Source of the DNA: Solibaculum mannosilyticum
Lineage (GTDB): Bacteria > Bacillota > Clostridia > Oscillospirales > Acutalibacteraceae
Reading direction: 5' to 3'
Assembly (NCBI RefSeq): GCF_015140235.1
Contig: NZ_AP023321.1
Location: 2,036,501 to 2,100,500, forward strand
Length of the DNA stretch: 64,000 nucleotides
Position 1 is the first letter of the stretch; each line of letters begins with the position of its first letter. Position numbers and translations under genes: made by a program. Under the pieces are notes generated by a model. It saw nothing but the letters and a program-made list of their open reading frames with translations. It was not told the origin of the DNA and made no database searches. Positions 1-64,000 of the stretch are shown here, piece after piece.

Positions 1-196
1 TGTTCATCTGCTCCTCCGGCACGACTGTGCTCGTAAGGCGGAGATGTTTGATGTTTTTCCGTTTTGGTCTTTGGAGAGGCCTTGCCTTCCCATCCACCAC
101 AAGGGCGGAGTCGGGCGCTGCTTCCAAGACGATTTGGAACGTCAATCGGTCGCGTCCGGCGGTGGACATCACCACGCGCCCCTTCACCAGTTGCAA
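1..196 (-). CDS. KOW-domain RNA-binding protein (L14e/L6e/L27e-like), partial
   Basis: The 3' part is cut by the window edge; 65 codons are visible. The protein begins LQLVKGRVVMSTAGRDR, a KOW-type RNA-binding beta-barrel start. It then runs into a basic stretch (RPKRKNIKHLRLT) typical of the small KOW proteins that follow map in clostridial spc operons. The start is a TTG at 196-194, chosen because a strong GAGGAGG site lies just upstream and there is no in-frame ATG near it. It is 14 nt downstream of map on the same strand, so it is probably co-transcribed. A role at the ribosome is inferred from family and position only. Confidence 0.75.
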   Translation of the reverse strand, partial: MQLVKGRVVMSTAGRDRLTFQIVLEAAPDSALVVDGKARPLQRPKRKNIKHLRLTSTVVPEEQMN

Positions 197-210
197 AGCC
201 CTTCCTCCTC

Positions 211-963
211 TCAATCGGCGATTGTGAGGATCACCGGGCCATCCGGCGTAATGGCGACGCTGTGCTCAAAGTGGGCGGACAGTTTTCCGTCCTGGGTGAG
301 CACCGTCCAGCCGTCCGCTAGGGTGCGGACTTTGTGTGTGCCCTCGTTGATCATGGGCTCAATGGCCAAGGTCATACCGGGCAGTAGCCGAACGCCTCGT
401 CCGGGCGTTCCGAAATTCGGTACACTTGGGTCTTCATGGAGACGTGCGCCTACTCCGTGGCCAACATATTCGCGTACCACCGAGTAGCCGCGCGACTCGA
501 CATACCGCTGGACCGCACTTCCGATATCGCCTACCCGGTTGCCCGGCTTGGCTTGTTTGATCCCTTCGTAAAGGGATTCTCGAGTGGCGTCCATCAACCG
601 CTGGGCCTCAGGAGAAACCTTCCCGCAGGCGAAGGTAGCGGCGTTGTCCCCGTTGTATCCGTGGATCTTGGCGCCAAGGTCGATGCTGACGATGTCGCCC
701 TCCTTGAGAACACGGGATTTACTGGGTATGCCGTGGATGACCTCGTTGTTAACAGAAATACAGGCTGTTGCAGGGAACCCATTGTAGTTTAAAAAGTTGG
801 GTTCTGCGCCCATCCTTTTGATGAGCTTATAGGCGATCTGGTCGATCTCGGCGGTTGTCACGCCGGGCTCTACCGCCTCGCCTGCAACCTTGAGTGCCAT
901 GGCGGAGATTCTGCACGCTTCCCGCATGAGCTGTAACTCGCGGGATGTCTTTAGCACAATCAT
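211..963 (-). CDS. map: Methionine aminopeptidase, type I
   Basis: Removes the initiator methionine from nascent proteins in the cytoplasm. The 250-residue length is normal for type Ia enzymes. The dinuclear metal ligands are all visible: D95, D106, H169 (in GHGVG), E202 (in IEPM) and E233 (in FEHSVAIT), with the substrate-binding H77. It follows adk by 3 nt, the usual secY-adk-map order, so translation is probably coupled. Confidence 0.97.
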   Translation of the reverse strand: MIVLKTSRELQLMREACRISAMALKVAGEAVEPGVTTAEIDQIAYKLIKRMGAEPNFLNYNGFPATACISVNNEVIHGIPSKSRVLKEGDIVSIDLGAKIHGYNGDNAATFACGKVSPEAQRLMDATRESLYEGIKQAKPGNRVGDIGSAVQRYVESRGYSVVREYVGHGVGARLHEDPSVPNFGTPGRGVRLLPGMTLAIEPMINEGTHKVRTLADGWTVLTQDGKLSAHFEHSVAITPDGPVILTIAD

Positions 964-966
964 GCC

Positions 967-1599
967 TTAATCCTCAAGAGCCGCCAGGGTAAGACGAGTG
1001 GTATCGGCCACTTCTTCCTGACCCTCTACTATAAAGAGCTTGCCCTTCTTTTCATAGTAGCTCTTAAGAGGCTCTGTCTGGTCATGATAAACCATCAACC
1101 GTTCCCGAATGGTATCCGGGTGGTCATCCTTACGCTGGATCAGGGTGCCGGAGCACACGTCGCACACTTCCTCAATGGCCGGTTTCTTGTAGACCACGTG
1201 ATAGGAAGAGCCACAGGACTCACAGACACGGCGGCCCGACAGACGCTGGGTGATCTTTTCGTCCGGGACCTCGATATCGATAACCCGGTCGATCTCAATG
1301 CCCATGCGGTCGAGCGCCTCGGCCTGAGCAATGGTACGGGGGAAGCCATCCAGGATAAAACCGTTTTTGCAGTCATCCTCTTCGAGGCGGTGCTTGATGA
1401 TCTCAATCACTACTTCATCGGGGACCAGCTTTCCGGCATCCATATAGGACTTGGCTTTCTTGCCGACCTCAGAACCGCTTTTCAGCGCTTCACGAATAAT
1501 GTTACCCGTCGAGATGGCGGGGATGGAAAGAGTCTCGCTGATTACCTGTGCCTGGGTACCTTTGCCGGCGCCCGGAGCACCTAACAAAATCAGTTTCAT
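967..1599 (-). CDS. adk: Adenylate kinase with zinc-binding LID
   Basis: Catalyses AMP + ATP <-> 2 ADP in the cytoplasm. The P-loop GAPGAGKGT spans residues 7-15. The AMP-binding region (STGNIIREAL) and the DGFPRT motif near residue 85 are present. The LID has four cysteines at C126, C129, C146 and C149, the zinc-binding form common in Gram-positives. At 210 residues it is a long-type Adk. The start has a good AAAAGGAGG site. The 109-nt gap to secY holds competing hairpins (see 1637-1682). Confidence 0.97.
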   Translation of the reverse strand: MKLILLGAPGAGKGTQAQVISETLSIPAISTGNIIREALKSGSEVGKKAKSYMDAGKLVPDEVVIEIIKHRLEEDDCKNGFILDGFPRTIAQAEALDRMGIEIDRVIDIEVPDEKITQRLSGRRVCESCGSSYHVVYKKPAIEEVCDVCSGTLIQRKDDHPDTIRERLMVYHDQTEPLKSYYEKKGKLFIVEGQEEVADTTRLTLAALED

Positions 1600-1636
1600 T
1601 AGAATGTTTCCTCCTTTTCAGAGGTGTGAAAATGAA

Positions 1637-1682
1637 AACCGGATGCTGCCACCGGGGATGCCCTTTGGCCGGGCATCCGGTT
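1637..1682 (-). terminator. Alternative hairpins between secY and adk (attenuator-like)
   Basis: Read on the minus strand, AACCGGATGC (1682-1673) pairs perfectly with GCATCCGGTT (1646-1637), followed by a U-rich TTTTCATTTTC. The same 5' arm can instead form an 8-bp stem, GGATGCCC (1678-1671) with GGGCATCC (1663-1656). The two pairings exclude each other. Inferred to be a partial terminator or mRNA-processing hairpin that sets adk-map levels. Confidence 0.5.
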
Positions 1683-1708
1683 CCTTTTTCGATTTTGAAG
1701 GGTTCTTC

Positions 1709-3007
1709 TTATTCAAGGAAGCCCTTGTAGTGGCGCATGAGCATCTGGGATTCGATCTGACGGACCGTCTCGATGGCGACACCGACGACGATGAGGATCG
1801 AAGTACCGCCCAAGGAAAGGCCGCCCATACCGGTGAGAGCACCGAATACGATGGGCAGGATGGCGATGACACCCAGGAACAGGGCGCCGATCAGCACGAC
1901 CTTGGAGATAATGCGGGAGATGAAATCAGATGTGGGTTTGCCGGGACGGATGCCCGGGATTGCGCCGTTGTTCTTCTTCAGATTATTGGCCATCTCAATG
2001 GGATTATACTGGATGGACACATAGAAGTAGCTGAAGAAAATGATTAAGAGGAAGTAAAGGATAGCGTACAAAGCGCCGCTGGGGGAGAAGGCATTGAAGA
2101 AGCCGTCCCAGAAGCCACCCGGGGTCTGGTTGACGAACATGTCGATGGTGCTGGGGATCGAGAGGAAGGAGGATGCGAAAATGATCGGCAGCACGCCGGA
2201 CATATTGACCTTGACCGGAATGTGGGTGGACTGACCGCCGTACATCTTGCGGCCCACCACGCGCTTGGCGTACTGGACAGGGATGCGGCGTTCGGCGTCG
2301 GTCATCAGGACGATGAAGGCGATGATCAGGATGAAGATGATCACAACCACCGGCACCAGGATGTAGTACTGGCCGCCCAATTGCAGGTACTGGTACAGCT
2401 GCATGACCATGGACGGTCCGCGGGAGACGATACCGGCAAACAGCAGGATCGAGATACCGTTGCCGATGCCCTTATCATTGATTTGCTCGCCCAGCCACAT
2501 CATCAAAGCCGAACCGGCTGTAAGGACCAGGATGATGACAAATGCACTGAAGACCAAAGCGCCGCCTTCGTCGTACACTAAAATGTCCGACTGCTTCAAA
2601 TAGAAGAAGTAGGCGGTGGCTTGAATTAAGCCCAAAGCAATGGTGGTATATCGGGTGATCTGAGCGATGCGTTTGCGGCCTTCTTCGCCTTCTTTTGCCA
2701 TACGTTCCAGCGGCGGGATAGCGACGGTCAACAGCTGAATGATAATGGATGCATTGATGTAGGGGGTGATGGACATGGCAAATAAAGTTGCTTTTTCCAG
2801 TCCGCCACCGGAGATCATGTTAAAGTAACCCAGAAGGTTACTGCTGTTGGCACTCATATCCTCCATGAGGGCTTTCAGCGAATCCGCATCGATAAACGGC
2901 ACTGGGATGGCCGCGCCGATTCGGAAAATGATCACGATGAAAAGTGTAAATAAAAGCTTTTTTCTCAGGTCTGCGATCTTCCATGCATTGCGGAAGGTTT
3001 CAAACAT
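1709..3007 (-). CDS. secY: Preprotein translocase subunit SecY
   Basis: Central channel of the Sec translocon in the inner membrane. The 432-residue length and about ten hydrophobic segments fit the family. Conserved features include the N-terminal MFETFRNAWKIADLRKK, the plug region after TM1, and the cytoplasmic loop with AERRIPVQYAKR, which contacts SecA and ribosomes. It lies 1 nt after rplO, as in nearly all Firmicutes. Confidence 0.97.
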   Translation of the reverse strand: MFETFRNAWKIADLRKKLLFTLFIVIIFRIGAAIPVPFIDADSLKALMEDMSANSSNLLGYFNMISGGGLEKATLFAMSITPYINASIIIQLLTVAIPPLERMAKEGEEGRKRIAQITRYTTIALGLIQATAYFFYLKQSDILVYDEGGALVFSAFVIILVLTAGSALMMWLGEQINDKGIGNGISILLFAGIVSRGPSMVMQLYQYLQLGGQYYILVPVVVIIFILIIAFIVLMTDAERRIPVQYAKRVVGRKMYGGQSTHIPVKVNMSGVLPIIFASSFLSIPSTIDMFVNQTPGGFWDGFFNAFSPSGALYAILYFLLIIFFSYFYVSIQYNPIEMANNLKKNNGAIPGIRPGKPTSDFISRIISKVVLIGALFLGVIAILPIVFGALTGMGGLSLGGTSILIVVGVAIETVRQIESQMLMRHYKGFLE

Positions 3008-3008
3008 G

Positions 3009-3449
3009 TTAGATCACCTCGGCCTTTCCGCCAGCAGCCTCGATCTTCTCCTTTGCGGATTTCGAGAAAGCGGCGGCCTGGACGGTGATGGCCTTTTCTA
3101 CTTTGCCGTTGCCCAGCACTTTTACGCCATCGTATGCCTTTTTGATAACACCTGCTTTCTTCAAAGCTTCAGTGTCTACCACAGAGCCCGCCTCAAAGGC
3201 GTTCAGAGCACCCACGTTGACTTCTGCATAGCGGGTGGCGAAAATGTTGTTAAAACCTCTCTTGGGCAGACGTCTCATCAGAGGCATCTGACCGCCTTCA
3301 AATCCGGCGCGCATTCCGCGGCCTGCACGGGCTTTTTGGCCCTTATGGCCTTTGCCGGCAGTCTTGCCGTTGCCGGAACCGTGACCTCTGCCGATGCGCT
3401 TGACCTCGCGATTGGAGCCCGGCGCCGGCGAAAGTTCATGCAGTTTCAT
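3009..3449 (-). CDS. rplO: 50S ribosomal protein L15
   Basis: Late-assembly large-subunit protein. The 146-residue sequence starts [22 protein letters not shown], followed by the glycine-rich, basic extended arm ([16 protein letters not shown]) that threads into 23S rRNA. Its place between L30 and SecY is standard. Confidence 0.97.
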
Positions 3450-3467
3450 TGACTTGCACCTCCTTGC

Positions 3468-3647
3468 TTACGCTTGGGACACCTCTACGAGGTGGCTAAT
3501 TTTGGTGACCTTGCCGCTGGTGGCGGCGTTGTCAGGCTGAATGGTCTCGTCGCCAATCTTTCTCAGTCCCAGGGATTGGGCGGTGGCGATTTGATCCTTT
3601 TTGCTGCCGATCAGACTCTTGACCAGCTTGACCTTAATTTGTGCCAT
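3468..3647 (-). CDS. rpmD: 50S ribosomal protein L30
   Basis: Small gene read directly from the sequence: 59 codons plus stop, starting MAQIKVKLVKSLIGSKKDQ and ending KISHLVEVSQA. This is the bacterial L30 length and fold pattern (the KxxLIGxxxxQ start is diagnostic). GGAGG lies upstream of the ATG at 3647. It sits in the standard slot between rpsE and rplO. Confidence 0.95.
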   Translation of the reverse strand: MAQIKVKLVKSLIGSKKDQIATAQSLGLRKIGDETIQPDNAATSGKVTKISHLVEVSQA

Positions 3648-3660
3648 TTAGTCCGCCTCC

Positions 3661-4161
3661 TTAACCCAAAATTTCCTTGACCGACTTACCGCGGATGGCG
3701 GCAACCTGGTCGGCACTACGCAGGGACTTGAGGCCCTCCATAGTGGCTTGCACTACGTTGCAGGGATTGTTGCTGCGCAGAGCTTTGGTACGGATATCTT
3801 TAATACCAGCCATTTCCACCACGGCACGTACAGCGCCGCCGGCGATTACACCGGTACCAGGAGCAGCCGGCTTCAGCAGCACGGTGCCTGCGCCGTAGGT
3901 TCCCAGAACCTCGTGGGGAATGGTGGATCCGCGGAGGGAAACCTTGACCAGGTTCTTCTTGGCGTCTTCGATGCCCTTGCGGATGGCGTCCGGAACTTCG
4001 CCTGCTTTTCCGAGGCCGAAACCTACGGTGCCATTGCCGTCGCCTACCACGACCAGTGCGGCAAACTTGAAGATACGGCCGCCCTTGACCGTCTTAGATA
4101 CGCGGTTGATGGCTACAACACGCTCTTGCAGTTCCATGGTTGATGCGTCAATCCTGTCCAT
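3661..4161 (-). CDS. rpsE: 30S ribosomal protein S5
   Basis: Small-subunit protein involved in decoding fidelity. Its 166 residues contain the S5 double-stranded RNA-binding half ([19 protein letters not shown]) and the C-terminal domain ([19 protein letters not shown]). It is preceded by rplR and followed by rpmD at a 13-nt spacing. Confidence 0.97.
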
Positions 4162-4177
4162 TCAGATTCCTCCTCCC

Positions 4178-4537
4178 TTAGAATTTCAGGCCGCCCTCAC
4201 GGGCGCCCTCGGCCAGCTCTTGCACACGGCCGTGATAGATGTAACCACCGCGGTCAAACACCACTTCAGTGATGCCCTTGTCAGCGGCGCGTTTGGCGAT
4301 CATCTTGCCCACTTCACGGGCTGCCTGTTTGTTCCCGCCGTATCCCTTAAACTCCTTCTCTACGCTGGAGGCGGCCGCAAGGGTTACGCCCTGGACGTCG
4401 TCGATAATCTGGGCGTAGATATGGCTGAGGGAGCGGTAGACATTCAGACGCGGACGCTGGGTGGTACCCATGATCTTGCCGCGCACGCGAGCGTGACGGC
4501 GCTGTCTAGCCTTATTACTATCGGGCTTGCTTACCAT
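4178..4537 (-). CDS. rplR: 50S ribosomal protein L18
   Basis: 5S rRNA-binding protein of 119 residues. The basic N-terminus ([15 protein letters not shown]), [20 protein letters not shown] and the C-terminal [24 protein letters not shown] are characteristic. Located between rplF and rpsE. Confidence 0.97.
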
Positions 4538-4550
4538 AGCGATTCACTCC

Positions 4551-5090
4551 TTACTTCTTGCCTGCCTTGCCTTCCTTGCGGCGGATGACCTCATCCACGT
4601 ACTTAATGCCCTTGCCCTTGTAGGGTTCCGGCGGACGTTTCTCGCGGACTTCCGCTGCAAACTGGCCAACCTGCTGCTTGTCAGGACCCAGGATGATAAT
4701 CTTGTTGGGGCCGGGCACTTCAATGGTGATGCCGGGCACCTCGGACATGGTGACCTGATGGGAATAACCCAGGTTCATGACCAGGTTTTTACCCTGCTTC
4801 TGAACGCGGTAACCGACGCCGTTGACATCCAGCTCCTTTTTGAAGCCGTTGGTCACGCCCTCCACCATGTTGGCGATGAGGGTACGGGTCAGGCCGTGAA
4901 GAGAACGATGCTCTTTGTCGTCAGAAGGACGGGTGACGGTGATAACGCCGTCGTTCATCTCTACCTTCATCTCAGGGTGAAGGGTGCGGTTCAGAGTACC
5001 CTTGGGGCCTTTGACCGTAATGTCATTGCCGTTCAGCTTGACGTCTACGCCAGCGGGAACGGTAATGGGTTTTTTACCAATTCTCGACAT
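4551..5090 (-). CDS. rplF: 50S ribosomal protein L6
   Basis: Large-subunit protein near the sarcin-ricin loop. Its 179 residues contain the two duplicated L6 domains; the C-terminal half carries the hallmark [22 protein letters not shown]. It begins [17 protein letters not shown]. Spacing to rpsH is 14 nt, with an AGAAGG-type site. Confidence 0.97.
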
Positions 5091-5104
5091 TTCCTTCTCC
5101 CCCC

Positions 5105-5503
5105 TTACCAGATGAAAGCAAGCACTTCGCCGCCCACGTGCTCTTTGCGAGCCTCGCGGTCGGTCATGATGCCTTTGGAGGTGGACATGATGGCGATGCC
5201 GAGGCCCTTCATGACCTTGGGCATATCCTCACAGCTTGTGTAAATACGCAGGCCGGGCTTGCTCACTCTACGGAGGCCTGTGATGACCGGGCTCTTGCCG
5301 CTGCCGTATTTGAGACTCACTTTGATGATGCCCTGCTTGCCGTCGTTGATAACCTGAAAGTTCTTGATATAACCCTCATCCAACAGGATCTGGGCGATTG
5401 CCTTCTTCATGTTGGAAGCGGGGATATCAACGGTATCGTGTTTGGCTGAATTAGCATTGCGGATGCGTGTGAGCATATCCGCGATGGTATCGGTGATCTG
5501 CAT
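5105..5503 (-). CDS. rpsH: 30S ribosomal protein S8
   Basis: Binds the central domain of 16S rRNA. Its 132 residues include the N-terminal [14 protein letters not shown] and the C-terminal [14 protein letters not shown] signature. In enterobacteria S8 is the translational repressor of the spc operon; whether that holds here cannot be seen. A perfect 8-bp hairpin (5531-5548) lies in the gap before it. Confidence 0.97.
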
Positions 5504-5530
5504 ACCGTTATCCTCCTTTGCTGATGGTGC

Positions 5531-5548
5531 GCCGGATGCTCATCCGGC
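5531..5548 (-). repeat. Hairpin in the rpsN-rpsH gap
   Basis: GCCGGATG and CATCCGGC form a perfect 8-bp stem with a 2-nt loop in the 56-nt gap. No U-tract follows, so it is not a terminator. The same CATCCGG core recurs in gaps at 1671-1680 and 10435-10455. Confidence 0.5.
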
Positions 5549-5559
5549 TGCTCGCAGCT

Positions 5560-5745
5560 TTACCAGCTGGCCTTTTTTACGCCAGGAATCTCGCCCCGGT
5601 AGGCCAGTTCCCTGAAGCAGATGCGGCAGATGCCAAACTTACGAAGATAAGCGTGGGGTCTACCACAGATCTTGCACCGGTTGTAGCTTCGGGAGCTGAA
5701 TTTAGCCGGTCTCTTCTGCTTGACCTTCATGGATGTTTTGGCCAA
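5560..5745 (-). CDS. rpsN: 30S ribosomal protein S14, zinc type (S14Z)
   Basis: A 61-residue protein in the zinc-ribbon (C+) form: CKIC near residue 24 and CRIC near residue 40. The length and the [19 protein letters not shown] signature separate it from the ~89-residue zinc-free S14 used under zinc limitation. It sits at the standard L5-S14-S8 position. Confidence 0.97.
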
Positions 5746-5757
5746 TTTAAACCCTCC

Positions 5758-6297
5758 TTACTTCGAGAACGGAGCGCCCATGAGAGACAGCAGCTCTCTG
5801 GCCTCTTCGTCGGTGTTGGCGGTGGTGACAAAGCAAATGTCCATGCCGCGAACCTTATCGATCTTATCGTAGTCGATCTCCGGGAAGATCAACTGTTCCT
5901 TCAGGCCCATGTTGTAGTTGCCGCGGCCGTCGAAGGAGTTGGGGTTGATGCCGCGGAAGTCACGCACGCGGGGCAGCGCCACTGAGAACAGTCTGTCCAC
6001 GAACTCATACATACGCTCGCCGCGCAGGGTGACCTTTACGCCGATGGGCATGCCTTCACGGAGCTTAAAGTTAGCGACCGATTTCTTAGCCTTGGTGGCA
6101 ACAGCCTTCTGGCCGGTGATCAGGCCCAGGTCGCCGATGATGGCGTCGATAGCCTTGGAGTTTTCCTTGGCCTCGCCGGCGCCCACGTTGATGACGACTT
6201 TGTCGAGCTTCGGAATCTGCATGACGCTTTTGTATCCGAACTTCTTCATCAGGGCCGGTGCGACGTCTTGTTTATAGGTATCCTTAAGTCTGGCCAT
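5758..6297 (-). CDS. rplE: 50S ribosomal protein L5
   Basis: 5S rRNA-binding protein of the central protuberance, 179 residues. It contains [17 protein letters not shown] and the C-terminal [21 protein letters not shown] typical of bacterial L5. It follows rplX by 12 nt. Confidence 0.97.
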
Positions 6298-6309
6298 GTC
6301 TTTTCCTCC

Positions 6310-6633
6310 TTACAGAACCTCGCCACAATCTTTGTGGCGGCAGATCCGGTCTTTGGTGCCATCGGGATAGAGCTTATGGCCGACGCGGGTGGGTTTGCCG
6401 CACTTGGGGCAGACAACCATAACCTTGCTGGCGTAAAGAGCGCCCTCCGCCTGGACAATCCCGCCGGGATCGCCCATCTTGCGGGGTTTCAGATGCTTCT
6501 TCACAATATGGATGCCTTCCACGATGACCTTGCCCTCTTTGGGGCTAACCTCCAGCACCTTGCCCTTTTTGCCCTTGCTGGTGCCGCTGAGGACGATGAC
6601 GGTATCACCGGTTTTGATGTTCATCTTTTTCAT
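6310..6633 (-). CDS. rplX: 50S ribosomal protein L24
   Basis: Assembly initiator protein, 107 residues, beginning MKKMNIKTGDTVIVLSG with a KOW motif. The C-terminus carries zinc-ribbon-like cysteines (CPKCGKPTRVGHK followed by CRHKDCG), a form known in many Firmicutes. The ATG at 6633 is chosen over an in-frame ATG at 6648: that earlier ATG overlaps the rplN stop, and its codons 2-3 (GAGGTG) form the Shine-Dalgarno for the later one. Confidence 0.95.
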   Translation of the reverse strand: MKKMNIKTGDTVIVLSGTSKGKKGKVLEVSPKEGKVIVEGIHIVKKHLKPRKMGDPGGIVQAEGALYASKVMVVCPKCGKPTRVGHKLYPDGTKDRICRHKDCGEVL

Positions 6634-6647
6634 ACTGCGCACCTCCA

Positions 6648-7016
6648 TTAGAGCACCTCGGGGGCAAGGCTCAGGATCTTCAAATAATCCCGTTCCCTCA
6701 GCTCTCTGGCCACCGGGCCAAAGATACGGGTGCCCCTCGGGTTTTTATCGTCACGGATGAGCACGGCGGCATTCTCATCGAAACGGATGTATGTGCCGTC
6801 CTCGCGGCGCAGGCCGCTGGCGGTACGGACCACCACTGCCTTTACGACGTCACCTTTTTTCACAACGCCGCCGGGTGTTGCTTTTTTGACCGAACAAACA
6901 ATTACATCGCCAATATTGGCGTATCTCCTCCGGGTGCCGCCCAGAACGCGGATACACATCAGCTCTTTCGCGCCTGTGTTATCGGCTACCTTGAGGTATG
7001 ACTGCTGTTGAATCAC
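6648..7016 (-). CDS. rplN: 50S ribosomal protein L14
   Basis: Forms intersubunit bridges near the L19 and S12 region. The 122-residue sequence starts [21 protein letters not shown] and contains the highly conserved [15 protein letters not shown] and [14 protein letters not shown]. Its stop lies 15 nt ahead of the L24 start. Confidence 0.97.
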
Positions 7017-7093
7017 AGGAAGTCCCCCTTTCAGATCTCAGGAACCAAACGCCGGTCGGTCGGCGCGCTCCCCTGAGCTCTCGTCTTGGTAAA

Positions 7094-7351
7094 TTATTTC
7101 GCGCGTTCCAGTATCTCAACCAAACGCCAGTGTTTCTCTTTGGAATAAGGACGCGTTTCCATCACCAGCACGCGGTCGCCGACATTGCACTGATTCTGTT
7201 CGTCGTGAACCTTCAGACGAACGGTGCGCTTCACGATCTTGTTGTAAAGTGGATGCTTGACCCTGTCCTCAATGGCAACAACAATGGTCTTATCCATTTT
7301 ATTGCTGACCACGCGGCCCACGTTGGTCTTTCTAAGATTCCTATCGCTCAC
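7094..7351 (-). CDS. rpsQ: 30S ribosomal protein S17
   Basis: Primary 16S rRNA-binding protein with an OB fold, 85 residues. It contains [18 protein letters not shown] and [18 protein letters not shown], the S17 signature. It follows rpmC by 21 nt. Confidence 0.97.
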
Positions 7352-7372
7352 AGCTTAAATCCTCCCTTCGGT

Positions 7373-7594
7373 TCACGCGTTCTTGACGCCGTTGATTCCG
7401 GCATCCTGAATCTCCATCTGCCGCAAAGTTGTTTTGATGCGGGCGATGTCTTTCTTCACAGCGTGGATACGCATGGGGTTGTCGAGCTGGTTGATGGCAT
7501 GCTGGAATCTCAGGTTGAAGAGTTCTTCTTTCAGGCTCTTGAGCTTACTGTTGAGCTCTTCGACGGTCAGTTCTCTCATTTCTGCTGCCTTCAT
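7373..7594 (-). CDS. rpmC: 50S ribosomal protein L29
   Basis: Lies at the nascent-chain exit near the trigger-factor site. A 73-residue, two-helix coil starting [31 protein letters not shown]. The start overlaps the rplP stop by 4 nt, indicating translational coupling. Confidence 0.96.
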
Positions 7595-8019
7595 GACTGC
7601 TCACCACCCGTTTCTTGCTTGGCAATAAACTTGCACTTAATGGGCAGCTTGTTGGCTGCCAGTCTCATAGCCTCGCGTGCAACCTCTTCGGACACGCCGG
7701 CGATTTCGAACATGACACGGCCGGGTTTTACAACGGCAACCCAGTATTCCGGGGAACCTTTACCGGAACCCATTCGGGTTTCAGCCGGCTTCTCAGTGAC
7801 CGGCTTATCCGGGAAGATCTTGATCCAAACCTGACCACCGCGCTTGGTGTAACGCGTCATGGCGACACGGGCGGCCTCGATCTGGTTGGACGTAATCCAG
7901 GCGGGTTCCAAAGCCTGTAGGCCATATTCACCATGGGAAACAAAGTTGCCGCGCATGGCTTTGCCCTTTAAACGGCCTCTCTGTACGCGGCGGTATTTGA
8001 CTCTTTTCGGTAACAGCAT
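7591..8019 (-). CDS. rplP: 50S ribosomal protein L16
   Basis: Binds near the A-site tRNA elbow. Its 142 residues begin [19 protein letters not shown] and include [18 protein letters not shown] and [19 protein letters not shown], hallmark L16 stretches. It follows rpsC by 2 nt. Confidence 0.97.
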
Positions 8020-8021
8020 GG

Positions 8022-8759
8022 TTATCTACGTCCTCCTTCCCGATTGTCTCTACGGGGAGCACGGCGGTCGCGGTTATCGCGGCGGTCACGACGGAAGTCG
8101 CGGTTGTCGCGGGGAGCGCGAGCGGTATTCTGACGGACGACTTCGCCCTGGTACAGCCAAACCTTTACGCCGATGCGGCCGTAGGTGGTGTTGGCCTCTG
8201 CAAAGCCATAATCGATGTCAGCGCGGATGGTCTGAAGAGGAATGGTTCCCTCATGATAATGCTCGGTACGGGCGATTTCTGCGCCGCCCAAACGGCCGGC
8301 TACGCTGATCTTGATGCCGCGGGCGCCCATTCTCATGGCGCGGCCGATGGACTGCTTCATCGCACGACGGAAAGAAATGCGCTTCTCCAGCTGCTGGGCG
8401 ATGTTCTCAGCCACCAACTGAGCGTTCAAATCGGGGTTCTTGACCTCGACGATGTTGATGGAAACCGGCTTTTTCAGGAACTTTTCGCACTGTTCGCGGA
8501 GCTTCTCAATCTCAGCGCCGCCCTTGCCGATGACCATACCGGGTTTCGCACAGTGGATGTGAATGGTAACGCGCGAGGAGTTGCGCTCTATTTCGATCTT
8601 GGGAACGCCAGCGGAATAAAGCTGCTTCTTGAGCATCTTACGCAAGTTGTAGTCCTCGACGAGGGTATCGCCGAAGTCCTTGTCGCTTGCGAACCAGCGG
8701 GAGTCCCAATCCTTAATAACGCCTACTCTGAGGCCGTGGGGATGAACTTTCTGGCCCAT
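8022..8759 (-). CDS. rpsC: 30S ribosomal protein S3 with arginine/aspartate-rich tail
   Basis: Part of the mRNA entry channel. The 245-residue protein has an N-terminal KH domain ([14 protein letters not shown]) and the S3 C-terminal domain ([19 protein letters not shown]). After the conserved core ends near residue 210 there is a ~32-residue low-complexity tail of R, D and N ([15 protein letters not shown] and similar). Such tails vary between species. A 120-nt gap with a 7-bp hairpin precedes it. Confidence 0.96.
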
Positions 8760-8831
8760 AAATTAACCTCCATTCCGCCGCCCTTCTACTTGGACGGCAA
8801 CTGTTTGTCCCTATTCCGAAGAACGGGGGCG

Positions 8832-8850
8832 GGCTGACGGGGTGTCAGCC
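8832..8850 (-). repeat. Hairpin in the rplV-rpsC gap
   Basis: GGCTGAC and GTCAGCC form a perfect 7-bp stem with a 5-nt loop inside the 120-nt gap, the longest but one internal gap of the operon. No U-tract follows, so it is more likely an mRNA-stability or processing structure than a terminator. Confidence 0.45.
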
Positions 8851-8879
8851 GCCGCAGACCAAATTTCTTTCAGTCTGCC

Positions 8880-9221
8880 TTATTCTTTCTCCCGGAGCAC
8901 AAGAGTGACATGGGATGTCTTCTTTTGGATCTCAAAAGCACGACCCTGGGCTCTCGGGCGGATGCGCCGGAGGATGGGGCCGGGGCTGACAAAGCATTCC
9001 GCAACGTACAGCCGGGAGGTATCCATATTTTTAACGTCCGCATTGGCAGCGGCGGAATTGAGCAGCTTGATCAGATATTCACAGGCTGCCTTGGGGGTAT
9101 TTTTCAGAATGGCTGATGCCATGGACACATCTTTGCCGCGGATGACGTCCAATACGACCTTCACCTTGCGGGGCGAGATGCGGGCATAGCGTAAAGTAGC
9201 CCTTGCTTCCATGAATGACAC
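8880..9221 (-). CDS. rplV: 50S ribosomal protein L22
   Basis: Lines the peptide exit tunnel; the beta-hairpin tip is a macrolide-sensitivity site. Its 113 residues include ARATLRYARISPRKVKVVLD and the hairpin region GPILRRIRPRAQGRAFEIQK. It follows rpsS by 11 nt. Confidence 0.97.
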   Translation of the reverse strand: MSFMEARATLRYARISPRKVKVVLDVIRGKDVSMASAILKNTPKAACEYLIKLLNSAAANADVKNMDTSRLYVAECFVSPGPILRRIRPRAQGRAFEIQKKTSHVTLVLREKE

Positions 9222-9232
9222 TCCTTTCGGCT

Positions 9233-9505
9233 TTATTTCGACGTCTTGGAGCCTGCATGGCCTTTAAACGTTCTGGTGGGGGCGAACTCGCCCAACTTGT
9301 GACCAACCATATCCTCAGTCACATAAACCGGGACATGTTTTCTACCGTCATGAACAGCGAAGGTGTGGCCGACAAAATCAGGGAAGATGGTGGAAGCGCG
9401 GCTCCAGGTCTTGAGGATGCGCTTTTCGCCTTTTTCGTTCATTTCCTGAACCCTCTTGAGCAGCACAGGCTGTACAAAGGGTCCCTTCTTAACACTTCTG
9501 CCCAT
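9233..9505 (-). CDS. rpsS: 30S ribosomal protein S19
   Basis: Head-domain protein contacting S13. The 90-residue sequence begins [19 protein letters not shown] and includes the signature [20 protein letters not shown] and [13 protein letters not shown]. Confidence 0.97.
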
Positions 9506-9530
9506 AGTATCCTAGTCTCCTTTCCACACC

Positions 9531-10364
9531 TTATTTGCCGCCGCGGCGTTTGACGATCATCTTGTCGGAGCGGTTGTGCTTCTTGCGGGTCTTGTAACCC
9601 AGAGCGGGCTTGCCCCAAGGAGTAACCGGGCCGGGACGACCGATGGGGGATTTGCCCTCGCCGCCGCCGTGGGGATGGTCGCAGGGGTTCATAACCGAAC
9701 CGCGGACGGTGGGACGCCAACCCATGTGACGTTTTCTACCGGCTTTACCGATCTTGACGTTTTCATGCTCGATGTTGCCAACCTGGCCGATGGTAGCCAT
9801 GCAGTTGACCGACACGTTGCGCAGCTCGCCGGAGGGCAGACGAAGCAGAGCGTATACGCCCTCTTTTGCCATGAGCTGAGCCATGTTGCCGGCCGCGCGG
9901 GCCAACTGAGCGCCCTTGCCGGGGTAGAGCTCTACGTTGTGGATAAAGGTACCGACCGGGATGCTGGTCAGAGGCAAAGCGTTGCCGACCTTGATATCGG
10001 CATCGGCGCTGGATTCAATCTTGTCGCCGACCTTCAGGCCCTGGGGAGCGATGATGTAACGTTTCTCGCCATCCTCATATTCCACCAAAGCGATGTGGGC
10101 CGAACGGTTGGGATCGTATTCCAACGTTTTAACCACAGCCACCATATCGCGCTTGTCGCGTTTGAAGTCGATGATACGGTACTTTCTGCGGTTGCCGCCG
10201 CCTCTGTGGCGGACGGTGATACGGCCGTAGCTGTTGCGGCCGGACTTATTCTTAAGGGGAGCGAGCAGACTGCGCTCAGGTCCCTCTTTGGAAAGCTGTG
10301 CATAGTCGATGACCGACATGTTGCGTCGAGCGTTGGTCGTCGGCTTATAAACTTTCATAGCCAT
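9531..10364 (-). CDS. rplB: 50S ribosomal protein L2
   Basis: Conserved protein near the peptidyl-transferase centre, needed for subunit joining. The ATG at 10364 ([18 protein letters not shown]) gives 277 residues, the family length. The reading frame stays open 54 nt further upstream, but that stretch contains the Shine-Dalgarno (AAGGAG) and no L2 homology. The C-terminal [19 protein letters not shown] is the L2 signature. Confidence 0.97.
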
Positions 10365-10466
10365 TTGCTGGGTCACACTCCTTTTCTCGGCTTGGCGGGG
10401 CCGCCTGAACCGCCCCATACATTGCCGTTGTCACGGGCATCCGGACATCCGGATGAACCGCGGAAA

Positions 10467-10760
10467 TTACATCATGCCTTCGAAGAACTCGATGGCCTTA
10501 GAATCAGGCTTCAGGGTGACGACAGCCTTTTTCCAGGAAGCGGTGTAGCCCTGGGTACGGCCCTGACGTCTCATTTTGCCGTTTTTGTGCATGGTGGTAA
10601 CCTTGGCGACCTTGACGCCGAACAGCTCTTCCACAGCACGGGCAATGTCAATCTTTGTGGCATCCTTGGCCACTTCGAAGGAGTATACCTTCTGCATAAT
10701 GCCAGCCATGCTCTTTTCGGTGATGACCGGGCGAATAATCACATCCTGTGCGATTTTCAT
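10467..10760 (-). CDS. rplW: 50S ribosomal protein L23
   Basis: Exit-tunnel protein that docks trigger factor and SRP, 97 residues. It contains DVIIRPVITEKSM and the C-terminal basic arm MRRQGRTQGYTASWKKAVVTL. Its ATG overlaps the rplD stop by one base, so translation is probably coupled. Confidence 0.97.
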   Translation of the reverse strand: MKIAQDVIIRPVITEKSMAGIMQKVYSFEVAKDATKIDIARAVEELFGVKVAKVTTMHKNGKMRRQGRTQGYTASWKKAVVTLKPDSKAIEFFEGMM

Positions 10761-11383
10761 TATGCATACACCTCCTCTAATTTTGCCACAGCATCCTTGA
10801 CGATAATGAACTTATCGTGATTGAGGATGTCGTAAACATTCAGGGTGTTGGTGAGGGTAGCCTCAACACCGGGGATGTTGCGGGTGGAATAATAGACGTT
10901 GTCGTTCTTGCCGGCCAGGACGATGAGAGCCTTGCCCTCGACGCCCAAGCTCTTGAGCATCTCGACGATGGTCTTGGTTTTGAAGCCTTCCACATCGATG
11001 TTGTCCACAACGATCAGGTTGTTGTCCTGAACCTTGGTGGAGAAGGCCGATTTCAGAGCCAGACGGCGCACCTTCTTATTGAGGGTGTAGCGGTAATCGC
11101 GGGGCTTGGGGCCCAAAGCGATGCCGCCGTGACGCCACTGGGGAGCGCGGGTAGAACCCTGACGGGCGCGACCAGTGCCCTTTTGTCTCCAGGGCTTTTT
11201 GCCGCCGCCGGAAACTTCCGAACGGGTCTTGGTGGACTGGGTGCCCTGGCGCTGATTGGCCAGATAGTTGACCACAACAGCATGCATAACATACTGGTTG
11301 GGCTCTATACCAAAAATGGAGTCGTTCAGCTCGATCTCGCCGACCTGAGCGCCAGCCATATTAACTACGGAAACCTTAGGCAT
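10760..11383 (-). CDS. rplD: 50S ribosomal protein L4
   Basis: Exit-tunnel protein of 207 residues. The loop [22 protein letters not shown] is the L4 tunnel extension. In enterobacteria L4 also regulates the S10 operon by attenuation; whether the leader hairpin here (12504-12538) responds to L4 is unknown. Confidence 0.97.
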
Positions 11384-11400
11384 TGTGTATCCTCCTTCCC

Positions 11401-12036
11401 TTAGGCCTTTTTGACGCTGTCACGGATGACGACGATGCCGCCCTTGGGGCCGGGAATGGCGCCCTTGATGGCAATCAGATCGTTTTCCGCATCCACGGTT
11501 ACAACGTCAAGATTTTGAACGGTCACACGCTCAGCGCCCAGGTGGCCAGGCAGTTTCTTGCCCTTGAACACGCGGGACGGGGAGCTACAGGCACCGTTGG
11601 AACCGGCATGGCGTGCCACAGGGCCCGTACCATGGGTTTCCTTCAGACGGTGGAAGTTCCAACGCTTGATGGAACCAGCGTAACCCTTACCTTTGGAGGT
11701 GCCGGTTACGTCCACACGGTCGCCAGCAGCGAAGGTGTCAACCTTGATGATATCGCCGACGTTAATGTCGTCGATGCTGTCGAAACGGAACTCCTTCAGA
11801 TGACGCTTAGGAGCCACATCCGACTTCTTAAAGTGGCCTTGCAAGGGCTTGGTTACGTTTTTCACTTTGATGTCGCCGTAGCCGATCTGTATAGCAGTGT
11901 AACCGTCGGTCTCCACAGTCTTCTTCTGTGTAACCACACAGGGGCCTGCTTCGATAACGGTTACCGGAACGACGTTGCCCTTTTCATCAAAGACCTGGGT
12001 CATGCCCAGTTTCTTGCCGATGATGCCTTTTTGCAT
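11401..12036 (-). CDS. rplC: 50S ribosomal protein L3
   Basis: Early-assembly protein near the peptidyl-transferase centre. The 211-residue sequence starts [20 protein letters not shown] and carries the central extension ([20 protein letters not shown]). It follows rpsJ after 76 nt, with a GGAGGAA site. Confidence 0.97.
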
Positions 12037-12112
12037 ACTTTGTTCCTCCTTCGGTTATTGGTCGGATCTCTCCGACATGACCTCGTCCGTATTGAGCGTC
12101 CAATCCAATGCT

Positions 12113-12424
12113 TTACAGCTGGATCTCAATCTCAACGCCGGCGGGGAGCTCCAGACCCGTCAAAGCCTCAACGGTTTTGTTGCTGGGTCTGAGGATATCG
12201 ATCAATCTCTTGTGGGTGCGCATCTCAAACTGCTCGCGGCTGTCCTTATACTTATGGACGGCGCGCAGAATGGTGACCACCTGCTTCTCAGTGGGAAGCG
12301 GCACAGGGCCCGACACGCGAGCACCAGTACGCTTTGCGGTCTCCACGATCTTCTCGGCGGACTGATCCACCAGATGAGCATCGTACCCCTTGAGTCTGAT
12401 CCTGATTTTCTCCTTGACTGCCAA
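12113..12424 (-). CDS. rpsJ: 30S ribosomal protein S10
   Basis: First gene of the operon; S10 also acts as NusE in antitermination complexes. Its 103 residues begin [21 protein letters not shown] and contain the signature [39 protein letters not shown] precedes the ATG at 12424. It is led by a ~275-nt untranslated region. Confidence 0.97.
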
Positions 12425-12503
12425 TGAAATCGCCTCCTTTTACTAGATGGCGGGCGGCGTTTAAAAACTCTCCACGCATCCGTGTGTTTCGCGTCCGGAC
12501 ATT

Positions 12504-12538
12504 GAAAAAACCGGAACAACTGCACACAGTTATCTCCG
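12504..12538 (-). terminator. Leader attenuator of the S10 operon
   Basis: On the minus strand a CCGGA/TCCGG stem continues, after a 2-nt mismatch, into AACTG/CAGTT with a TGTG loop, and is followed directly by TTTTTT. This is an intrinsic terminator ~80 nt ahead of rpsJ and downstream of its promoter. An upstream leader segment (12598-12591, CACAGTTG) is complementary to the terminator's 5' arm (12532-12525) and could act as an antiterminator. The regulation is inferred. Confidence 0.6.
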
Positions 12539-12706
12539 GGATCGTTTTAAAACGTCATAAGGCACCATAGGCGCAAAATACGCGTCTACACAACTGTGCC
12601 TAACATAGTTCGCCCGGTTTAAAATCGGACATACTCCGCGGAAAAACCGGCAATACCTGCCGCAACCTCCCGCATCATCGCATATCTATTGCAGTCACGC
12701 TTAATT

Positions 12707-12735
12707 ATAATACCATACTCCCCCTTTGATTGCAA
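12707..12735 (-). promoter_or_regulatory. Sigma-A promoter of the S10-spc operon
   Basis: Minus-strand -35 TTGCAA (12735-12730) and -10 TATTAT (12712-12707) with a 17-bp spacer, followed by AAT. The predicted start near 12700 gives a ~275-nt leader before rpsJ. No other convincing promoter was seen inside the ribosomal cluster. Confidence 0.7.
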
Positions 12736-12866
12736 GGTTTTTCTTTGTGAATAAGAGAGAATTTGTACCTCTCTTTTTGTTCTTTATCTCCAACTCGCTT
12801 GTCAAATTATATTCTAATAAATCGAACCATAGGGAATTATATTTGTCATAATTTCCAATATCCCGT

Positions 12867-12902
12867 CAAAAAGAGGCGATCCTCAAACGGAACCGCCTCT
12901 CT
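12867..12902 (-). terminator. Terminator of the DUF2461 gene
   Basis: An AGAGGCG/CGCCTCT stem, extended through GGTTCC/GGATC, is followed by TTTTT on the minus strand, 10 nt after the stop. The stretch 12740-12867 beyond it is A+T-rich with only a weak AGAGAG/CTCTCT hairpin and no gene. Confidence 0.75.
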
Positions 12903-12911
12903 TCTTTGTTC

Positions 12912-13595
12912 TTATTCGTGCAGCGACCACAAAAAGTCGTACACCGGCTTAATAGCTTCAAAGCCTCGATAGATTTCTGCAAGAAAATCCCTGGAAAAGA
13001 GGATCTCTCCGATGGGACGGCGGGCACTGAAGTAAATGTCCTTTCGGTTATACCACTGCGCCACTTTCGGAGGTTTCTCTGCCTTAGGACGTTTGTACAG
13101 GTCACCGCACAGTTCCATACTGTCCTGTCCCTCAAATGCCTTACGAGCCTTTTCAAACTGTCCGGGATGTTGGTCGATGCGGGCGCGCAGTGCATCCATT
13201 GTGGGTTTGCTGGCGGAAAAATACCCCATCCCGAATCCCCAATACTCAGGATGCAGCTCAAAATAGTACATGGGGCGCTCCTTCCACTGATCCTTATCCA
13301 GCAGGATAGGGCGGGGAGACTGCCACAGATGATCGTTATAAGGCACCTTCTCCCTGCTGTACCGGGCGTCCTTATAGATGCGGGAGACATGGTTTTTAAA
13401 CTCATGCCTAGGATCTAAACCGACTACAAACTCGGTTAATTCCTGTCCCAACAGGCGAAACGGCGTCAGCAAGCTGTCCTGATAAATCTGACGATGTTCC
13501 TCAAACCAATCCTTCCGATTATTGAATCGAAGGTCCCATAAAAAATCCATAGTCTGCTTGGAAAAACCTTCAAAACGTCCCTCTGTCGCCTTCAT
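12912..13595 (-). CDS. DUF2461 (TIGR02453) family protein
   Basis: 227 residues starting MKATEGRFEGFSKQTMDFL, the normal length for this family. Recognisable stretches are FEEHRQIYQDSLLTPF, the YKDARYSREKVPYNDH core and MYYFELHPEYWGFGMG. The function of the family is not established. The ATG at 13595 follows an AAGGGGAAG site; the frame stays open upstream but without family similarity. It has its own consensus promoter and terminator, so it is a single-gene unit. Confidence 0.85.
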   Translation of the reverse strand: MKATEGRFEGFSKQTMDFLWDLRFNNRKDWFEEHRQIYQDSLLTPFRLLGQELTEFVVGLDPRHEFKNHVSRIYKDARYSREKVPYNDHLWQSPRPILLDKDQWKERPMYYFELHPEYWGFGMGYFSASKPTMDALRARIDQHPGQFEKARKAFEGQDSMELCGDLYKRPKAEKPPKVAQWYNRKDIYFSARRPIGEILFSRDFLAEIYRGFEAIKPVYDFLWSLHE

Positions 13596-13637
13596 ACCGC
13601 TTCCCCTTATTTTGACAAATTTCACAATCCGTTTTTT

Positions 13638-13666
13638 AGTATAAATCCATTCTAATCCCTTGTCAA
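13638..13666 (-). promoter_or_regulatory. Sigma-A promoter of the DUF2461 gene
   Basis: Minus-strand TTGACA (13666-13661) and TATACT (13643-13638) separated by exactly 17 bp, about 43 bp ahead of the ATG at 13595. A near-consensus promoter. Confidence 0.85.
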
Positions 13667-13681
13667 TTTGCCGGATCAGAA

Positions 13682-13711
13682 CAAAACCGGCCCTCTTAAA
13701 AGAGGACCGGT
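13682..13711 (-). terminator. Terminator of the CHAP-domain gene
   Basis: ACCGGTCCTCTT / AAGAGGGCCGGT stem with one internal mismatch, followed by TTTTG on the minus strand, about 30 nt after the stop at 13742. Confidence 0.75.
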
Positions 13712-13741
13712 AACATTCAGTCTTTAAAGTAGTTTTATCTC

Positions 13742-15652
13742 TTAATAGGCAGGCCTGCCATAACCCACAATGCGGGCGCTTCCAAAGGTATAACTGCGGC
13801 GAATGACCTGGTCGGCATTGTTGCCCTCGATGGTATAGACCTTGCCGCCGCTGGTATATTCCACCAACGCCACATGAGAGCAAGGACGGGAAGAACTATC
13901 GAATTTCATAAAGCAGATATCGCCAGGTTGAGGATCGCCGCTGCCCTTGGAGAAGTAACGGCCTCTCTGCTGGAACCAGCTCATACAAGCGGTAGTAGAG
14001 CCAGTGTTTGGAATGGCAGTACCCAGTACACCTGCTTGATCCGCACACCAAGCCACAAAGATGGTACACCAGTTGGCGGTCGGCATACCGTACCAATCGC
14101 CATATTTTGTATATCCGTTGGAAGCTTCATGATAACCGATCTGGCTGGCGGCCACGCTGATCATGGCCTGAGCGCCAGTCCCGCTGCTGACAGGGGGAAG
14201 GCTATCGGAATTCCCACCACTGGAAGAAGAGGAACTTCCGGAACTATACGCTACTACAGGCTCTTCCACGGTAAATTCCTGAGAAAACAGTTGCTTTTCA
14301 GTGCCTTCATCTGCAGCAGTCACCACCAAAGTCTTTTGGCCGGCCGACAGTTTACTAAAGGCAATATAAGGATCGATATTACTTAAGGAGAACGAAGTGG
14401 CGCCCACTTCAATCTTCTTTCCGGTTTCCACTTCGCCAGAGGCATTGAGAATATCCACATTGACCCACTGGATCAGATAATTGGAGGTGATCTCCCCCTT
14501 CAAAGCACGACCTTTCCCCTTCTGATGAGTAGAAGGCATCTCCAGCCCGCTGATAGCGAGAGCCGACTGATCGGCCGGGGTGTTAACGGCAAAGGCCTCT
14601 TGAGCAAGAGTCTGGCTGCCCAAAGCATCCGCAGCATCAATGGTGATCGTCTTATCACCGGAAGGCAGGGACGAAATTACAAAGTACTCGTTAAATTGGG
14701 CCAGATCAAAGGAGACATCTCCGCCATCCAGGCTCTTCTGGAAATCCACATTGCCGTCGGCATCCTGAATGGTCATGGTAACCGACTGGACAGGATAGTT
14801 GGAAGAAACAGTACCGGCAAAGGAATAATCCGCGCCCTTCACGTAATCAGCGGCGGGAGCTGTGAATCCATCCAAAGCAAGCTCCGAAGGAACTGCTTCC
14901 AGAACCTCCAGGGAGTCTTCATATACCACTTTCTGTTCTGTCACAGTGGTGGCAGTAATTTTCATCGTTTTATCGCCCACGGGAATGAGCGACGTATCAA
15001 TTTGACCATTAAACTGGGAAAGATCAAAGGCTTGTCCCTCACAAGCAATGGACAAGTAAGCTTCCATCCGATTTTCATCATAGATAGCGAGGCTGACGCT
15101 TGTCAAATCCTCTTCTGATTCCAAAGTACCTACCAGATCCAGAGCGCCGTACTGCGCCACACTGGAGGGGATCGATACATCGGAGGCATCCACCAGAGGC
15201 TTAACCTCCAGAGGACTAATATAGAGATCCGCTGTCTGAGTGCCTTTTCCACCCGCCACGCGCATGGTTTTGTCGCCAGGATCCAGGCCTTCAAACAATG
15301 GGTATTCATTAAAACGGCTCAAATCAAACTGGAGATCCTGGCAGGTCAGCGCTTTCTCAGCTTCAACCTCCCCTGTCTCGTCCAGAATCTGAAGCTGGAC
15401 AAAGTCGAAAGGAACGCCGGCCACCACATTGCCGGACATCTCGACTTCACTGCCTTCCACAACCTGCTCGGGCAGACTGTCATTTTCCAAAGCCATATTC
15501 CACTCCTGAGCGGTGGAAATATCACTGGCCTCGGCTACAACCGGTACGGTATCTTCCTGGGATGCGCCGGCCGAAACGGGCAGGATCACACTGGAAACTA
15601 AGACGGCCAGGGAACTGGCAATCACCATGGCCGACCTGAGTTGCTTTCGCAT
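13742..15652 (-). CDS. Secreted four-repeat protein with C-terminal CHAP amidase domain
   Basis: 636 residues. An N-terminal signal peptide (MRKQLRSAMVIASSLAVLVS, cleavage near ASA/GAS) is followed by four tandem ~100-residue modules (about 50-150, 151-250, 256-355, 360-465). Each contains an F(D/S)LSxFN stretch and a GDKTMxI-like stretch. A Ser/Gly linker (470-490) leads to a CHAP domain (about 495-636). The catalytic set is visible: C529 in NWCTIFVAWC, H593 in SHVALVEY and E609 in TIEGN. CHAP enzymes cut peptidoglycan peptide bonds, so a secreted cell-wall hydrolase is likely. The modules look Ig-like but were not recognised as a named domain. A WalR-like site overlaps its promoter. Confidence 0.85.
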   Translation of the reverse strand: MRKQLRSAMVIASSLAVLVSSVILPVSAGASQEDTVPVVAEASDISTAQEWNMALENDSLPEQVVEGSEVEMSGNVVAGVPFDFVQLQILDETGEVEAEKALTCQDLQFDLSRFNEYPLFEGLDPGDKTMRVAGGKGTQTADLYISPLEVKPLVDASDVSIPSSVAQYGALDLVGTLESEEDLTSVSLAIYDENRMEAYLSIACEGQAFDLSQFNGQIDTSLIPVGDKTMKITATTVTEQKVVYEDSLEVLEAVPSELALDGFTAPAADYVKGADYSFAGTVSSNYPVQSVTMTIQDADGNVDFQKSLDGGDVSFDLAQFNEYFVISSLPSGDKTITIDAADALGSQTLAQEAFAVNTPADQSALAISGLEMPSTHQKGKGRALKGEITSNYLIQWVNVDILNASGEVETGKKIEVGATSFSLSNIDPYIAFSKLSAGQKTLVVTAADEGTEKQLFSQEFTVEEPVVAYSSGSSSSSSGGNSDSLPPVSSGTGAQAMISVAASQIGYHEASNGYTKYGDWYGMPTANWCTIFVAWCADQAGVLGTAIPNTGSTTACMSWFQQRGRYFSKGSGDPQPGDICFMKFDSSSRPCSHVALVEYTSGGKVYTIEGNNADQVIRRSYTFGSARIVGYGRPAY

Positions 15653-15751
15653 TGGAATCTCCTCCTAAGTCAATCGAGCAAAGACGTTGTTTCCTAGAAA
15701 ATAACAAAAGTCAAACTTCTCTTGTTACCGTTTTTTCATTGTTTGCATTAC

Positions 15752-15780
15752 ATGTTACAATATTGTAACCAATTTGTCAA
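15752..15780 (-). promoter_or_regulatory. CHAP gene promoter overlapping a WalR-like palindrome
   Basis: Minus-strand -35 TTGACA (15780-15775) and -10 TAACAT (15757-15752), spacer 17 bp. A perfect 16-bp palindrome, GTTACAATATTGTAAC (15754-15769), fills the spacer. On the plus strand 15753-15769 reads TGTTAC-N5-TGTAAC, which fits the published WalR (YycF) box TGTWAH-N5-TGTWAH. WalR controls cell-wall hydrolases, which fits the CHAP gene; the regulation is inferred. Confidence 0.6.
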
Positions 15781-15841
15781 GAGCTACGCGAATATTTCCC
15801 AGGACTTACCGATTCTTTTTGATTTTTCCTTTGTTCCCCCC

Positions 15842-15870
15842 TGCCAAAGCCTGAAGGGTTCTGGTATAAT
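15842..15870 (+). promoter_or_regulatory. Promoter of rlmD
   Basis: Extended -10 TGGTATAAT (TATAAT at 15865-15870) with a weak -35 TGCCAA (15842-15847) and a 17-bp spacer, 37 bp ahead of the ATG at 15908. Confidence 0.65.
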
Positions 15871-15907
15871 GACAGATATCTTGTAAGATGTGGGAGCGTC
15901 ATAGTCT

Positions 15908-17542
15908 ATGAAAAAGAACGATACCATTTTTGTCACCATCACCGGCGTGTCCTCTGAGGGGAACGGCATTGGCCGTCACGACGGCATGGCGGTATTTATC
16001 CCAGGCACCGCCTGCGGAGATGAAGTGGAGGCCTTGGTGGTCAAAGTGTGTAAGTCCTATGCCCATGGGAAACTTGTGCGGGTCCTGAAGCCTTCCCCCG
16101 ATCGTGTGGAATCCGACTGTCCTGTCTTTCTAAAGTGCGGCGGATGTGTCTATCGCCATATCTCCTATGAGGCGGAACGCCGTCTGAAAGCCCAGAGGGT
16201 TCAGGAGACCATCCGACGCATCGGCGGACTGGATATCCCTCAGCGTCCTATTCTCTCAGGGCCTCAGCAGTCTGGATACCGCAACAAAGCTCTGTATCCT
16301 GTAGGTTTGGATCAAAACGGCAAGTTGGCCATCGGATTTTATGCTCCCCGCAGCCATCGCATTGTCGACTGCCGGCAGTGCAGTCTTCAGCCTCCGGAGT
16401 TTTCCTCTCTGGTGAATGCCGTAGCTCACTGGATGACTCTCACAGGAGTTTCTCCTTATCGGCAGGAGTCTAATGAGGGATTGGTGCGCCACATCTATCT
16501 GCGCAAAGCCTTTGGAACCGGGCAGATCATGGCTTGTCTGGTCGTCAACGGCAAAAGGGTGCCGGATGAACCGATGCTTGTCAAGCTCCTCCGGGAGGCT
16601 GGGGAACCCAACGGATTAAAAAGCATCATCCTCAACCAGAATACCCGGCCGGACAACGTCATTCTGGGCAGACGCTGCCGCACACTATGGGGACAAGATA
16701 CCATTGAGGATACCTTATGTGATTTGCAGTTCTCCCTTTCCCCCCTCTCCTTTTATCAAGTGAATCGGGAGGCCGCCCAGATTCTTTACCGCCGGGCCGC
16801 GCAATATGCGCAACCGGAGGGCGCCCTTGTACTGGATCTCTATTGCGGCGCCGGCACCATCGGCCTCACGATGGCGCAAAAAGCCGAAAAGGTGATAGGG
16901 GTTGAGATCGTCCCTGACGCCATCCGGGATGCCGATAAAAACGCCGCTCTCAACGGCATTCAAAACGCTGAATTCTTGTGCGGCGATGCAGCTCAAGCCG
17001 CTGAGATGCTGGTTCAACGGGGACTTCATCCCGACGTGGTAGTACTGGATCCTCCCCGCAAAGGATGCAGTCCAGAGCTGCTCACCATCCTGGCAGACCG
17101 GTTTTCTCCCGACCGCATTGTCTATGTATCCTGTGACCCTGCCACTTTGGCTCGGGATCTCAAGATCTTAAACAGCAGCGGTTATCTTCCTCAGGAGGTT
17201 ACCCCTGTGGACATGTTCCCACGTACCAGCCATGTGGAGACGGTAGTACTTTTGTCCAAACTCAATACCAAGCAGCATATCGAGGTGGAGCTGAATCTGG
17301 ACGAGCTGGATTTAACTGCGGCGGAGAGCAAAGCCACCTATGAAGAGATTAAGGAGTATGTGCTGGAACATACAGGTCTAAAAGTCAGCCATCTCTATAT
17401 CGCTCAGGTTAAACAGAAGTATGGTATTATTGAGCGTGAGAACTACAACAAGCCAAAATCCGAGAATTCCAGGCAGCCGAAATGTCCGCCCGAAAAGGAA
17501 GCGGCCATTACGGAGGCATTGAAGCATTTTGGGATGATTTGA
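15908..17542 (+). CDS. rlmD: 23S rRNA (uracil-C5)-methyltransferase RlmD with an element-encoded C-terminal tail
   Basis: SAM-dependent m5U methyltransferase of 23S rRNA. Visible parts: N-terminal TRAM domain (1-60), iron-sulfur cysteines C71, C77, C80 and C155/C158, SAM fold starting VLDLYCGAGTIGL (308-320), DPPRKG (381-386) and catalytic C409 in VSCDP. The true RlmD core ends at HVETVVLLS (442-450). Residues 451-544 are extra, helical and charged (for example AESKATYEEIKEYVLEHTGL). They are unrelated to the methyltransferase fold and are attributed to an element inserted at codons 445/446 (see the mobile element). RlmD without the tail would be about 455 residues. Confidence 0.9.
   Translation: MKKNDTIFVTITGVSSEGNGIGRHDGMAVFIPGTACGDEVEALVVKVCKSYAHGKLVRVLKPSPDRVESDCPVFLKCGGCVYRHISYEAERRLKAQRVQETIRRIGGLDIPQRPILSGPQQSGYRNKALYPVGLDQNGKLAIGFYAPRSHRIVDCRQCSLQPPEFSSLVNAVAHWMTLTGVSPYRQESNEGLVRHIYLRKAFGTGQIMACLVVNGKRVPDEPMLVKLLREAGEPNGLKSIILNQNTRPDNVILGRRCRTLWGQDTIEDTLCDLQFSLSPLSFYQVNREAAQILYRRAAQYAQPEGALVLDLYCGAGTIGLTMAQKAEKVIGVEIVPDAIRDADKNAALNGIQNAEFLCGDAAQAAEMLVQRGLHPDVVVLDPPRKGCSPELLTILADRFSPDRIVYVSCDPATLARDLKILNSSGYLPQEVTPVDMFPRTSHVETVVLLSKLNTKQHIEVELNLDELDLTAAESKATYEEIKEYVLEHTGLKVSHLYIAQVKQKYGIIERENYNKPKSENSRQPKCPPEKEAAITEALKHFGMI
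17241..17244 (+). other. Left attachment junction (attL) in rlmD
   Basis: CGGT inside codons 445/446 (ACG GTA, T-V) of rlmD, within HVETVVLLS. It aligns in the same reading frame with CGGT at 29776-29779 in the recombinase gene (TCG GTG, S-V in QVESVALLS). The flanks are similar but not identical, as expected of hybrid serine-integrase sites. The exact 2-bp crossover cannot be fixed from one sequence. Confidence 0.65.
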
Positions 17543-17561
17543 GAATACAAATAATACGATA

Positions 17562-17605
17562 GAGAGGGCGAAGATGCTTTGTGAGGTGTCTTTGCCCTTT
17601 CTGTC
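17562..17605 (+). terminator. Likely terminator after rlmD tail
   Basis: GAGGGCGAAGATGC pairs, with G-U wobbles, with GTGTCTTTGCCCTTT around an 8-nt loop. The U-tract is short (TTTCT), so the strength is uncertain. Confidence 0.4.
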
Positions 17606-17630
17606 ATGTGGCGAAAACGCTTTGCTGCCG

Positions 17631-17679
17631 TTGACAGCATCACGATTATGAAGTATAATTTGTTATACAAATCATACTT
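17631..17679 (+). promoter_or_regulatory. Consensus promoter with 29-bp operator palindrome
   Basis: TTGACA (17631-17636) and TATAAT (17654-17659), 17-bp spacer: a perfect sigma-A promoter. Over the -10 and start site lies a 29-bp inverted repeat (17651-17679) with 14-bp arms, AAGTATAATTTGT and ACAAATCATACTT, having one mismatch around a central TAT. It controls the AbrB/ABC operon. Binding by the AbrB-like product of the first gene (autoregulation) is inferred. Confidence 0.85.
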
Positions 17680-17695
17680 TTAAGGAGGCGTTATA

Positions 17696-17911
17696 ATGGG
17701 CAAGCCGAAAGGAAAATATGCATGGACTGCTACGGTGGGAGAAAAGGGTCAGATTGTGATACCGAAACAGGCGCGAGAAATATTTGACATTCACCCGGGA
17801 GATACGCTGGTGCTTCTGGGGGATGAAAAAAGGGGGATTGCCATCCCGCCTAAAACCATGTTTTCACAATTTGCCGCGGCCGTATTTGAAACGGAACAGG
17901 AGGCGGACTGA
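17696..17911 (+). CDS. AbrB/SpoVT-type DNA-binding regulator
   Basis: 71 residues: a swapped-hairpin AbrB N-domain (ATVGEKGQIVIPKQAREIF, then GDTLVLLGDEKRGIAI) and a short C-terminus. Such proteins bind DNA as dimers or tetramers. GGAGG precedes the ATG. It is followed with no gap by an ABC ATPase (stop 17911, next start 17912), the place often taken by a GntR/YtrA regulator in similar transporter operons. Probably the operon's own repressor, acting at 17651-17679. Confidence 0.85.
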   Translation: MGKPKGKYAWTATVGEKGQIVIPKQAREIFDIHPGDTLVLLGDEKRGIAIPPKTMFSQFAAAVFETEQEAD

Positions 17912-18631
17912 ATGGCTCTTTGTGAGATCAAAAATTTGAGAAAAACCTATCCTTCTTTTACTCTATCTGAGTTGTCTTTTCAGCTGAACGCCGGACGGAT
18001 TGTGGGATTCATTGGCCGAAACGGAGCCGGAAAGACGACAACAATCAAATCTATGCTGGGACTTGTTCATCCTGATGGCGGCGAGATTGATTACTTCGGG
18101 CTGCCATTTTCCCAGCACGAGAAGCAGATAAAGCAGCGGATCGGGTATTCTACGGGAGCGGTCAACTACTATCCAAAGCGAAAAATAAAAGACATTGTTG
18201 CTGTCACAAGGATGTTCTTTGACACATGGAATGAAGAAGCGTATCGGGAATATCTTTCTTTATTTGCGCTGGACGAGAGCAAGATGCCTTCTGAACTCTC
18301 CGAAGGGATGCGGGTGAAGTTTAATTTGCTTTTGGCTCTGTCCCATAAATCGGAGATTCTCATTTTGGATGAGCCTACCAGCGGCCTTGATCCTTTCTCC
18401 CGTGATGAGCTGCTTGACATATTTGCAGAATTAAAAAAGCGTGGCGTTTCCATCCTGTTTTCCACCCACATCACCTCGGATATTGAGAAATGTGCCGACG
18501 ATATTCTGTATATTCGGGACGGAAAACTTGTAGCCAGCTACCCAAAAGAGGATTTCAGAAAAAACTGCTGTGAAGCAGGCGAAAGCATAGAAGAAGCAAT
18601 TTTGCGGATGGAAAGGAGTGCCAACATATGA
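17912..18631 (+). CDS. ABC transporter ATP-binding protein
   Basis: 239 residues. Walker A GRNGAGKTT (35-43), a Q-loop region near 85, a diverged signature LSEGMRVK and Walker B ILILDEPTSGLDP, followed by the switch region FSTHITSD. The sequence belongs to the CcmA/YtrB-like exporter ATPases that pair with small ABC-2 permeases. The substrate is unknown; related systems act in antimicrobial-peptide or drug resistance. It overlaps the permease gene by 4 nt. Confidence 0.9.
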   Translation: MALCEIKNLRKTYPSFTLSELSFQLNAGRIVGFIGRNGAGKTTTIKSMLGLVHPDGGEIDYFGLPFSQHEKQIKQRIGYSTGAVNYYPKRKIKDIVAVTRMFFDTWNEEAYREYLSLFALDESKMPSELSEGMRVKFNLLLALSHKSEILILDEPTSGLDPFSRDELLDIFAELKKRGVSILFSTHITSDIEKCADDILYIRDGKLVASYPKEDFRKNCCEAGESIEEAILRMERSANI

Positions 18632-19281
18632 TACGACTGTTGAAGAAAGAAATGAAGTTGGCTGCTTCGCCGCTATCTTATCTTTTTATTGTCTTTGGCC
18701 TGATGGCGTTTGTCCCCGGTTATCCTATCTTGGTCAGCGCCTTTTTCCTGTGCCTCGGCCTGTTCCAGTCCTTTCAGGCGGCGAGAGAGGCAAACGATAT
18801 CACCTATACGGCGCTCCTGCCGGTGGCGAAGGCAGATGTGGTCAGAGCAAAATACCTCTTTTGCGGATTTATCCAGCTTTGCTATTTTATGCTGACTGTC
18901 GCTGTAACTCTGATTCGTATGACTGTACTATCCGAAGCTGCGGTTTACAGGAGCAATCCGCTGATGAATGCCAATCTTGTCTATCTGGGCTTTGTGCTGC
19001 TGATTCTGGGGCTGTTCAATGGGATTTTTATTGGCGGCTTTTTTAGAACCGCCTATCAATTTGCCAAGCCCTTTGTAGCTTTTATTGTTGCAGCCTTTTT
19101 AGTTGTAGGACTTGGAGAGACGTTATTTCATATTCCGGGAATGGCGGCGCTGAATGCGTTCGGATTTGCACATATTGAATTGCAAGTATGCGTTCTTCTG
19201 CTTGGAGCGGGTCTGTATTTTTTACTCACCCTAATTTCCATACAGAAGGCGATGCGTGATTTTGAAAGGATCAATTTGTGA
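18628..19281 (+). CDS. ABC-2 type permease
   Basis: 217 residues with about six hydrophobic segments (near 15-50, 80-105, 118-140, 145-165, 185-205). It starts MIRLLKKEMKLAASPLSYLF and has an ANDITYTALLPVAKADVVRAK cytoplasmic segment typical of small ABC-2 permeases. Translation is coupled to the ATPase (ATGA overlap). It forms the membrane part of the exporter; the substrate is not predictable. Confidence 0.85.
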   Translation: MIRLLKKEMKLAASPLSYLFIVFGLMAFVPGYPILVSAFFLCLGLFQSFQAAREANDITYTALLPVAKADVVRAKYLFCGFIQLCYFMLTVAVTLIRMTVLSEAAVYRSNPLMNANLVYLGFVLLILGLFNGIFIGGFFRTAYQFAKPFVAFIVAAFLVVGLGETLFHIPGMAALNAFGFAHIELQVCVLLLGAGLYFLLTLISIQKAMRDFERINL

Positions 19282-19290
19282 CAATACAAT

Positions 19291-20076
19291 ATGGATAACG
19301 TAAATAACACTTTATATATTCCACTGTACGGTAAGGCAAAGGTCAGCCAAATGGGGATTATCCTTGAGGACAGGACTGCTGAAAAGATATGGGCGGAAAA
19401 TGCCGTACTACTGGGAAAGAAATCAAAGTCAAAATGGCTGGCCTATTTTATGGCAATGCGGGCAAGGGTTTTTGATGACTGGGTCAGAAAAATGCTTGCT
19501 ATGGATTCAGAAGTTCTTGTATTGCATATTGGATGTGGATTGGACAGCCGTGTACATCGTGTCGGGGCATCTGGCGTGCTTTGGTATGATCTGGATTTTC
19601 CGGAGGTCATCGCCCGGCGGAGAAAGTATTACAGCGAAGATGTCGATTATCACATGGTGGCTGGAGATGCAGCGCAGCCAGCATGGCTGGTAGAAATCCC
19701 GAGAAATCGGACAGCGGTGATCGTCATGGAGGGTATGGCCATGTATCTGCCCCCGGATGCGATGGAGCGGATGATGGCGATGTTGTCGCAGCATTTTTCT
19801 TCAGCTCACTTGATGATGGATGTGTATACAAACCTTGGAGCGAAACTATCAAAGTGGAAAAATCCCGTTACGGAAGTAGGGGTAACAACTGTTTACGGAT
19901 TGGAGCACCCTGCGGCACCGCTGGGGAAAAGCCAGATTCGCTATGTGCGGGAGCATTCTATGACTCCGCCAGAGTTGGTGAATCAGCTTACAGGAATGGA
20001 ACGTGTCCTCTTCAGATTCCTGTTTGCTGGAGGGACTGCAAAGAAACTGTATCGAATGTACGAGTATGAGTGGTAG
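19291..20076 (+). CDS. Class I SAM-dependent methyltransferase, LCM/TcmP-like
   Basis: 261 residues. The SAM motif VLHIGCGLDSRVHRV (about 76-90), the acidic YDLDFPEVI and the MEGMAMYL stretch are the pattern of the leucine carboxyl methyltransferase/TcmP family, which O-methylates carboxyl or hydroxyl groups of small molecules or proteins. It follows the ABC permease by 9 nt, so it is probably the last gene of the AbrB-ABC operon. A link between the methylated product and the exporter is inferred only from position. Confidence 0.8.
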   Translation: MDNVNNTLYIPLYGKAKVSQMGIILEDRTAEKIWAENAVLLGKKSKSKWLAYFMAMRARVFDDWVRKMLAMDSEVLVLHIGCGLDSRVHRVGASGVLWYDLDFPEVIARRRKYYSEDVDYHMVAGDAAQPAWLVEIPRNRTAVIVMEGMAMYLPPDAMERMMAMLSQHFSSAHLMMDVYTNLGAKLSKWKNPVTEVGVTTVYGLEHPAAPLGKSQIRYVREHSMTPPELVNQLTGMERVLFRFLFAGGTAKKLYRMYEYEW

Positions 20077-20160
20077 CGGTGATGATATGATTTATCAAAA
20101 CGACCGATATTTACGGAAATTGTTGCAGTGAATATTAGGAAGTAATGTCTGCAACAAAGA

Positions 20161-20215
20161 AAAACCGCTGCAATTTTCATCCCCACGCAGGATGGAAGTT
20201 GCAGCGGTTTTGTAT
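20161..20215. terminator. Strong bidirectional terminator
   Basis: Arms of 22 nt (20161-20182 and 20190-20211) pair with only two G-U wobbles around a 7-nt loop. They are flanked by AAAA on the left and TTTTGTATTTT on the right. It ends the AbrB-ABC-methyltransferase operon; on minus, the opposite U-tract could stop DUF6076 transcripts. Confidence 0.8.
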
Positions 20216-20232
20216 TTTCTGAGCATTGTTGT

Positions 20233-20254
20233 CAAACTGTATTTTTACAGTTTG
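20233..20254. repeat. Perfect 9-bp hairpin in the 20.2-20.6 kb non-coding stretch
   Basis: CAAACTGTA and TACAGTTTG around TTTT. The surrounding 20216-20599 holds no gene I trust. It has an open minus-strand frame (20177-20530) with a Pro/Arg/Ser-rich translation and no start signal, judged spurious. The stretch is G+C-rich with several short inverted repeats and may be a structured RNA or element-specific regulatory DNA. Confidence 0.4.
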
Positions 20255-20599
20255 GGTACCACTTGCGAAGAAAATAGGCGGGTGTCCAGAGGGGCGTAGT
20301 CCCTTTGGCTCTGGGTTTCCAATAGGGGCGAGCAGCACCCCTGTTGGCACACGATTTTCCGTAGGAAAGTCTAGTGTGTTATACCTTTGCTTCCGGCTGA
20401 CGCCGGGAAGGGGCTGACTGCGGCATCTGCGACTTGGGCGGATGGGCAGCAGGCAGGCACTTTTCGACGGCAGTAGGGCAGGCGGATTTTGTACGGTCAC
20501 GGACGAAATCGAGATTTGCACATAGGGCAAAATCCGCCTGCCCGGAAAAGGAAGCAGAGGTATATCATCCCCCGTCCCGCCGCAGCGACAACGCCCTTA

Positions 20600-21511
20600 T
20601 TAGTCTGCTTCCCCCTTGGATTTCTCACGGCTCTTGTAGACGTTATACTGGTTCTTGCACCGTGGGCTGCAAAAGGCTGCATTGGATCGGCTGCCCAAAA
20701 ACACTTTCTGGCAGTGCTTGCACAAGCGCAGGGGCTGGTCATCGTCCACCAGCATGAAGCTGAACATCATCTGGATACCCAGCAAAAGGGAGTGAAAATC
20801 CCAGTAGATGGTGGGCTTATCCAGTAACTCGATGTGGTAGCTGGGAGCGATCCCGCCAAATGCGGCTATGGCCTTGCGGTACAGTCCCCTTGCATCCTCG
20901 TCGGTGGAATCAAAGTCATTGTAGTACAGGATGGACGTAGACAGAGTAAACGCCCAGTCCTTGAACTGCTGGGCAACCCAGTCGTAGGGTTCCGCATATT
21001 CCCGCTGGAAGCTCATGTTCTTCGCCATCGGCTCGTCCATGAAAGTCATGGTCAGGGCAACCATCGTCCAGTCTCCCGACACATTCCACGTGGATTCAAT
21101 GCCTTTCTTCACCAAGTCCAGCTGGTCAAAGGGATAAAACAGGGACAGGTATTGGTCTGTCACCATGGATTCTTCCTTGATGAAGTGGTTTTTCGGCAGA
21201 TATACCGCCTCATAGTCCATAAAGGTCGGCGTGGTGGGCAGAGCGGTCATCAGCCCCAGCAGGCCGTACCGGGTGACGAACTCCATCACCGCCTTTTCCA
21301 CTTCTGCTTCCGGCTTGCGCCCCATCATCAGCATCCCCACATTCAGCGCATCCAGCACAATGTTCGGGACCTCTTTCAGCGGATTGTAGACATCCGGTTT
21401 TGCATTCTTGCCGGGGGTAATATACCGTTTGCCATCTTTCGCTGTTTTCAGTTCATAATGATCGTACCGCACCCAATGGGAACGGGACTGTTCAAACAAA
21501 TTTTTCATCAT
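20600..21511 (-). CDS. DUF6076-type protein with C-terminal zinc finger
   Basis: 303 residues. A largely helical N-terminal two-thirds without known catalytic motifs is followed by a treble-clef/zinc-ribbon-like end: CKHCQKVFLGSRSNAAFCS and then CKNQY, i.e. CxxC...CxxxC near 266-290, similar to DUF6076/CGNR-type fingers. Proteins like this recur in clostridial mobile elements. It lies 31 nt after the sigma-like gene on the same strand. Function unknown; DNA or RNA binding through the zinc finger is possible. Confidence 0.7.
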   Translation of the reverse strand: MMKNLFEQSRSHWVRYDHYELKTAKDGKRYITPGKNAKPDVYNPLKEVPNIVLDALNVGMLMMGRKPEAEVEKAVMEFVTRYGLLGLMTALPTTPTFMDYEAVYLPKNHFIKEESMVTDQYLSLFYPFDQLDLVKKGIESTWNVSGDWTMVALTMTFMDEPMAKNMSFQREYAEPYDWVAQQFKDWAFTLSTSILYYNDFDSTDEDARGLYRKAIAAFGGIAPSYHIELLDKPTIYWDFHSLLLGIQMMFSFMLVDDDQPLRLCKHCQKVFLGSRSNAAFCSPRCKNQYNVYKSREKSKGEAD

Positions 21512-21542
21512 ACACGCCCTTTCTCCTTAATCGTCCCAATTA

Positions 21543-22394
21543 TCAGGGGCGGTTTTTCTTTTTTCTGCGCTTGGTCTTGTTCTCCCGCCGGATCACGGCA
21601 TCTTTCCCCTGTTTCTTTGCGATTTTCGAGTATTCCTCCAAAAACTGATGTTCCCGCAAGGTCAAGCTACCGCCATGCTCCTGCTTACCGCACAGATGGT
21701 CATACATCTGGCGCTGCAATTTCTTGTGGATGGTTTTCCGCAGTTTGCGGATGTTGCGGTCAGACTGCCCACGCACAGCGGCAAGCCGGGTGGTGCTGTA
21801 CAGCCGCAAAGAGAGGAAATACAGAACTTCCTTATGTTCCTCGCTCAGTTCCTCCACCATGCGGGAAACAAAGGCATCGGCGGTCAGGTTGTGCATCTCA
21901 TAGGGGCAGTCAAACAGGATGTCCAGAAAGTTCCCGGCCATCAGCTGCCGGTATGCGGGGTTGTTCATCCATCGGGGAATGAGCTTCGGTTCCGGCGCCG
22001 CCTGATATTCCATCGGCACATCCCCACGGAGATTTTCGTGGTCCCGCTCCCTGCGCTCCCGATTCTGATCCAGCTTGTCCCATTCCCCTACGACGACCCG
22101 GAAGTCCTTTTCGGTGCGGGCTGCTTCCTCCAGCCGCCGCACAGCTTCCGCCCGAATTTCCCGTTTCAGTCGCTTTTCGCTGACCGAGGCGGCTTCTTCT
22201 TCCTCGGTTTCCAGTTCCGCTTCATAATCGACGGGATGCTCGTCCTGCTCCAGCTCACTTTCCAGTTCTGCCAGACGTTCTTCTGCAAGCGCCTGCTCCA
22301 GCGTTTCCACCGCCGCATCAGCGCCTGTCCCATCGTCCCATCCGGTGAAGCCACCCTCGGTATCCAGAAGTTCGTTATCAGACAGATACGCCAT
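21543..22394 (-). CDS. Sigma-70 region-4-like helix-turn-helix protein of the element
   Basis: 283 residues. The N-terminal ~120 residues are very acidic and coiled (repeated E/D/L, for example LESELEQDEHPVDYEAEL). The stretch LSEEHKEVLYFLSLRLYSTTRLAAVRGQSDRNIRKLRKTI (about 190-230) resembles a sigma-70 region 4 HTH. The C-terminus is a run of K/R. A role as element-specific transcription factor is inferred. It is divergent from the primase operon. Confidence 0.65.
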   Translation of the reverse strand: MAYLSDNELLDTEGGFTGWDDGTGADAAVETLEQALAEERLAELESELEQDEHPVDYEAELETEEEEAASVSEKRLKREIRAEAVRRLEEAARTEKDFRVVVGEWDKLDQNRERRERDHENLRGDVPMEYQAAPEPKLIPRWMNNPAYRQLMAGNFLDILFDCPYEMHNLTADAFVSRMVEELSEEHKEVLYFLSLRLYSTTRLAAVRGQSDRNIRKLRKTIHKKLQRQMYDHLCGKQEHGGSLTLREHQFLEEYSKIAKKQGKDAVIRRENKTKRRKKKNRP

Positions 22395-22478
22395 GACCTC
22401 ACCTCTCTAAAAAAATATTTTGTGATTTTTCAAAAATGGTTCCGTTTTGCACCCCGGATTTCTCCTATTAGTGAAAGG

Positions 22479-22505
22479 GTAATCTAAAATCAGATTACTT
22501 TTTCC
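22479..22505 (+). terminator. Short terminator-like hairpin ahead of the primase operon
   Basis: GTAATCT/AGATTAC with a 6-nt loop followed by seven Ts, in the 218-bp divergent region between the sigma-like gene and the CHC2 gene. It could stop read-through or attenuate the primase operon if transcription starts upstream; I could not place a clear promoter. Confidence 0.5.
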
Positions 22506-22612
22506 GGAACTATATCAACATTATACAACGACTGCGCCGGAAGCGCAAGAAAGAGAGGTTCTATGGTAAAAAACGGCACCCAGTATTTTCTTTCGGAAGG
22601 GAGTGAGCAGTA

Positions 22613-23233
22613 ATGACATGGTTTGAGCTGATAAAACAAGTTGTCCGGGTTCCGGAGGTTGCGGCCTATTATGGGCTGCAAGTCAGCCGAAACGGCATGG
22701 CCTGTTGTCCCTTCCACGATGACTGGCATCCCAGCATGAAGCTGAACGAGAGGTACTTTTACTGTTTCGGCTGCGGAGCCACCGGCGATGTGATTGACCT
22801 GGTGGCGAGGTTGTTCGGCCTGAGCAGCTACGAGGCGGCTAAAAAGCTGTCTTATGACTTCGGGATTGACCCGGACAAGCCACCAGCGGCAATCGCCATG
22901 CCCAGACCAAAACGTCCTCTGCTGAAAGCATACCGGCAGGAGGAGGTTCGCTGCCTGCGGGTATTGTGCGATTATCTGCATCTTCTGGAACGCTGGAAGG
23001 TACAGCACGCACCTAAGAGACCGGAAGATAATCTGGATGATCGGTTTGTGGAAGCCTGCCAGATGCTGGACTATGTGGAGTATCTGGCAGATTTGCTGAT
23101 TGCCGCCGAGCTGGAACAGCGGGTAAAAATTGTAGAAATGCTGAACAAGGATGGCCTGATCGCCGGTTTGGAGGAACGGTTAAAGAGATTGGAAAAGGAG
23201 GAAGTCACCCATGAAGAAAAACAAGCAGCCTGA
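22613..23233 (+). CDS. CHC2 zinc-finger primase-like protein
   Basis: 206 residues. A DnaG-type CHC2 zinc finger is clear: C32-x2-H35 in CCPFHDDWHPSMK and C51-x2-C54 in YCFGCGATGDVIDLV. There is no TOPRIM domain, so it is probably an accessory or half-primase working with the downstream helicase in element replication. The C-terminus is helical. The start follows GGAGTGAGCAGT. It overlaps the next gene by 23 nt. Confidence 0.85.
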   Translation: MTWFELIKQVVRVPEVAAYYGLQVSRNGMACCPFHDDWHPSMKLNERYFYCFGCGATGDVIDLVARLFGLSSYEAAKKLSYDFGIDPDKPPAAIAMPRPKRPLLKAYRQEEVRCLRVLCDYLHLLERWKVQHAPKRPEDNLDDRFVEACQMLDYVEYLADLLIAAELEQRVKIVEMLNKDGLIAGLEERLKRLEKEEVTHEEKQAA

Positions 23234-24590
23234 CGGGATGCCCGTTTGGTTTGATGGAAAAAGCATCAACGAAGCCCTGTTTTGTGAGGAGTTCTTGCAG
23301 ACGCACAAGATCATCTTCACAAACGGGGCTTTTTTCACGCCCGAAGGCCGTGTGACCGATGAGCTGCCTTTGCGGGGAGAGATTTTTGAGGAGCTGAAAT
23401 GCTGTGCGGTCAGCAACATTCCCCGCAAAATCAGCAACATTGTGGAGCTGATGAAGCTGGCGGCGCTGGCGGAGGATTTTCCCCCGGAGCCGGACCGGAT
23501 TCACCTTTCCAACGGGACACTTTTTCTGGATGGGACCTTTGCGAAGGGAAAGCCGAAAATCGTCCGCAACCGTTTCCCCGTGGCCTACAACCCCAACGCT
23601 CCGGAACCTGTCCTCTGGCTGCAATTTCTGGATGGCCTGCTCTACCCGGAGGACATCCCCACCTTGCAGGAATATATCGGCTACTGCCTGATCCCCAGCA
23701 ATAAGGGACAGCGGATGATGGTGATTAAGGGCAGCGGCGGCGAAGGAAAGTCGCAGATCGGCGCTGTGCTGGGAACTTTGTTCGGCTCCAACATGAAGGA
23801 CGGCAGCATCGGGAAAATATCCGAGAACCGTTTTGCACGTGCCGATTTGGAACATATCCTCCTGTGCGTGGATGACGATATGCGGATGGAGGCCCTTCGC
23901 CAAACCAACTATGTGAAATCCATCGTCACTGCCCAGGGTAAGATGGATTTGGAACGCAAGGGCAAGCAGAGCTATCAGGGATGGATGTGCGCCCGGCTGC
24001 TGGCCTTCTCCAACGGAGATTTGCAGGCGCTGTTTGACCGCAGCGACGGATTTTACCGCCGCCAGCTGGTGCTGACCACGAAAGAAAAACCAGATGGCCG
24101 TGTGGATGATCCCGACCTTGCCGAGAAGATGAAAGCCGAGGTGGAGGGTATTCTGCTGTGGGCTTTTGAGGGATTGCAGCGGCTGGCCGCCAACAACTTC
24201 AAATTCACCGAAAGTGAGCGCACCAGAGGGAATCGGGAGGCAGTCAAACGGGACAATAACAATGTCTATGATTTTCTGGATTCTGACGGGTATGTTCGCC
24301 TGAAAGCCGATTTATCTGCCAGCTCCAAAGAGCTGTATGAGGCATACCAGATTTACTGCACCGAGAACAACCTGCCTGCCCTGAAACCCCGCAGCTTCAG
24401 CGAAGCCCTGATCGCCTGCCAGAGCCGCTACAATCTGGAATACTGCAACAATGTGACCAACGCAGCCGGACGGCGGGTGCGTGGCTTTCTGGGGATTGCG
24501 GTACTGGTGAGAAATCATATATCAGTGTTTTCCGGTGATTCGATGCGTACGTACGTACCGGAAGATGTGCCGGAGGAATGGCGGCGCTGA
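23211..24590 (+). CDS. Phage/plasmid P4-type SF3 helicase (D5-like)
   Basis: 459 residues. The D5-like N-terminal region is followed by an SF3 helicase core: Walker A GSGGEGKS (174-181), Walker B ILLCVDDDM (about 224-232), and motif C around LLAFSNGDLQALFDRSDGFYRR. Together with the CHC2 protein it probably unwinds and primes the element circle. The start at 23211 has AAGGAGG upstream. Its last codons run through a CGTACGTACG repeat (see 24545-24609). Confidence 0.9.
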   Translation: MKKNKQPDGMPVWFDGKSINEALFCEEFLQTHKIIFTNGAFFTPEGRVTDELPLRGEIFEELKCCAVSNIPRKISNIVELMKLAALAEDFPPEPDRIHLSNGTLFLDGTFAKGKPKIVRNRFPVAYNPNAPEPVLWLQFLDGLLYPEDIPTLQEYIGYCLIPSNKGQRMMVIKGSGGEGKSQIGAVLGTLFGSNMKDGSIGKISENRFARADLEHILLCVDDDMRMEALRQTNYVKSIVTAQGKMDLERKGKQSYQGWMCARLLAFSNGDLQALFDRSDGFYRRQLVLTTKEKPDGRVDDPDLAEKMKAEVEGILLWAFEGLQRLAANNFKFTESERTRGNREAVKRDNNNVYDFLDSDGYVRLKADLSASSKELYEAYQIYCTENNLPALKPRSFSEALIACQSRYNLEYCNNVTNAAGRRVRGFLGIAVLVRNHISVFSGDSMRTYVPEDVPEEWRR

Positions 24591-24609
24591 GCCATGTACG
24601 TACGTACGC
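24545..24609. repeat. 14-bp perfect inverted repeat made of GTAC units
   Basis: GCGTACGTACGTAC (24545-24558) and GTACGTACGTACGC (24596-24609) lie 37 nt apart across the helicase stop codon. Each arm is itself a run of the palindrome GTAC. The position between the replication genes and the mobilization region suggests a protein-binding site, for instance for replication initiation. Confidence 0.75.
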
Positions 24610-24743
24610 TTTGATTGACCGTTGTTCTCCCTTTTATAGCAATTCAGCGGCTATGTCAGTCAGAATCACTGGTCAAATCCCCATGCTAAATCAAGGCAAG
24701 TGGAAATCGAAAAGTATTTGCCTATTGGAAGAAATCATTTTGC

Positions 24744-24805
24744 GAAACCGTGCTTCTCGCCCCGGTGAACCGGGTGCATGGAATCATGGGGAAATGCACG
24801 GTTTC
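24744..24805. other. Candidate origin of transfer (oriT)
   Basis: GAAACCGTGC (24744-24753) and GCACGGTTTC (24796-24805) form a perfect 10-bp inverted repeat. It encloses a second hairpin, CCCGG-TGAA-CCGGG (24761-24774). It lies in a gene-free stretch (24591-24980) just upstream of the relaxase operon, the usual place of oriT. The downstream GTCAAGTCACACGTAACGG may hold the nick. A nick site was not identified. Confidence 0.5.
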
Positions 24806-24911
24806 AAGTCAAGTCACACGTAACGGAAAAGTCGGAAGGTGCGACCTATGGGCAGGACATCACACCGGCAATTCTGAACGGATTTGGTGACAAGGAGATT
24901 TTTCACCACAC

Positions 24912-24954
24912 AGCGAAGCGGTTATGCCAGAGGGCGTGCCAGCTTCGCTTTTTT
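24912..24954 (+). terminator. Terminator ahead of the relaxase operon
   Basis: AGCGAAGC (24912-24919) pairs with GCTTCGCT (24942-24949), followed by TTTTTT. It lies 27 nt before the small mobilization gene, so it either isolates the operon or attenuates it. Confidence 0.7.
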
Positions 24955-24980
24955 ATCAAGTAAATTTAGGAGGATTTTTG

Positions 24981-25202
24981 ATGATGACGGTACGCAACGA
25001 GATTAAGGCACAGATCGTCCGGGCCGGATATACCATGCAGGAGGTAGTTGACCGGCTCCATGAGGAATACGACTGGTCGGACAGTGTTTCCAACCTGTCC
25101 GCCAAACTCCAGCGGGAATCCATCCGCTACAAGGAGGTTGTGGAGCTGGCCGATGTGCTGGGATATGACCTGATCTGGCAGAAACGGAGAGACAGAGTAT
25201 GA
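24981..25202 (+). CDS. Small HTH-like mobilization partner
   Basis: 73 residues starting MMTVRNEIKAQIVRAGYTMQ, with GGAGGATTTTTG before the ATG at 24981. The frame opens earlier (24924), but that part falls in the terminator. The pattern of short helices (VVDRLHEEYDW, SVSNLSAKLQRESIRYKEVVELADVLGYDL) looks like an XRE-like/DUF6471-type helix-turn-helix. It overlaps the MobV gene by 4 nt, so it is likely a relaxosome accessory or a repressor of mob. Function inferred. Confidence 0.75.
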   Translation: MMTVRNEIKAQIVRAGYTMQEVVDRLHEEYDWSDSVSNLSAKLQRESIRYKEVVELADVLGYDLIWQKRRDRV

Positions 25203-26179
25203 GCAAACCACAGTATGCTATTCTTCGCTTTGCCAAGTACAAGGGACCGGAAATTGGGAACATCGAAGCCCACAATGAGCGCACCAAAGAGAAATACGCT
25301 AGCAACCCCGATGTGGACATCAGCAGGAGCAAGTATAATTTCCATCTGATCGAGCCAGAACGAAAATATCGTGCGGAGGCGGAGCGGCAGATCAAAGAAG
25401 CCGGTTGCCGTACCCGGTCAGACAGTGTTCGAGTCGTGGAAGCCCTGGTAACTGCCACACCGGAGTTCTTTCAGAGAAAGAAGAGATCTGAGATCAGAGC
25501 CTATTTTCAAGAGGCGCTGACCTTTCTCCAGCAAAACCAAGACCCCAAAACAATCATATCCGCCGTGGTGCATATGGACGAGAAAACGCCCCATATGCAC
25601 CTTTCTTTTGTCCCGCTGACTGTGGATGGCAGGCTCAGCGCCAAGGAGATCGTGGGAAATAAGAAAAAGCTGACCCAGTGGCAGGACAAGTTCTGGGAAC
25701 ACATGGTGCGGAAATATCCCGACCTGGAGCGTGGGGAAAGCGCCAGCCAGACCGGACGTGACCACATCCCGCCCAGAGTGTTCAAAGAGATGACCCGCCT
25801 GACCAAGCAAAAAGCCAAGCTGGAAGAACTGCTGGCCGGTATTGGAGCCTTTAACGCAAAAAGCAGAGCTGCCGAGATTGCGGCTCTGCTGGATCAGTAT
25901 ATCCCTGCGGTGGAGCAGATGCACAGCACCATGAAGAAGTATCAGGTGGCATTTACGGAAACCACCGTGGAAAACAAAAAGCTGAAACAGGAGAACGCTC
26001 AGCTGGAGCAATCCCTAGAGAAAGCAACCCAAGAAAGCACTTTGAAGCAGCTGGCCGATGCCAAGCTGCGGCGGGACTATGCTGACGCTGTGGCGGTGCT
26101 GGATCGCATTCCTAAAGAAGTGCTGGCAGAGTATATGCACAAACCGGACAGACGGAGGATAAATGCCTATGATAGATGA
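25199..26179 (+). CDS. MobV-family relaxase (Pre/Mob)
   Basis: 326 residues. Motif I HNER (H25) and motif III HMDEKTPHMH (125-134), with the metal-binding histidines, identify the MobV/Pre family. These enzymes nick oriT and stay bound to the 5' end, allowing transfer by a helper conjugative element. The C-terminal third is a coiled coil (QENAQLEQSLEKATQ and following). It shows that the 12.5-kb element is mobilizable. Confidence 0.92.
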   Translation: MSKPQYAILRFAKYKGPEIGNIEAHNERTKEKYASNPDVDISRSKYNFHLIEPERKYRAEAERQIKEAGCRTRSDSVRVVEALVTATPEFFQRKKRSEIRAYFQEALTFLQQNQDPKTIISAVVHMDEKTPHMHLSFVPLTVDGRLSAKEIVGNKKKLTQWQDKFWEHMVRKYPDLERGESASQTGRDHIPPRVFKEMTRLTKQKAKLEELLAGIGAFNAKSRAAEIAALLDQYIPAVEQMHSTMKKYQVAFTETTVENKKLKQENAQLEQSLEKATQESTLKQLADAKLRRDYADAVAVLDRIPKEVLAEYMHKPDRRRINAYDR

Positions 26180-26345
26180 GTGGAACGGCCTTGCCGTTTT
26201 ACTGGCAGATATGATTGAAAAATATGCTGGGGAACTGGACTTAGATGCTTTGCCCGCTCCAATGTTTCCCGAGGAGAAAGCCGCAAAACACAACACAACT
26301 AAAAATGTTTACAAAGAAAATGTTGAAACGCAAAAAGCGGCGTGA
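26163..26345 (+). CDS. Small hypothetical protein after the relaxase
   Basis: 60 residues (or 58 from the second ATG, 26169) overlapping the relaxase stop by 17 nt. GGAGG at 26155-26159 fits the second ATG better. Acidic, starting IDEWNGLAVLLADMIEKYAGEL, with no recognised domain. Its 3' end overlaps the promoter of the DUF262 gene. Real expression is uncertain. Confidence 0.5.
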   Translation: MPMIDEWNGLAVLLADMIEKYAGELDLDALPAPMFPEEKAAKHNTTKNVYKENVETQKAA

Positions 26346-26351
26346 TACAAT
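26323..26351 (+). promoter_or_regulatory. Promoter of the DUF262 gene
   Basis: TTGAAA (26323-26328) and TACAAT (26346-26351) with a 17-bp spacer. The transcript would start near 26358, leaving a ~115-nt leader with the hairpin at 26374-26410. Confidence 0.7.
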
Positions 26352-26373
26352 AATCGTGTGGTAATTGTCCAAA

Positions 26374-26410
26374 CTCAATATAGGGAGAGCAGGAGCCTCC
26401 CTATATTGAG
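26374..26410 (+). repeat. 14-bp perfect hairpin in the DUF262 leader
   Basis: CTCAATATAGGGAG (26374-26387) and CTCCCTATATTGAG (26397-26410) around a 9-nt loop, with no U-tract after it. It could be an operator, an mRNA stabiliser or a target of a regulator of the DUF262 gene. Confidence 0.65.
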
Positions 26411-26471
26411 GTATATTAGTTTGATGTGATGAACGAGCGGATGTCATAATCAGAAAGAGAAGGTGTTGAGG

Positions 26472-28115
26472 ATGGATAATCAAGTATCTCAGTATCAGTC
26501 GCTGCCCGGCAATATGCTTTATAACAATCTTATTTCAAATATTGAACAAGGCCAGATAAAGATTCCCCAGTTTCAGCGGAAGTTTGTCTGGAGTATTGAG
26601 GAAACTGCCGGATTGATCGACAGCATCCTGAAAGGCTACCCAATTGGCACCTTTATTATTTGGGAGACAAATGACCGCCTTCGCTCCGTTCGTAATATTG
26701 GAAATTTTCAATTCCCGGATACGCCTGATGGAAATACTGTCCAGTATGTTCTGGATGGGCAGCAGCGTATGACCAGTTTATATGTGGCACTTCGAGGCGC
26801 AAAGTTAGAAGATGACAACGGACAGATTACCGACTACTCTGAGATTTATGTGAATCTTTCCGCAAAATCCGATGATTCTCTTGTGCTTACCGATAAAACA
26901 GGGTATCAGGACACACAAATCATCCGCTTCGTCGATCTTCTCAATGGCTCCCTCAGTTTGCTTTTGAGTAAGTATAACGACTATATTGATACGATCGATG
27001 CGTATCGTAAAGCGGTACAGACCTACCAGTTTTCAAAGATCGATGTAAAAAACGCTCCCATTGAAGTGGCAACCGAAATTTTCACAAGAATCAATATCGG
27101 CGGCAAACCCTTGACGCTGTTTGAGATCATGGCAGCAAAAACTTATGATGAAGCAAAGAAATTTGACTTATCTGAGAAATACGATGCACTTATTGAAAAT
27201 CTTTCAAATGTTGACTACGACACAATCTCCAGCTCCACTGTTTTGCAGGCTGTCTCTGTATGTCTCGTGAAAGAATGCACCAGAAAAAGCATTCTGAACC
27301 TGGAAAAACAAAAATTTATCGATGTATGGCCCCGAGTTGAGAGTGCGTTTGAGTCAGCTGTAGATTATTTGCGCAGCTTTTATAAAATTCCTGTTTCACA
27401 ACTTCTTCCGTATGATGCTTTACTGGTTCCGTTTACCTACTATTTCTTCCATCACAAAGATATTCCGGCAGGTTTGCAGCAGGATCTTCTTCAGGATTAC
27501 TTCTGGCGCTGCGTACTAACTTCAAGATTTTCGAGTGCTGCGGAAACAAAATTAACACAAGATATGAAGCTGATTGACAAAATTTTGAACAATGAGCAGC
27601 CCGTTTACGATGTTCCGATCGATACTTCTGTTGAGTTTATTCGGAATCACGGTTATTTTTCTGCCGGTTCAGCTTTCATCAAGGGTATGCTTTGCCTGCT
27701 TGCTTACCAGCAGCCAGTCTCGTATCAGAATAATGGCATTGTTCACATTGCGAATGATTGGCTGAAACAGGCAAACAGTAAAAACTACCATCATTTTTTC
27801 CCTAAAGCATATATGCGTAAGGCACACCCAGAAGTTGATGATTGGCTGGTAAATCATATCGGCAATATTACAATCGTGGACGATTTTCTGAATAAGCGCT
27901 CGATTCGTGACAGAGCACCATCCAAATATATCAGCGAATATATGGCCCAAAATCCGAATCTTGAAAAAGCGCTGAATTCCCATTTAATAAGTGCCGCCTC
28001 AGGCTGGGGCGTTTTGGAAGATGATTATCAAACATTTTTCCAAAACAGGTTAAACTGGTTCTGCGAGGAACTGAACAAACGAGTGATTGTTACACAGGCG
28101 GATAGAACAGCATAA
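26472..28115 (+). CDS. DUF262/DUF1524-type (GmrSD-like) single-chain protein, likely anti-phage
   Basis: 547 residues. The N-terminal DUF262 part has IPQFQRKFVW (31-40) and the DGQQRMTS nucleotide-binding motif (95-102). The C-terminal part has an HNH-like DUF1524 pattern, HHFFPKAY (440-447) then NHIGNITIVDDFLNKRS with N461/N465. This is the layout of GmrSD-type IV modification-dependent restriction proteins, but other DUF262 proteins differ in target. The ATG at 26472 has AGAAGG upstream; an in-frame GTG at 26463 is less likely. More A+T-rich than the neighbouring mob genes, which suggests separate acquisition. Cargo next to the recombinase. Confidence 0.8.
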   Translation: MDNQVSQYQSLPGNMLYNNLISNIEQGQIKIPQFQRKFVWSIEETAGLIDSILKGYPIGTFIIWETNDRLRSVRNIGNFQFPDTPDGNTVQYVLDGQQRMTSLYVALRGAKLEDDNGQITDYSEIYVNLSAKSDDSLVLTDKTGYQDTQIIRFVDLLNGSLSLLLSKYNDYIDTIDAYRKAVQTYQFSKIDVKNAPIEVATEIFTRINIGGKPLTLFEIMAAKTYDEAKKFDLSEKYDALIENLSNVDYDTISSSTVLQAVSVCLVKECTRKSILNLEKQKFIDVWPRVESAFESAVDYLRSFYKIPVSQLLPYDALLVPFTYYFFHHKDIPAGLQQDLLQDYFWRCVLTSRFSSAAETKLTQDMKLIDKILNNEQPVYDVPIDTSVEFIRNHGYFSAGSAFIKGMLCLLAYQQPVSYQNNGIVHIANDWLKQANSKNYHHFFPKAYMRKAHPEVDDWLVNHIGNITIVDDFLNKRSIRDRAPSKYISEYMAQNPNLEKALNSHLISAASGWGVLEDDYQTFFQNRLNWFCEELNKRVIVTQADRTA

Positions 28116-28124
28116 GGAAGTTTT

Positions 28125-29822
28125 ATGAAAAAAGAAAAGATAAAAGTTTATACATATACGAGAGTGTCTACCGCCATGCAGATTGACGGCTACTCGCTGG
28201 ATGCCCAGAAATCCCGCATGAAAGCCTTTGCAGAATTCAATGATTACGAGATTGCTCACGAATATGAGGATGCGGGAAAATCGGGAAAATCGATTGAAGG
28301 CCGTACGCAATTCAACCAGATGATGGAGGACATCAAAACCGGCAAGGATGGCGTTTCCTTTGTTCTGGTATTCAAGCTGTCCCGTTTTGGTAGAAATGCG
28401 GCGGATGTCCTTTCCACCTTACAGGTCATGCAGGATTTTGGCGTCAACCTGATCTGTGTGGAGGATGGTATTGATTCCTCCAAAGATGCGGGGAAGCTGA
28501 TGATTTCCGTCCTATCGGCAGTGGCGGAAATTGAGCGTGAAAACATCCGTGTCCAAACCATGGAAGGTCGTATCCAAAAGGCCAGAGAGGGCAAGTGGAA
28601 CGGCGGCTTTGCCCCCTACGGCTATAAACTGGTGGATGGCAAGCTGGAAATCAACGAGGAGGAAGCTCCGGCAATTCGCACCATCTATGAGCAGTATGTT
28701 ACAACCGATTCCGGCGCAAATGGGATCGCAAAATATCTTGAAAATCATGGGATCAGCAAAGTCCAGCGCCAGAACGGGAAAAATCCTCTTTTTGATGCTC
28801 GTCTGATCCGCATGATTCTGAAAAATCCGGTTTACTGCGGCAAAATTGCCTATGGCAGGCGAAAAACCGAAAAGGTGCATGGAACCAGAAACGAGTACCG
28901 TTTGGTAGAACAAGAAAACTTTTTGTTGGTGGATGGTCTGCATGAGGCCATTATTCCGGAGGATGTATGGCAGGCAGCACAGGTCAAGTTGGCGGCTCAA
29001 GCCAAGCGGTATGAACACGTCAACAAAGGGAAAAATGAATGCACGCACCTGTTGTCCGGCATCGTAAAATGTCCCATATGCGGTGTTGGAATGTACGGTA
29101 ATAAGTGCGTGAAACGGAAAGCGGACGGCAGCAAATACAAGGATTTCTACTACTATGGCTGCAAACATCGTTCTATGACCCGTGGGCATAAATGCGATTA
29201 CAAGAAGCAAATTCGGAAAGAGCTTCTGGACGATGCTGTGGCGGAGGTAATCTGCAAGCTGGTCAGCAATCCCAAATTTGCGGCGATGATGCAGGAAAAG
29301 ATCAACATGAAAGTCGATACCACGGCCATTGAGCAGGAAATCAGCAGCTATGAAAAACAGCTTCGTCAGGCTTATTCCACCAAATCCAAGCTAATTGAAG
29401 AAATCGACTCTCTTGACCCGGATGACCGGCATTACGGCAGGCGGAAATCAGACCTTGATGATCGGCTCTATGGGATGTATGATAAGATTGAAGAATTGGA
29501 GTCTCTGCTGATTGCAGCCAGAGCCAAGAAACAGGCTATTGAGGCAGAAAAGCTGACCGGCGATAATATCTACAAGGTTCTGATCTACTTCGATCAACTC
29601 TATGAAAAGATGAACGACAGAGAAAAACGGCAGTTGATTGAGGAACTGATTTCTGAAATTCAGATTTACCCGGAGCGTCAACCCAATGGTCAGTGGCTGA
29701 AATCCATCAAGTTCCGGTTGCCTATCATCGAGGAAGATATGAATATCAGTTTGGACAACGAACAGCAAGTTGAATCGGTGGCCCTCTTATCCCGGAAGAC
29801 GGAAAATCCATACAGCGAATAA
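28125..29822 (+). CDS. Large serine recombinase (integrase of the element)
   Basis: 565 residues. Resolvase domain (8-150) with nucleophile S15 in YTRVSTAMQ; recombinase domain (about 165-290); zinc ribbon (CPICGVGMYGN, then a YYGC...KC pair) near 310-360; coiled coil (about 390-480). It integrates and excises the element. The final 18 residues, QVESVALLSRKTENPYSE, resemble the RlmD terminus. The gene now ends in the chromosome's rlmD 3' end, while its own original tail is fused to RlmD. Confidence 0.93.
   Translation: MKKEKIKVYTYTRVSTAMQIDGYSLDAQKSRMKAFAEFNDYEIAHEYEDAGKSGKSIEGRTQFNQMMEDIKTGKDGVSFVLVFKLSRFGRNAADVLSTLQVMQDFGVNLICVEDGIDSSKDAGKLMISVLSAVAEIERENIRVQTMEGRIQKAREGKWNGGFAPYGYKLVDGKLEINEEEAPAIRTIYEQYVTTDSGANGIAKYLENHGISKVQRQNGKNPLFDARLIRMILKNPVYCGKIAYGRRKTEKVHGTRNEYRLVEQENFLLVDGLHEAIIPEDVWQAAQVKLAAQAKRYEHVNKGKNECTHLLSGIVKCPICGVGMYGNKCVKRKADGSKYKDFYYYGCKHRSMTRGHKCDYKKQIRKELLDDAVAEVICKLVSNPKFAAMMQEKINMKVDTTAIEQEISSYEKQLRQAYSTKSKLIEEIDSLDPDDRHYGRRKSDLDDRLYGMYDKIEELESLLIAARAKKQAIEAEKLTGDNIYKVLIYFDQLYEKMNDREKRQLIEELISEIQIYPERQPNGQWLKSIKFRLPIIEEDMNISLDNEQQVESVALLSRKTENPYSE
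29776..29779 (+). other. Right attachment junction (attR) in the recombinase gene
   Basis: CGGT in codons 551/552 (TCG GTG) of the recombinase, in the same frame as attL in rlmD. Sequence from here to the TAA at 29822, plus the terminator beyond, is proposed to be the original rlmD 3' end (V-ALLSRKTENPYSE). Confidence 0.65.
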
Positions 29823-29827
29823 TATAA

Positions 29828-29865
29828 AAGAAGCCGGTATCTTTTGGATACCGGCTTCTTATTTT
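29828..29865. terminator. Bidirectional terminator after the recombinase
   Basis: AAGAAGCCGGTATC and GATACCGGCTTCTT (14-bp perfect stem, 5-nt loop) followed by ATTTTTGTTTTTT. It serves the recombinase (plus) and probably the convergent flippase (minus). It is presumably the original rlmD terminator. Confidence 0.85.
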
Positions 29866-29877
29866 TGTTTTTTCCAC

Positions 29878-31335
29878 TCAGCTTTTCTTAACGGCCATAA
29901 CCTTTTTCACCAATCCCACGAGTTGTTTTCTTTTCACAAAAGCGAAAACAGCAGCTACCGCAATCAGTCCATATCGGAGGATTGCATAATTATAGGTGAG
30001 AAGCAGAAGGAAACCCATGGCTAAAAAGGGTATTGTGATAAAAAGAATCTTTTTCAGCTGATAAGGCCTTACCCCATCACAATATTTGTCACAGGTCTTG
30101 TTCATGAAGATATAGTGTCCGATACAGTATACAATATAACAGACTAACGTCGTGTATCCCGCTGCGACATAGCCCCAGATCCCAATGCAAATAAAGTTCA
30201 GCACAACATTTAATGCCGCTCCTATTATGCTTGCCAGCATAATAAAATTCGTCTTTTCATAGTAAAAAGCAAACTTTGCAAATAAGTCGTAGCTGTACAT
30301 AAAGTAGACGCTCATTGCCACCGGCGGAATTACCCATATGGCTTCGTGGTAACTTCTAGGAGCAAAAATTGCGACTGCTTCCGGAGCCAAGGCGATCAAA
30401 AGTAAATTCACCCCGGCAATCAGCGCAAGGGAGATGTAGGCGACTGAAGGGATGTCCTTTATTTTTTTCTCTTTAATCTTTCGATACACCCACGGGCTGA
30501 TGGTCTGTGATAAGGAAGAATTAAACAAAGCCATGATAGAAGACACTGCATAGGCCAAACTGTAAATACCTGCCTGGCTATCCCCTACCATATCTTTGAT
30601 CATAATTCTATCCGCACTGCTCAACACAACCTGCGATAGGTAATGAGGAATCAAAGGCAGGTTAAACAACAGTGCATGTTTCCAGAATTTAGCTGAGTAA
30701 AACTTTTTGCCCCTCCACATCTGGACAAAAAAGAACCCGGCATACCCGATCAGTTCCACCAAAGCCAGTCCCAATATCCTGGCTGTGACTTTATCTTCCG
30801 CCAAAACGACGAACACGATACCTATGACCGGCTTTGCAAAAGACACGCCCAATGTAACAAAAACCAACGCCTTATATCGGTATAGAACCCGCTGTTCCCC
30901 CGCCCAGAACCGGAAGACAGCCGTCGCCCATATCATCACCAGCATGGCCAGCATTTGGACGGTCGTCAGTGAAAATAGATCATTCCAGAAATTTCGAAAT
31001 AGTAAGTAAATTACCGTCCAGAAAAGGCACAATGTGGTTGTCAGCCCTTGCAGAGAGGAGGAATAAACCTTTCTCTCCGTCTCAAACTTGATCAGTCCCT
31101 GCGTATAGACGCCGGCAGCTAAGTCCAGAGAGACAAAAATCGTCACAATGCTCAGCCAAGAATTAAATACATTATATTGCCCATATTCCGCTGTGGACAA
31201 AAGCCTCGTAAAAATGGGCGTTGTAAGCATAGAGATTCCCTTTTGCAGAAAAGCGCAGATCAAAAACCAAAATGACGCTTTTACCTGGACAGGGATACCC
31301 CTATACTTTTTTAATAAACCAGTAATCGGAAGCAC
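29878..31335 (-). CDS. Polysaccharide flippase (Wzx/MATE-like)
   Basis: 485 residues with about 12-14 membrane segments. The start VQVKASFWFLICAFLQKGISMLTTPIFTRLLST is the conserved first helix of the Wzx/RfbX oligosaccharide flippase family. It flips lipid-linked sugar or polymer units across the membrane. Last gene of a surface-polymer operon. The start is uncertain: a GTG at 31335 with a poor ribosome site, while the frame is open to about 31382. Confidence 0.85.
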   Translation of the reverse strand: MLPITGLLKKYRGIPVQVKASFWFLICAFLQKGISMLTTPIFTRLLSTAEYGQYNVFNSWLSIVTIFVSLDLAAGVYTQGLIKFETERKVYSSSLQGLTTTLCLFWTVIYLLFRNFWNDLFSLTTVQMLAMLVMIWATAVFRFWAGEQRVLYRYKALVFVTLGVSFAKPVIGIVFVVLAEDKVTARILGLALVELIGYAGFFFVQMWRGKKFYSAKFWKHALLFNLPLIPHYLSQVVLSSADRIMIKDMVGDSQAGIYSLAYAVSSIMALFNSSLSQTISPWVYRKIKEKKIKDIPSVAYISLALIAGVNLLLIALAPEAVAIFAPRSYHEAIWVIPPVAMSVYFMYSYDLFAKFAFYYEKTNFIMLASIIGAALNVVLNFICIGIWGYVAAGYTTLVCYIVYCIGHYIFMNKTCDKYCDGVRPYQLKKILFITIPFLAMGFLLLLTYNYAILRYGLIAVAAVFAFVKRKQLVGLVKKVMAVKKS

Positions 31336-31504
31336 CTTCTTTTTTACGTTTGGAACGATCTCTGAATCAGAACCTTTCCCGTTCGTTTTCTAGACATGGC
31401 AAAGCAGAAGCATCCCATACAGTCCCGGGCCTTTTCCCTGTAGGGTTTCTTCTGCCTCATTCCTGTTCACCATGGTCTTATGAGATTTTTTGCCTCTGCC
31501 GTCC

Positions 31505-32545
31505 TTACTTCTCACACAGATCTAGAAACTTTTCCAAGCACCATACCAGCCATTTTTGATCTCCCGTCATCCCATCCGTACAGTGGGGCCAAAACTCCGG
31601 ACGAACCGGTCCCTGCCAGTCTTTAAACCACTCGTTCATCGGGCGCGGCATGGGCGTCTTGGGCGGGACAACCAAGTCAGGATACAGGCGCTGGAAAACC
31701 TCTCTGACCAAGTATTTATTTTCCCCATTGCGGATTCTTGTATAATCTATCGGAACCGCCAAATATGTCTCGGCAAACGGGCATACAAGCGAAATCCCTG
31801 CGGTTTGGACAGCATTCGTATACGATCCCATTGCCTCAATCCTAAAAATATCGGAGACAAAAGAGTGTGGATCCACATGTCCATCCACTGTATACTTGTA
31901 AAAAGGTTCCAAAATCAATTCCGGCTGCTTTAAGACCTTGTACGGCATCACATACGTGTACCTATCGATAAAATCTCCTATTAACCAATCTTGGGACAAA
32001 AGGCCGTTCATCCCGCCGTAAATAATATCCGCGTTTTCCCCGAATAAAAGCACATCTACGCCGTCCGACTTTGCCTTTAGGGCCGCTTTGTAGATCTGTA
32101 CTTCAATGGAATGAAAGGGCGCTCCTTTGTGCTTCATCAGGATAGGGGCATAGTTTTCAAAATCTTCCCAATAAATTTTAATTACTTCATGTTTTAACCC
32201 GCATTCCTTTGCATATCTTGCCGCCATAGGCGTTTCATCTGTCACCTCTACGCCCGGGACAATGCATTGAAACGTATATGCCGTTGATCCAGGCGGCATA
32301 AATTTCGCTAAAATAGCCGAGTCAATTCCGCCCGAAAGAGCCAATGCTACTTTTTTCTCTTTACTGATTGTTTCAATCGAACTTTTTATATGGTTTTCCA
32401 GTTCCACACTGTCGTGTACTGGCCTGCGCGGGATGGTATCCTCCCACAAATGCGGCCTTATTTGTTCCGACCAGCATTTTTCATGGTCCACAATGGTCCT
32501 ATACATCAAGTATGAACTCATGCAATATCGTTTGTCAACCTGCAT
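31505..32545 (-). CDS. Asparagine-synthase-like protein lacking the glutaminase domain
   Basis: 346 residues from the ATG at 32545, which follows GGAGGAGAGGCA. The PP-loop ATP-pyrophosphatase motif SGGIDS (71-76) and the downstream LLFGENADIIYGG stretch match the synthetase half of AsnB. The N-terminal Cys2 glutaminase domain is missing, so it needs free ammonia, a partner, or another nucleophile. Lies between TagD-like and flippase genes, so it may amidate or aminoacylate a cell-surface polymer precursor (inference). Confidence 0.75.
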   Translation of the reverse strand: MQVDKRYCMSSYLMYRTIVDHEKCWSEQIRPHLWEDTIPRRPVHDSVELENHIKSSIETISKEKKVALALSGGIDSAILAKFMPPGSTAYTFQCIVPGVEVTDETPMAARYAKECGLKHEVIKIYWEDFENYAPILMKHKGAPFHSIEVQIYKAALKAKSDGVDVLLFGENADIIYGGMNGLLSQDWLIGDFIDRYTYVMPYKVLKQPELILEPFYKYTVDGHVDPHSFVSDIFRIEAMGSYTNAVQTAGISLVCPFAETYLAVPIDYTRIRNGENKYLVREVFQRLYPDLVVPPKTPMPRPMNEWFKDWQGPVRPEFWPHCTDGMTGDQKWLVWCLEKFLDLCEK

Positions 32546-32568
32546 TGCCTCTCCTCCAACTACTTGGC

Positions 32569-32988
32569 CTATAACGTATCCCGAACGGCTTTCAATGCTT
32601 TGGAAATTTGTGTGGACGAGATCCCCTTCGTATAGGGGAAATAGACGATCCGAATGCCTGCCTCTTGAAATTCCTTTTCGTATTGCTGCCATTTTTCCGT
32701 ACCGTACCAGTCATCCCCTACGAAAAGGATGCTGGCTCCCAGCTTTTTGCACATCGTAAGCTTGTCCATATCAGACTGGGGGACGGCGGCATCGACATAC
32801 CGGATGCTTCTTACAATTTCAATCCGGTCCTCAAAGGGGATCATGGCGTGTTTCCCTTTATACAGGACAAGGTCATCGGTCGTGACCCCGACGATCAATT
32901 TGTCGCACATGCCGCTTGCATTCTTCAACAGGTTTAAATGCCCGATATGAAATAAGTCATAGACACCTGCGGTATAACCTATAATCAT
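32569..32988 (-). CDS. Glycerol-3-phosphate cytidylyltransferase-like (TagD/RfaE-type)
   Basis: 139 residues from the ATG at 32988 (AAGGGAG upstream). Nucleotidyltransferase motifs: TAGVYDLFHIGHLNLL with HIGH (17-20) and the late ISSTQI. The family makes CDP-glycerol or related CDP-alcohols from CTP. The downstream TagB/F-like gene uses CDP-glycerol, which supports the TagD role. Confidence 0.88.
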   Translation of the reverse strand: MIIGYTAGVYDLFHIGHLNLLKNASGMCDKLIVGVTTDDLVLYKGKHAMIPFEDRIEIVRSIRYVDAAVPQSDMDKLTMCKKLGASILFVGDDWYGTEKWQQYEKEFQEAGIRIVYFPYTKGISSTQISKALKAVRDTL

Positions 32989-33031
32989 GATGGATCTCCC
33001 TTCACACCCCAATTGTAATCATTTCCGCCGG

Positions 33032-34243
33032 CTAATCGGCTTTCTCTTTACCCGTCCTGCGTGATGTCAAACCCAAGAAATCCGCTATCGTCTCGCAGCC
33101 GCGGCCATAGTCCTTTAAGCCCAACCGGATTCTAAGATCATTGCGCTGTTCTCGGAAGATGTCCTCTCCGCTGGATACCTGTTTGATAAAATCCATTAAA
33201 TCATCGAACCGATAGATGTGGTTCCCAGGCATAAAACTCATGGGGTCTTCCATGGTAAATTTAGGCTTATAACTGTCCAGATCGTCCAGGGTCCACGCAA
33301 TGGGCCTGTCCAGCAGCATATAGTCAAAGACAACCGAAGAGTAATCCGAAATAAGGGCATCCATCTGTGTCAGCAGCTTGCAGAAGTCGACCTCTTGCGT
33401 GTCAAGCTGATGCCAGAAGGCCACGTTGGACAGATCCGGCAGAGACAGATATTGAATCGAACGGGGATGATGTTTGACAAGTAATAGTATGTCCAGCTTT
33501 TTCAGCTGTTCGTTGAGCGCATCAAAATCTTCCGCACAATAAATAACAGGGATCCCATAAGGATACTCCTTTGTGGAATCATTGCGTTTTCCATTCACAT
33601 GGGCTCTGAAAGTGGGCATCCAGATGATTACCTTACGGTATTTCTTATCTCCACAGATCTTAGAAAGCTCATCCCAGCCATGGCCGGCGAAGACGTCGTT
33701 GCGGGGCAGCGACGAATACAGCGGCTCAACTTTATCGCTTATATTCCAGCTGCGTTTCTTATATTGGTAACATTGCTCGCTGGGAGAGACGGCAAAATCA
33801 GTAAAATCAGGGAATTCAGAGAGTGGCGCTACCATCTTATATGGCAGCGCACCGTGGCTCAGGTTGACATTCACCTGCCTCTTTCGTCTTTTCCGGATGG
33901 GCGCATTGTCCCAGAACTGGAATTTTGAGACACATCCATAGTACTGTCTCCTCAGATACTGCTTGATGGAAGACGGATTCCTAGGGACTGTGATCACTTC
34001 CGGCATGGTATAGCTGTTATTTTTAGTTACCCACACAGCCTTGTATTCCTCTAAGACCCCAGCTTGTTTTAGATAGGTATAGAATGCCCCTGCATTGCCG
34101 TCAAAATCGTTTGTGCTCTCAAACATTATGTATTTCTTCAACGGCAGTAAACAAAAGACACGCGTGACGAACCCCTTGAACATGGCGGACGGGGCCTGAC
34201 GCAAGGATTGCAAGATATTGGTTTTCTTGTCTTTTCCAGTCAT
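33032..34243 (-). CDS. CDP-glycerol glycerophosphotransferase family protein (TagB/TagF-like)
   Basis: 403 residues. Family stretches are present: DGNAGAFYTYLK, VNLSHGALPYKM, IWMPTFR, LLVKHHPR (histidine motif) and ALISDYSSVVFDYMLLDRP. Enzymes of this family add glycerol-phosphate units in teichoic-acid synthesis at the cytoplasmic membrane face. First gene of the four-gene minus operon. Confidence 0.9.
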   Translation of the reverse strand: MTGKDKKTNILQSLRQAPSAMFKGFVTRVFCLLPLKKYIMFESTNDFDGNAGAFYTYLKQAGVLEEYKAVWVTKNNSYTMPEVITVPRNPSSIKQYLRRQYYGCVSKFQFWDNAPIRKRRKRQVNVNLSHGALPYKMVAPLSEFPDFTDFAVSPSEQCYQYKKRSWNISDKVEPLYSSLPRNDVFAGHGWDELSKICGDKKYRKVIIWMPTFRAHVNGKRNDSTKEYPYGIPVIYCAEDFDALNEQLKKLDILLLVKHHPRSIQYLSLPDLSNVAFWHQLDTQEVDFCKLLTQMDALISDYSSVVFDYMLLDRPIAWTLDDLDSYKPKFTMEDPMSFMPGNHIYRFDDLMDFIKQVSSGEDIFREQRNDLRIRLGLKDYGRGCETIADFLGLTSRRTGKEKAD

Positions 34244-34338
34244 TTGATTGATAAGCCCCCTACCTCCTGCACAGAAATCTGTACAATTTTTTCAAAGGAA
34301 TCCTCTGGATTATAATCCTTATTTTTCTTATGGAATTA

Positions 34339-34367
34339 AATGTAACACATAATCCAGAATAATTCAA
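34339..34367 (-). promoter_or_regulatory. Probable promoter of the surface-polymer operon
   Basis: Minus-strand TTGAAT (34367-34362) and TACATT (34344-34339), 17-bp spacer, ~95 bp ahead of the TagB/F-like start. The rest of 34244-34468 is A+T-rich with no gene. Confidence 0.55.
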
Positions 34368-34468
34368 GTGGATAGCCATGTCGTTTTGTGTTATAATCCA
34401 TAAATAAATACACTTTTCTGCCGAAAAATTCATGTATTTTCATCACAAGCAAAGGCACATGAAAACAG

Positions 34469-34509
34469 AAAAAAGGATAGGGAGACTTCTATCCTCCCTA
34501 TCCTTTTTT
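34469..34509. terminator. Bidirectional terminator downstream of phoR
   Basis: GGATAGGGAG and CTCCCTATCC form a 10-bp stem extended by AAAAAA/TTTTTT on either side; it ends the phosphate two-component operon on minus. Confidence 0.85.
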
Positions 34510-34516
34510 AGATTCT

Positions 34517-35866
34517 TCATGTTTTGCGCGGCACAAACAGCACGCGGATGGTCGTACCCTTTCCTTCCTCGCTTTCCAACGTCAACTTGGCGCCATGGAG
34601 CATAGCGATGTGTTTGACAATTGCAAGGCCCAGGCCCGTACCTCCTGTGGCTTTGCTGCGGCTTTTATCCACCCGGTAAAACCGTTCGAACACCCGTTGC
34701 TGATGCTTAGCAGGAATTCCGATGCCTGTGTCCTGTACAGTTAACGATGCCCCTTCCGGGTTGTTTTCCACTATCACAGTGACCTTGCCCCCCGCCCGGT
34801 TATAGCGGATGGCATTGTCGCACAAATTGGTACACAGCTCCACCAGCAGTCCCCGGTCGGCCTGTACCAGCGCACTCGACCCTTGGGCTAGAATCGTGAC
34901 ATAAGACTTTTGCGCAGTCAGCTGAAGGTCACTGACGCATTCCTTCGCCACATCCATCAAATCCACCTGCTCAAAGTGGGCCGCCACTTGAGGTTCCCCG
35001 TCTGCACTGTCCAGTTCGCTGAGTTTAATAATATCGCCGATCAAAATCAGCAGTCTCGACGACTCTTTCCGGATCTTGGCAGCGAAATCTTTGACGTCGT
35101 CCGGCTTTGCCATTCCCGTCTGGATGAGCTCAGCATAGCCGGAAATGCTGGTCAGCGGCGTCTTTAGCTCGTGGCTGACATTGGCAGTGAATTCCCGGCG
35201 CAGACGTTCGCTGCTTTTTCGGCTCTGTTGGTCGATCTGTATGGCCCGGGCAAAAGGTTCCAGTTCCCGGTACGGAACATGGTTGCTGATATCGTCCAGA
35301 TTATCGGCCATGCTTTCGATAGGACGGACCAACCGCCTCGTCAGGAGGATGGACAGCACGGCTGACAGTGCCAGAATCACAATACAGCTGATGACAATCA
35401 TGGGCAGCATATCGTTGTAATTAGAGGAAATATCTTGCGCATCCAATGCGACGCGCAGTACATTGCCGTCCTCCAAGCGGATGGCATAATAATAGGTATT
35501 GTATCCCATCGAGGCAGAGGTGCGTTCATCCCATCCCTCTCCGGAGTCCAGTGCACTTTGGATCTCAGGCCGGGACAGGTGGTTCTCCAATCCTTCCCCC
35601 GCCTGGTTTTCATAAAGCACCGTGCCGTCGGACGCGATCAGAGTCAGACGGATATCCTCCCCGCCAAACTGCGATAAATCCGACAGCTCCGGTAGAAGCG
35701 GATAGGCCGCTGCAATGTCCTTTGCATTGATGGAAAGGTCATGCAGCACCTGTTTTGTCAAGGCCCGGTGAAACATGGCCGTACAGACAATAGCCGTCAC
35801 CAGCATGGAAAGAAGTCCAATAATTAGGAGCCTATATGAAATTTTCTCCTCCATGCTCTGCTTCAT
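34517..35866 (-). CDS. phoR: Phosphate-sensing histidine kinase PhoR
   Basis: 449 residues. TM1 (11-31), an extracytoplasmic sensor segment, TM2 (154-176), HAMP-like linker, H-box with H232 in NVSHELKTPL, then N-box (NLCDNAIRYN), G1 (DTGIGIP) and G2 (GTGLGLAI). It phosphorylates the overlapping PhoP. Identity as PhoR rests on sequence type and neighbours (Na/Pi transporter, divergent pst). Confidence 0.9.
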   Translation of the reverse strand: MKQSMEEKISYRLLIIGLLSMLVTAIVCTAMFHRALTKQVLHDLSINAKDIAAAYPLLPELSDLSQFGGEDIRLTLIASDGTVLYENQAGEGLENHLSRPEIQSALDSGEGWDERTSASMGYNTYYYAIRLEDGNVLRVALDAQDISSNYNDMLPMIVISCIVILALSAVLSILLTRRLVRPIESMADNLDDISNHVPYRELEPFARAIQIDQQSRKSSERLRREFTANVSHELKTPLTSISGYAELIQTGMAKPDDVKDFAAKIRKESSRLLILIGDIIKLSELDSADGEPQVAAHFEQVDLMDVAKECVSDLQLTAQKSYVTILAQGSSALVQADRGLLVELCTNLCDNAIRYNRAGGKVTVIVENNPEGASLTVQDTGIGIPAKHQQRVFERFYRVDKSRSKATGGTGLGLAIVKHIAMLHGAKLTLESEEGKGTTIRVLFVPRKT

Positions 35867-36552
35867 TACGCATCTTCCGCCTTTTCGCTGAGCTGATATC
35901 CCACTTTTCTCACAGTGCGGATAAATTCTCCGGCATCCCCTAGTTTCTGACGGAGCGTCCGGACGTGCATATCCACCGTCCGGCTTTCTCCAGAGAAATC
36001 AGTATCCCATACTTCCCGCATGATGGTCTCCCTTGTGAGCACCTGTTCAGCATTTTGTAAGAAAAGCCGCAGCAGAGTATACTCCTTGTAAGTCAGCTCC
36101 ACTGCATGGCCGTCCACCTCCACGCTGTGACGGCCTTCATCCATGCGCACCGGACCAAATTCCAGCAGTTCCACCGTTTCCTCCCGGCGTTCCGACCGGC
36201 GAAGTACCGCCTTCACCCGGCTGATAAACTCCATCACTCCAAAGGGTTTTGCCAGATAATCATCCGCCCCATGGTCCAGCCCTTTGACCACATCGATCTC
36301 GCTGCTTTTGGCCGTCACCATAATGACGGCTACATCCCGCATCCTGGCGTCTTTGCGGATTTGTCCCAAGATGGAAATTCCATCCTGGCCTGGCAGCATG
36401 ACGTCCAAAATCACCAACTGGGGTACCTTTTCAGCACAAGCTTTTAAAAAGCTTTCCCCATCCTCAAACCCCTTCGTCTCAAAGCCGGACCCTTGCAGGG
36501 CATACTCTTCCAGCCCCAGGATGCTGGCATCATCTTCCACAATATAAATCAT
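35866..36552 (-). CDS. phoP: Phosphate response regulator PhoP/PhoB
   Basis: 228 residues. Receiver domain with acidic pocket (VEDD, 5-8), phospho-acceptor D50 in VILDVMLPG and a conserved K near 101, followed by an OmpR-type winged helix (ELTYKEYTLLRLFLQN and VRTLRQKLGD). It overlaps the kinase start by one base and the transporter stop by 4 nt, so all three are translated together. It probably binds the TGTAAA repeats upstream (38393-38446 and 38738-38754). Confidence 0.92.
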   Translation of the reverse strand: MIYIVEDDASILGLEEYALQGSGFETKGFEDGESFLKACAEKVPQLVILDVMLPGQDGISILGQIRKDARMRDVAVIMVTAKSSEIDVVKGLDHGADDYLAKPFGVMEFISRVKAVLRRSERREETVELLEFGPVRMDEGRHSVEVDGHAVELTYKEYTLLRLFLQNAEQVLTRETIMREVWDTDFSGESRTVDMHVRTLRQKLGDAGEFIRTVRKVGYQLSEKAEDA

Positions 36553-38330
36553 GCTGTTGTTGACTTCCCTTCCAGCGACATTTCGGGGAGGGCAAAACGC
36601 CGATGGTAGTCCTCGATACGCCGACGATAATCGTTGCCTTCCCCCTCCTTCATTTTACTCACATATTCGTGGGTGTCAAAGCGGTCTCTAGCCACCTCTT
36701 CCAGAGTAACCGAAATATTGCTGCAATGATCGGATACGCGTTCATAATTGGTCAGCAGGTCGGACAGCACAAAACCCAGTTCAATGGTGCATTCGCCCGA
36801 CTGCAGGCGCTGAATATGACGGCTTTTCAGTTCACGTACCAGATCGTCGATCACCTGTTCCAAAGGCTGTACCTGATTGGCCAGGCTGATATCGCTCTTT
36901 TCAAACCCGGTGATGGTGGTATCCAGAACCTCTTGTACAGCCGATTCCAATACTGATAAATCCTTTTTCGCACTCTCGGAAAATTGGAGATTCTTCTCAT
37001 GGATCTCTTTTGCCGTATCCATCAGGTTGACAGCATGGTCGCCGATGCGTTCATAGTCGCCGATGGTGTGAAGCAACAGGGAAATGGCGTGGCTATCCTC
37101 CATGGTGAGGCTGCGGCTGGACAAACGCACCAGATAAGTCCCCAAACGGTCCTCGTATTCATCGATGCGCCGTTCTCCCTCGGTGATCTTTTCCGCCAAG
37201 TCCTTATCCCACTTGTGGGTCAGAGACATTCCCTGCAACAAGGTGGTACGGGCCAAATCAGCCATTTCCACCGTCACAGCACGGGCGCGTTCCACCGCCA
37301 GGGCCGGAGTTGCCAGCAGACGGTCATCCAGCACCTGGATGGTGTCCGGCTTCTTGCTGTCGGGGATGGTAAGGATGGCCAGACGTTCCAGCAGACGGTT
37401 AAAGGGCAAAAGCAGGGCAGTCGCCAGGATGTTGAAGATCGAATGAACGATAGCGATTCCCATCGGATTGACGGTGTCGCTTACAAAAGAGAATTGGAAT
37501 ACTGTATTGAGGGAATAAAACAGGGTGAGGAATACAATCACACCGATGATGTTAAAGTAAAGGTGCACCATAGCGGCCCGTTTTGCATTTTTGTTGGCGC
37601 CTATAGAGGAGATGAGCGCGGTAACACAGGTGCCGATATTCTGACCCATGATGATGGGAATGGCGCTTCCATATGTGATGATGCCCGTGGAGGACAAGGC
37701 CTGCAAAATGCCTACGCTGGCGCTGCTGCTTTGGATAATGCCTGTCAGCAGCGCGCCCACCAGCACGCCCAGAATCGGGTTGCTGAAAGCGGTAAACAAG
37801 GCGGTAAATTGAGGATCGTCGGCCAGCGGCGATACGGCTCCCGACATAACCTCCATACCGGTCATTAGGATGGCAAATCCCAGGAGGATGGTTCCTACGC
37901 CTTTTTTCTTCTCGCTCTTTAAGAACATGTAAAGAATCAGACCCACAAAAGCAAGGATGGGAGCGAAAGTGCTGGGCTTGCACAACTGAATCCAGAAGCT
38001 TTCCCCCTGGATGCCGGACAGGCTCAAAATCCAGCCTGTGACGGTGGTTCCCACGTTGCTGCCCATGATAATTCCAATGGCCTGATGGAGCTGCATAAGT
38101 CCACTGTTGACAAATCCCACCACCATGACGGTAGTGGCACTGCTGCTTTGGATGATCGAAGTGACCACCAGGCCCAGCAAAAAGCCCTTCAGCGGATTAT
38201 CGGTTAAGCGGCTTAGAATGGTCTGCAACTTATTGCCGGCCTGTTTTTCCAGGGATTTTCCCATGACGTCCATGCCGTACAGAAACATTGCTAGACCGCC
38301 CAAGAGGGTAAATACGTTGAAGATGCTCAT
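36549..38330 (-). CDS. Na+/phosphate cotransporter with C-terminal PhoU domain
   Basis: 593 residues. Two NptA/Na_Pi_cotrans repeats (about 1-310), each with the QSSSATT / QSSSASV motif in a hydrophobic setting, then a PhoU-like helical domain (about 345-560). A Pi importer of the YjbB/NptA type. First gene of the operon with phoP and phoR, divergent from pstS. Confidence 0.92.
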   Translation of the reverse strand: MSIFNVFTLLGGLAMFLYGMDVMGKSLEKQAGNKLQTILSRLTDNPLKGFLLGLVVTSIIQSSSATTVMVVGFVNSGLMQLHQAIGIIMGSNVGTTVTGWILSLSGIQGESFWIQLCKPSTFAPILAFVGLILYMFLKSEKKKGVGTILLGFAILMTGMEVMSGAVSPLADDPQFTALFTAFSNPILGVLVGALLTGIIQSSSASVGILQALSSTGIITYGSAIPIIMGQNIGTCVTALISSIGANKNAKRAAMVHLYFNIIGVIVFLTLFYSLNTVFQFSFVSDTVNPMGIAIVHSIFNILATALLLPFNRLLERLAILTIPDSKKPDTIQVLDDRLLATPALAVERARAVTVEMADLARTTLLQGMSLTHKWDKDLAEKITEGERRIDEYEDRLGTYLVRLSSRSLTMEDSHAISLLLHTIGDYERIGDHAVNLMDTAKEIHEKNLQFSESAKKDLSVLESAVQEVLDTTITGFEKSDISLANQVQPLEQVIDDLVRELKSRHIQRLQSGECTIELGFVLSDLLTNYERVSDHCSNISVTLEEVARDRFDTHEYVSKMKEGEGNDYRRRIEDYHRRFALPEMSLEGKSTTA

Positions 38331-38392
38331 ACTCTTTCACGACTCTCTTTCAAGCAAACAAAATGTCTGCATTTTAATAATACCTTAATTAT

Positions 38393-38446
38393 TGTAAAGA
38401 ACCCACTGTAAAATCCTCGACCATATTCTTGTAAAATTCCTGTAAA
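38393..38446 (-). promoter_or_regulatory. PhoP-box-like repeats ahead of the Na/Pi-phoPR operon
   Basis: Four TGTAAA copies (TTTACA on the minus strand) at 38393, 38407, 38430 and 38441. The last two are exactly 11 bp apart (TTTACA-N5-TTTACA), the B. subtilis-type PhoP arrangement; 38407 is about two turns away. Autoregulation of phoPR is inferred. Confidence 0.65.
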
Positions 38447-38737
38447 GTCCAGGTTATTTTACATTTTACGACAACATCCTACTCCCATAAGAGAAGGCGC
38501 GATTGTTTCTAACCTGTCTCATCTTGCCAGCAAGCAATGGCATCTGGCAGTCCATACGGCTCTCTGTCTATTTACGTTACATCCTATTCGCTATTTCCGT
38601 CTACCGGATGGGCTCCGCAAAATTTGAACGAGCGGATCTATAAATATCAGGATTTTAACGCCTTTTTTTACCCGAAAAAGCGAAGATTTTACAGATTTCT
38701 TTTGGTTTTTACTTTTTTTTTGCATTTCGGATTTCTG

Positions 38738-38754
38738 TTTACCTATGTTTTACA
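38738..38754 (+). promoter_or_regulatory. PhoP-box-like repeat ahead of pstS
   Basis: TTTACC-N5-TTTACA with an 11-bp period, 120 bp ahead of the pstS ATG, on the plus strand. Another TTTACA lies upstream near 38690. The rest of 38331-38873 is A+T-rich; no gene is supported there. Confidence 0.6.
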
Positions 38755-38873
38755 AAAACCTGACCAATCTATGGTGGATGGAAATCCGCTGGTGCATTAT
38801 GCTTAAACCGTACCCGAAAGAAACAAGCAAGGCCGGCCAGGGGTCGGCGACTGAAAAAAGGAGTTTGAACACT

Positions 38874-39779
38874 ATGAAAAGCAGTATGATCAAAAGAATT
38901 ACAGCGGCTACCATCGCCACTTTCTGTCTGGTTGTCATGGGCCTGTCGGGCTGCGGAAGCAATAATTCCTCCAGCACAGCGGCCGGTTCCTCGAAAGCAG
39001 CTGATTCCTCAGCGGCAGCCAGTGCGGAAGATTCCAGCACATCCAAAGAGCTGTCCGGTAAAATTTCCACCGGCGGCAGCACCAGCATGGAAGCGGTCAT
39101 CGGCGCTTTGCAGGAAGCCTTCGCTGAAACATATCCTGATGTGGACATTACATACGATCCCACCGGCAGCGGCGCAGGCATCACCGGCGCTACGGAAGGC
39201 AGTTTGGATATCGGCCTCTCCAGCCGCGATCTGAAGGAAGATGAGACCGGCGTCACCGGTACCAAGATCGCCTTGGACGGTATTTCCATCATCGTCAACA
39301 AGGATAACCCCATCACCGACCTGAGCCTCGAAGACCTGGCCCGCATCGCCACCGGCGAAGTCAAGAACTGGAGCGAACTGGGCGGAAACGATGCTGAAAT
39401 CGTTTTCGTCGGCCGTGAAGCCGGCAGCGGTACCCGCGATGGTTTCGAGAGCATTGTCGGTGTAGAAGATAAGTGTGTTTATTCGGAGGAGTTGACTGCC
39501 ACTGGCGCTGTGATTGCCAAAGTTCAGTCCAATCCCAACGCCATTGGCTATGCTTCCCTCTCGGCTGTGGATGAGAGCGTCAAGACCCTGACCATCGACA
39601 AGGTCGCCCCCAGTGAAGAAACTGTCCAGGACGGCAGCTACGCCATCCAGCGTCCCTTCGTCTTCGTCACAAAGGACGGTGCCGAACAGTCCGACGCTGT
39701 CAAGACTTTCATCGAATTCGCCACCAGCAAAGATGCCGACGAACTGATCCGTGCCGCCGGAGCTGTCCCGCTGGCCTAA
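38874..39779 (+). CDS. pstS: Phosphate-binding lipoprotein PstS
   Basis: 301 residues from the ATG at 38874 (AAGGAG upstream; an earlier in-frame ATG at 38745 overlaps the Pho box and is rejected). Lipobox LSGC with C27. A Ser-rich linker precedes the PBP core, with the phosphate-ligand stretches STGGSTSME, PTGSGAGI and EAGSGTRDGFE. It captures Pi for PstCAB. Confidence 0.93.
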   Translation: MKSSMIKRITAATIATFCLVVMGLSGCGSNNSSSTAAGSSKAADSSAAASAEDSSTSKELSGKISTGGSTSMEAVIGALQEAFAETYPDVDITYDPTGSGAGITGATEGSLDIGLSSRDLKEDETGVTGTKIALDGISIIVNKDNPITDLSLEDLARIATGEVKNWSELGGNDAEIVFVGREAGSGTRDGFESIVGVEDKCVYSEELTATGAVIAKVQSNPNAIGYASLSAVDESVKTLTIDKVAPSEETVQDGSYAIQRPFVFVTKDGAEQSDAVKTFIEFATSKDADELIRAAGAVPLA

Positions 39780-39811
39780 CTTCCCAGATAAGCGTTCCCC
39801 TTGCCCACAAA

Positions 39812-39844
39812 CCCGGCGGACGATACCTTGTCCGCCGGGCTTTT
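39812..39844 (+). terminator. Partial terminator between pstS and pstC
   Basis: CCCGGCGGAC and GTCCGCCGGG (10-bp perfect stem, 8-nt loop) followed by CTTTT. Such intercistronic hairpins make the binding protein more abundant than the permease. Confidence 0.7.
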
Positions 39845-39860
39845 ACTAGGAGGAGATTCC

Positions 39861-40733
39861 ATGCGCGTCAAACACTTGATTGAAAAAGTGATGAACAGCA
39901 TCTTTTTTATCTGTGGTATGGTGGCCATCGCTTGCGTCGTACTCATTACGATTTATATGCTCGTCTCCGGCCTGCCGGCCATCTTTGAAATCGGACCCAT
40001 TGATTTCCTGTTCGGCACCGAGTGGAAGAGCACGGCCGCCGATCCCAGTTACGGCATCCTGCCCTTCATCCTCACCAGCATGTGGGGTACTGCCGGCGCC
40101 ACACTGATCGGCGTACCGGTGGGACTGCTGACCGCCGTCTTTCTTGCTAAAATCGCTCCCAAAAAGCTGGCTGCACCTGTGAGCGCAGCGGTGGAACTGC
40201 TGGCCGGCATCCCCAGCGTTGTGTACGGCCTCGTGGGTATGCTGGTGCTGGTTCCGGCAGTGGCTCAGGCATTTGAACTGTCAAACGGCGCTTGCCTGCT
40301 TTCGGCTATTCTGGTGCTGAGCATCATGATTCTGCCCAACATCATCTCGGTGAGTGTGACGGCTCTCAACGCCGTCCCTAAGGAGTACGAGGAAGCAAGC
40401 CTCGCCTTAGGCGCTACTACTTCGGAAACCTACTTTAAAGTCAGCGTCCCTGCGGCCAAAAGCGGTATTGCCGCCGGCATCGTCCTGGGAATCGGACGCG
40501 CTGTGGGAGAGGCTATGGCCGTCATGATGGTTGCAGGCAACGTGGCCAATATGCCGGGCATCTTTAAGAGCGTCACCTTCCTGACCACCGCGGTATCCAA
40601 GGAGATGAGCTATGCTTCCGGACTTCAGCGGGAAGCGCTCTTCAGTATCGCTTTGGTGCTCTTCATCTTTATTATGATTATCAACGGCGTCCTGGGTGCC
40701 GTGCTCAAGCGGGGGAACAAACATGAAAAGTAA
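39861..40733 (+). CDS. pstC: Phosphate ABC transporter permease PstC
   Basis: 290 residues from the ATG at 39861 with AGGAGGAG. Six hydrophobic segments and the EAA loop (EYEEASLALGATTSETYFKV) of the PstC family. It ends inside pstA (11-nt overlap). Confidence 0.93.
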   Translation: MRVKHLIEKVMNSIFFICGMVAIACVVLITIYMLVSGLPAIFEIGPIDFLFGTEWKSTAADPSYGILPFILTSMWGTAGATLIGVPVGLLTAVFLAKIAPKKLAAPVSAAVELLAGIPSVVYGLVGMLVLVPAVAQAFELSNGACLLSAILVLSIMILPNIISVSVTALNAVPKEYEEASLALGATTSETYFKVSVPAAKSGIAAGIVLGIGRAVGEAMAVMMVAGNVANMPGIFKSVTFLTTAVSKEMSYASGLQREALFSIALVLFIFIMIINGVLGAVLKRGNKHEK

Positions 40734-41574
40734 ATCACGCGTCTTGAAAAACGGACTGCGCACCACCTTTGTGTATGTTGCCGCCGCCATTACTATGGCC
40801 GTGCTGGTGGGCATCATTGGCTACGTGCTCTATAAAGGCGTCCCGGAACTCAGTTGGCAGCTCATTACCAGTGTCCCCAGCGTCACTAAAAAGGTGGATG
40901 GCATCTTCCCCTACATCCTCAACACCCTCTATGTCATCCTTTTATCCCTGCTCATTGTGCTGCCCTTGGGCGTAGGCGCCGCCGTCTACCTGACTGAATA
41001 CGCCAGGAATAAACATCTCATCCGTGTCATTGAGTTTACCACCGAGACTTTGGCCGGTATCCCCTCCATCATCTACGGCCTGGTGGGTATGCTGGTGTTC
41101 TGCCAGATGCTGGGCTTTCAAAGCAGCCTTTTGGCCGGCTGCCTCACTTTGGTGGTTATGACACTGCCCACCATTATCCGTACCACACAGGAGAGCCTTA
41201 AAGCGGTCCCCGTAAGTTATCGCGAAGGCGCTTTGGGGCTGGGCGCCACCAAGTGGCACATTGTGCGCACCATCGTATTGCCCAGCAGTGCCGACGGCAT
41301 TATCACCGGCTGTATCCTGGCAGTGGGACGCATCGTAGGGGAAAGTGCCGCACTGCTTTTCACCGCAGGCTTTGGTAAAATCGTGGCCGACACCATCTTT
41401 GAAGCCTATTCCCGCAGCGGCGCGACCTTATCGGTTGCCCTCTATATGACGGCCTTCGAGGAAGGCAAATTTGACGTGGCATGGGCTATTGCGGCACTTC
41501 TTTTGGTCATCGTCCTGATCATCAATCTGGCTGCACGGGCTGTGAGAGCCAAGACCAGAAAGAAAAACAAATAG
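40723..41574 (+). CDS. pstA: Phosphate ABC transporter permease PstA
   Basis: 283 residues from the ATG at 40723. Six membrane segments and the EAA loop ([20 protein letters not shown]), with the PstA-type [15 protein letters not shown]. It pairs with PstC to form the channel. Confidence 0.93.
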
Positions 41575-41587
41575 TGAGGAGATCTTC

Positions 41588-42358
41588 ATGAATATGGAAA
41601 CGGGTAATCCCATCATTCAAACCAAAGGCTTAACCTTGCATTACGGCGAGTTTGAAGCGCTCAAAGGCATTGATATGGACATCCTCTCCCAGGAGATCAC
41701 CGCCTTTATCGGCCCGTCCGGCTGCGGCAAGAGCACCTTCCTCAAAACCCTCAACCGGATGCAGGATCTGGTACCGGGCGTGCGCATCGACGGAGAGGTC
41801 ACCTTTCATGGCAAAGATATCTTCGCCAAGGATGTGGACGTCACTTGGCTGCGCAAAAAGATCGGTATGGTGTTTCAGAAGGCCAATCCCTTCCCCATGA
41901 GCATCTACGACAATATCGCTTACGGTCCCCGTCTGCATAGCCACATCAAAAAGGCCCAGATGGATGAGATTGTGGAAAATGCCCTGCGCGGTGCGGCTCT
42001 GTGGGATGAAGTAAAAGACCGCTTGAAAAAGAGCGCATTGGGCTTGTCCGGCGGACAGCAACAGCGTCTTTGCATTGCCCGCGCCATGGCGGTGGAACCG
42101 GAGGTCATCCTCATGGACGAGCCTACCAGCGCTTTGGATCCGGCCAGCACCATGAAGATCGAGGAATTGATGACCCATCTGAAAAAGAAGTACACCGTCA
42201 TCATCGTCACCCACAACATGCAGCAGGCCGCCCGTATCAGCGACAAATGTGCCTTTTTCCTGGTGGGTGAATTGGTGGAGATGGGACCTACCGACCGGGT
42301 CTTCTCCACGCCAAAGGATAAACGTACAGAAGATTACATCACCGGCCGTTTCGGTTAA
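41588..42358 (+). CDS. pstB: Phosphate ABC transporter ATPase PstB
   Basis: 256 residues. Walker [10 protein letters not shown] (about 39-47), the PstB-specific [15 protein letters not shown] and [13 protein letters not shown], signature LSGGQQQR and Walker [20 protein letters not shown] precedes the ATG. Confidence 0.96.
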
Positions 42359-42373
42359 GAAGGAGGTTTTTCT

Positions 42374-43033
42374 GTGAGCAACCGTTCAGAGTACGATGCA
42401 CAATTAAAAAGTTTGAACCAGAGCCTCATCGATATGGGACGTCTGGTGACGGGCGCAGTGGACAGCGCCATCGACGCCCTGGAACAAAAGGATATAGACC
42501 GTGCTGCTAAAATCGTCAAGGGCGATGAGGCCATCGACCGGGAGGAACGGGCCATTGAACATGTATGTCTCACCCTCCTGCTCCTTCAGCAGCCGGTGGC
42601 CAGGGATTTACGTCAAGTCAGCACCGCTTTGAAAATCGTCACGGATCTGGAGCGCATCGGCGATCACGCCGCCGACATTGCCGAGATCATCCCCCGCCTG
42701 GCCGACGACGGCATTCCTGTGGAACAGGATATCTCCCCCATGGCCCACAAGGCCCTGGATATGGCGCGCATGGCCATTGACGCTTTTGTCCGCCACGATA
42801 TGGACCTGGCAGATAAAGTGGTGGAAGCCGACGATATTGTGGACAATGCTTTCGACATCGTCAAACGGAAACTGGCCAAACGGATGGTCGGAACAGAGGC
42901 TGCCCAAGATTCGGCCATCGACCAGTTGATGATCGCCAAATATCTGGAACGCATCGGTGACCACGCGGTCAATATCGCCGAATGGGTCAAGTTCTGTGAG
43001 ACCGGTATTTATCGAGAAGAACGTATTGTATAA
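42374..43033 (+). CDS. phoU: Phosphate signalling regulator PhoU
   Basis: 219 residues from a GTG with GAAGGAGG upstream. Two PhoU three-helix repeats with metal-binding E/DxxxD patterns (TDLERIGDHAADIAE and YLERIGDHAVNIAEW). It represses PhoR signalling when the Pst transporter is saturated. A second PhoU domain sits on the divergent Na/Pi transporter. Confidence 0.93.
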   Translation: MSNRSEYDAQLKSLNQSLIDMGRLVTGAVDSAIDALEQKDIDRAAKIVKGDEAIDREERAIEHVCLTLLLLQQPVARDLRQVSTALKIVTDLERIGDHAADIAEIIPRLADDGIPVEQDISPMAHKALDMARMAIDAFVRHDMDLADKVVEADDIVDNAFDIVKRKLAKRMVGTEAAQDSAIDQLMIAKYLERIGDHAVNIAEWVKFCETGIYREERIV

Positions 43034-43054
43034 CAACAAACTAAAATTCCATCC

Positions 43055-43101
43055 AAAATGCCAAGCTGTTTTTCATTTAAATCTACAGCTTCGGCATTTT
43101 T
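43055..43101 (+). terminator. Terminator of the pst-phoU operon
   Basis: AATGCCAAGCTGT pairs with ACAGCTTCGGCATT (one bulge), followed by TTTTTC. Confidence 0.75.
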
Positions 43102-43129
43102 CTTTTTCTTTTCAAGATGCTGAGAAACC

Positions 43130-43158
43130 TTGACACATGTATAAAAACATTGTATCAT
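43130..43158 (+). promoter_or_regulatory. Sigma-A promoter of the 43.2-kb methyltransferase
   Basis: TTGACA (43130-43135) and TATCAT (43153-43158), 17-bp spacer, 52 bp ahead of the ATG at 43211. Confidence 0.75.
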
Positions 43159-43210
43159 TCATATGCTATTTATCCTTTGTGTTCTATTTTTTAATAAAGA
43201 AGTGAGAAAA

Positions 43211-44140
43211 ATGAAAGACACTATCGTAAGAGCTACAGATGGTGAATTGATACAATTAAGCGGTTTATCCGATGAGCAGTTGCTTCGGCTGCGGTACGAA
43301 GAGGAAAAGGCCTGCAGTCTCAAAGCAAAAAATATGCCTCCTTTTTCGGACGAACGCAGGGAATACTTAAGGAAGGTCTACACGTATGTAGAGGAACTGC
43401 AGCAATACGACAAGGAACGGAAAGGCATTGTGGAAAGGTCTATGGGTGTGGATCTCAACAGTATCCGCCTTGTTTTAAACCGGATCCGCTATCATCAGAA
43501 AAAATTCCCTCACAACGATCCTCTTGTCGTCTTCGAGGCCGGATGCGGCTACGGCAACGCTTTGGAACGCATCGCTCAATTGGATCACGTTCAGGCAATT
43601 GGCTGTGACGTCTACCTGACAGAGGAAATTCGTTCCCTCCAGAAACAAAATGTCATCCAAGCCTATGAAGGTGAAGTCTATACCGTCTTGGAGCAGTTGA
43701 AGGATGAAAGCATCGATATCTTTTATGCAGACAATGTCCTGGAACACCTGTTCCGCAATGAACTGGATGAAACTTTGAAATTGCTCTATCGCAAGATGAA
43801 AAAGGGCGGCGAGGTCATTGCCATCATTCCCAACCGCTACACCGGTCCCCATGATATCTCCAAGTACTTCGTCCCGCGCGGCAGCGAGGCTGAAGGCCTA
43901 CATTTTTCAGAAATGCGGTTTGCAGAGTTTTATGAGCTGACCACCAAGATGGGATGGAAATATAAAACCGCTGTTTTCCAGCTGCTAAAGGGTCCGTTCT
44001 TCTGCTTAAAGGATGGCAAGGGAAAGAAAACTTTGCGCAAAGCCAAATGGGAACCTGCCTTTGGAAATCAGAAGTCAAGATTCCTTCAGAAGTTTTGGTT
44101 CAAAGTGATGGCCTACTCTGTCTATGTGATGGAGAAATAG
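43211..44140 (+). CDS. Class I SAM-dependent methyltransferase of unknown substrate
   Basis: 309 residues from the ATG at 43211. The SAM-binding motif VVFEAGCGYGNALERI (about 108-123), DVYLTEEI and the acidic DIFYADNVLEHL followed by KMKKGGEVIAIIPNRYTG match Methyltransf_11/23 folds. The 100-residue N-terminus is helical and charged. Monocistronic, with its own promoter and terminator; the substrate is not predictable. Confidence 0.75.
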   Translation: MKDTIVRATDGELIQLSGLSDEQLLRLRYEEEKACSLKAKNMPPFSDERREYLRKVYTYVEELQQYDKERKGIVERSMGVDLNSIRLVLNRIRYHQKKFPHNDPLVVFEAGCGYGNALERIAQLDHVQAIGCDVYLTEEIRSLQKQNVIQAYEGEVYTVLEQLKDESIDIFYADNVLEHLFRNELDETLKLLYRKMKKGGEVIAIIPNRYTGPHDISKYFVPRGSEAEGLHFSEMRFAEFYELTTKMGWKYKTAVFQLLKGPFFCLKDGKGKKTLRKAKWEPAFGNQKSRFLQKFWFKVMAYSVYVMEK

Positions 44141-44174
44141 GGGCTATGGGGAAATGTATTTGAAATACTTTTTG

Positions 44175-44213
44175 AATCCGGCTTGCTCAAATTGAGTGAG
44201 CCGGATTGTTTTT
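44175..44213 (+). terminator. Terminator of the methyltransferase gene
   Basis: AATCCGGCTTGCTCAA and TTGAGTGAGCCGGATT (16-bp stem with two imperfect pairs) followed by GTTTTT. Confidence 0.8.
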
Positions 44214-44256
44214 GGCAATATGCGCGATACAGCTTGGTGAAATTGGCAGAGATCCC

Positions 44257-44285
44257 TTGTAATTTGTCGAGAAATATGGTATTCT
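44257..44285 (+). promoter_or_regulatory. Promoter of the glycine riboswitch-symporter unit
   Basis: TTGTAA (44257-44262) and TATTCT (44280-44285), 17-bp spacer, about 30 bp before the first aptamer. Confidence 0.55.
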
Positions 44286-44317
44286 TTGATACGTTATTTG
44301 AATAGCGACAAACGAAG

Positions 44318-44494
44318 TTTGTAGGAAAACAGCCATAGCGCTTACCGAAGGAGTAAAACTCTCAGGTGTCCGGCAGCGGATAAAGACTATAAACGGATGT
44401 GGCTCTGGAGAATCTCCTTGTTTTTAAGGAGTGCCGAAGGTGTAAAAGGTACGATGAGCGTTACCTTAATCTCTCAGGCAAAAGGACAGAGTGC
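44318..44494 (+). ncRNA. Tandem glycine riboswitch
   Basis: Two aptamers in a row. The first holds CCGAAGG (44345-44351), then CTCAGG (44361-44366). The second holds GCCGAAGG (44433-44440) with AGGTGTAAAAGG, then TCTCAGGCAAAAGGACAG (44472-44489). These are the conserved glycine-aptamer cores. The downstream gene is an alanine/glycine:cation symporter, a known target class. Whether glycine turns it on or off was not determined. Confidence 0.93.
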
Positions 44495-44547
44495 TTTTTT
44501 CGCAGATCCGCTTGGATTTTGCAGTGTGAGGTACGCTTGTTTTCAGA

Positions 44548-44580
44548 GCCGCACGATGGTTTCCCATCGCCGGCTTTTTT
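44548..44580 (+). terminator. Expression-platform terminator of the glycine riboswitch
   Basis: GCCG-CA-CGATGG, loop TTTC, CCATCG-C-CGGC, then TTTTTT, 46 nt before the symporter ATG. It gives the transcriptional switch point. Confidence 0.8.
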
Positions 44581-44625
44581 GTTTTCCGCTTCGTTTTCGA
44601 TCAGGAAAAGAAGGGGTTTGGTAGA

Positions 44626-45993
44626 ATGGAATTTCTTTCGCAAGTGGTGGACTGGATCAACACCGTACTTTGGGATTATCTGCTGCTCTTTTTACTGTGC
44701 GGCACGGGTATCTTCTTCACCTTCCGCCTCAAGTTTATTCAGGTACGCAAGTTCGGCGAGGGGTTTAAGCGTCTCTTTGGCAACCTGAAACTCAACGGCA
44801 AAAAGGCCGACAAAGAGGGTATGAGTTCCTTCCAGGCTTTGACCACCGCCATTGCTGCCCAGGTGGGTACCGGCAACATTACCGGCGCGGCTACAGCCAT
44901 TGCTTCCGGTGGTCCCGGCGCCATCTTCTGGATGTGGGTCAGCGCCTTTTTCGGCATGGCCACCATCTACAGCGAAGCTGTCTTAGCGCAAAAGTATAAG
45001 ACCACCGTCGATGGCCAGGTTACCGGCGGTCCGATCTATTATATCAGAGCGGCTTTTACCGGCAAATTCGGCAAATTTCTTGCGGGATTCTTCTCCGTAG
45101 CCATCATTTTAGCCCTTGGTTTTATGGGAAATATGGTTCAGTCCAACTCGATTGGCGACGCCATGAAAAATGCCTTTGGCTTCAATCCCCTCATTGTGGG
45201 TATTGTAGTGGCTTTGTTTGCTGGTTTTATCTTTATCGGCGGCGTCAAGCGCATCGCCTGGGTGACGGAAAAGATTGTCCCTCTTATGGCAGCATTGTAC
45301 ATCGGCGGCTGTATCATTATCCTGTTTATCAATCACTCCACTGTATTGGAATCCTTCCGCCAGATCTTCGTAATGGCCTTTGACCCTCAGGCTGTGGCCG
45401 GCGGTGTAATCGGCGTCACAGTACAGAAAGCCATTCGGTTTGGCGTTGCCCGCGGCCTTTTTTCCAACGAAGCCGGTATGGGTTCTACCCCTCATGCTCA
45501 CGCCATCGCCAAGGTGGATAAGCCTCATGATCAAGGCGTAGTGGCTATGATGGGCGTATTCATCGACACCTTTGTCATCCTCACTTTGACGGCTCTGGTC
45601 ATCATCTCTTCCGGCGCGCTCTCCACGGGTGAAACCGGCACCACCTTAGCCCAAACAGCTTTTAACGCTGCATTCGGCAACTTTGGCAATGTATTCATCG
45701 CCATCTGTATGCTGTTTTTTGCATTTTCCACCATCATCGGTTGGTACTTCTTCGGCGAGACAAACGTCAAAGCCCTTTTCGGCCCAAAAGCCACCAAAAT
45801 CTATGCTCTGATTGTAGTGATCTGTGTGGTGATCGGCTCCACGCTGAAGGTTGATCTGGTGTGGAATATGTCGGATATGTTTAACGGCATTATGGTAATT
45901 CCCAACCTGATCGGCCTGCTGGCTCTGAACGGCGTAGCGGTACACCTTTCCAAGGACGGAAACCGGTTGCGCAAAGCCGCTCCCAGAAAATAA
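44626..45993 (+). CDS. Alanine/glycine:cation symporter (AGCS family)
   Basis: 455 residues with about ten to eleven membrane segments. Family marks: GTGNITGAATAIASGGPGA (first signature), MWVSAFFGMATIYSEAVLAQKY and GVARGLFSNEAGMGSTPHAHA. Imports glycine/alanine with Na+ or H+. The tandem glycine riboswitch in its leader points to glycine as the substrate. Confidence 0.92.
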   Translation: MEFLSQVVDWINTVLWDYLLLFLLCGTGIFFTFRLKFIQVRKFGEGFKRLFGNLKLNGKKADKEGMSSFQALTTAIAAQVGTGNITGAATAIASGGPGAIFWMWVSAFFGMATIYSEAVLAQKYKTTVDGQVTGGPIYYIRAAFTGKFGKFLAGFFSVAIILALGFMGNMVQSNSIGDAMKNAFGFNPLIVGIVVALFAGFIFIGGVKRIAWVTEKIVPLMAALYIGGCIIILFINHSTVLESFRQIFVMAFDPQAVAGGVIGVTVQKAIRFGVARGLFSNEAGMGSTPHAHAIAKVDKPHDQGVVAMMGVFIDTFVILTLTALVIISSGALSTGETGTTLAQTAFNAAFGNFGNVFIAICMLFFAFSTIIGWYFFGETNVKALFGPKATKIYALIVVICVVIGSTLKVDLVWNMSDMFNGIMVIPNLIGLLALNGVAVHLSKDGNRLRKAAPRK

Positions 45994-46010
45994 GCTTGTG
46001 TTTTATGGAA

Positions 46011-46046
46011 AGATCCCCCTTCTCCTATAGAGGGGGGATCTTTTTT
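46011..46046 (+). terminator. Terminator of the symporter gene
   Basis: AGATCCCCCT and AGGGGGGATCT stem followed by TTTTT. Confidence 0.8.
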
Positions 46047-46141
46047 GTTGCACGCTTGTGAATTGACGGGCAGGATGCTACAATAAGAGATACCACTCAG
46101 AGATAGAAATATTTTATTTTGTCAAGTCAAAGGAGAATACC

Positions 46142-47362
46142 ATGCCCATCAGAAAACAAAGCGATAGGCCCCATACGAAGGCCGCACCGTCCTCGGGACA
46201 AAATCCATCCCCCTGCCCCCTTTATCGCAAATGCGGCGGATGTCAACTGCAAAATATGTCTTATGAACGCCAGCTCGCTTGGAAACAGGGACGGGTCATC
46301 AGTCTCTTGGGCAGCTTCGGCAAGGTCAGTCCCATCCTAGGCATGGAGCATCCTTATCATTACCGCAATAAAGTACAGGCCGCCTTCTCCCTTAACCGAT
46401 CCGGCCGCATTGTATCAGGCGTCTATCAAGCCAGTACCCACCGCATCGTGCCGGTGGACAAGTGCATGACCGAGGATCAAAAAGCTGATGAAATTATGGT
46501 ATCCATCCGCCGCCTTTTAGAGGATTTTAAAATCCCGCCTTATGAAGAACGGTCCGGCCGGGGTCTTGTACGCCATGTGCTCATCAAACGCGGATTCCAA
46601 AGCGGTCAGATTATGGTGGTACTGGTGACTGCCACCCCCATTTTGCCTGCTAAAAATAATTTTATCAAGGCACTGCTTCAAAAGCATCCGGAGATTACCA
46701 CCATCCTGCAAAACGTCAACGGCAAATTTACCAGCATGGTGCTGGGGGAATCGGAAAAAGTGTTGTACGGTCCAGGTACGATTGAAGATACTTTATGCGA
46801 TTGCGTCTTCCGCATTTCTGCCAAGTCCTTTTATCAGATCAACCCCGTCCAAACCGAGGTCTTATACAAAAAAGCCATGGAGTTGGCCGGTCTCTCCGGC
46901 AAAGAACGGGTCATCGACGCCTACTGCGGCATCGGCACCATTGGTTTAATCGCCAGCCGTCAGGCTCAGCAGGTCATCGGGGTGGAGGTCAACAGGGACG
47001 CTGTCAAGGACGCTATCGTCAATATGCGGCGCAACAGCATTCAAAACGCCCGGTTTTATCACGCCGATGCCGGCCAGTTCCTCACCGATATGGCAAACGA
47101 CGGGCAATCGGCTGACGTGGTCTTTCTGGATCCGCCCCGGGCCGGCAGTGATCAGGCGTTCCTTTCGTCTTTGGTGACGCTGTCCCCTGCGCGTATTGTC
47201 TATATCTCCTGTAATCCCGAGACACAGCGGAGGGATCTCCTCTTCCTAACCCAGCGTGGATACCAGGTACGGGCCATCCAGCCGGTGGATATGTTTCCTC
47301 ACACCAATCATATCGAATGCTGTGTTCTTTTACAGAAGATTCCGTCTAAAAAGGGGAGGTAA
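46142..47362 (+). CDS. Second RlmD/RlmCD-like 23S rRNA (uracil-C5)-methyltransferase, no TRAM domain
   Basis: 406 residues, ATG preceded by AAAGGAGAATACC. The iron-sulfur cysteines are at the N-terminus (CPLYRKCGGC), then IDAYCGIGTIGL, LDPPRAG and catalytic Cys in ISCNPET. Unlike the first copy it lacks the ~60-residue TRAM domain, a form common in Firmicutes paralogs. It ends naturally (NHIECCVLLQKIPSKKGR), showing what an uninterrupted terminus looks like. Confidence 0.88.
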   Translation: MPIRKQSDRPHTKAAPSSGQNPSPCPLYRKCGGCQLQNMSYERQLAWKQGRVISLLGSFGKVSPILGMEHPYHYRNKVQAAFSLNRSGRIVSGVYQASTHRIVPVDKCMTEDQKADEIMVSIRRLLEDFKIPPYEERSGRGLVRHVLIKRGFQSGQIMVVLVTATPILPAKNNFIKALLQKHPEITTILQNVNGKFTSMVLGESEKVLYGPGTIEDTLCDCVFRISAKSFYQINPVQTEVLYKKAMELAGLSGKERVIDAYCGIGTIGLIASRQAQQVIGVEVNRDAVKDAIVNMRRNSIQNARFYHADAGQFLTDMANDGQSADVVFLDPPRAGSDQAFLSSLVTLSPARIVYISCNPETQRRDLLFLTQRGYQVRAIQPVDMFPHTNHIECCVLLQKIPSKKGR

Positions 47363-47372
47363 CTGAAAAGAT

Positions 47373-47900
47373 ATGGAAAACAAAACAGTATCCTGGGATG
47401 AAAAAGATATTCTGACTGTTGTCGAGCAATATCAAAAGGCCCTCGGCCTGCTGGATGCATATGATCATCAAACTATGGAACGGCCTCAAGGTCATAAAGA
47501 TGTCTATCGATTGACCTACCAGGAGTGCAAACAGGTGATTGCCAGCATGTCCTTTGGAAAAGAAAGCCAGCTGTTCGGCAATGAAAAGGATGATTCTTTT
47601 CAAGGCAGTATTGCAGCCATCTATCAGACCTTCGGCGAAAAAGAGGTGTATTCCTCTCTGGAGGAGAAGGCCGCTAATCTTCTCTATTTTGTCACCAAAA
47701 ACCACTCCTTCTCCGACGGGAATAAACGCATCGCCGCTGCCATTTTTCTCTATTTCCTCCACAAAAACGGCATCTTGTTTGCAGATGGCCGCAAGAGGCT
47801 GGATGATTCCGCTTTAGTTTCCCTCACGATCCTGATCGCCCAGTCCAAACCGTCGGAAAAGGATATGATGACCCGTCTCATCATGAACTGTTTGATTTAA
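47373..47900 (+). CDS. Fic/DOC family protein
   Basis: 175 residues. The Fic core HSFSDGNKR (111-119), close to the consensus HPFxxGNxR, places it in the Fic/Doc AMP- or phospho-transferase fold. The N-terminal 90 residues resemble the C-terminal module of RhuM-type proteins. No separate antitoxin gene was seen beside it; it may be self-inhibited or a standalone enzyme. It follows the RlmD-like gene by 10 nt, probably the same transcript. Confidence 0.8.
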   Translation: MENKTVSWDEKDILTVVEQYQKALGLLDAYDHQTMERPQGHKDVYRLTYQECKQVIASMSFGKESQLFGNEKDDSFQGSIAAIYQTFGEKEVYSSLEEKAANLLYFVTKNHSFSDGNKRIAAAIFLYFLHKNGILFADGRKRLDDSALVSLTILIAQSKPSEKDMMTRLIMNCLI

Positions 47901-47915
47901 AAATCACATGATAAA

Positions 47916-47953
47916 AAGAACCCTCTGTCCTTTCAGGCAGAGGGCCCTTTTTA
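47916..47953 (+). terminator. Terminator after the Fic gene
   Basis: AAAAAG-ACCCTCTG pairs with CAGAGGG-CCTTTTT around a 10-nt loop; the poly-A side also serves the convergent EpsG gene. Confidence 0.75.
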
Positions 47954-47969
47954 TCTATGGGTTATTTTA

Positions 47970-49055
47970 TCAAAACGGGAAGTTGATACCAAAGATATTG
48001 GTAAAGGGAACGGTGTCGTTGAATCCTTCCAAGCCATAGTACCAGAACCAATACCCAAAAATATACAAACCTAAAACCACCACTATCCAGCGCTGACGGT
48101 ATGCCTTCATAGCTTTTGCATAACAGCCAGTCAGCAAAAATTGGGCTGGTATAATAAAGTAAAGGGAAAATCGGTTGAGATAGTATACCCCAAAGTAGCC
48201 GGCATAACGAAGAATAATGCCAACCACCATCAGGTCAACATAAAAACGGAAAGTAGGGTTGTCCTTTGTAAGCTTCCGATAAAACAGCAGCCCTGGTAAC
48301 AGATAGGGCATCTGAACGGCAATTGTCCCTATTCCAAAATGAAGGCGTTGGCTAATATACACCTCATATTGTTTCAACGATGGGAATAGATCGATCATCC
48401 ATCCTAAAATCGTGCTTAAGTTAAGCACTAATACAATCATAACCGCATAACTGATAAACTTGACGCCTAGAGAATAACGTCCTGAAAACAAGCGGAATAT
48501 CCAGTAAAATGGTATCATGATCAATGCCGTCAAATGAATGGTAGATGCCAGCAAAATAACAATGATGTATTTTACCAGTTTATTTTCCAGCAAAAAGCGG
48601 AAGGCATAAAAGGCAATGGCAATGGAAGCGGCTTGCCGCACCATGTTAAGATCCTGCTGGTAGTTCAGCATCAGGTAAGCAAATAAAGCCGGGCCTACTT
48701 CTATCTTCTCCTTGAAATAGACAATCCCTGCATAGATAAATACAATTGTAATAGCCATGACCACAAAGCTCAGAATATGAAAATCGCCGCCTAATCGGAC
48801 GACCAACCACATTAGACCTTTGTATCCCGATTCGATATCGGTAAAAACACCGGACTTGGCCTTTTCAAAAAGGTAGTAATAACTCATGTAATCCGTGCCC
48901 ACTTGATCGCGGATTGCTGCCAAGAAAGAAGGCACAAATACCGTCAGCGCCATGAATAAATACGTGAATTTTCTGGATCTAGGCCGGATGGATTCTTGTG
49001 CAAATACAGCTGTTAGCAAATAGCTGATTCCATAAAAGGCCATGGATAATATCAT
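47970..49055 (-). CDS. EpsG family membrane protein (Wzy-like)
   Basis: 361 residues with about ten membrane segments. It starts MILSMAFYGISYLLTAVF, and the SFLAAIRDQVGTDYMSYYYLF loop is the family signature. EpsG proteins are predicted polysaccharide polymerases in exopolysaccharide loci. Here it stands alone, 13 kb from the polymer operon, so its substrate is unclear. GGGAGAAG precedes the ATG. Confidence 0.8.
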   Translation of the reverse strand: MILSMAFYGISYLLTAVFAQESIRPRSRKFTYLFMALTVFVPSFLAAIRDQVGTDYMSYYYLFEKAKSGVFTDIESGYKGLMWLVVRLGGDFHILSFVVMAITIVFIYAGIVYFKEKIEVGPALFAYLMLNYQQDLNMVRQAASIAIAFYAFRFLLENKLVKYIIVILLASTIHLTALIMIPFYWIFRLFSGRYSLGVKFISYAVMIVLVLNLSTILGWMIDLFPSLKQYEVYISQRLHFGIGTIAVQMPYLLPGLLFYRKLTKDNPTFRFYVDLMVVGIILRYAGYFGVYYLNRFSLYFIIPAQFLLTGCYAKAMKAYRQRWIVVVLGLYIFGYWFWYYGLEGFNDTVPFTNIFGINFPF

Positions 49056-49274
49056 AAAACTTCTCCCAATCTGTTTGCTTTCCTAAATTGTCACCCTTAC
49101 TCTATTTTAGCCCAAATCCTTAGGCGTTATTTATTTAGACTGCCCTTTCTTATCCATATCTATTAGTTCCTTTTCTATAGCCGTCTGGCTGCACTTTATC
49201 TGTACCGCCAACGGCTGGCAGTTTTACCGGTAATACCTTAAAAGTATACCAGCTTTCTCCCTCCATTTCAACGG

Positions 49275-49312
49275 AAAAAGCCCTTCAGCCTATTGACCAA
49301 AGGGCTTTTTTC
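49275..49312 (-). terminator. Terminator of the PPC-domain gene
   Basis: AAGCCCTT and AAGGGCTT stem; minus-strand read-out ends in TTTTTCCG. The stretch 49056-49274 upstream of the EpsG gene holds no other gene. Confidence 0.7.
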
Positions 49313-49334
49313 AATGAAACACCACAATTTCTGA

Positions 49335-49799
49335 TTATTTTTCATAGGATATCTGTGTAAGATACGTCACTTGAGAATCTGGGAGGTCCAGCACATTAAG
49401 GCCTATGGAAGGATCCGGCACTCGTTCCACCTCTCCCTCCAACCGGCGGATAAAAATCTCACAGGTGGCGCTGACTCGTGCCTCATTGAGATGTCCTCCG
49501 ACGACGCGGCCGGTTTCATCGGCCAAAGCAGCATGAAGGTGGAGATAAACTTTGCCTTCTTTGGTGGTGACGTTGCCAGTCAATCCCACAATCTCCAACG
49601 GCATGTCAAAGATATTGGAGTGGTATTCCTGTTCCTCTACCCGATAAAGCCCTACTACAGCGTGGTCCACCGCGCCGATGGCTGAGACAGTCCCTAAACG
49701 GACACAGCTCTTTTGGCAGGCATTCTCAATGCTCGTCACCACTTCCTCCCCTCGGTCCAGACGGATGACCAGTGTATCATGAAGCCATTGATATACCAC
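49335..49799 (-). CDS. PPC-domain (DUF296) protein
   Basis: 154 residues covering one PPC/DUF296 domain: IRLDRGEEVVTSI at the start, the SAIGAVDHAVVGLY strand region, and the conserved histidine cluster VYLHLHAALADETGRVVGGHL. In plants this domain accompanies AT-hooks. In bacteria it stands alone as a trimer, often called a DNA-binding protein, but the function is not proven. Confidence 0.85.
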   Translation of the reverse strand: MVYQWLHDTLVIRLDRGEEVVTSIENACQKSCVRLGTVSAIGAVDHAVVGLYRVEEQEYHSNIFDMPLEIVGLTGNVTTKEGKVYLHLHAALADETGRVVGGHLNEARVSATCEIFIRRLEGEVERVPDPSIGLNVLDLPDSQVTYLTQISYEK

Positions 49800-49830
49800 A
49801 ACTCATTCCTCCTTTTTCTGCGGTTGGCTA

Positions 49831-50316
49831 TCAAAACAGATAGTAAAAAATCAAAATATCACGCAGAGATCCGTCCTTGGCGTGGTACCCTTTTTGAATG
49901 GTGCCCACATGCCGGAATCCCAGCTGTTTGTAGAGCCCGATGGCCACTGTATTGGTCTCCACCACAGCGTTGAACTGCAGTCCCACAAATCCGTGCGCCT
50001 TCGCCTGCTCCAGGGAATGCTGTACCAAACGGCGTCCGATACCTCGTCCCCGGCAGCCTTCCTTGACACCGTAAGATGCATTGGCCACATGGGCACATCG
50101 GCCGACGGCGTTGGGATGCAAAATATAAAATCCAAGCACTTCATCCCCATCTACGGCACAAGCTGTCAGCGTCTGGGCGGCAAACATGTCGGATGCCTCT
50201 TGTTCACTCAGCAGCTGATCCCCTGGAAAACTGATTCCCTCTTCCGTGATGTGATTCCAAAGCTTGGTTAACTGCGCAATGTCTTTTTGCTCATACGGGC
50301 GGAAAATAATCTCCAT
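49831..50316 (-). CDS. GNAT N-acetyltransferase
   Basis: 161 residues. The acetyl-CoA motif CRGRGIGRRLV (88-98) and the C-terminal AIGLYKQLGFRHVGT are diagnostic; the overall pattern resembles phosphinothricin/amino-acid acetyltransferases. The substrate is unknown. Confidence 0.85.
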   Translation of the reverse strand: MEIIFRPYEQKDIAQLTKLWNHITEEGISFPGDQLLSEQEASDMFAAQTLTACAVDGDEVLGFYILHPNAVGRCAHVANASYGVKEGCRGRGIGRRLVQHSLEQAKAHGFVGLQFNAVVETNTVAIGLYKQLGFRHVGTIQKGYHAKDGSLRDILIFYYLF

Positions 50317-50468
50317 ACTGTATCCTCACCTTGTCCTAATTCTATTTCATTTTTTCCGTTTATTTTAATGTTTCCTGCACCTTTTTACGCATTTCTCTTG
50401 TCCATACACCATTTTTCCCATGGCTGTACCTCTCAGGTTATGACAGAATTTCGCGCTCTTTCCTTCTC

Positions 50469-52439
50469 CTATCCCTTGATGTGGATATAATCTTTGACCT
50501 CGTACCACTTGACAGGAAAACCTGCTCCATGGGAACAGAATACCGAATCCGAAGTGTTCTGCACATCCCGGTCCTTGTCGTACCCGATGCTTTCTACCAC
50601 CTCCTGCGTGTTGTGGCACGGTTCATAACCGTCAAAGGTCAGGGAAATTTGGCCATGCCCTCTGGTAAAGGCGGCCAGTTCACGGCTGTATTCCATCAAG
50701 GTGCTGACTGGTCCCCGTCCCGTCACAACAGCCCGATCCTCAGTCAGTTCCGGGGGATCAAACTGGCAGCGCATGCGTTCGGCATCGGCCAGGATGCGGC
50801 CAAGCTGTTCCGGTTCCGCCTCTACTTGAAAGGCATAATAAGGCTCCAGCAATATGGGTTGTGCCTGTTCCAATCCCTGGCGTATGGCCCGGTATGTGGC
50901 CTGGCGGAAGTCCCCGCCTTCGGTGTGTTTGAGATGAGCGCGTCCCGCCAGCAATGTGATGTGTACATCGGTTAGGACGCTCCCTGTCAAAATCCCTTTA
51001 TGCTGCCGTTCAAATACATGGGTCTCAATGAGGCGCTGATAATGGGCGTCCAACAGGTCGCTGGAACATCGGCTCTCAAAAGTGATGCCGCTTCCCCGTC
51101 TGCCCGGCTCCAGCTTCACATGGACCTCGGCATAATGCCGCAGCGGTTCAAAATGGCCGTATCCAACGGCGGACGTGGCAATGGTCTCCCGGTAAAGGAT
51201 GCGGCATGGCCCAAAAGATACTTCCAGGCCGAACCGTTGTTTGACCTCCGCCCCAAGCACTTCCAGCTGGATGGGGCCCATGATGCGCACTTGGATTTCC
51301 CCTTGTTCCTCTTCCCATTGGACGTGCAGCATAGGATCTTCCTCCTCCAGCAGACGGAAAATCTTCAGCACGTCTTTGGCCGGTACTGTCTCACCCCACA
51401 GAACCTTTGCCGATAATGTCGGCGTTGTCTGGTAGTGGGGGTGTTCGGTAACGCATCCTACCCCGTCGCCGGGTTGGATGCCGCTGAGCCCGGTGACAGC
51501 GCACAGATCCCCTGCTTTTGCTACATCCAGAGGTGTGTATTTGAGTCCATGACAAAGCCGGAGCTCATTGATTTTCTCCCGGCGCACATTGCCGTCCGGC
51601 AGGCGGCAGACGATTTCATCTTTGGCACGCAGCTGTCCACTGGTCACTTTGAGGAACATCACACGGTTCCCATTTGCATCGTGCCTGCATTTGTAGACGA
51701 TGCCTCCAAAAGGCCCCTCCAACGGCGGATCCTCTTTTTCGTCCCCCTGTATCAGGAAATCCAAGTCCTCCAGAAAATCCTCAATCCCCTGATCCAAAAG
51801 CGCTGAACCGACAAAACAGGGAAAAAGCTGTCCTTGTTTTACCATATTCCGTACGGCCGCTGTGAAATCTCTTTCTGAGATGCCTGTCTCCAGATACTTT
51901 TCCAACAGACCGTCATCCAATTCAGCCACCTGTTCTACCAGTCGGTCGCCAGGGCGGCCGTGATGAAAATCCGTCCCAAAATCCACGCATCCTGTAGACA
52001 ATTTATTCCGCAACTGTTCCATCACCCCGTCTGGATCGGCACCCTGACGATCCATCTTATTGAGAAAAAACAGGGTGGGGATTCCCCATTGACGCAATAA
52101 TTTCCATACCGTCCTCGTGTGTCCCTGAACCCCTTCCACGCAGCTGACCACCACCACGGCACAATCCATCACCTGAATCGACCGTTCCATTTCGGCAGAA
52201 AAGTCCACATGGCCCGGGGTATCGATGAGAGTATACTCGTGTCCCTGGTATGTAAACGGCGCTTGGTCGGAAAAGATGGTGATCCCGCGCTGACGTTCAA
52301 TGGCATGTCCATCTAGAAAAGTATTTTGATGATCCACCCGGCCGCAGGTCCGGATGGCCTGGGTATGATAAAGAATCTGTTCTGAAAATGTAGTTTTGCC
52401 TGCGTCCACGTGGGCCAGGACGCCGATGGTTTTCCTCAT
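50469..52439 (-). CDS. TetM-like translational GTPase (ribosomal-protection-type)
   Basis: 656 residues with the EF-G-like layout: G1 AHVDAGKTT (8-16), switch I RQRGITI, G3 DTPGH (73-77), G4 NKMD (127-130), then domains III-V. Closest in type to TetM/TetO-like factors, but diverged; the final ~25 residues (VFCSHGAGFPVKW and following) differ from classic TetM. It may be a housekeeping ribosome-rescue or antibiotic-protection factor. Lies 54 nt after the PPOX-type gene, apparently one operon with it and the ZIP gene, so it is chromosomal, not on the mobile element. Confidence 0.85.
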   Translation of the reverse strand: MRKTIGVLAHVDAGKTTFSEQILYHTQAIRTCGRVDHQNTFLDGHAIERQRGITIFSDQAPFTYQGHEYTLIDTPGHVDFSAEMERSIQVMDCAVVVVSCVEGVQGHTRTVWKLLRQWGIPTLFFLNKMDRQGADPDGVMEQLRNKLSTGCVDFGTDFHHGRPGDRLVEQVAELDDGLLEKYLETGISERDFTAAVRNMVKQGQLFPCFVGSALLDQGIEDFLEDLDFLIQGDEKEDPPLEGPFGGIVYKCRHDANGNRVMFLKVTSGQLRAKDEIVCRLPDGNVRREKINELRLCHGLKYTPLDVAKAGDLCAVTGLSGIQPGDGVGCVTEHPHYQTTPTLSAKVLWGETVPAKDVLKIFRLLEEEDPMLHVQWEEEQGEIQVRIMGPIQLEVLGAEVKQRFGLEVSFGPCRILYRETIATSAVGYGHFEPLRHYAEVHVKLEPGRRGSGITFESRCSSDLLDAHYQRLIETHVFERQHKGILTGSVLTDVHITLLAGRAHLKHTEGGDFRQATYRAIRQGLEQAQPILLEPYYAFQVEAEPEQLGRILADAERMRCQFDPPELTEDRAVVTGRGPVSTLMEYSRELAAFTRGHGQISLTFDGYEPCHNTQEVVESIGYDKDRDVQNTSDSVFCSHGAGFPVKWYEVKDYIHIKG

Positions 52440-52493
52440 AAACGTTCCCCTCTGTCGGTTTCCCCTGAATGAAAATGTTATACCGTATCCGCT

Positions 52494-52994
52494 TTACCCT
52501 TCTTCCTGTTCCTGCGGGATGTTGGACTTGCCGGTAATCTCGTCGATGGAAATGCGGTATACGCCGGTCCGGTCCATGGAATTGCGGGCACTTTGTGCCG
52601 CTTCTTCTTTTACCTGGGGGGAAAGCTCGGGAAAATATTTCTTGCAGAGCTCCACCAGTGCCAGTGTCTTTTCCTCGATATCCTCCACCGGCTGGGCTTT
52701 TCCCGTTACAATGGCGCTTTCAAACAGGGTGGTAAAATACAACGGGCGGTGTTTCGGCTGCACCTTTCCCACTACGCAGAAGGAAACCGACGGATTGGAT
52801 CTCATACAATCGATTTTGCGTCCCTCTAAGGCGCAGTGAAAATAGATGCAATTCTGATGCACCACATAGGAAAGAGGGATCCCATAAGGTTCCTCCCCCT
52901 GAAGGGATAGTATGCCGTATTCCCCTTTTTCCAGAATCGCGCGGGCCTGATGCTCCGGAAGGGCGCGTTTTGACCGTCTCATCTGATACTGCAA
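52494..52994 (-). CDS. Pyridoxamine-5'-phosphate oxidase-like flavin protein (NimA-type)
   Basis: 166 residues starting at TTG 52994, chosen because GGAGG lies at the right spacing. It contains EKGEYGILSLQGEEPYGIPLSYVV and YFHCALEGRKIDCMRSNPSVSF, the split-barrel FMN-binding core of Nim/PNPOx-like proteins. Physiological role unknown. Probably in one operon with the ZIP transporter and the TetM-like gene. Confidence 0.82.
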   Translation of the reverse strand: MQYQMRRSKRALPEHQARAILEKGEYGILSLQGEEPYGIPLSYVVHQNCIYFHCALEGRKIDCMRSNPSVSFCVVGKVQPKHRPLYFTTLFESAIVTGKAQPVEDIEEKTLALVELCKKYFPELSPQVKEEAAQSARNSMDRTGVYRISIDEITGKSNIPQEQEEG

Positions 52995-53007
52995 TGTCAG
53001 CTCCTCC

Positions 53008-53817
53008 TTATTTTAAAAGCAATAAACTGCTTCCCATCAACACCATCCCCCCGATGAGGCCATAAATCGATAGGTGGTGTTCGCCATATTCCCTGGCCGC
53101 CGGCAGGAGTTCATCCAAGGAGATGTACACCATGATACCCGCCACCGCTGCCATGACGGCCCCCAGTACCCAAGAAGTAAGCCATGTGCCAAAAATCAGG
53201 TAGCCTACGACCGCTCCCAAAGGCTCTACCATACCTGAGAGGAAGGACATCCAAAATGCCTTCTTGCGGCTTCCGGTTGCGTAATACACCGGCAACGACA
53301 CCGCCATGCCTTCGGGGATATTATGGATAGCAATAGCCGCTGCAATAACCAATCCAACCTGCGGATTCTCCAATGTGGAGGCAAAACTGGCAAGGCCTTC
53401 GGGGAAATTGTGAATGGCAATGGCCAAGGCGGTAAAAACACCGGTCTTCATCAAGTGATGATGGGATGACTTCGGCACAGGCGAAGGATGAAAATGTTCC
53501 GGCGTCTTGACCTCGTGAGGGTTCTGATCCGAGGGAAGCATCCGGTCGATGAGGGCCACCAGCAGCATACCTCCCAGAAAGGCGCCTAATGTAGCCCATC
53601 CTGCCGCTTTTTCACCAAAGTGGGTACTCATATCATACACCGATTGAGGATAAAGTTCCACCATGGAGACAAAAATCATCACACCGGCGGAAAATCCAAG
53701 CGCTACCGATAAAAATTTTGTATTGGTCCGTTTGGTAAAAAATCCGATGATGCTTCCTACGCCTGTGGATAATCCCGCTGCCAACGATGCAATAAAGGCA
53801 ATCCCCGCGTTTGACAT
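53008..53817 (-). CDS. ZIP family divalent metal transporter
   Basis: 269 residues from the ATG at 53817 (AAGGAGGAG). Eight membrane segments. The binding motifs HNFPEGLASF and HNIPEGMAVS lie in TM4 and TM5; a His-rich loop (HFHPSPVPKSSHHHL) lies between TM3 and TM4. Imports Zn2+ (or Fe2+/Mn2+). First gene of the three-gene unit. Confidence 0.9.
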   Translation of the reverse strand: MSNAGIAFIASLAAGLSTGVGSIIGFFTKRTNTKFLSVALGFSAGVMIFVSMVELYPQSVYDMSTHFGEKAAGWATLGAFLGGMLLVALIDRMLPSDQNPHEVKTPEHFHPSPVPKSSHHHLMKTGVFTALAIAIHNFPEGLASFASTLENPQVGLVIAAAIAIHNIPEGMAVSLPVYYATGSRKKAFWMSFLSGMVEPLGAVVGYLIFGTWLTSWVLGAVMAAVAGIMVYISLDELLPAAREYGEHHLSIYGLIGGMVLMGSSLLLLK

Positions 53818-53909
53818 GGTACTCCTCCTTCTTTTAAAAGGGAATGGCATCCCATCTTCTTATCATGTCCCTACTTCCGGGTTCCAAACCAAGTACGGCG
53901 TGAAAAGGA

Positions 53910-53942
53910 AAAGCCGGTGTACAGCATAAACTGCACACCGGC
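53910..53942. terminator. Hairpin between the MetS-like gene and the ZIP operon
   Basis: AGCCGGTGT and ACACCGGCT form a 9-bp stem extended by CAG/CTG. The adjacent minus-strand read-out is TTTTCCTTTTCAC, so it can end the NSS-MetS transcript. Confidence 0.65.
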
Positions 53943-53948
53943 TGTAAA

Positions 53949-54095
53949 TCATTTGGTATCTTGATTGTTGTCTTGCCCCTGCTGGCCTTTCTTCTCCTTG
54001 TTGCTGTGACGGATTTCAATGCCCAACGTGAAGAAAAAGCCGCCCCAGATGAAGATAATGGCAAACAACATGACGCAGATGGCGGAAATATTCAT
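53949..54095 (-). CDS. MetS-like NSS transporter small subunit
   Basis: A 48-residue gene found by reading the gap: MNISAICVMLFAIIFIWGGF, one membrane helix, then a charged tail with KKGQQGQDNNQDTK. GGAGGAATTTTGT precedes the ATG at 54095. It lies 23 nt after the large NSS transporter gene. The arrangement and form match the small subunit of methionine/alanine NSS importers (MetS), needed for MetP activity in corynebacteria. Confidence 0.85.
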   Translation of the reverse strand: MNISAICVMLFAIIFIWGGFFFTLGIEIRHSNKEKKGQQGQDNNQDTK

Positions 54096-54118
54096 ACAAA
54101 ATTCCTCCTAACCCCGGC

Positions 54119-55636
54119 TCATTCGCCGGACTTGTCCTTGCCTGCATAAGGACTGTTGGCACGCCATTTGAGCTTGGCGGTGACGGCCGCCAAAATCAGG
54201 ATGACGCATACAATCCCCAAACCGATGGTGATCAATGCACTGGACTCGTATCCGCCATAGCCGCTGGTAAGATGCTGGCTGATCTTCATGCACAGCATGA
54301 CGCCCAACATCACCGGAATGATAAACCGGATGCTGATGCTCCACCACTTTCCGGCACGGTAATATGAGATGGGGTTGACATGTTCCTGGATGACCTTGGT
54401 CTTGAGGATCCAGCCGATGAGTATCGCTTCCAGGAGGCCCACCACTAAGATGGAATAGTTGTTGATGAATTCATCCACAATGTCCAAAATATACATACCG
54501 GCGCCGGTGGCAAACACCGAGCTGACGATAAATCCGACAATGGACACAACTGTGACGATCTTTTTGCGGCTGATCTTAAACTTATCGGTAAAGGGAGCTG
54601 AGAACGCCTCCAACAAACTGATGGAAGAAGTCAGTCCCGCAAAAATCAAGCAGCTAAACAGCAGCACGCCCAGGATATTAGAGAACCCATCGCCCATCAG
54701 GTTAATGCCCTGCGGGAAGGCCACAAAGGCCAGACCGATGCCGCCGTCCTTGGAGATCTGATCGATGGGAATGCCCTGGCTATTGGACATAAAGCCCAGG
54801 ATGGAGAACACAGCGATCGAACACAGAATCTCATTGCTGGAGTTTGCAAGGCCGGTGACAAAGGCGGTGTTGACAATGTCGGTCTTCTTGGGCAGATAAC
54901 TGGCATACGTCATCATAATACCCATGGCCAAACTCAGTGTAAAGAAGACCTGTGAATAAGCCGCCGTCCAGACGCTGATATCGCCCAGCCGGGACCAATC
55001 AGGGGTGAAAAGTTTGTTTAAGCCGTCAGTAGCGCCGGGCAGGGTGATGCCTCGGATAGCCACGATAACCAAGATGACAAACAAGGTGGGGATGATGACC
55101 TTGCTGAACTTCTCAATTCCCTTGGATACGCCGCGATAACACACAAACCAGTTAACCAACCAGATCAGGGCCATAAACAACAGGATGTCCCAACGGAATC
55201 CGCCTAAGTCGAATGGGCCGCTGGAAACGCGAAGGAAATCTTCGGTAAAGAAAGTATTGGGGTTGCTGCCCCATGACTTGTCAAAAGCAAAGGTCAGGTA
55301 ACGGGCCGACCATGCGATAATGACCGAATAGTAACAAAGGATAAATCCTGCGGTAAAAGTAGGCCACCAGCCTAGGAATTCCCAAAGTTTGCTGCCCTTT
55401 GCACGGGCCATAGCCGCCGGAGTCGAACCGCGGTATTTGTGGCCCATGGCGTACTCCAGGATCATCAGCGGGATGCCCGCTGTAAAAATGGCGACGAAAT
55501 AGGGAATCAAAAATGCGCCGCCGCCGTTTTTGTACACCACATACGGGAAGCGCCAGATATTGCCCAATCCCACGGCAGAGCCAATCGCCGCGAAGATAAA
55601 GCCCAGCTTACTCCCCCACTGGTCTCGTTTTGCCAT
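54119..55636 (-). CDS. Na+-dependent transporter, NSS (SNF) family, MetP-like
   Basis: 505 residues from the ATG at 55636 (TGGAGGG upstream; an open frame extends further but without homology). Twelve membrane segments. LGFIFAAIGSAVGLGNIWRFPYVVYKNGGGAF is the first-helix signature with the Na+ sites. A partner small subunit lies directly downstream. Likely imports amino acids such as methionine or alanine. Confidence 0.9.
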   Translation of the reverse strand: MAKRDQWGSKLGFIFAAIGSAVGLGNIWRFPYVVYKNGGGAFLIPYFVAIFTAGIPLMILEYAMGHKYRGSTPAAMARAKGSKLWEFLGWWPTFTAGFILCYYSVIIAWSARYLTFAFDKSWGSNPNTFFTEDFLRVSSGPFDLGGFRWDILLFMALIWLVNWFVCYRGVSKGIEKFSKVIIPTLFVILVIVAIRGITLPGATDGLNKLFTPDWSRLGDISVWTAAYSQVFFTLSLAMGIMMTYASYLPKKTDIVNTAFVTGLANSSNEILCSIAVFSILGFMSNSQGIPIDQISKDGGIGLAFVAFPQGINLMGDGFSNILGVLLFSCLIFAGLTSSISLLEAFSAPFTDKFKISRKKIVTVVSIVGFIVSSVFATGAGMYILDIVDEFINNYSILVVGLLEAILIGWILKTKVIQEHVNPISYYRAGKWWSISIRFIIPVMLGVMLCMKISQHLTSGYGGYESSALITIGLGIVCVILILAAVTAKLKWRANSPYAGKDKSGE

Positions 55637-55718
55637 AAAATCCCTCCAGTCGCTTCCAGCACTCCCCATCCCTCGCGGTTCCAAAAACCGTCAGGCGCTG
55701 GTCGCGTTTTCAGTATTA

Positions 55719-55748
55719 TAATCCCGCAGGCAAACGCTGCAGGGATTA
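55719..55748 (-). promoter_or_regulatory. Hairpin in the NSS leader
   Basis: TAATCCC/GGGATTA plus GCAG/CTGC make a strong stem-loop about 85 nt ahead of the ATG. No U-tract follows. A further hairpin with duplicated CAATTGCAT and TCCGGA lies upstream. The ~240-nt leader between the promoter and the gene has no recognised riboswitch. Confidence 0.45.
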
Positions 55749-55883
55749 CAGATATATAACATCTTGGATGCAAGACGGTATTTCAATCAAATAAAAGACG
55801 GCTGAAATGCAATTGTCCGGAAGAGTTTGTCCGGATCCTTCATGCAATTGAAACACTGTGTTCACATTCCATTCACGAAAAAA

Positions 55884-55912
55884 ATCATAGCATATTTTGA
55901 AATCACATGCAA
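55884..55912 (-). promoter_or_regulatory. Sigma-A promoter of the NSS-MetS operon
   Basis: Minus-strand TTGCAT (55912-55907) and TATGAT (55889-55884), 17-bp spacer; start site near 55877. Confidence 0.65.
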
Positions 55913-56014
55913 GGTATATTACTTAAACCGCAAAAAACCGTGTAAAATGGGGAATTGATCTAGAATCAGATGGACAATTTGCCCAACACCCTTCCCCCCT
56001 ACCACCGGGCGTTA

Positions 56015-56051
56015 TAAAAAACGGCAGGCGCCTTAAGCGCCCGCCGTTTTT
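56015..56051 (-). terminator. Terminator of trxB
   Basis: AAAACGGC-GGCGC and GCGCC-GCCGTTTT stem with short loop CTTAA; T-run on the minus strand. Confidence 0.8.
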
Positions 56052-56103
56052 GGCCTAAAATGCAGTTTATTGAGATCCTCTTAATTCCAGAAATAGCAGA
56101 ACA

Positions 56104-57024
56104 TTATGCCTGGCTTTCTTCAGCCAAATAGATGGATGCGCTGTAGGCTGCAATCGCACCGTCGGCTGCTGCTGTGACGATCTGACGCAAAGGCGTACGT
56201 CTGGCATCTCCGGCAGCGTATACGCCGGCGATGCGGGTACACATATTTTGATCGGTCACAAGATACCCATAATCGTCGGTCTCCAGGATATCCTGGGCCA
56301 AGCCGCTGTTGGGCTGCACCCCTATGGATACGAATACCCCATCCACAGGAAGAACCGATGTTTCCCCCGTTTTGACCTGACGCAGCGTTATGCCGTTTAC
56401 CACCTGGCCGCCGCGGATTTCTTCCACCACCGTATCCCATACAAAAGATACATTGGGCAAAGCCTCCAATCGTTTCATCAGGCTTTTTTCTCCGCGGAGA
56501 GTATCCCGACGATGGATGACATACACCTTTTCACAGAATTTGCTCAGGAAAATGGCGTTTTCCATGGCAGTATTGCCGCCTCCTACTACGGCTGTGACCT
56601 TCCCCTTGTAAAAAGCACCGTCACAGGTGGCGCATACCGATACGCCCCTCCCCCAGAATTCCTGTTCTCCCGGTACTTCCAGCCTCTTTGGCCGGGCGCC
56701 GGTGGTGAGAATGACAGTCTTCCCTTCATACTGTCCTCCGGTGGTGGTCACTGTTTTGACATCCCCCTCCAGCGACAGTCCAGTGACCTCTTCATGAATG
56801 GTTGTGACCCCAAACAGTTTGGTCTGTTCCTCCATTTTCTGCACCAGTTCCGGACCGCTGACGGCCGGTACGCCCGGATAATTTTCAATCTCATACGTGG
56901 TGACCGCCTGGCCTCCTACAAACATCTTCTCAAACAAAACCACGTTATGTCCCGCACGGCCTGCATACAAGGAGGCCGTCAGTCCAGCCGGACCGCCCCC
57001 TATAATCATAATATCGTACAACAT
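56104..57024 (-). CDS. trxB: Thioredoxin reductase
   Basis: 306 residues from the ATG at 57024 (GGGAGGAACC). FAD motif GGGPAGLTASLY (9-20), redox-active CATC (C131, C134), NADPH motif VVGGGNTAMENAIFLS, and the C-terminal GVYAAGDAR. Reduces thioredoxin with NADPH. The VGGQAVTTYEIENYPG stretch is typical of Firmicutes TrxB. Confidence 0.93.
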   Translation of the reverse strand: MLYDIMIIGGGPAGLTASLYAGRAGHNVVLFEKMFVGGQAVTTYEIENYPGVPAVSGPELVQKMEEQTKLFGVTTIHEEVTGLSLEGDVKTVTTTGGQYEGKTVILTTGARPKRLEVPGEQEFWGRGVSVCATCDGAFYKGKVTAVVGGGNTAMENAIFLSKFCEKVYVIHRRDTLRGEKSLMKRLEALPNVSFVWDTVVEEIRGGQVVNGITLRQVKTGETSVLPVDGVFVSIGVQPNSGLAQDILETDDYGYLVTDQNMCTRIAGVYAAGDARRTPLRQIVTAAADGAIAAYSASIYLAEESQA

Positions 57025-57127
57025 CGGTTCCTCCCCTCTTTGGTCTCTCCCTTTAGTATAGCCCATTCATTCCCCAATCGCACACATTTTTTATGATTTT
57101 CATTCGGAAAGGATACGATTATGGGAA

Positions 57128-57164
57128 AACGGCTGTCCTTGCCTGTCAAGACAAAGACAGCCGT
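57128..57164 (-). terminator. Terminator of the DUF11/SdrD-like gene
   Basis: GACGGCTGTC and GACAGCCGT, extended by nearby pairs, followed on minus by TTTTCCC. Confidence 0.7.
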
Positions 57165-57182
57165 CCTAAGAGTCACAGCAGT

Positions 57183-58859
57183 CTACTGAATTTCATCTAC
57201 GTCTTTTGGCTGGACCTCTGCGATGCTCTGATGCAGAATCGCCTGGAGATCGGCCAACGACTGTACGGCGTCCAGCATGCCGCTGTCCAGATGGAGCATT
57301 TCCTCCGGCGTATCGCCCTGGAATTCCATCATGGCCTTGCGCTTTGCCCCTTCGGCCTGCAAAATCTTTGCGATGGCTTCCTGTTCCAAGGCCATGGCCT
57401 TGACCAGCTGGGTGACGGCCTTCCCCCGCACACAATCCGGCTGATTGAGATACACGGTATTGCTCTTCTCGGTATAATAAAACAAATCTCCGGACGCCGA
57501 CTTCAGGAAGAGATAAGACGCCTCTCCTGCGCACTGCTGCATCCGCCCGGCCGACAAACTCTGCACCTGCGCCTGGTAAGAGATGATCTTTACCCCGCCG
57601 GGAGGAAGAAGTCCCAGTTGGACGGCATCGTTCAAATCGGCTGCTTCAACGCCCTCATCGCTGCCGTTGATCACCAGGCTACCCGGCACAAAGGTGAGTC
57701 CGACGGGGATCTCGCCTTGGAACGACACTTGTTCCAATGGATAGTCCGACGTATTCTTTATGGTGACGGTGTAACCCACCGTATCCCCTTCCCGCACGCT
57801 CTCTTGATCGGCTTCCTGGGTAATGGACAACAGATTATCCCGTACCACCGGCATCAGGGAGATATCATCTATGGCAAAGGTATTTCTCTCCTTGCCGTCT
57901 CCTTCGGCCAGGATCTCCAGATAAAGATGCATATACGGTCCGCTCTCAAACAGGGCGCCCAACTGAGTCCATTGGGATAAATCAGCCGCTGGAATGGGGG
58001 CAAACGCATAGTCCAAAAGCGACGTACCGTCGGGCGCCGTCACTTTTGCCCTGAGGTTGATATCCGGGGCTGAGGATTCCGCATCCTGCAAGACGCCTGT
58101 CACCCAGGCCGAGAGCACATAATTGGATTCCGGCATCACCGACACCATCTGCTGGAAAATAACCGTCCCTTTGGCCACCTCATTGGCCACCAGCATCCGG
58201 CCGTTTTCACAGCCCGTGGTATGGTTGGTAGTGCCCCACCATCCGGGAATCCCTGCTACCATATTGCACAATGTGACTTCCCCGCTCTCCGGCGGTATAG
58301 TACGGGAATAGACGACGCCTCCCAGTGCCTTGGAATAGGGATTGGGCCATGGGGAGGTTCCAGAAGGGGTCCCGTCACTGCACTCTCCAAAACCGCCGCC
58401 TCCCGCTCCCACGATCAGGTTGGTCCCCGCCAATAGGCCCCCCGTCAGATGAAGGGGACGGTCTTCGATGGGGCCGTCGTAAAAATCCTGGGGATCAGGG
58501 TCGGATCCCGCCACTGTAACCGTCACAGTGTTGGGGGTCAGGGAATCCAGACGGTTGGCCCATCCGGACGCCGCCTCCACCGCTTTTACCGGAGGATCAG
58601 CGGGATCCGGACGATCCATGGCGGCGGCTTGTTGCCAGTCGGCTGGGGATGTCCCGCCCGGTTCCCCCCACGCCTCAATGAGATGATATTGTCCGTCGGG
58701 TACGTTTGTAAATAAAAAGGCGCCTGACGAATCGGTCAACGCCACAGCGCCTAGATTGGTACTCTCCTCGTACAAGACAACCGGTACCTGAGCGATTGCC
58801 GTTCCCTTTTCCGCCTGGCGCAGGGGATCGTACCATACCGACCCGCTTATATTTGCCAT
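57183..58859 (-). CDS. SdrD-B-like/DUF11 repeat protein without signal peptide
   Basis: 558 residues from the ATG at 58859 (AAGGAG upstream). N-terminal prealbumin/SdrD-B-like domain (ISGSVWYD, YHLIEAWGEPGG; about 1-125). The middle is of galactose-binding/CBM type (about 150-345; FAIDDISLMPV near 340). A DUF11-type domain (about 350-470; REGDTVGYTVTIKNTSDYPLEQV) and a helical C-terminal 80 residues follow. No signal peptide, sortase motif or transmembrane anchor was seen, unlike usual SdrD proteins. Location in spore layers made by the mother cell is a guess. Confidence 0.7.
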   Translation of the reverse strand: MANISGSVWYDPLRQAEKGTAIAQVPVVLYEESTNLGAVALTDSSGAFLFTNVPDGQYHLIEAWGEPGGTSPADWQQAAAMDRPDPADPPVKAVEAASGWANRLDSLTPNTVTVTVAGSDPDPQDFYDGPIEDRPLHLTGGLLAGTNLIVGAGGGGFGECSDGTPSGTSPWPNPYSKALGGVVYSRTIPPESGEVTLCNMVAGIPGWWGTTNHTTGCENGRMLVANEVAKGTVIFQQMVSVMPESNYVLSAWVTGVLQDAESSAPDINLRAKVTAPDGTSLLDYAFAPIPAADLSQWTQLGALFESGPYMHLYLEILAEGDGKERNTFAIDDISLMPVVRDNLLSITQEADQESVREGDTVGYTVTIKNTSDYPLEQVSFQGEIPVGLTFVPGSLVINGSDEGVEAADLNDAVQLGLLPPGGVKIISYQAQVQSLSAGRMQQCAGEASYLFLKSASGDLFYYTEKSNTVYLNQPDCVRGKAVTQLVKAMALEQEAIAKILQAEGAKRKAMMEFQGDTPEEMLHLDSGMLDAVQSLADLQAILHQSIAEVQPKDVDEIQ

Positions 58860-59026
58860 TGGGGTCACACTCCTTAAACAGCATTGTTGAGATCATGCAT
58901 TCTGCTCCTGGATCAGTATATGATCGGCCTCCTCCAAATGGAACCGGTTTTCAGAAAAAGGACAGGTGTAACATTTTCCTCTCCGGTTTTCTGGATGAAA
59001 AATACAAAACCACCTCTTCCCGCGCA

Positions 59027-59055
59027 TTGAACTTATAGGGTGGCTATGGTATAAT
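59027..59055 (+). promoter_or_regulatory. Sigma-A promoter of nadBC
   Basis: TTGAAC (59027-59032) and TATAAT (59050-59055), 17-bp spacer. The ~135-nt leader after it has G+C-rich hairpins but no recognised riboswitch. The remaining divergent part (58860-59026) shows no gene. Confidence 0.75.
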
Positions 59056-59195
59056 GTTAGGAGATTTTGGGTGTTTCAGTCGGCATTTGGCTTGCATCCA
59101 TTGGGGATAAAGCGTCCGGCCGCCTCGGCAGTCGGATAGGAAACAAAAGGCTGCTGGGCAGCTCTTTGTATTGATGGGGGATTTCCCCGGATCGG

Positions 59196-60662
59196 GTGAG
59201 AAGAGTGAAGGATCATTATGACGTTCTGATCGCAGGCTCGGGTGTGGCCGGCCTGCATGCGGCATTGCAGTTCCCGCCGCAGGTGAAGGTATTGGTGCTG
59301 TGTAAAAAGGAGCTGCTTTTGTCCAACAGCGCTCTGGCTCAGGGCGGTGTGGCCGCTGTGGTGGACAAGGAGCACGATACATGTCAGCTTCACATCAAGG
59401 ATACTATGATTGCCGGGGGCAATCAAAACAATCCCGATGCCCTGGAGGTTCTGGTGAACGAAGGGGCGGAAAACGTACTGAACTTGTTGGACATCGGCGT
59501 AGACTTCGACCGGGATGAAACCGGCGGCCTTCAGCTGACATTGGAGGGCGGGCATTCAAGACGCCGTATCCTGCATCACAAGGATTCCACTGGCCGGGAG
59601 ATGATGGAAAAACTGATCCTCGCGGTAAAAGCCAAGAGCAATGTGGACATTGAGGAAAACTGCATGCTGGCCGATCTAAAGCAGGTGGAAAACGGTTTTT
59701 TGGCCTATGTGCTGGGGGACGGGCATTGCACCCAGGTGACGGCCAATTACTGTATCTTAGCCACCGGCGGCATTGGACGGGTGTATCAGTACACTACCAA
59801 TTCTGCCATCGCCACCGGGGACGGCATCGCTTTGGCTCATCGGATGGGAGCTAAAATCACCGATCTGCATTTGGTGCAGTTCCATCCCACCGCCTTTGCT
59901 GCCAAGCAGAATCGGGAACGGTTCCTCATTTCGGAATCGGTGCGGGGAGAAGGCGCTGTGCTGCTCAACAACGAGGGCAAACGCTTTATGGATCGCTACG
60001 ACGAACGGTTGGAATTGGCTCCCAGGGACGTGGTATCCCGTTCCATTATGAAAGAAGCCCGCCGGGTGGGCAGCAATAACTTCTATTTGGATATTTCGTT
60101 TCAAGGCGCAGACTATCTGAAGAACCGCTTTCCCACCATCTACGGCCGGTGCTTGGAGGAAGGGGTGGACATCACAAAAGACTGGATCCCTGTCTTCCCC
60201 TGCCAGCATTATCTGATGGGGGGCATCCATGTGGATCTGGACAGCCAGTCCTCCATTGACCGACTGTACGCTTGCGGCGAATGTTCCCATACCGGCGTCC
60301 ACGGCAACAACCGTCTGGCCTCCAACTCCCTGTTGGAAGCGTTGGTTTTCTCCCGTCGGGCTGCCCGACATATCTTGAACCGTATGGCTTCAGAGCCTCA
60401 TCCTATACTATCAAAGGGAGACGATTTGCCTCTGGATGGTATGCCTCTTCCGTCAGGACTCCGTACCCAAGTGCGGGACATCATGCAGAGCGCCCATTTC
60501 GTAGTACCCAATCCGGTAGCGGCCCGGGAAGGTATGAAGAGGGTGAAAAAAATCCTCGCCATGCTTGAAAGCAGCCATTACGCTGTTACCCCGGATTTTA
60601 TTGAGACTAAAAATATCACAACCGTGGCCATGATTATTCTGGAGGAGGTTAACAAACCATGA
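59196..60662 (+). CDS. nadB: L-aspartate oxidase
   Basis: 488 residues. FAD Rossmann motif VLIAGSGVAGLHAAL (about 10-24), SNSALAQGGVAA, and the active-site region RFLISESVRGEGAVLLNNEGKRFM, then HTGVHGNNRLASNSLLEALVF. Makes iminoaspartate for quinolinate synthesis in de novo NAD biosynthesis. The start is GTG 59196 or GTG 59205; neither has a strong ribosome site. Overlaps nadC by 4 nt. Confidence 0.93.
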   Translation: MRRVKDHYDVLIAGSGVAGLHAALQFPPQVKVLVLCKKELLLSNSALAQGGVAAVVDKEHDTCQLHIKDTMIAGGNQNNPDALEVLVNEGAENVLNLLDIGVDFDRDETGGLQLTLEGGHSRRRILHHKDSTGREMMEKLILAVKAKSNVDIEENCMLADLKQVENGFLAYVLGDGHCTQVTANYCILATGGIGRVYQYTTNSAIATGDGIALAHRMGAKITDLHLVQFHPTAFAAKQNRERFLISESVRGEGAVLLNNEGKRFMDRYDERLELAPRDVVSRSIMKEARRVGSNNFYLDISFQGADYLKNRFPTIYGRCLEEGVDITKDWIPVFPCQHYLMGGIHVDLDSQSSIDRLYACGECSHTGVHGNNRLASNSLLEALVFSRRAARHILNRMASEPHPILSKGDDLPLDGMPLPSGLRTQVRDIMQSAHFVVPNPVAAREGMKRVKKILAMLESSHYAVTPDFIETKNITTVAMIILEEVNKP

Positions 60663-61498
60663 TTCTGCCTCAGTTTTATGTTGATGACCTGATCAAACGC
60701 GCCCTCAGTGAGGACATCAACTATATTGATACCACTTCGGATTATATGATCCCTGCCGACCAGCGTTCGCAGGTGCATCTGGCGGCCAAGGCGGAGGGCG
60801 TATTGTGCGGTATTGAAGTGGCCATGCGGGTCTTTGAACTGCTGGACGGTTCTTTTTCCTACCAGCTGCACAAGGAGGAAGGAGATCGTCTGCAAGCGGG
60901 TGACGTTATCGCCGTAATGACCGGCAAGACCCGGGAACTTCTCAAGGCGGAACGCACCGCTCTCAATCTGCTGCAGCATATGTCCGGCGTGGCGACTGCC
61001 ACTGCTCAGGCGGTAGCCATTGTGGAGGGGACAAATGCCAGTATTGTGGATACCCGCAAAACACTGCCGGGCCTGCGGCCTCTTCAGAAATACGCCGTCA
61101 CGGTAGGCGGCGGCCGCAATCATCGGTACAACCTGTCCGACGGCGCTATGCTCAAGGACAATCATATCGACGCAGCCGGCGGCATCACCGCCGCCATCCA
61201 GACATTGCGCCCCAAGGTGGGTCATATGGTCAATATCGAGGTGGAAACCCGCAATCTCGACGAGGTACAGGAGGCGTTGGATGCAGGGGCCGACATCATT
61301 ATGCTGGACAACATGGACTGTGAGACCATGCGGAAAGCTGTGGAGATGACCGGTGGCAAAGCCCTTCTGGAGGCCTCCGGCGGTATCACCAGCGATACGC
61401 TCCGTTCCGTGGCTGAAACTGGGGTAGACATCATTTCCATCGGCGCCCTGACCCATTCGGTCAAGGCATTGGACATCTCCATGAAATTTGATCAATAA
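60659..61498 (+). CDS. nadC: Nicotinate-nucleotide pyrophosphorylase (carboxylating)
   Basis: 279 residues. Conserved stretches: RTALNLLQHMSGVATATA, DTRKTLPGLR, GGGRNHRYNLSDGAMLKDNHI and LEASGGITSDTLRS. Converts quinolinate and PRPP to nicotinate mononucleotide. The usual partner nadA is not in this window. Confidence 0.95.
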   Translation: MILPQFYVDDLIKRALSEDINYIDTTSDYMIPADQRSQVHLAAKAEGVLCGIEVAMRVFELLDGSFSYQLHKEEGDRLQAGDVIAVMTGKTRELLKAERTALNLLQHMSGVATATAQAVAIVEGTNASIVDTRKTLPGLRPLQKYAVTVGGGRNHRYNLSDGAMLKDNHIDAAGGITAAIQTLRPKVGHMVNIEVETRNLDEVQEALDAGADIIMLDNMDCETMRKAVEMTGGKALLEASGGITSDTLRSVAETGVDIISIGALTHSVKALDISMKFDQ

Positions 61499-61542
61499 GA
61501 AATAAGCAGTCCCGGTCGATGCCTGCATCTTCCAGGGCTGGA

Positions 61543-61606
61543 AAAAAGGCGCGTTTTGGTTCCTTCTCATTCGATCAAAGGGAAGGAATACAAAACGCGC
61601 CTTTTC
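61543..61606. terminator. Bidirectional terminator between nadC and the spore-type genes
   Basis: AAAAAAGGCGCGTTTTG and CAAAACGCGCCTTTTCTT arms (15-bp core) around a ~30-nt loop; T-rich on either side for both convergent transcripts. Confidence 0.8.
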
Positions 61607-61624
61607 TTATAGACTTTTATTCCA

Positions 61625-62152
61625 CTAACGGTCTGCGTGAATCCGGTAGTTATAGGATCGGGCTAAGATATCCCAAGTGATGCGGTCCACCAATCCCGTG
61701 GGCTTGAGTCCGGTCCCCCTTTGGACGGCCTCAACCGCCCTTTGCGTCTTGTCGTCATAGACGCCGGTAAACCCTCCGGAATACAAATTGAGGAACCCCA
61801 CTTGAATGGTATCCAACATGATCTGGATGATATAAATCAGGTCCCCCTTATCCCCGGGTTTTACCACATATTGAGGGGATGGAAAAGGATAAATGGGCAG
61901 TGGTGAAGATGTCTGGCCGACCAGTCTCAGATATTCGTCCAGGATGGTGTTCCAGTTGTTGAAATCCACTGTCCCGGTCACCGGCAGATCGTATTCCTTC
62001 TGGAAGGCAGAGACTGCCTCGGTGGTCTCGGGTCCAAAAATGCCGTCCAAGGCGATCAGTGGAATCCTCTGGTTATCGCGGGCGATGCGCCTTAGAAATC
62101 CCTGTAGTTCATACACGTCGGCCGTCCGGTTGCCAAACGGTTCCTGGGCCAT
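61625..62152 (-). CDS. Peptidoglycan-binding protein, two PGB_1 repeats
   Basis: 175 residues, two PGB_1 modules: about 36-75 (DGIFGPETTEAVSAFQKEY...) and about 125-165 (TGVYDDKTQRAVEAVQRGT...). No signal peptide, no catalytic domain. Its GGAGGAGGG site overlaps the end of the preceding gene, 3 nt away. Probably a cortex/peptidoglycan-associated partner of the SpoIID-type protein upstream. Confidence 0.82.
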   Translation of the reverse strand: MAQEPFGNRTADVYELQGFLRRIARDNQRIPLIALDGIFGPETTEAVSAFQKEYDLPVTGTVDFNNWNTILDEYLRLVGQTSSPLPIYPFPSPQYVVKPGDKGDLIYIIQIMLDTIQVGFLNLYSGGFTGVYDDKTQRAVEAVQRGTGLKPTGLVDRITWDILARSYNYRIHADR

Positions 62153-62155
62153 GGA

Positions 62156-63550
62156 TTATCCCTCCTCCTGCAATTCGTATCCGGGGAATTGATTGGATTC
62201 CCTTAAGTTGCCGCTTTGAATATCGGAGTAAATGCTGGCCATAAGTCCCCAGGTGATGGGGCCTACGACGCCGCTGGGAGTGATATTAAACCGGTTTTGG
62301 AATTGGATAACGGCATTTTGCGTCTGGGGCCCGTAAAGACCGGTTTCTGGGACGGCCGGCACTTCCGGGTATACTTCGGAAATGGCGGTAAGATACCGCT
62401 GTACCTGACGCACATCGTCGCCGGTGGAACCGATTGTCAATGTTGTCCCGGGGAACAGGGGCTGACCTCCGGCAATAAAGCCGTTGGACTCCACGATGCC
62501 CCGGTAGGCCCGGTACATATCGTTCCAAGTCCGTCGTCCCACTATGCCGTCGGCAGTAAGGCCGTAGGTCTTCTGGAACGCTATCACGGCATCCTCGGTG
62601 GCCTGGTCAAAGGTGCCGGTCACTTGGATCGGCGGGACAGTCTCATAAAAGTTCCCGATGACCGCCAAATAGTACTGCATCACACGCACTGGATCACCCG
62701 TATCCCCGCGCCGAACTTCTCCCGGGAATTGCTGGGATACTTCCTCCAGCGCCAGCCCTTCGGAATCCAGTTCGGCCAGACGTTTGACGCTGGTGAAAAT
62801 ATAAGAGATACGGTACCAGGTCGCCTGCCCCACTATGCCGTCGGGAGTCAGGTTAAAGATGCGCTGAAACTCCTTAACAGCATCCTCGGTACTTTTCCCA
62901 AAGATCCCATCCACAGGCGAAATCTTGGGAATACGGGGATAGTTGTTGGAGATCCGGTTGAGCTGTACCTGAATGGTACGCACATCATTCCCCCCGTCGC
63001 CTAGACGCAGCGGGATCCCGGGATAGGATGGGTTGGGCAGACGAACCGGCGCATTTTGTACGATATTGATGTCTTCCCCATAAAAATGCTGGAGAATCTC
63101 ATAGGGCGTATATCCCTGTTCGGCCAAGGGGACGGTCCCCCATTGGGATAGGCCGTCGCAGGTGACGGTAGTCCCGTTGCAGTACTGGGTGAAAAGGGGT
63201 TCTACACTGCCCTGACGTTGGACGTAATTGTTGAAAATCTCATCCACTATCTGGCTGATATTTTCAAAAATATCGCGTCCTGCCACAAATGCCTGGTCAT
63301 AGGCGGTGGAATTGGTGATATCAAAACTATATCCCTGGCTGGGATACCATTCGGTATAAAACCGGTTGAGCGCAAAGGAAATCTGGGCGTAGATGTTGGC
63401 GCGGATAGCATTCTCCGGCCAGGTGGGGTAAATCTCACTGGACGCTACATTCTTGATATAATCGGGGAAGGTGACGGTGACATTTTGCGCGTTGGAACTT
63501 GGAGGGCCCAGATGGACCGTGATATATTGAGGAATATAAGGCTCTGCCAC
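62156..63550 (-). CDS. SpoIID/LytB-like N-domain with three PGB_1 repeats
   Basis: 464 residues from a GTG with AAAGGAG. The N-terminal ~170 residues look like a SpoIID/amidase-enhancer-type domain (NAIRANIYAQISFALNRF; CDGLSQWGTVPLAEQGYTPYEILQHFYG). Three peptidoglycan-binding repeats follow (about 195-255, 285-345, 380-445), each with xGxFxxxTxxAVxxFQ. No signal peptide. In clostridia such proteins occur with spore cortex remodelling, but the location is inferred. Confidence 0.75.
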   Translation of the reverse strand: MAEPYIPQYITVHLGPPSSNAQNVTVTFPDYIKNVASSEIYPTWPENAIRANIYAQISFALNRFYTEWYPSQGYSFDITNSTAYDQAFVAGRDIFENISQIVDEIFNNYVQRQGSVEPLFTQYCNGTTVTCDGLSQWGTVPLAEQGYTPYEILQHFYGEDINIVQNAPVRLPNPSYPGIPLRLGDGGNDVRTIQVQLNRISNNYPRIPKISPVDGIFGKSTEDAVKEFQRIFNLTPDGIVGQATWYRISYIFTSVKRLAELDSEGLALEEVSQQFPGEVRRGDTGDPVRVMQYYLAVIGNFYETVPPIQVTGTFDQATEDAVIAFQKTYGLTADGIVGRRTWNDMYRAYRGIVESNGFIAGGQPLFPGTTLTIGSTGDDVRQVQRYLTAISEVYPEVPAVPETGLYGPQTQNAVIQFQNRFNITPSGVVGPITWGLMASIYSDIQSGNLRESNQFPGYELQEEG

Positions 63551-63706
63551 AAGATTTCTCTCCTTTCCTTCCTGTTACGATAGCCGCCGCTTTGATCCAA
63601 TACAATTGCAGCTATTTTGCCGGATTCCTTACGTCAATCCGGTGAGCACGGCCTCAGGACTGTTTTGATCTGCGGCCAATGGACTCGTCATGCCTGCAGA
63701 CGCTAT

Positions 63707-64000
63707 TTATAAACCAGTGGGGGCAGACTCGTAAATATCTTGGATTGCACCGTCCCGGTCCCCTTCCGGCAAAGGGGATAGCTCCACCGGCTGGATGGCT
63801 ACAATGCCGTCATAGATGGGGACGTTAAAGTCCCTTACGCTGATATAGCCCGGCTTATCCACCTGGATGATGTACTCGGTATAGGGATGGTCGGTCCCAG
63901 GCGCCATGGACAGGGATGCTGGTACAGTGGGGAGGGGAATTTTGGGCGTCTTGCCCTCGCTGTCGGTGTACATAATGCGCTCCAGCGGTACTTCCTCTCC
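63707..64000 (-). CDS. C-terminal part of a repeat/PGB-associated protein (partial)
   Basis: 97 codons up to the TAA at 63707, open through the window edge (GEEVPLERIMYTDSEGKTP...). It contains the beta-rich PYTEYIIQVDKPGYISVRDF stretch of carboxypeptidase-regulatory-like modules and ends VELSPLPEGDRDGAIQDIYE, which in clostridia accompanies PGB-type proteins. The start lies outside the window. A 156-bp gap separates it from the next gene. Confidence 0.65.
   Translation of the reverse strand, partial: GEEVPLERIMYTDSEGKTPKIPLPTVPASLSMAPGTDHPYTEYIIQVDKPGYISVRDFNVPIYDGIVAIQPVELSPLPEGDRDGAIQDIYESAPTGL

Follow-up and report, generated by a model that had tools for sequence, protein, structure and literature searches.

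Organization of the rlmD locus

The open reading frame at 15908–17542 (+) of the window, i.e., the whole 64,000-nucleotide stretch of Solibaculum mannosilyticum DNA analysed here, encodes a protein of 544 residues that consists of RlmD followed by a C-terminal extension (the tail) of ~100 residues. In an NCBIfam profile search, residues 16–444 matched the RlmD model TIGR00479 with a score of 415.6 bits. No Pfam or NCBIfam model matched the last ~100 residues, and the sole profile match of the tail is phrog_27283, where the function is given as unknown. The host part of rlmD (15908–17239, +; residues 1–444) contains the TRAM, Fe-S, and methyltransferase domains covered by TIGR00479, and its DNA differs by host up to a GAR codon. 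The element-encoded end (17240–17542, +) supplies residues 445–544 and the stop; DNA comparison and AlphaFold2 divide it into a strand (TVVLLSK), a linker, and a three-helix domain.

A second RlmD-family paralog, which lacks both the TRAM domain and the tail, is located outside the element at 46142–47362 (+). It shares 38% identity with the tailed RlmD and stops shortly past VLLQ. The preliminary description had regarded this paralog as showing the normal end of the protein, and the untailed RlmDs of related genomes (n = 23) bear this out, since they also end near the HVE motif, with the stop no more than ~17 residues beyond it. Tailed proteins were present as well among the RlmD loci taken from related genomes (L135, L143, and L152).

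The 3′ end of rlmD is the insertion site of a 12.5-kb MobV/GmrSD integrative mobilizable element (IME) at about 17237–29774. Pfam assigned its cargo genes (17696–20076, +) to a MazE/AbrB-like protein, an ABC transporter ATPase, an ABC-2 permease, and a leucine-carboxyl-methyltransferase-like protein. These are followed by two genes whose products Pfam did not match (20600–22394, −), a CHC2 zinc-finger primase-like protein with a D5/DUF5906 helicase-primase (22613–24590, +; Pfam), a MobV relaxase (25199–26179, +; PF01076, NF041497), and a GmrSD-type restriction protein (26463–28115, +; PF03235). The GmrSD-type gene lies between the relaxase and the recombinase, i.e., the element bears defence cargo. 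A Pfam scan of the larger element ORFs matched no T4SS parts. A 16-bp sequence, TTGTCCAAACTCAATA, occurs identically at the start of the tail (17252–17267) and in the intergenic region before the GmrSD gene (26365–26380). The second copy, perhaps a regulatory one, continues into the inverted repeat CTCAATATAGGGAG...CTCCCTATATTGAG.

Attachment sites and exchange of gene ends

The element's own integrase adjoins the rlmD attachment site: the recombinase gene ends at attR and rlmD ends at attL. The crossover dinucleotide GA is located at 17237–17238 (+) in attL, within the codon of the invariant Glu444, and at 29772–29773 (+) in attR, with a spacing of 12,535 bp between the two sites. Among three near-identical elements in different hosts, this GA of the Glu codon is the sole dinucleotide common to attL and attR. 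An alignment of attL DNA from many loci leads to the same position, as near-identical tails start at the codon after the conserved GAR, and the rlmD genes upstream of these tails are otherwise diverged in DNA. Both lines of evidence point to the GA of the Glu codon, so that the element-encoded part of RlmD comprises residues 445–544. The GT of the Val codon that follows was also considered as the crossover, since L085, L033, and L104 differ up to there; it was ruled out because the attR of L202 reads AT at this position and that of L203 reads GC, and GA alone fits all. The preliminary description had proposed an element-encoded tail at 17243–17542 and had singled out residues 451–544. The origin is confirmed, and DNA comparison moves the start to 17240 (Thr445), directly past the crossover; hence the last strand of RlmD, TVVLLSK, is itself supplied by the element.

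The large serine recombinase (28125–29822) contains the PF00239 (Resolvase), PF07508 (Recombinase), and PF13408 (Zn-ribbon) domains. Its element part (28125–29774, +; residues 1–550) was delimited by Pfam and by near-identical elements, which have the same sequence up to GTTGAA. The remaining segment (29775–29822, +) is the displaced native rlmD end, SVALLSRKTENPYSE followed by the stop; indeed, the C-terminus QQVESVALLSRKTENPYSE looks like that of an RlmD. Two recombinases are 98.2% (L202, Angelakisella massiliensis, same contig as L018) and 97.7% (L203, same contig as L010) identical to that of the window. Their DNA equals that of the window up to GTTGAA and then diverges immediately, so that after the same VE they end with NICLLAKAPKAKPQNDSFLHGKN and TACLLIREE, respectively, each followed by a stop, in place of SVALLSRKTENPYSE. 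Most integrated recombinases elsewhere likewise have short, variable endings. Given the GA crossover at 29772–29773, the last 15 recombinase residues are a displaced RlmD end. Both junctions, rlmD–tail and recombinase–host end, are in frame. The gene ends thus changed places on integration: on RlmD, the tail replaced SVALLSRKTENPYSE, and on the recombinase, SVALLSRKTENPYSE replaced the tail.

Two hairpins flank the exchanged ends. One with a 22-bp stem (17558–17605, +; −33.8 kcal/mol, z −8.05) is located just 3′ of the tail and is probably a transcript end supplied by the element. The other, with a T run (29828–29860, +; −24.5 kcal/mol, z −8.53), follows the recombinase gene and is most likely the native rlmD terminator. 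With an element hairpin after the tail and a probable rlmD terminator after the recombinase, the terminators were probably moved along with the gene ends.

Recombinases that carry the tail

According to the preliminary description, the tail would belong to the recombinase in the circular form. Although the circle is inferred for the window element, recombinases that read into a tail in one frame exist in other contigs (L007, L035, L061, L161, L163, L206, L208, L213, L216, and L217), including the viral contigs L088, L090, and L091. The recombinases of L206 and L208 run in frame into another tail instead of a short ending, as expected of tandem arrays. Fusions in one frame, in viral contigs and in tandem arrays, thus support the assignment of the tail to the recombinase of the circle. 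Moreover, in L069, L088, L090, L091, and L093, a second, upstream recombinase has the tail domain permanently, without an att-like junction. These tandem serine recombinase pairs are found mostly in viral contigs, and the downstream recombinase of each pair has an att-like junction before its tail.

We therefore consider, with a probability of roughly 0.83, that the tail forms the C-terminus of the large serine recombinase encoded by the element, and that integration severs this domain from the recombinase and attaches it to RlmD. The proposed mechanism is as follows. attP would lie within the recombinase gene, at the boundary of codons 550 and 551 (between VE and TVVLLS). The Glu codon close to the 3′ terminus of rlmD would act as attB, and recombination of the two sites would exchange the 3′ ends in frame. 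In the integrated state, as seen in the window, RlmD comprises residues 1–444, the element strand, the linker, and the three-helix domain (544 aa), and the recombinase comprises residues 1–550 and 15 host residues (565 aa). In the excised state, seen in other elements and inferred for that of the window, RlmD would have about 459 aa and its native end, and the recombinase, predicted to have 650 aa, would carry the tail. The C-terminus of the integrase would accordingly change with its own integration state, and the tail would most likely assist the excised-state recombinase, e.g., in attP binding or integration. A role as an RDF on that form is disfavoured, as synthetic integrase–RDF fusions lower integration (PMC5737554).

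Structure and conservation of the tail

AlphaFold2 predicted the tailed RlmD (52 alignment rows) with a mean pLDDT of 92, the core reaching about 97. In the model, the strand at 444–451 is formed by element-encoded residues. It is followed by a linker at residues 454–473 (17267–17326, +), which is predicted to be disordered (pLDDT below 50), and by helices 478–489, 495–504, and 528–540 (17339–17527, +). A tail-only model (pLDDT 75) contained the same helices. The structure prediction called for in the preliminary description has thus yielded three helices, within residues 478–540, behind a disordered linker. Its wording of the tail as helical and charged (30 of 100 residues are charged) holds for residues 478–540 and not for the tail as a whole. 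A fold search of the tail model against the PDB and BFVD gave no match below E = 1, and these searches offered no fold match in support of DNA binding by the tail. A weak Pfam Ribosomal_L23 match was obtained for 18 of 65 tails (best 5e-4; A1 alignment), and eS24 matched at 0.034; an L23/S24-like ribosomal fold was taken as chance, the models showing no strands in that region.

The Fe-S cysteines and the region of the catalytic Cys409 are invariant in 52/52 tailed RlmDs. With the fold and catalytic residues kept, an RlmD that carries the tail is, judging from the model, probably still active. The predicted integrity of the core, together with the disordered linker, agrees with the view that the tail is a passive by-product, i.e., simply the sequence to the right of attP, without consequence or selection on RlmD. 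Decayed tails, with stops in G066, G120, and G056 and a truncation in L005, also fit this view. However, most tails are full length and intact. The median dN/dS was 0.065 for 64 distinct RlmD-fused tails (pairwise NG86; 233 pairs with dS of 0.1–1) and 0.080 for all 83 tails (pairwise NG86); the value of about 0.07 covers the 94-codon tail. These ratios argue that the tail is under strong purifying selection, a constraint that is assignable to neither the integrated nor the excised state.

The tail domain is not limited to RlmD and integrating recombinases. Lone proteins of ~66–75 aa with this domain are encoded in Firmicutes genomes (L229, 4952–5161; L230, 4947–5174; L231, 4945–5157), and the domain occurs at 30–35% identity on plasmids of Burkholderia, Paraburkholderia, Thalassospira, and a Tenericutes bacterium (loci including L236 and L238). 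Neither the lone nor the plasmid copies had a credible Pfam or NCBIfam match. For a tail protein with a start of its own in the window element, no in-frame ATG is available before residue 543, although GTG codons could conceivably serve. The tail is a conserved domain of ~70 residues common to recombinases and RlmD. That it also exists on its own as small proteins, and as a fixed part of some recombinases, further weighs against the by-product view. As an account of the tail wherever it occurs, this view is excluded; for the tail on RlmD, we consider it less likely than not.

Distribution of tailed RlmDs

Tailed loci were found in 32/150 genomes of the family sample (31/115 good genomes), in 56/295 genomes of the order sample (51/226 good genomes), and, under a stricter cut-off than in these two, in 9/398 genomes of the phylum sample. 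They are widespread yet patchy, and their frequency in the good genomes of the family and order samples shows that the tail on RlmD is not a chance extension. That tailed RlmDs are present in about a fifth of the order-sample genomes might suggest that clostridia possess this form of RlmD natively, irrespective of the element. However, tail and RlmD core vary independently of each other: near-identical tails are attached to RlmDs only 34–49% identical to that of the window. In addition, the tail is fused to recombinases in viral contigs, and untailed orthologs are the majority. A native extension was therefore rejected as scarcely credible.

The surroundings were checked in 22 tailed genomes. 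Tails in many clostridial RlmDs without adjacent mobile genes, which the preliminary description had named as counter-evidence, were not the overall pattern. A recombinase of the window type lies 11–16 kb downstream on the same contig in 8 of the 22 (L010, L012, L014, L018, L024, L031, L037, and L053). Two further genomes have a serine recombinase ~30 kb away: in L084, it is of the second type described below, about 29 kb downstream and beside a second tail, and in L067, it is a distant one, located about 30 kb downstream. Three look like element remnants, as L082 has retained a truncated recombinase end alone, and in L016 and L065 the tail is intact and ordinary genes follow within 10 kb. The other nine were assigned to none of these groups, in several cases because the contig ends.

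Several observations concern the use of other sites or by other elements. A small protein (...CVELKFADGSMISIDTVAVENE...) is encoded directly after the tail in two genomes (L016, from 4053; L030, from 10287); it is possibly the left-end gene of another element family that uses the rlmD site. Tails are also located behind non-RlmD genes in L034 (8828–10285) and L070 (7173–10022), perhaps as secondary-site insertions.

In practical terms, the ~545-aa RlmDs of gut clostridia should be read as hybrids marking an inserted element, with the tail as an inexpensive sequence tag by which such insertions can be located.

A second recombinase type and the role of the tail

Recombinases of a second type, which share about 26% identity with that of the window, were found in pAPRE01 (an Anaerococcus plasmid), L045, L005 (a Streptococcus gallolyticus phage record), and G445. 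These four recombinases adjoin the same tail family, which is read out of frame with them; in pAPRE01 and L045, the recombinase stop lies about 28–46 bases inside the tail. In these elements, the tail is open in the frame that carries on from RlmD; rum and the tail of Streptococcus suis YS162 form one 545-residue ORF. Since the recombinase is in the other frame, the tail could be a recombinase domain in these four cases only with a frameshift, and a role on the recombinase alone does not explain its conservation there. A reading of the tail as just a displaced recombinase domain is thus insufficient.

The tail is common to elements whose recombinases share only 26–28% identity. Compared with the window, L014 and L012 are 82–85% identical in the recombinase and 97–98% in the tail, and G135 is 84% and 72% identical, respectively. 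The identities of recombinase and tail do not track each other, which suggests that elements using the rlmD attachment site exchange tails.

These features invite a reading in which selection acts on the tail chiefly in its fusion to RlmD, or in its capacity as an element protein driven by the rlmD promoter, and its presence on some recombinases is secondary. Because the element finishes rlmD with its own domain, this domain would then be made only while the element is integrated, e.g., holding down excision or transfer, or tuning RlmD. This would account for tails that are in the frame of RlmD at the RlmD-fused loci and out of frame with the four recombinases of the second type, for the strong purifying selection, and for tails common to such distant recombinases. 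The element also restores the last strand of RlmD and places a hairpin of its own behind the tail, and intact tails persist at L016 and L065. On the other hand, the permanent tails on partner recombinases and the many in-frame attP-type fusions indicate a role on the recombinase, the measured selection can be attributed to neither state, and, with a second RlmD-type paralog in the genome, the benefit of tuning RlmD is less obvious. On balance, selection mainly through RlmD is doubtful.

The most likely interpretation, held with moderate confidence, is that the tail benefits the recombinase of the excised state and that RlmD tolerates it as a folded appendage, on which it might also serve a second function. 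The assignment to the recombinase is weakened by the intact tails with ordinary downstream genes at L016 and L065, the conserved out-of-frame tails, and the lack of a DNA-binding fold match. A more speculative proposal, which we regard as unlikely, is that the domain reports the integration state via RlmD. When integrated, the domain would be produced solely from the rlmD promoter, fused to RlmD, and would control the element in trans or alter RlmD; when excised, the domain, on the recombinase, would enable integration, and unrelated recombinases would share a swappable tail cassette at one site.

If the proposed exchange operates as outlined, the domain composition of the integrase would depend on integration, and the removed domain would pass intact to a near-universal host enzyme. 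A state-dependent integrase of this kind could explain, in a simple and testable way, why such elements behave in a one-way manner.

Comparison with known systems

The principle of the exchange is already known (PMC4701971; Mx8; BPs, PMC4557955). In Myxococcus phage Mx8 (Magrini et al. 1999, cited in PMC4701971), attP lies in the integrase gene, and integration replaces the integrase C-terminus and alters activity. Mx8 resembles the window element in both the position of attP and the replaced C-terminus, whereas its integrase is a tyrosine integrase and that of the window element is a large serine recombinase. We know of no domain that Mx8 gives to a conserved housekeeping enzyme. In mycobacteriophage BPs and its relatives, attP is located in a phage gene, the C-terminus of the product differs between the free and integrated states, and immunity depends on integration (PMC4557955). 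The split gene of BPs encodes a repressor, and its logic is one of immunity; in the window, it is the recombinase gene that is split, and the portion it loses ends up on a host enzyme.

SCC elements also employ large serine recombinases (CcrA/CcrB/CcrC), which target the 3′ end of rlmH, a 23S rRNA methyltransferase gene; to our knowledge, tail donation has not been described for them. Unlike SCC, the window element is inserted in rlmD, and its recombinase matched the SCC CcrB model NF047343 with 204.5 bits, far below the 900-bit family cut-off. A literature search for systems with attP within the integrase gene, beyond rumA, BPs, and Mx8, found nothing closer.

The closest parallel is provided by streptococci, in which IMEs with a serine integrase in rumA have been described (PMC5357655), and in which rumA and the serine integrases of ICEs exchange 3′ ends reciprocally, each of the two proteins changing its reading frame (Ambroset et al. 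2016; PMC4701971). The window element shares with them the target (rumA is rlmD), a single large serine integrase, and an att site within the integrase gene, and the window likewise shows attR inside that gene and the 3′-end exchange (PMC4701971). It differs in being a 12.5-kb MobV IME of a gut clostridium, and both of its exchanges preserve the reading frame and transfer a folded domain, in contrast to the frame change of the streptococcal ICEs (PMC4701971). Among the recombinases compared here, a frame change was seen only with the second, pAPRE01-like type, and the window recombinase is about 26% identical to the rumA-type recombinases of pAPRE01 and of the S. gallolyticus phage record.

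What is new is the in-frame transfer of a conserved, unclassified domain of ~70 residues that is under strong purifying selection and common to unrelated recombinases, one type of which reads out of frame with it, along with its recurrence as a permanent C-terminal domain of partner recombinases and as lone ~70-aa proteins. The conjugative plasmid pAPRE01 (L002) itself carries two tails, at 8001–8282 and 10582–10863, the second of which is preceded by VDMFPITIGVETVALLS, a sequence resembling a piece of an rlmD end.
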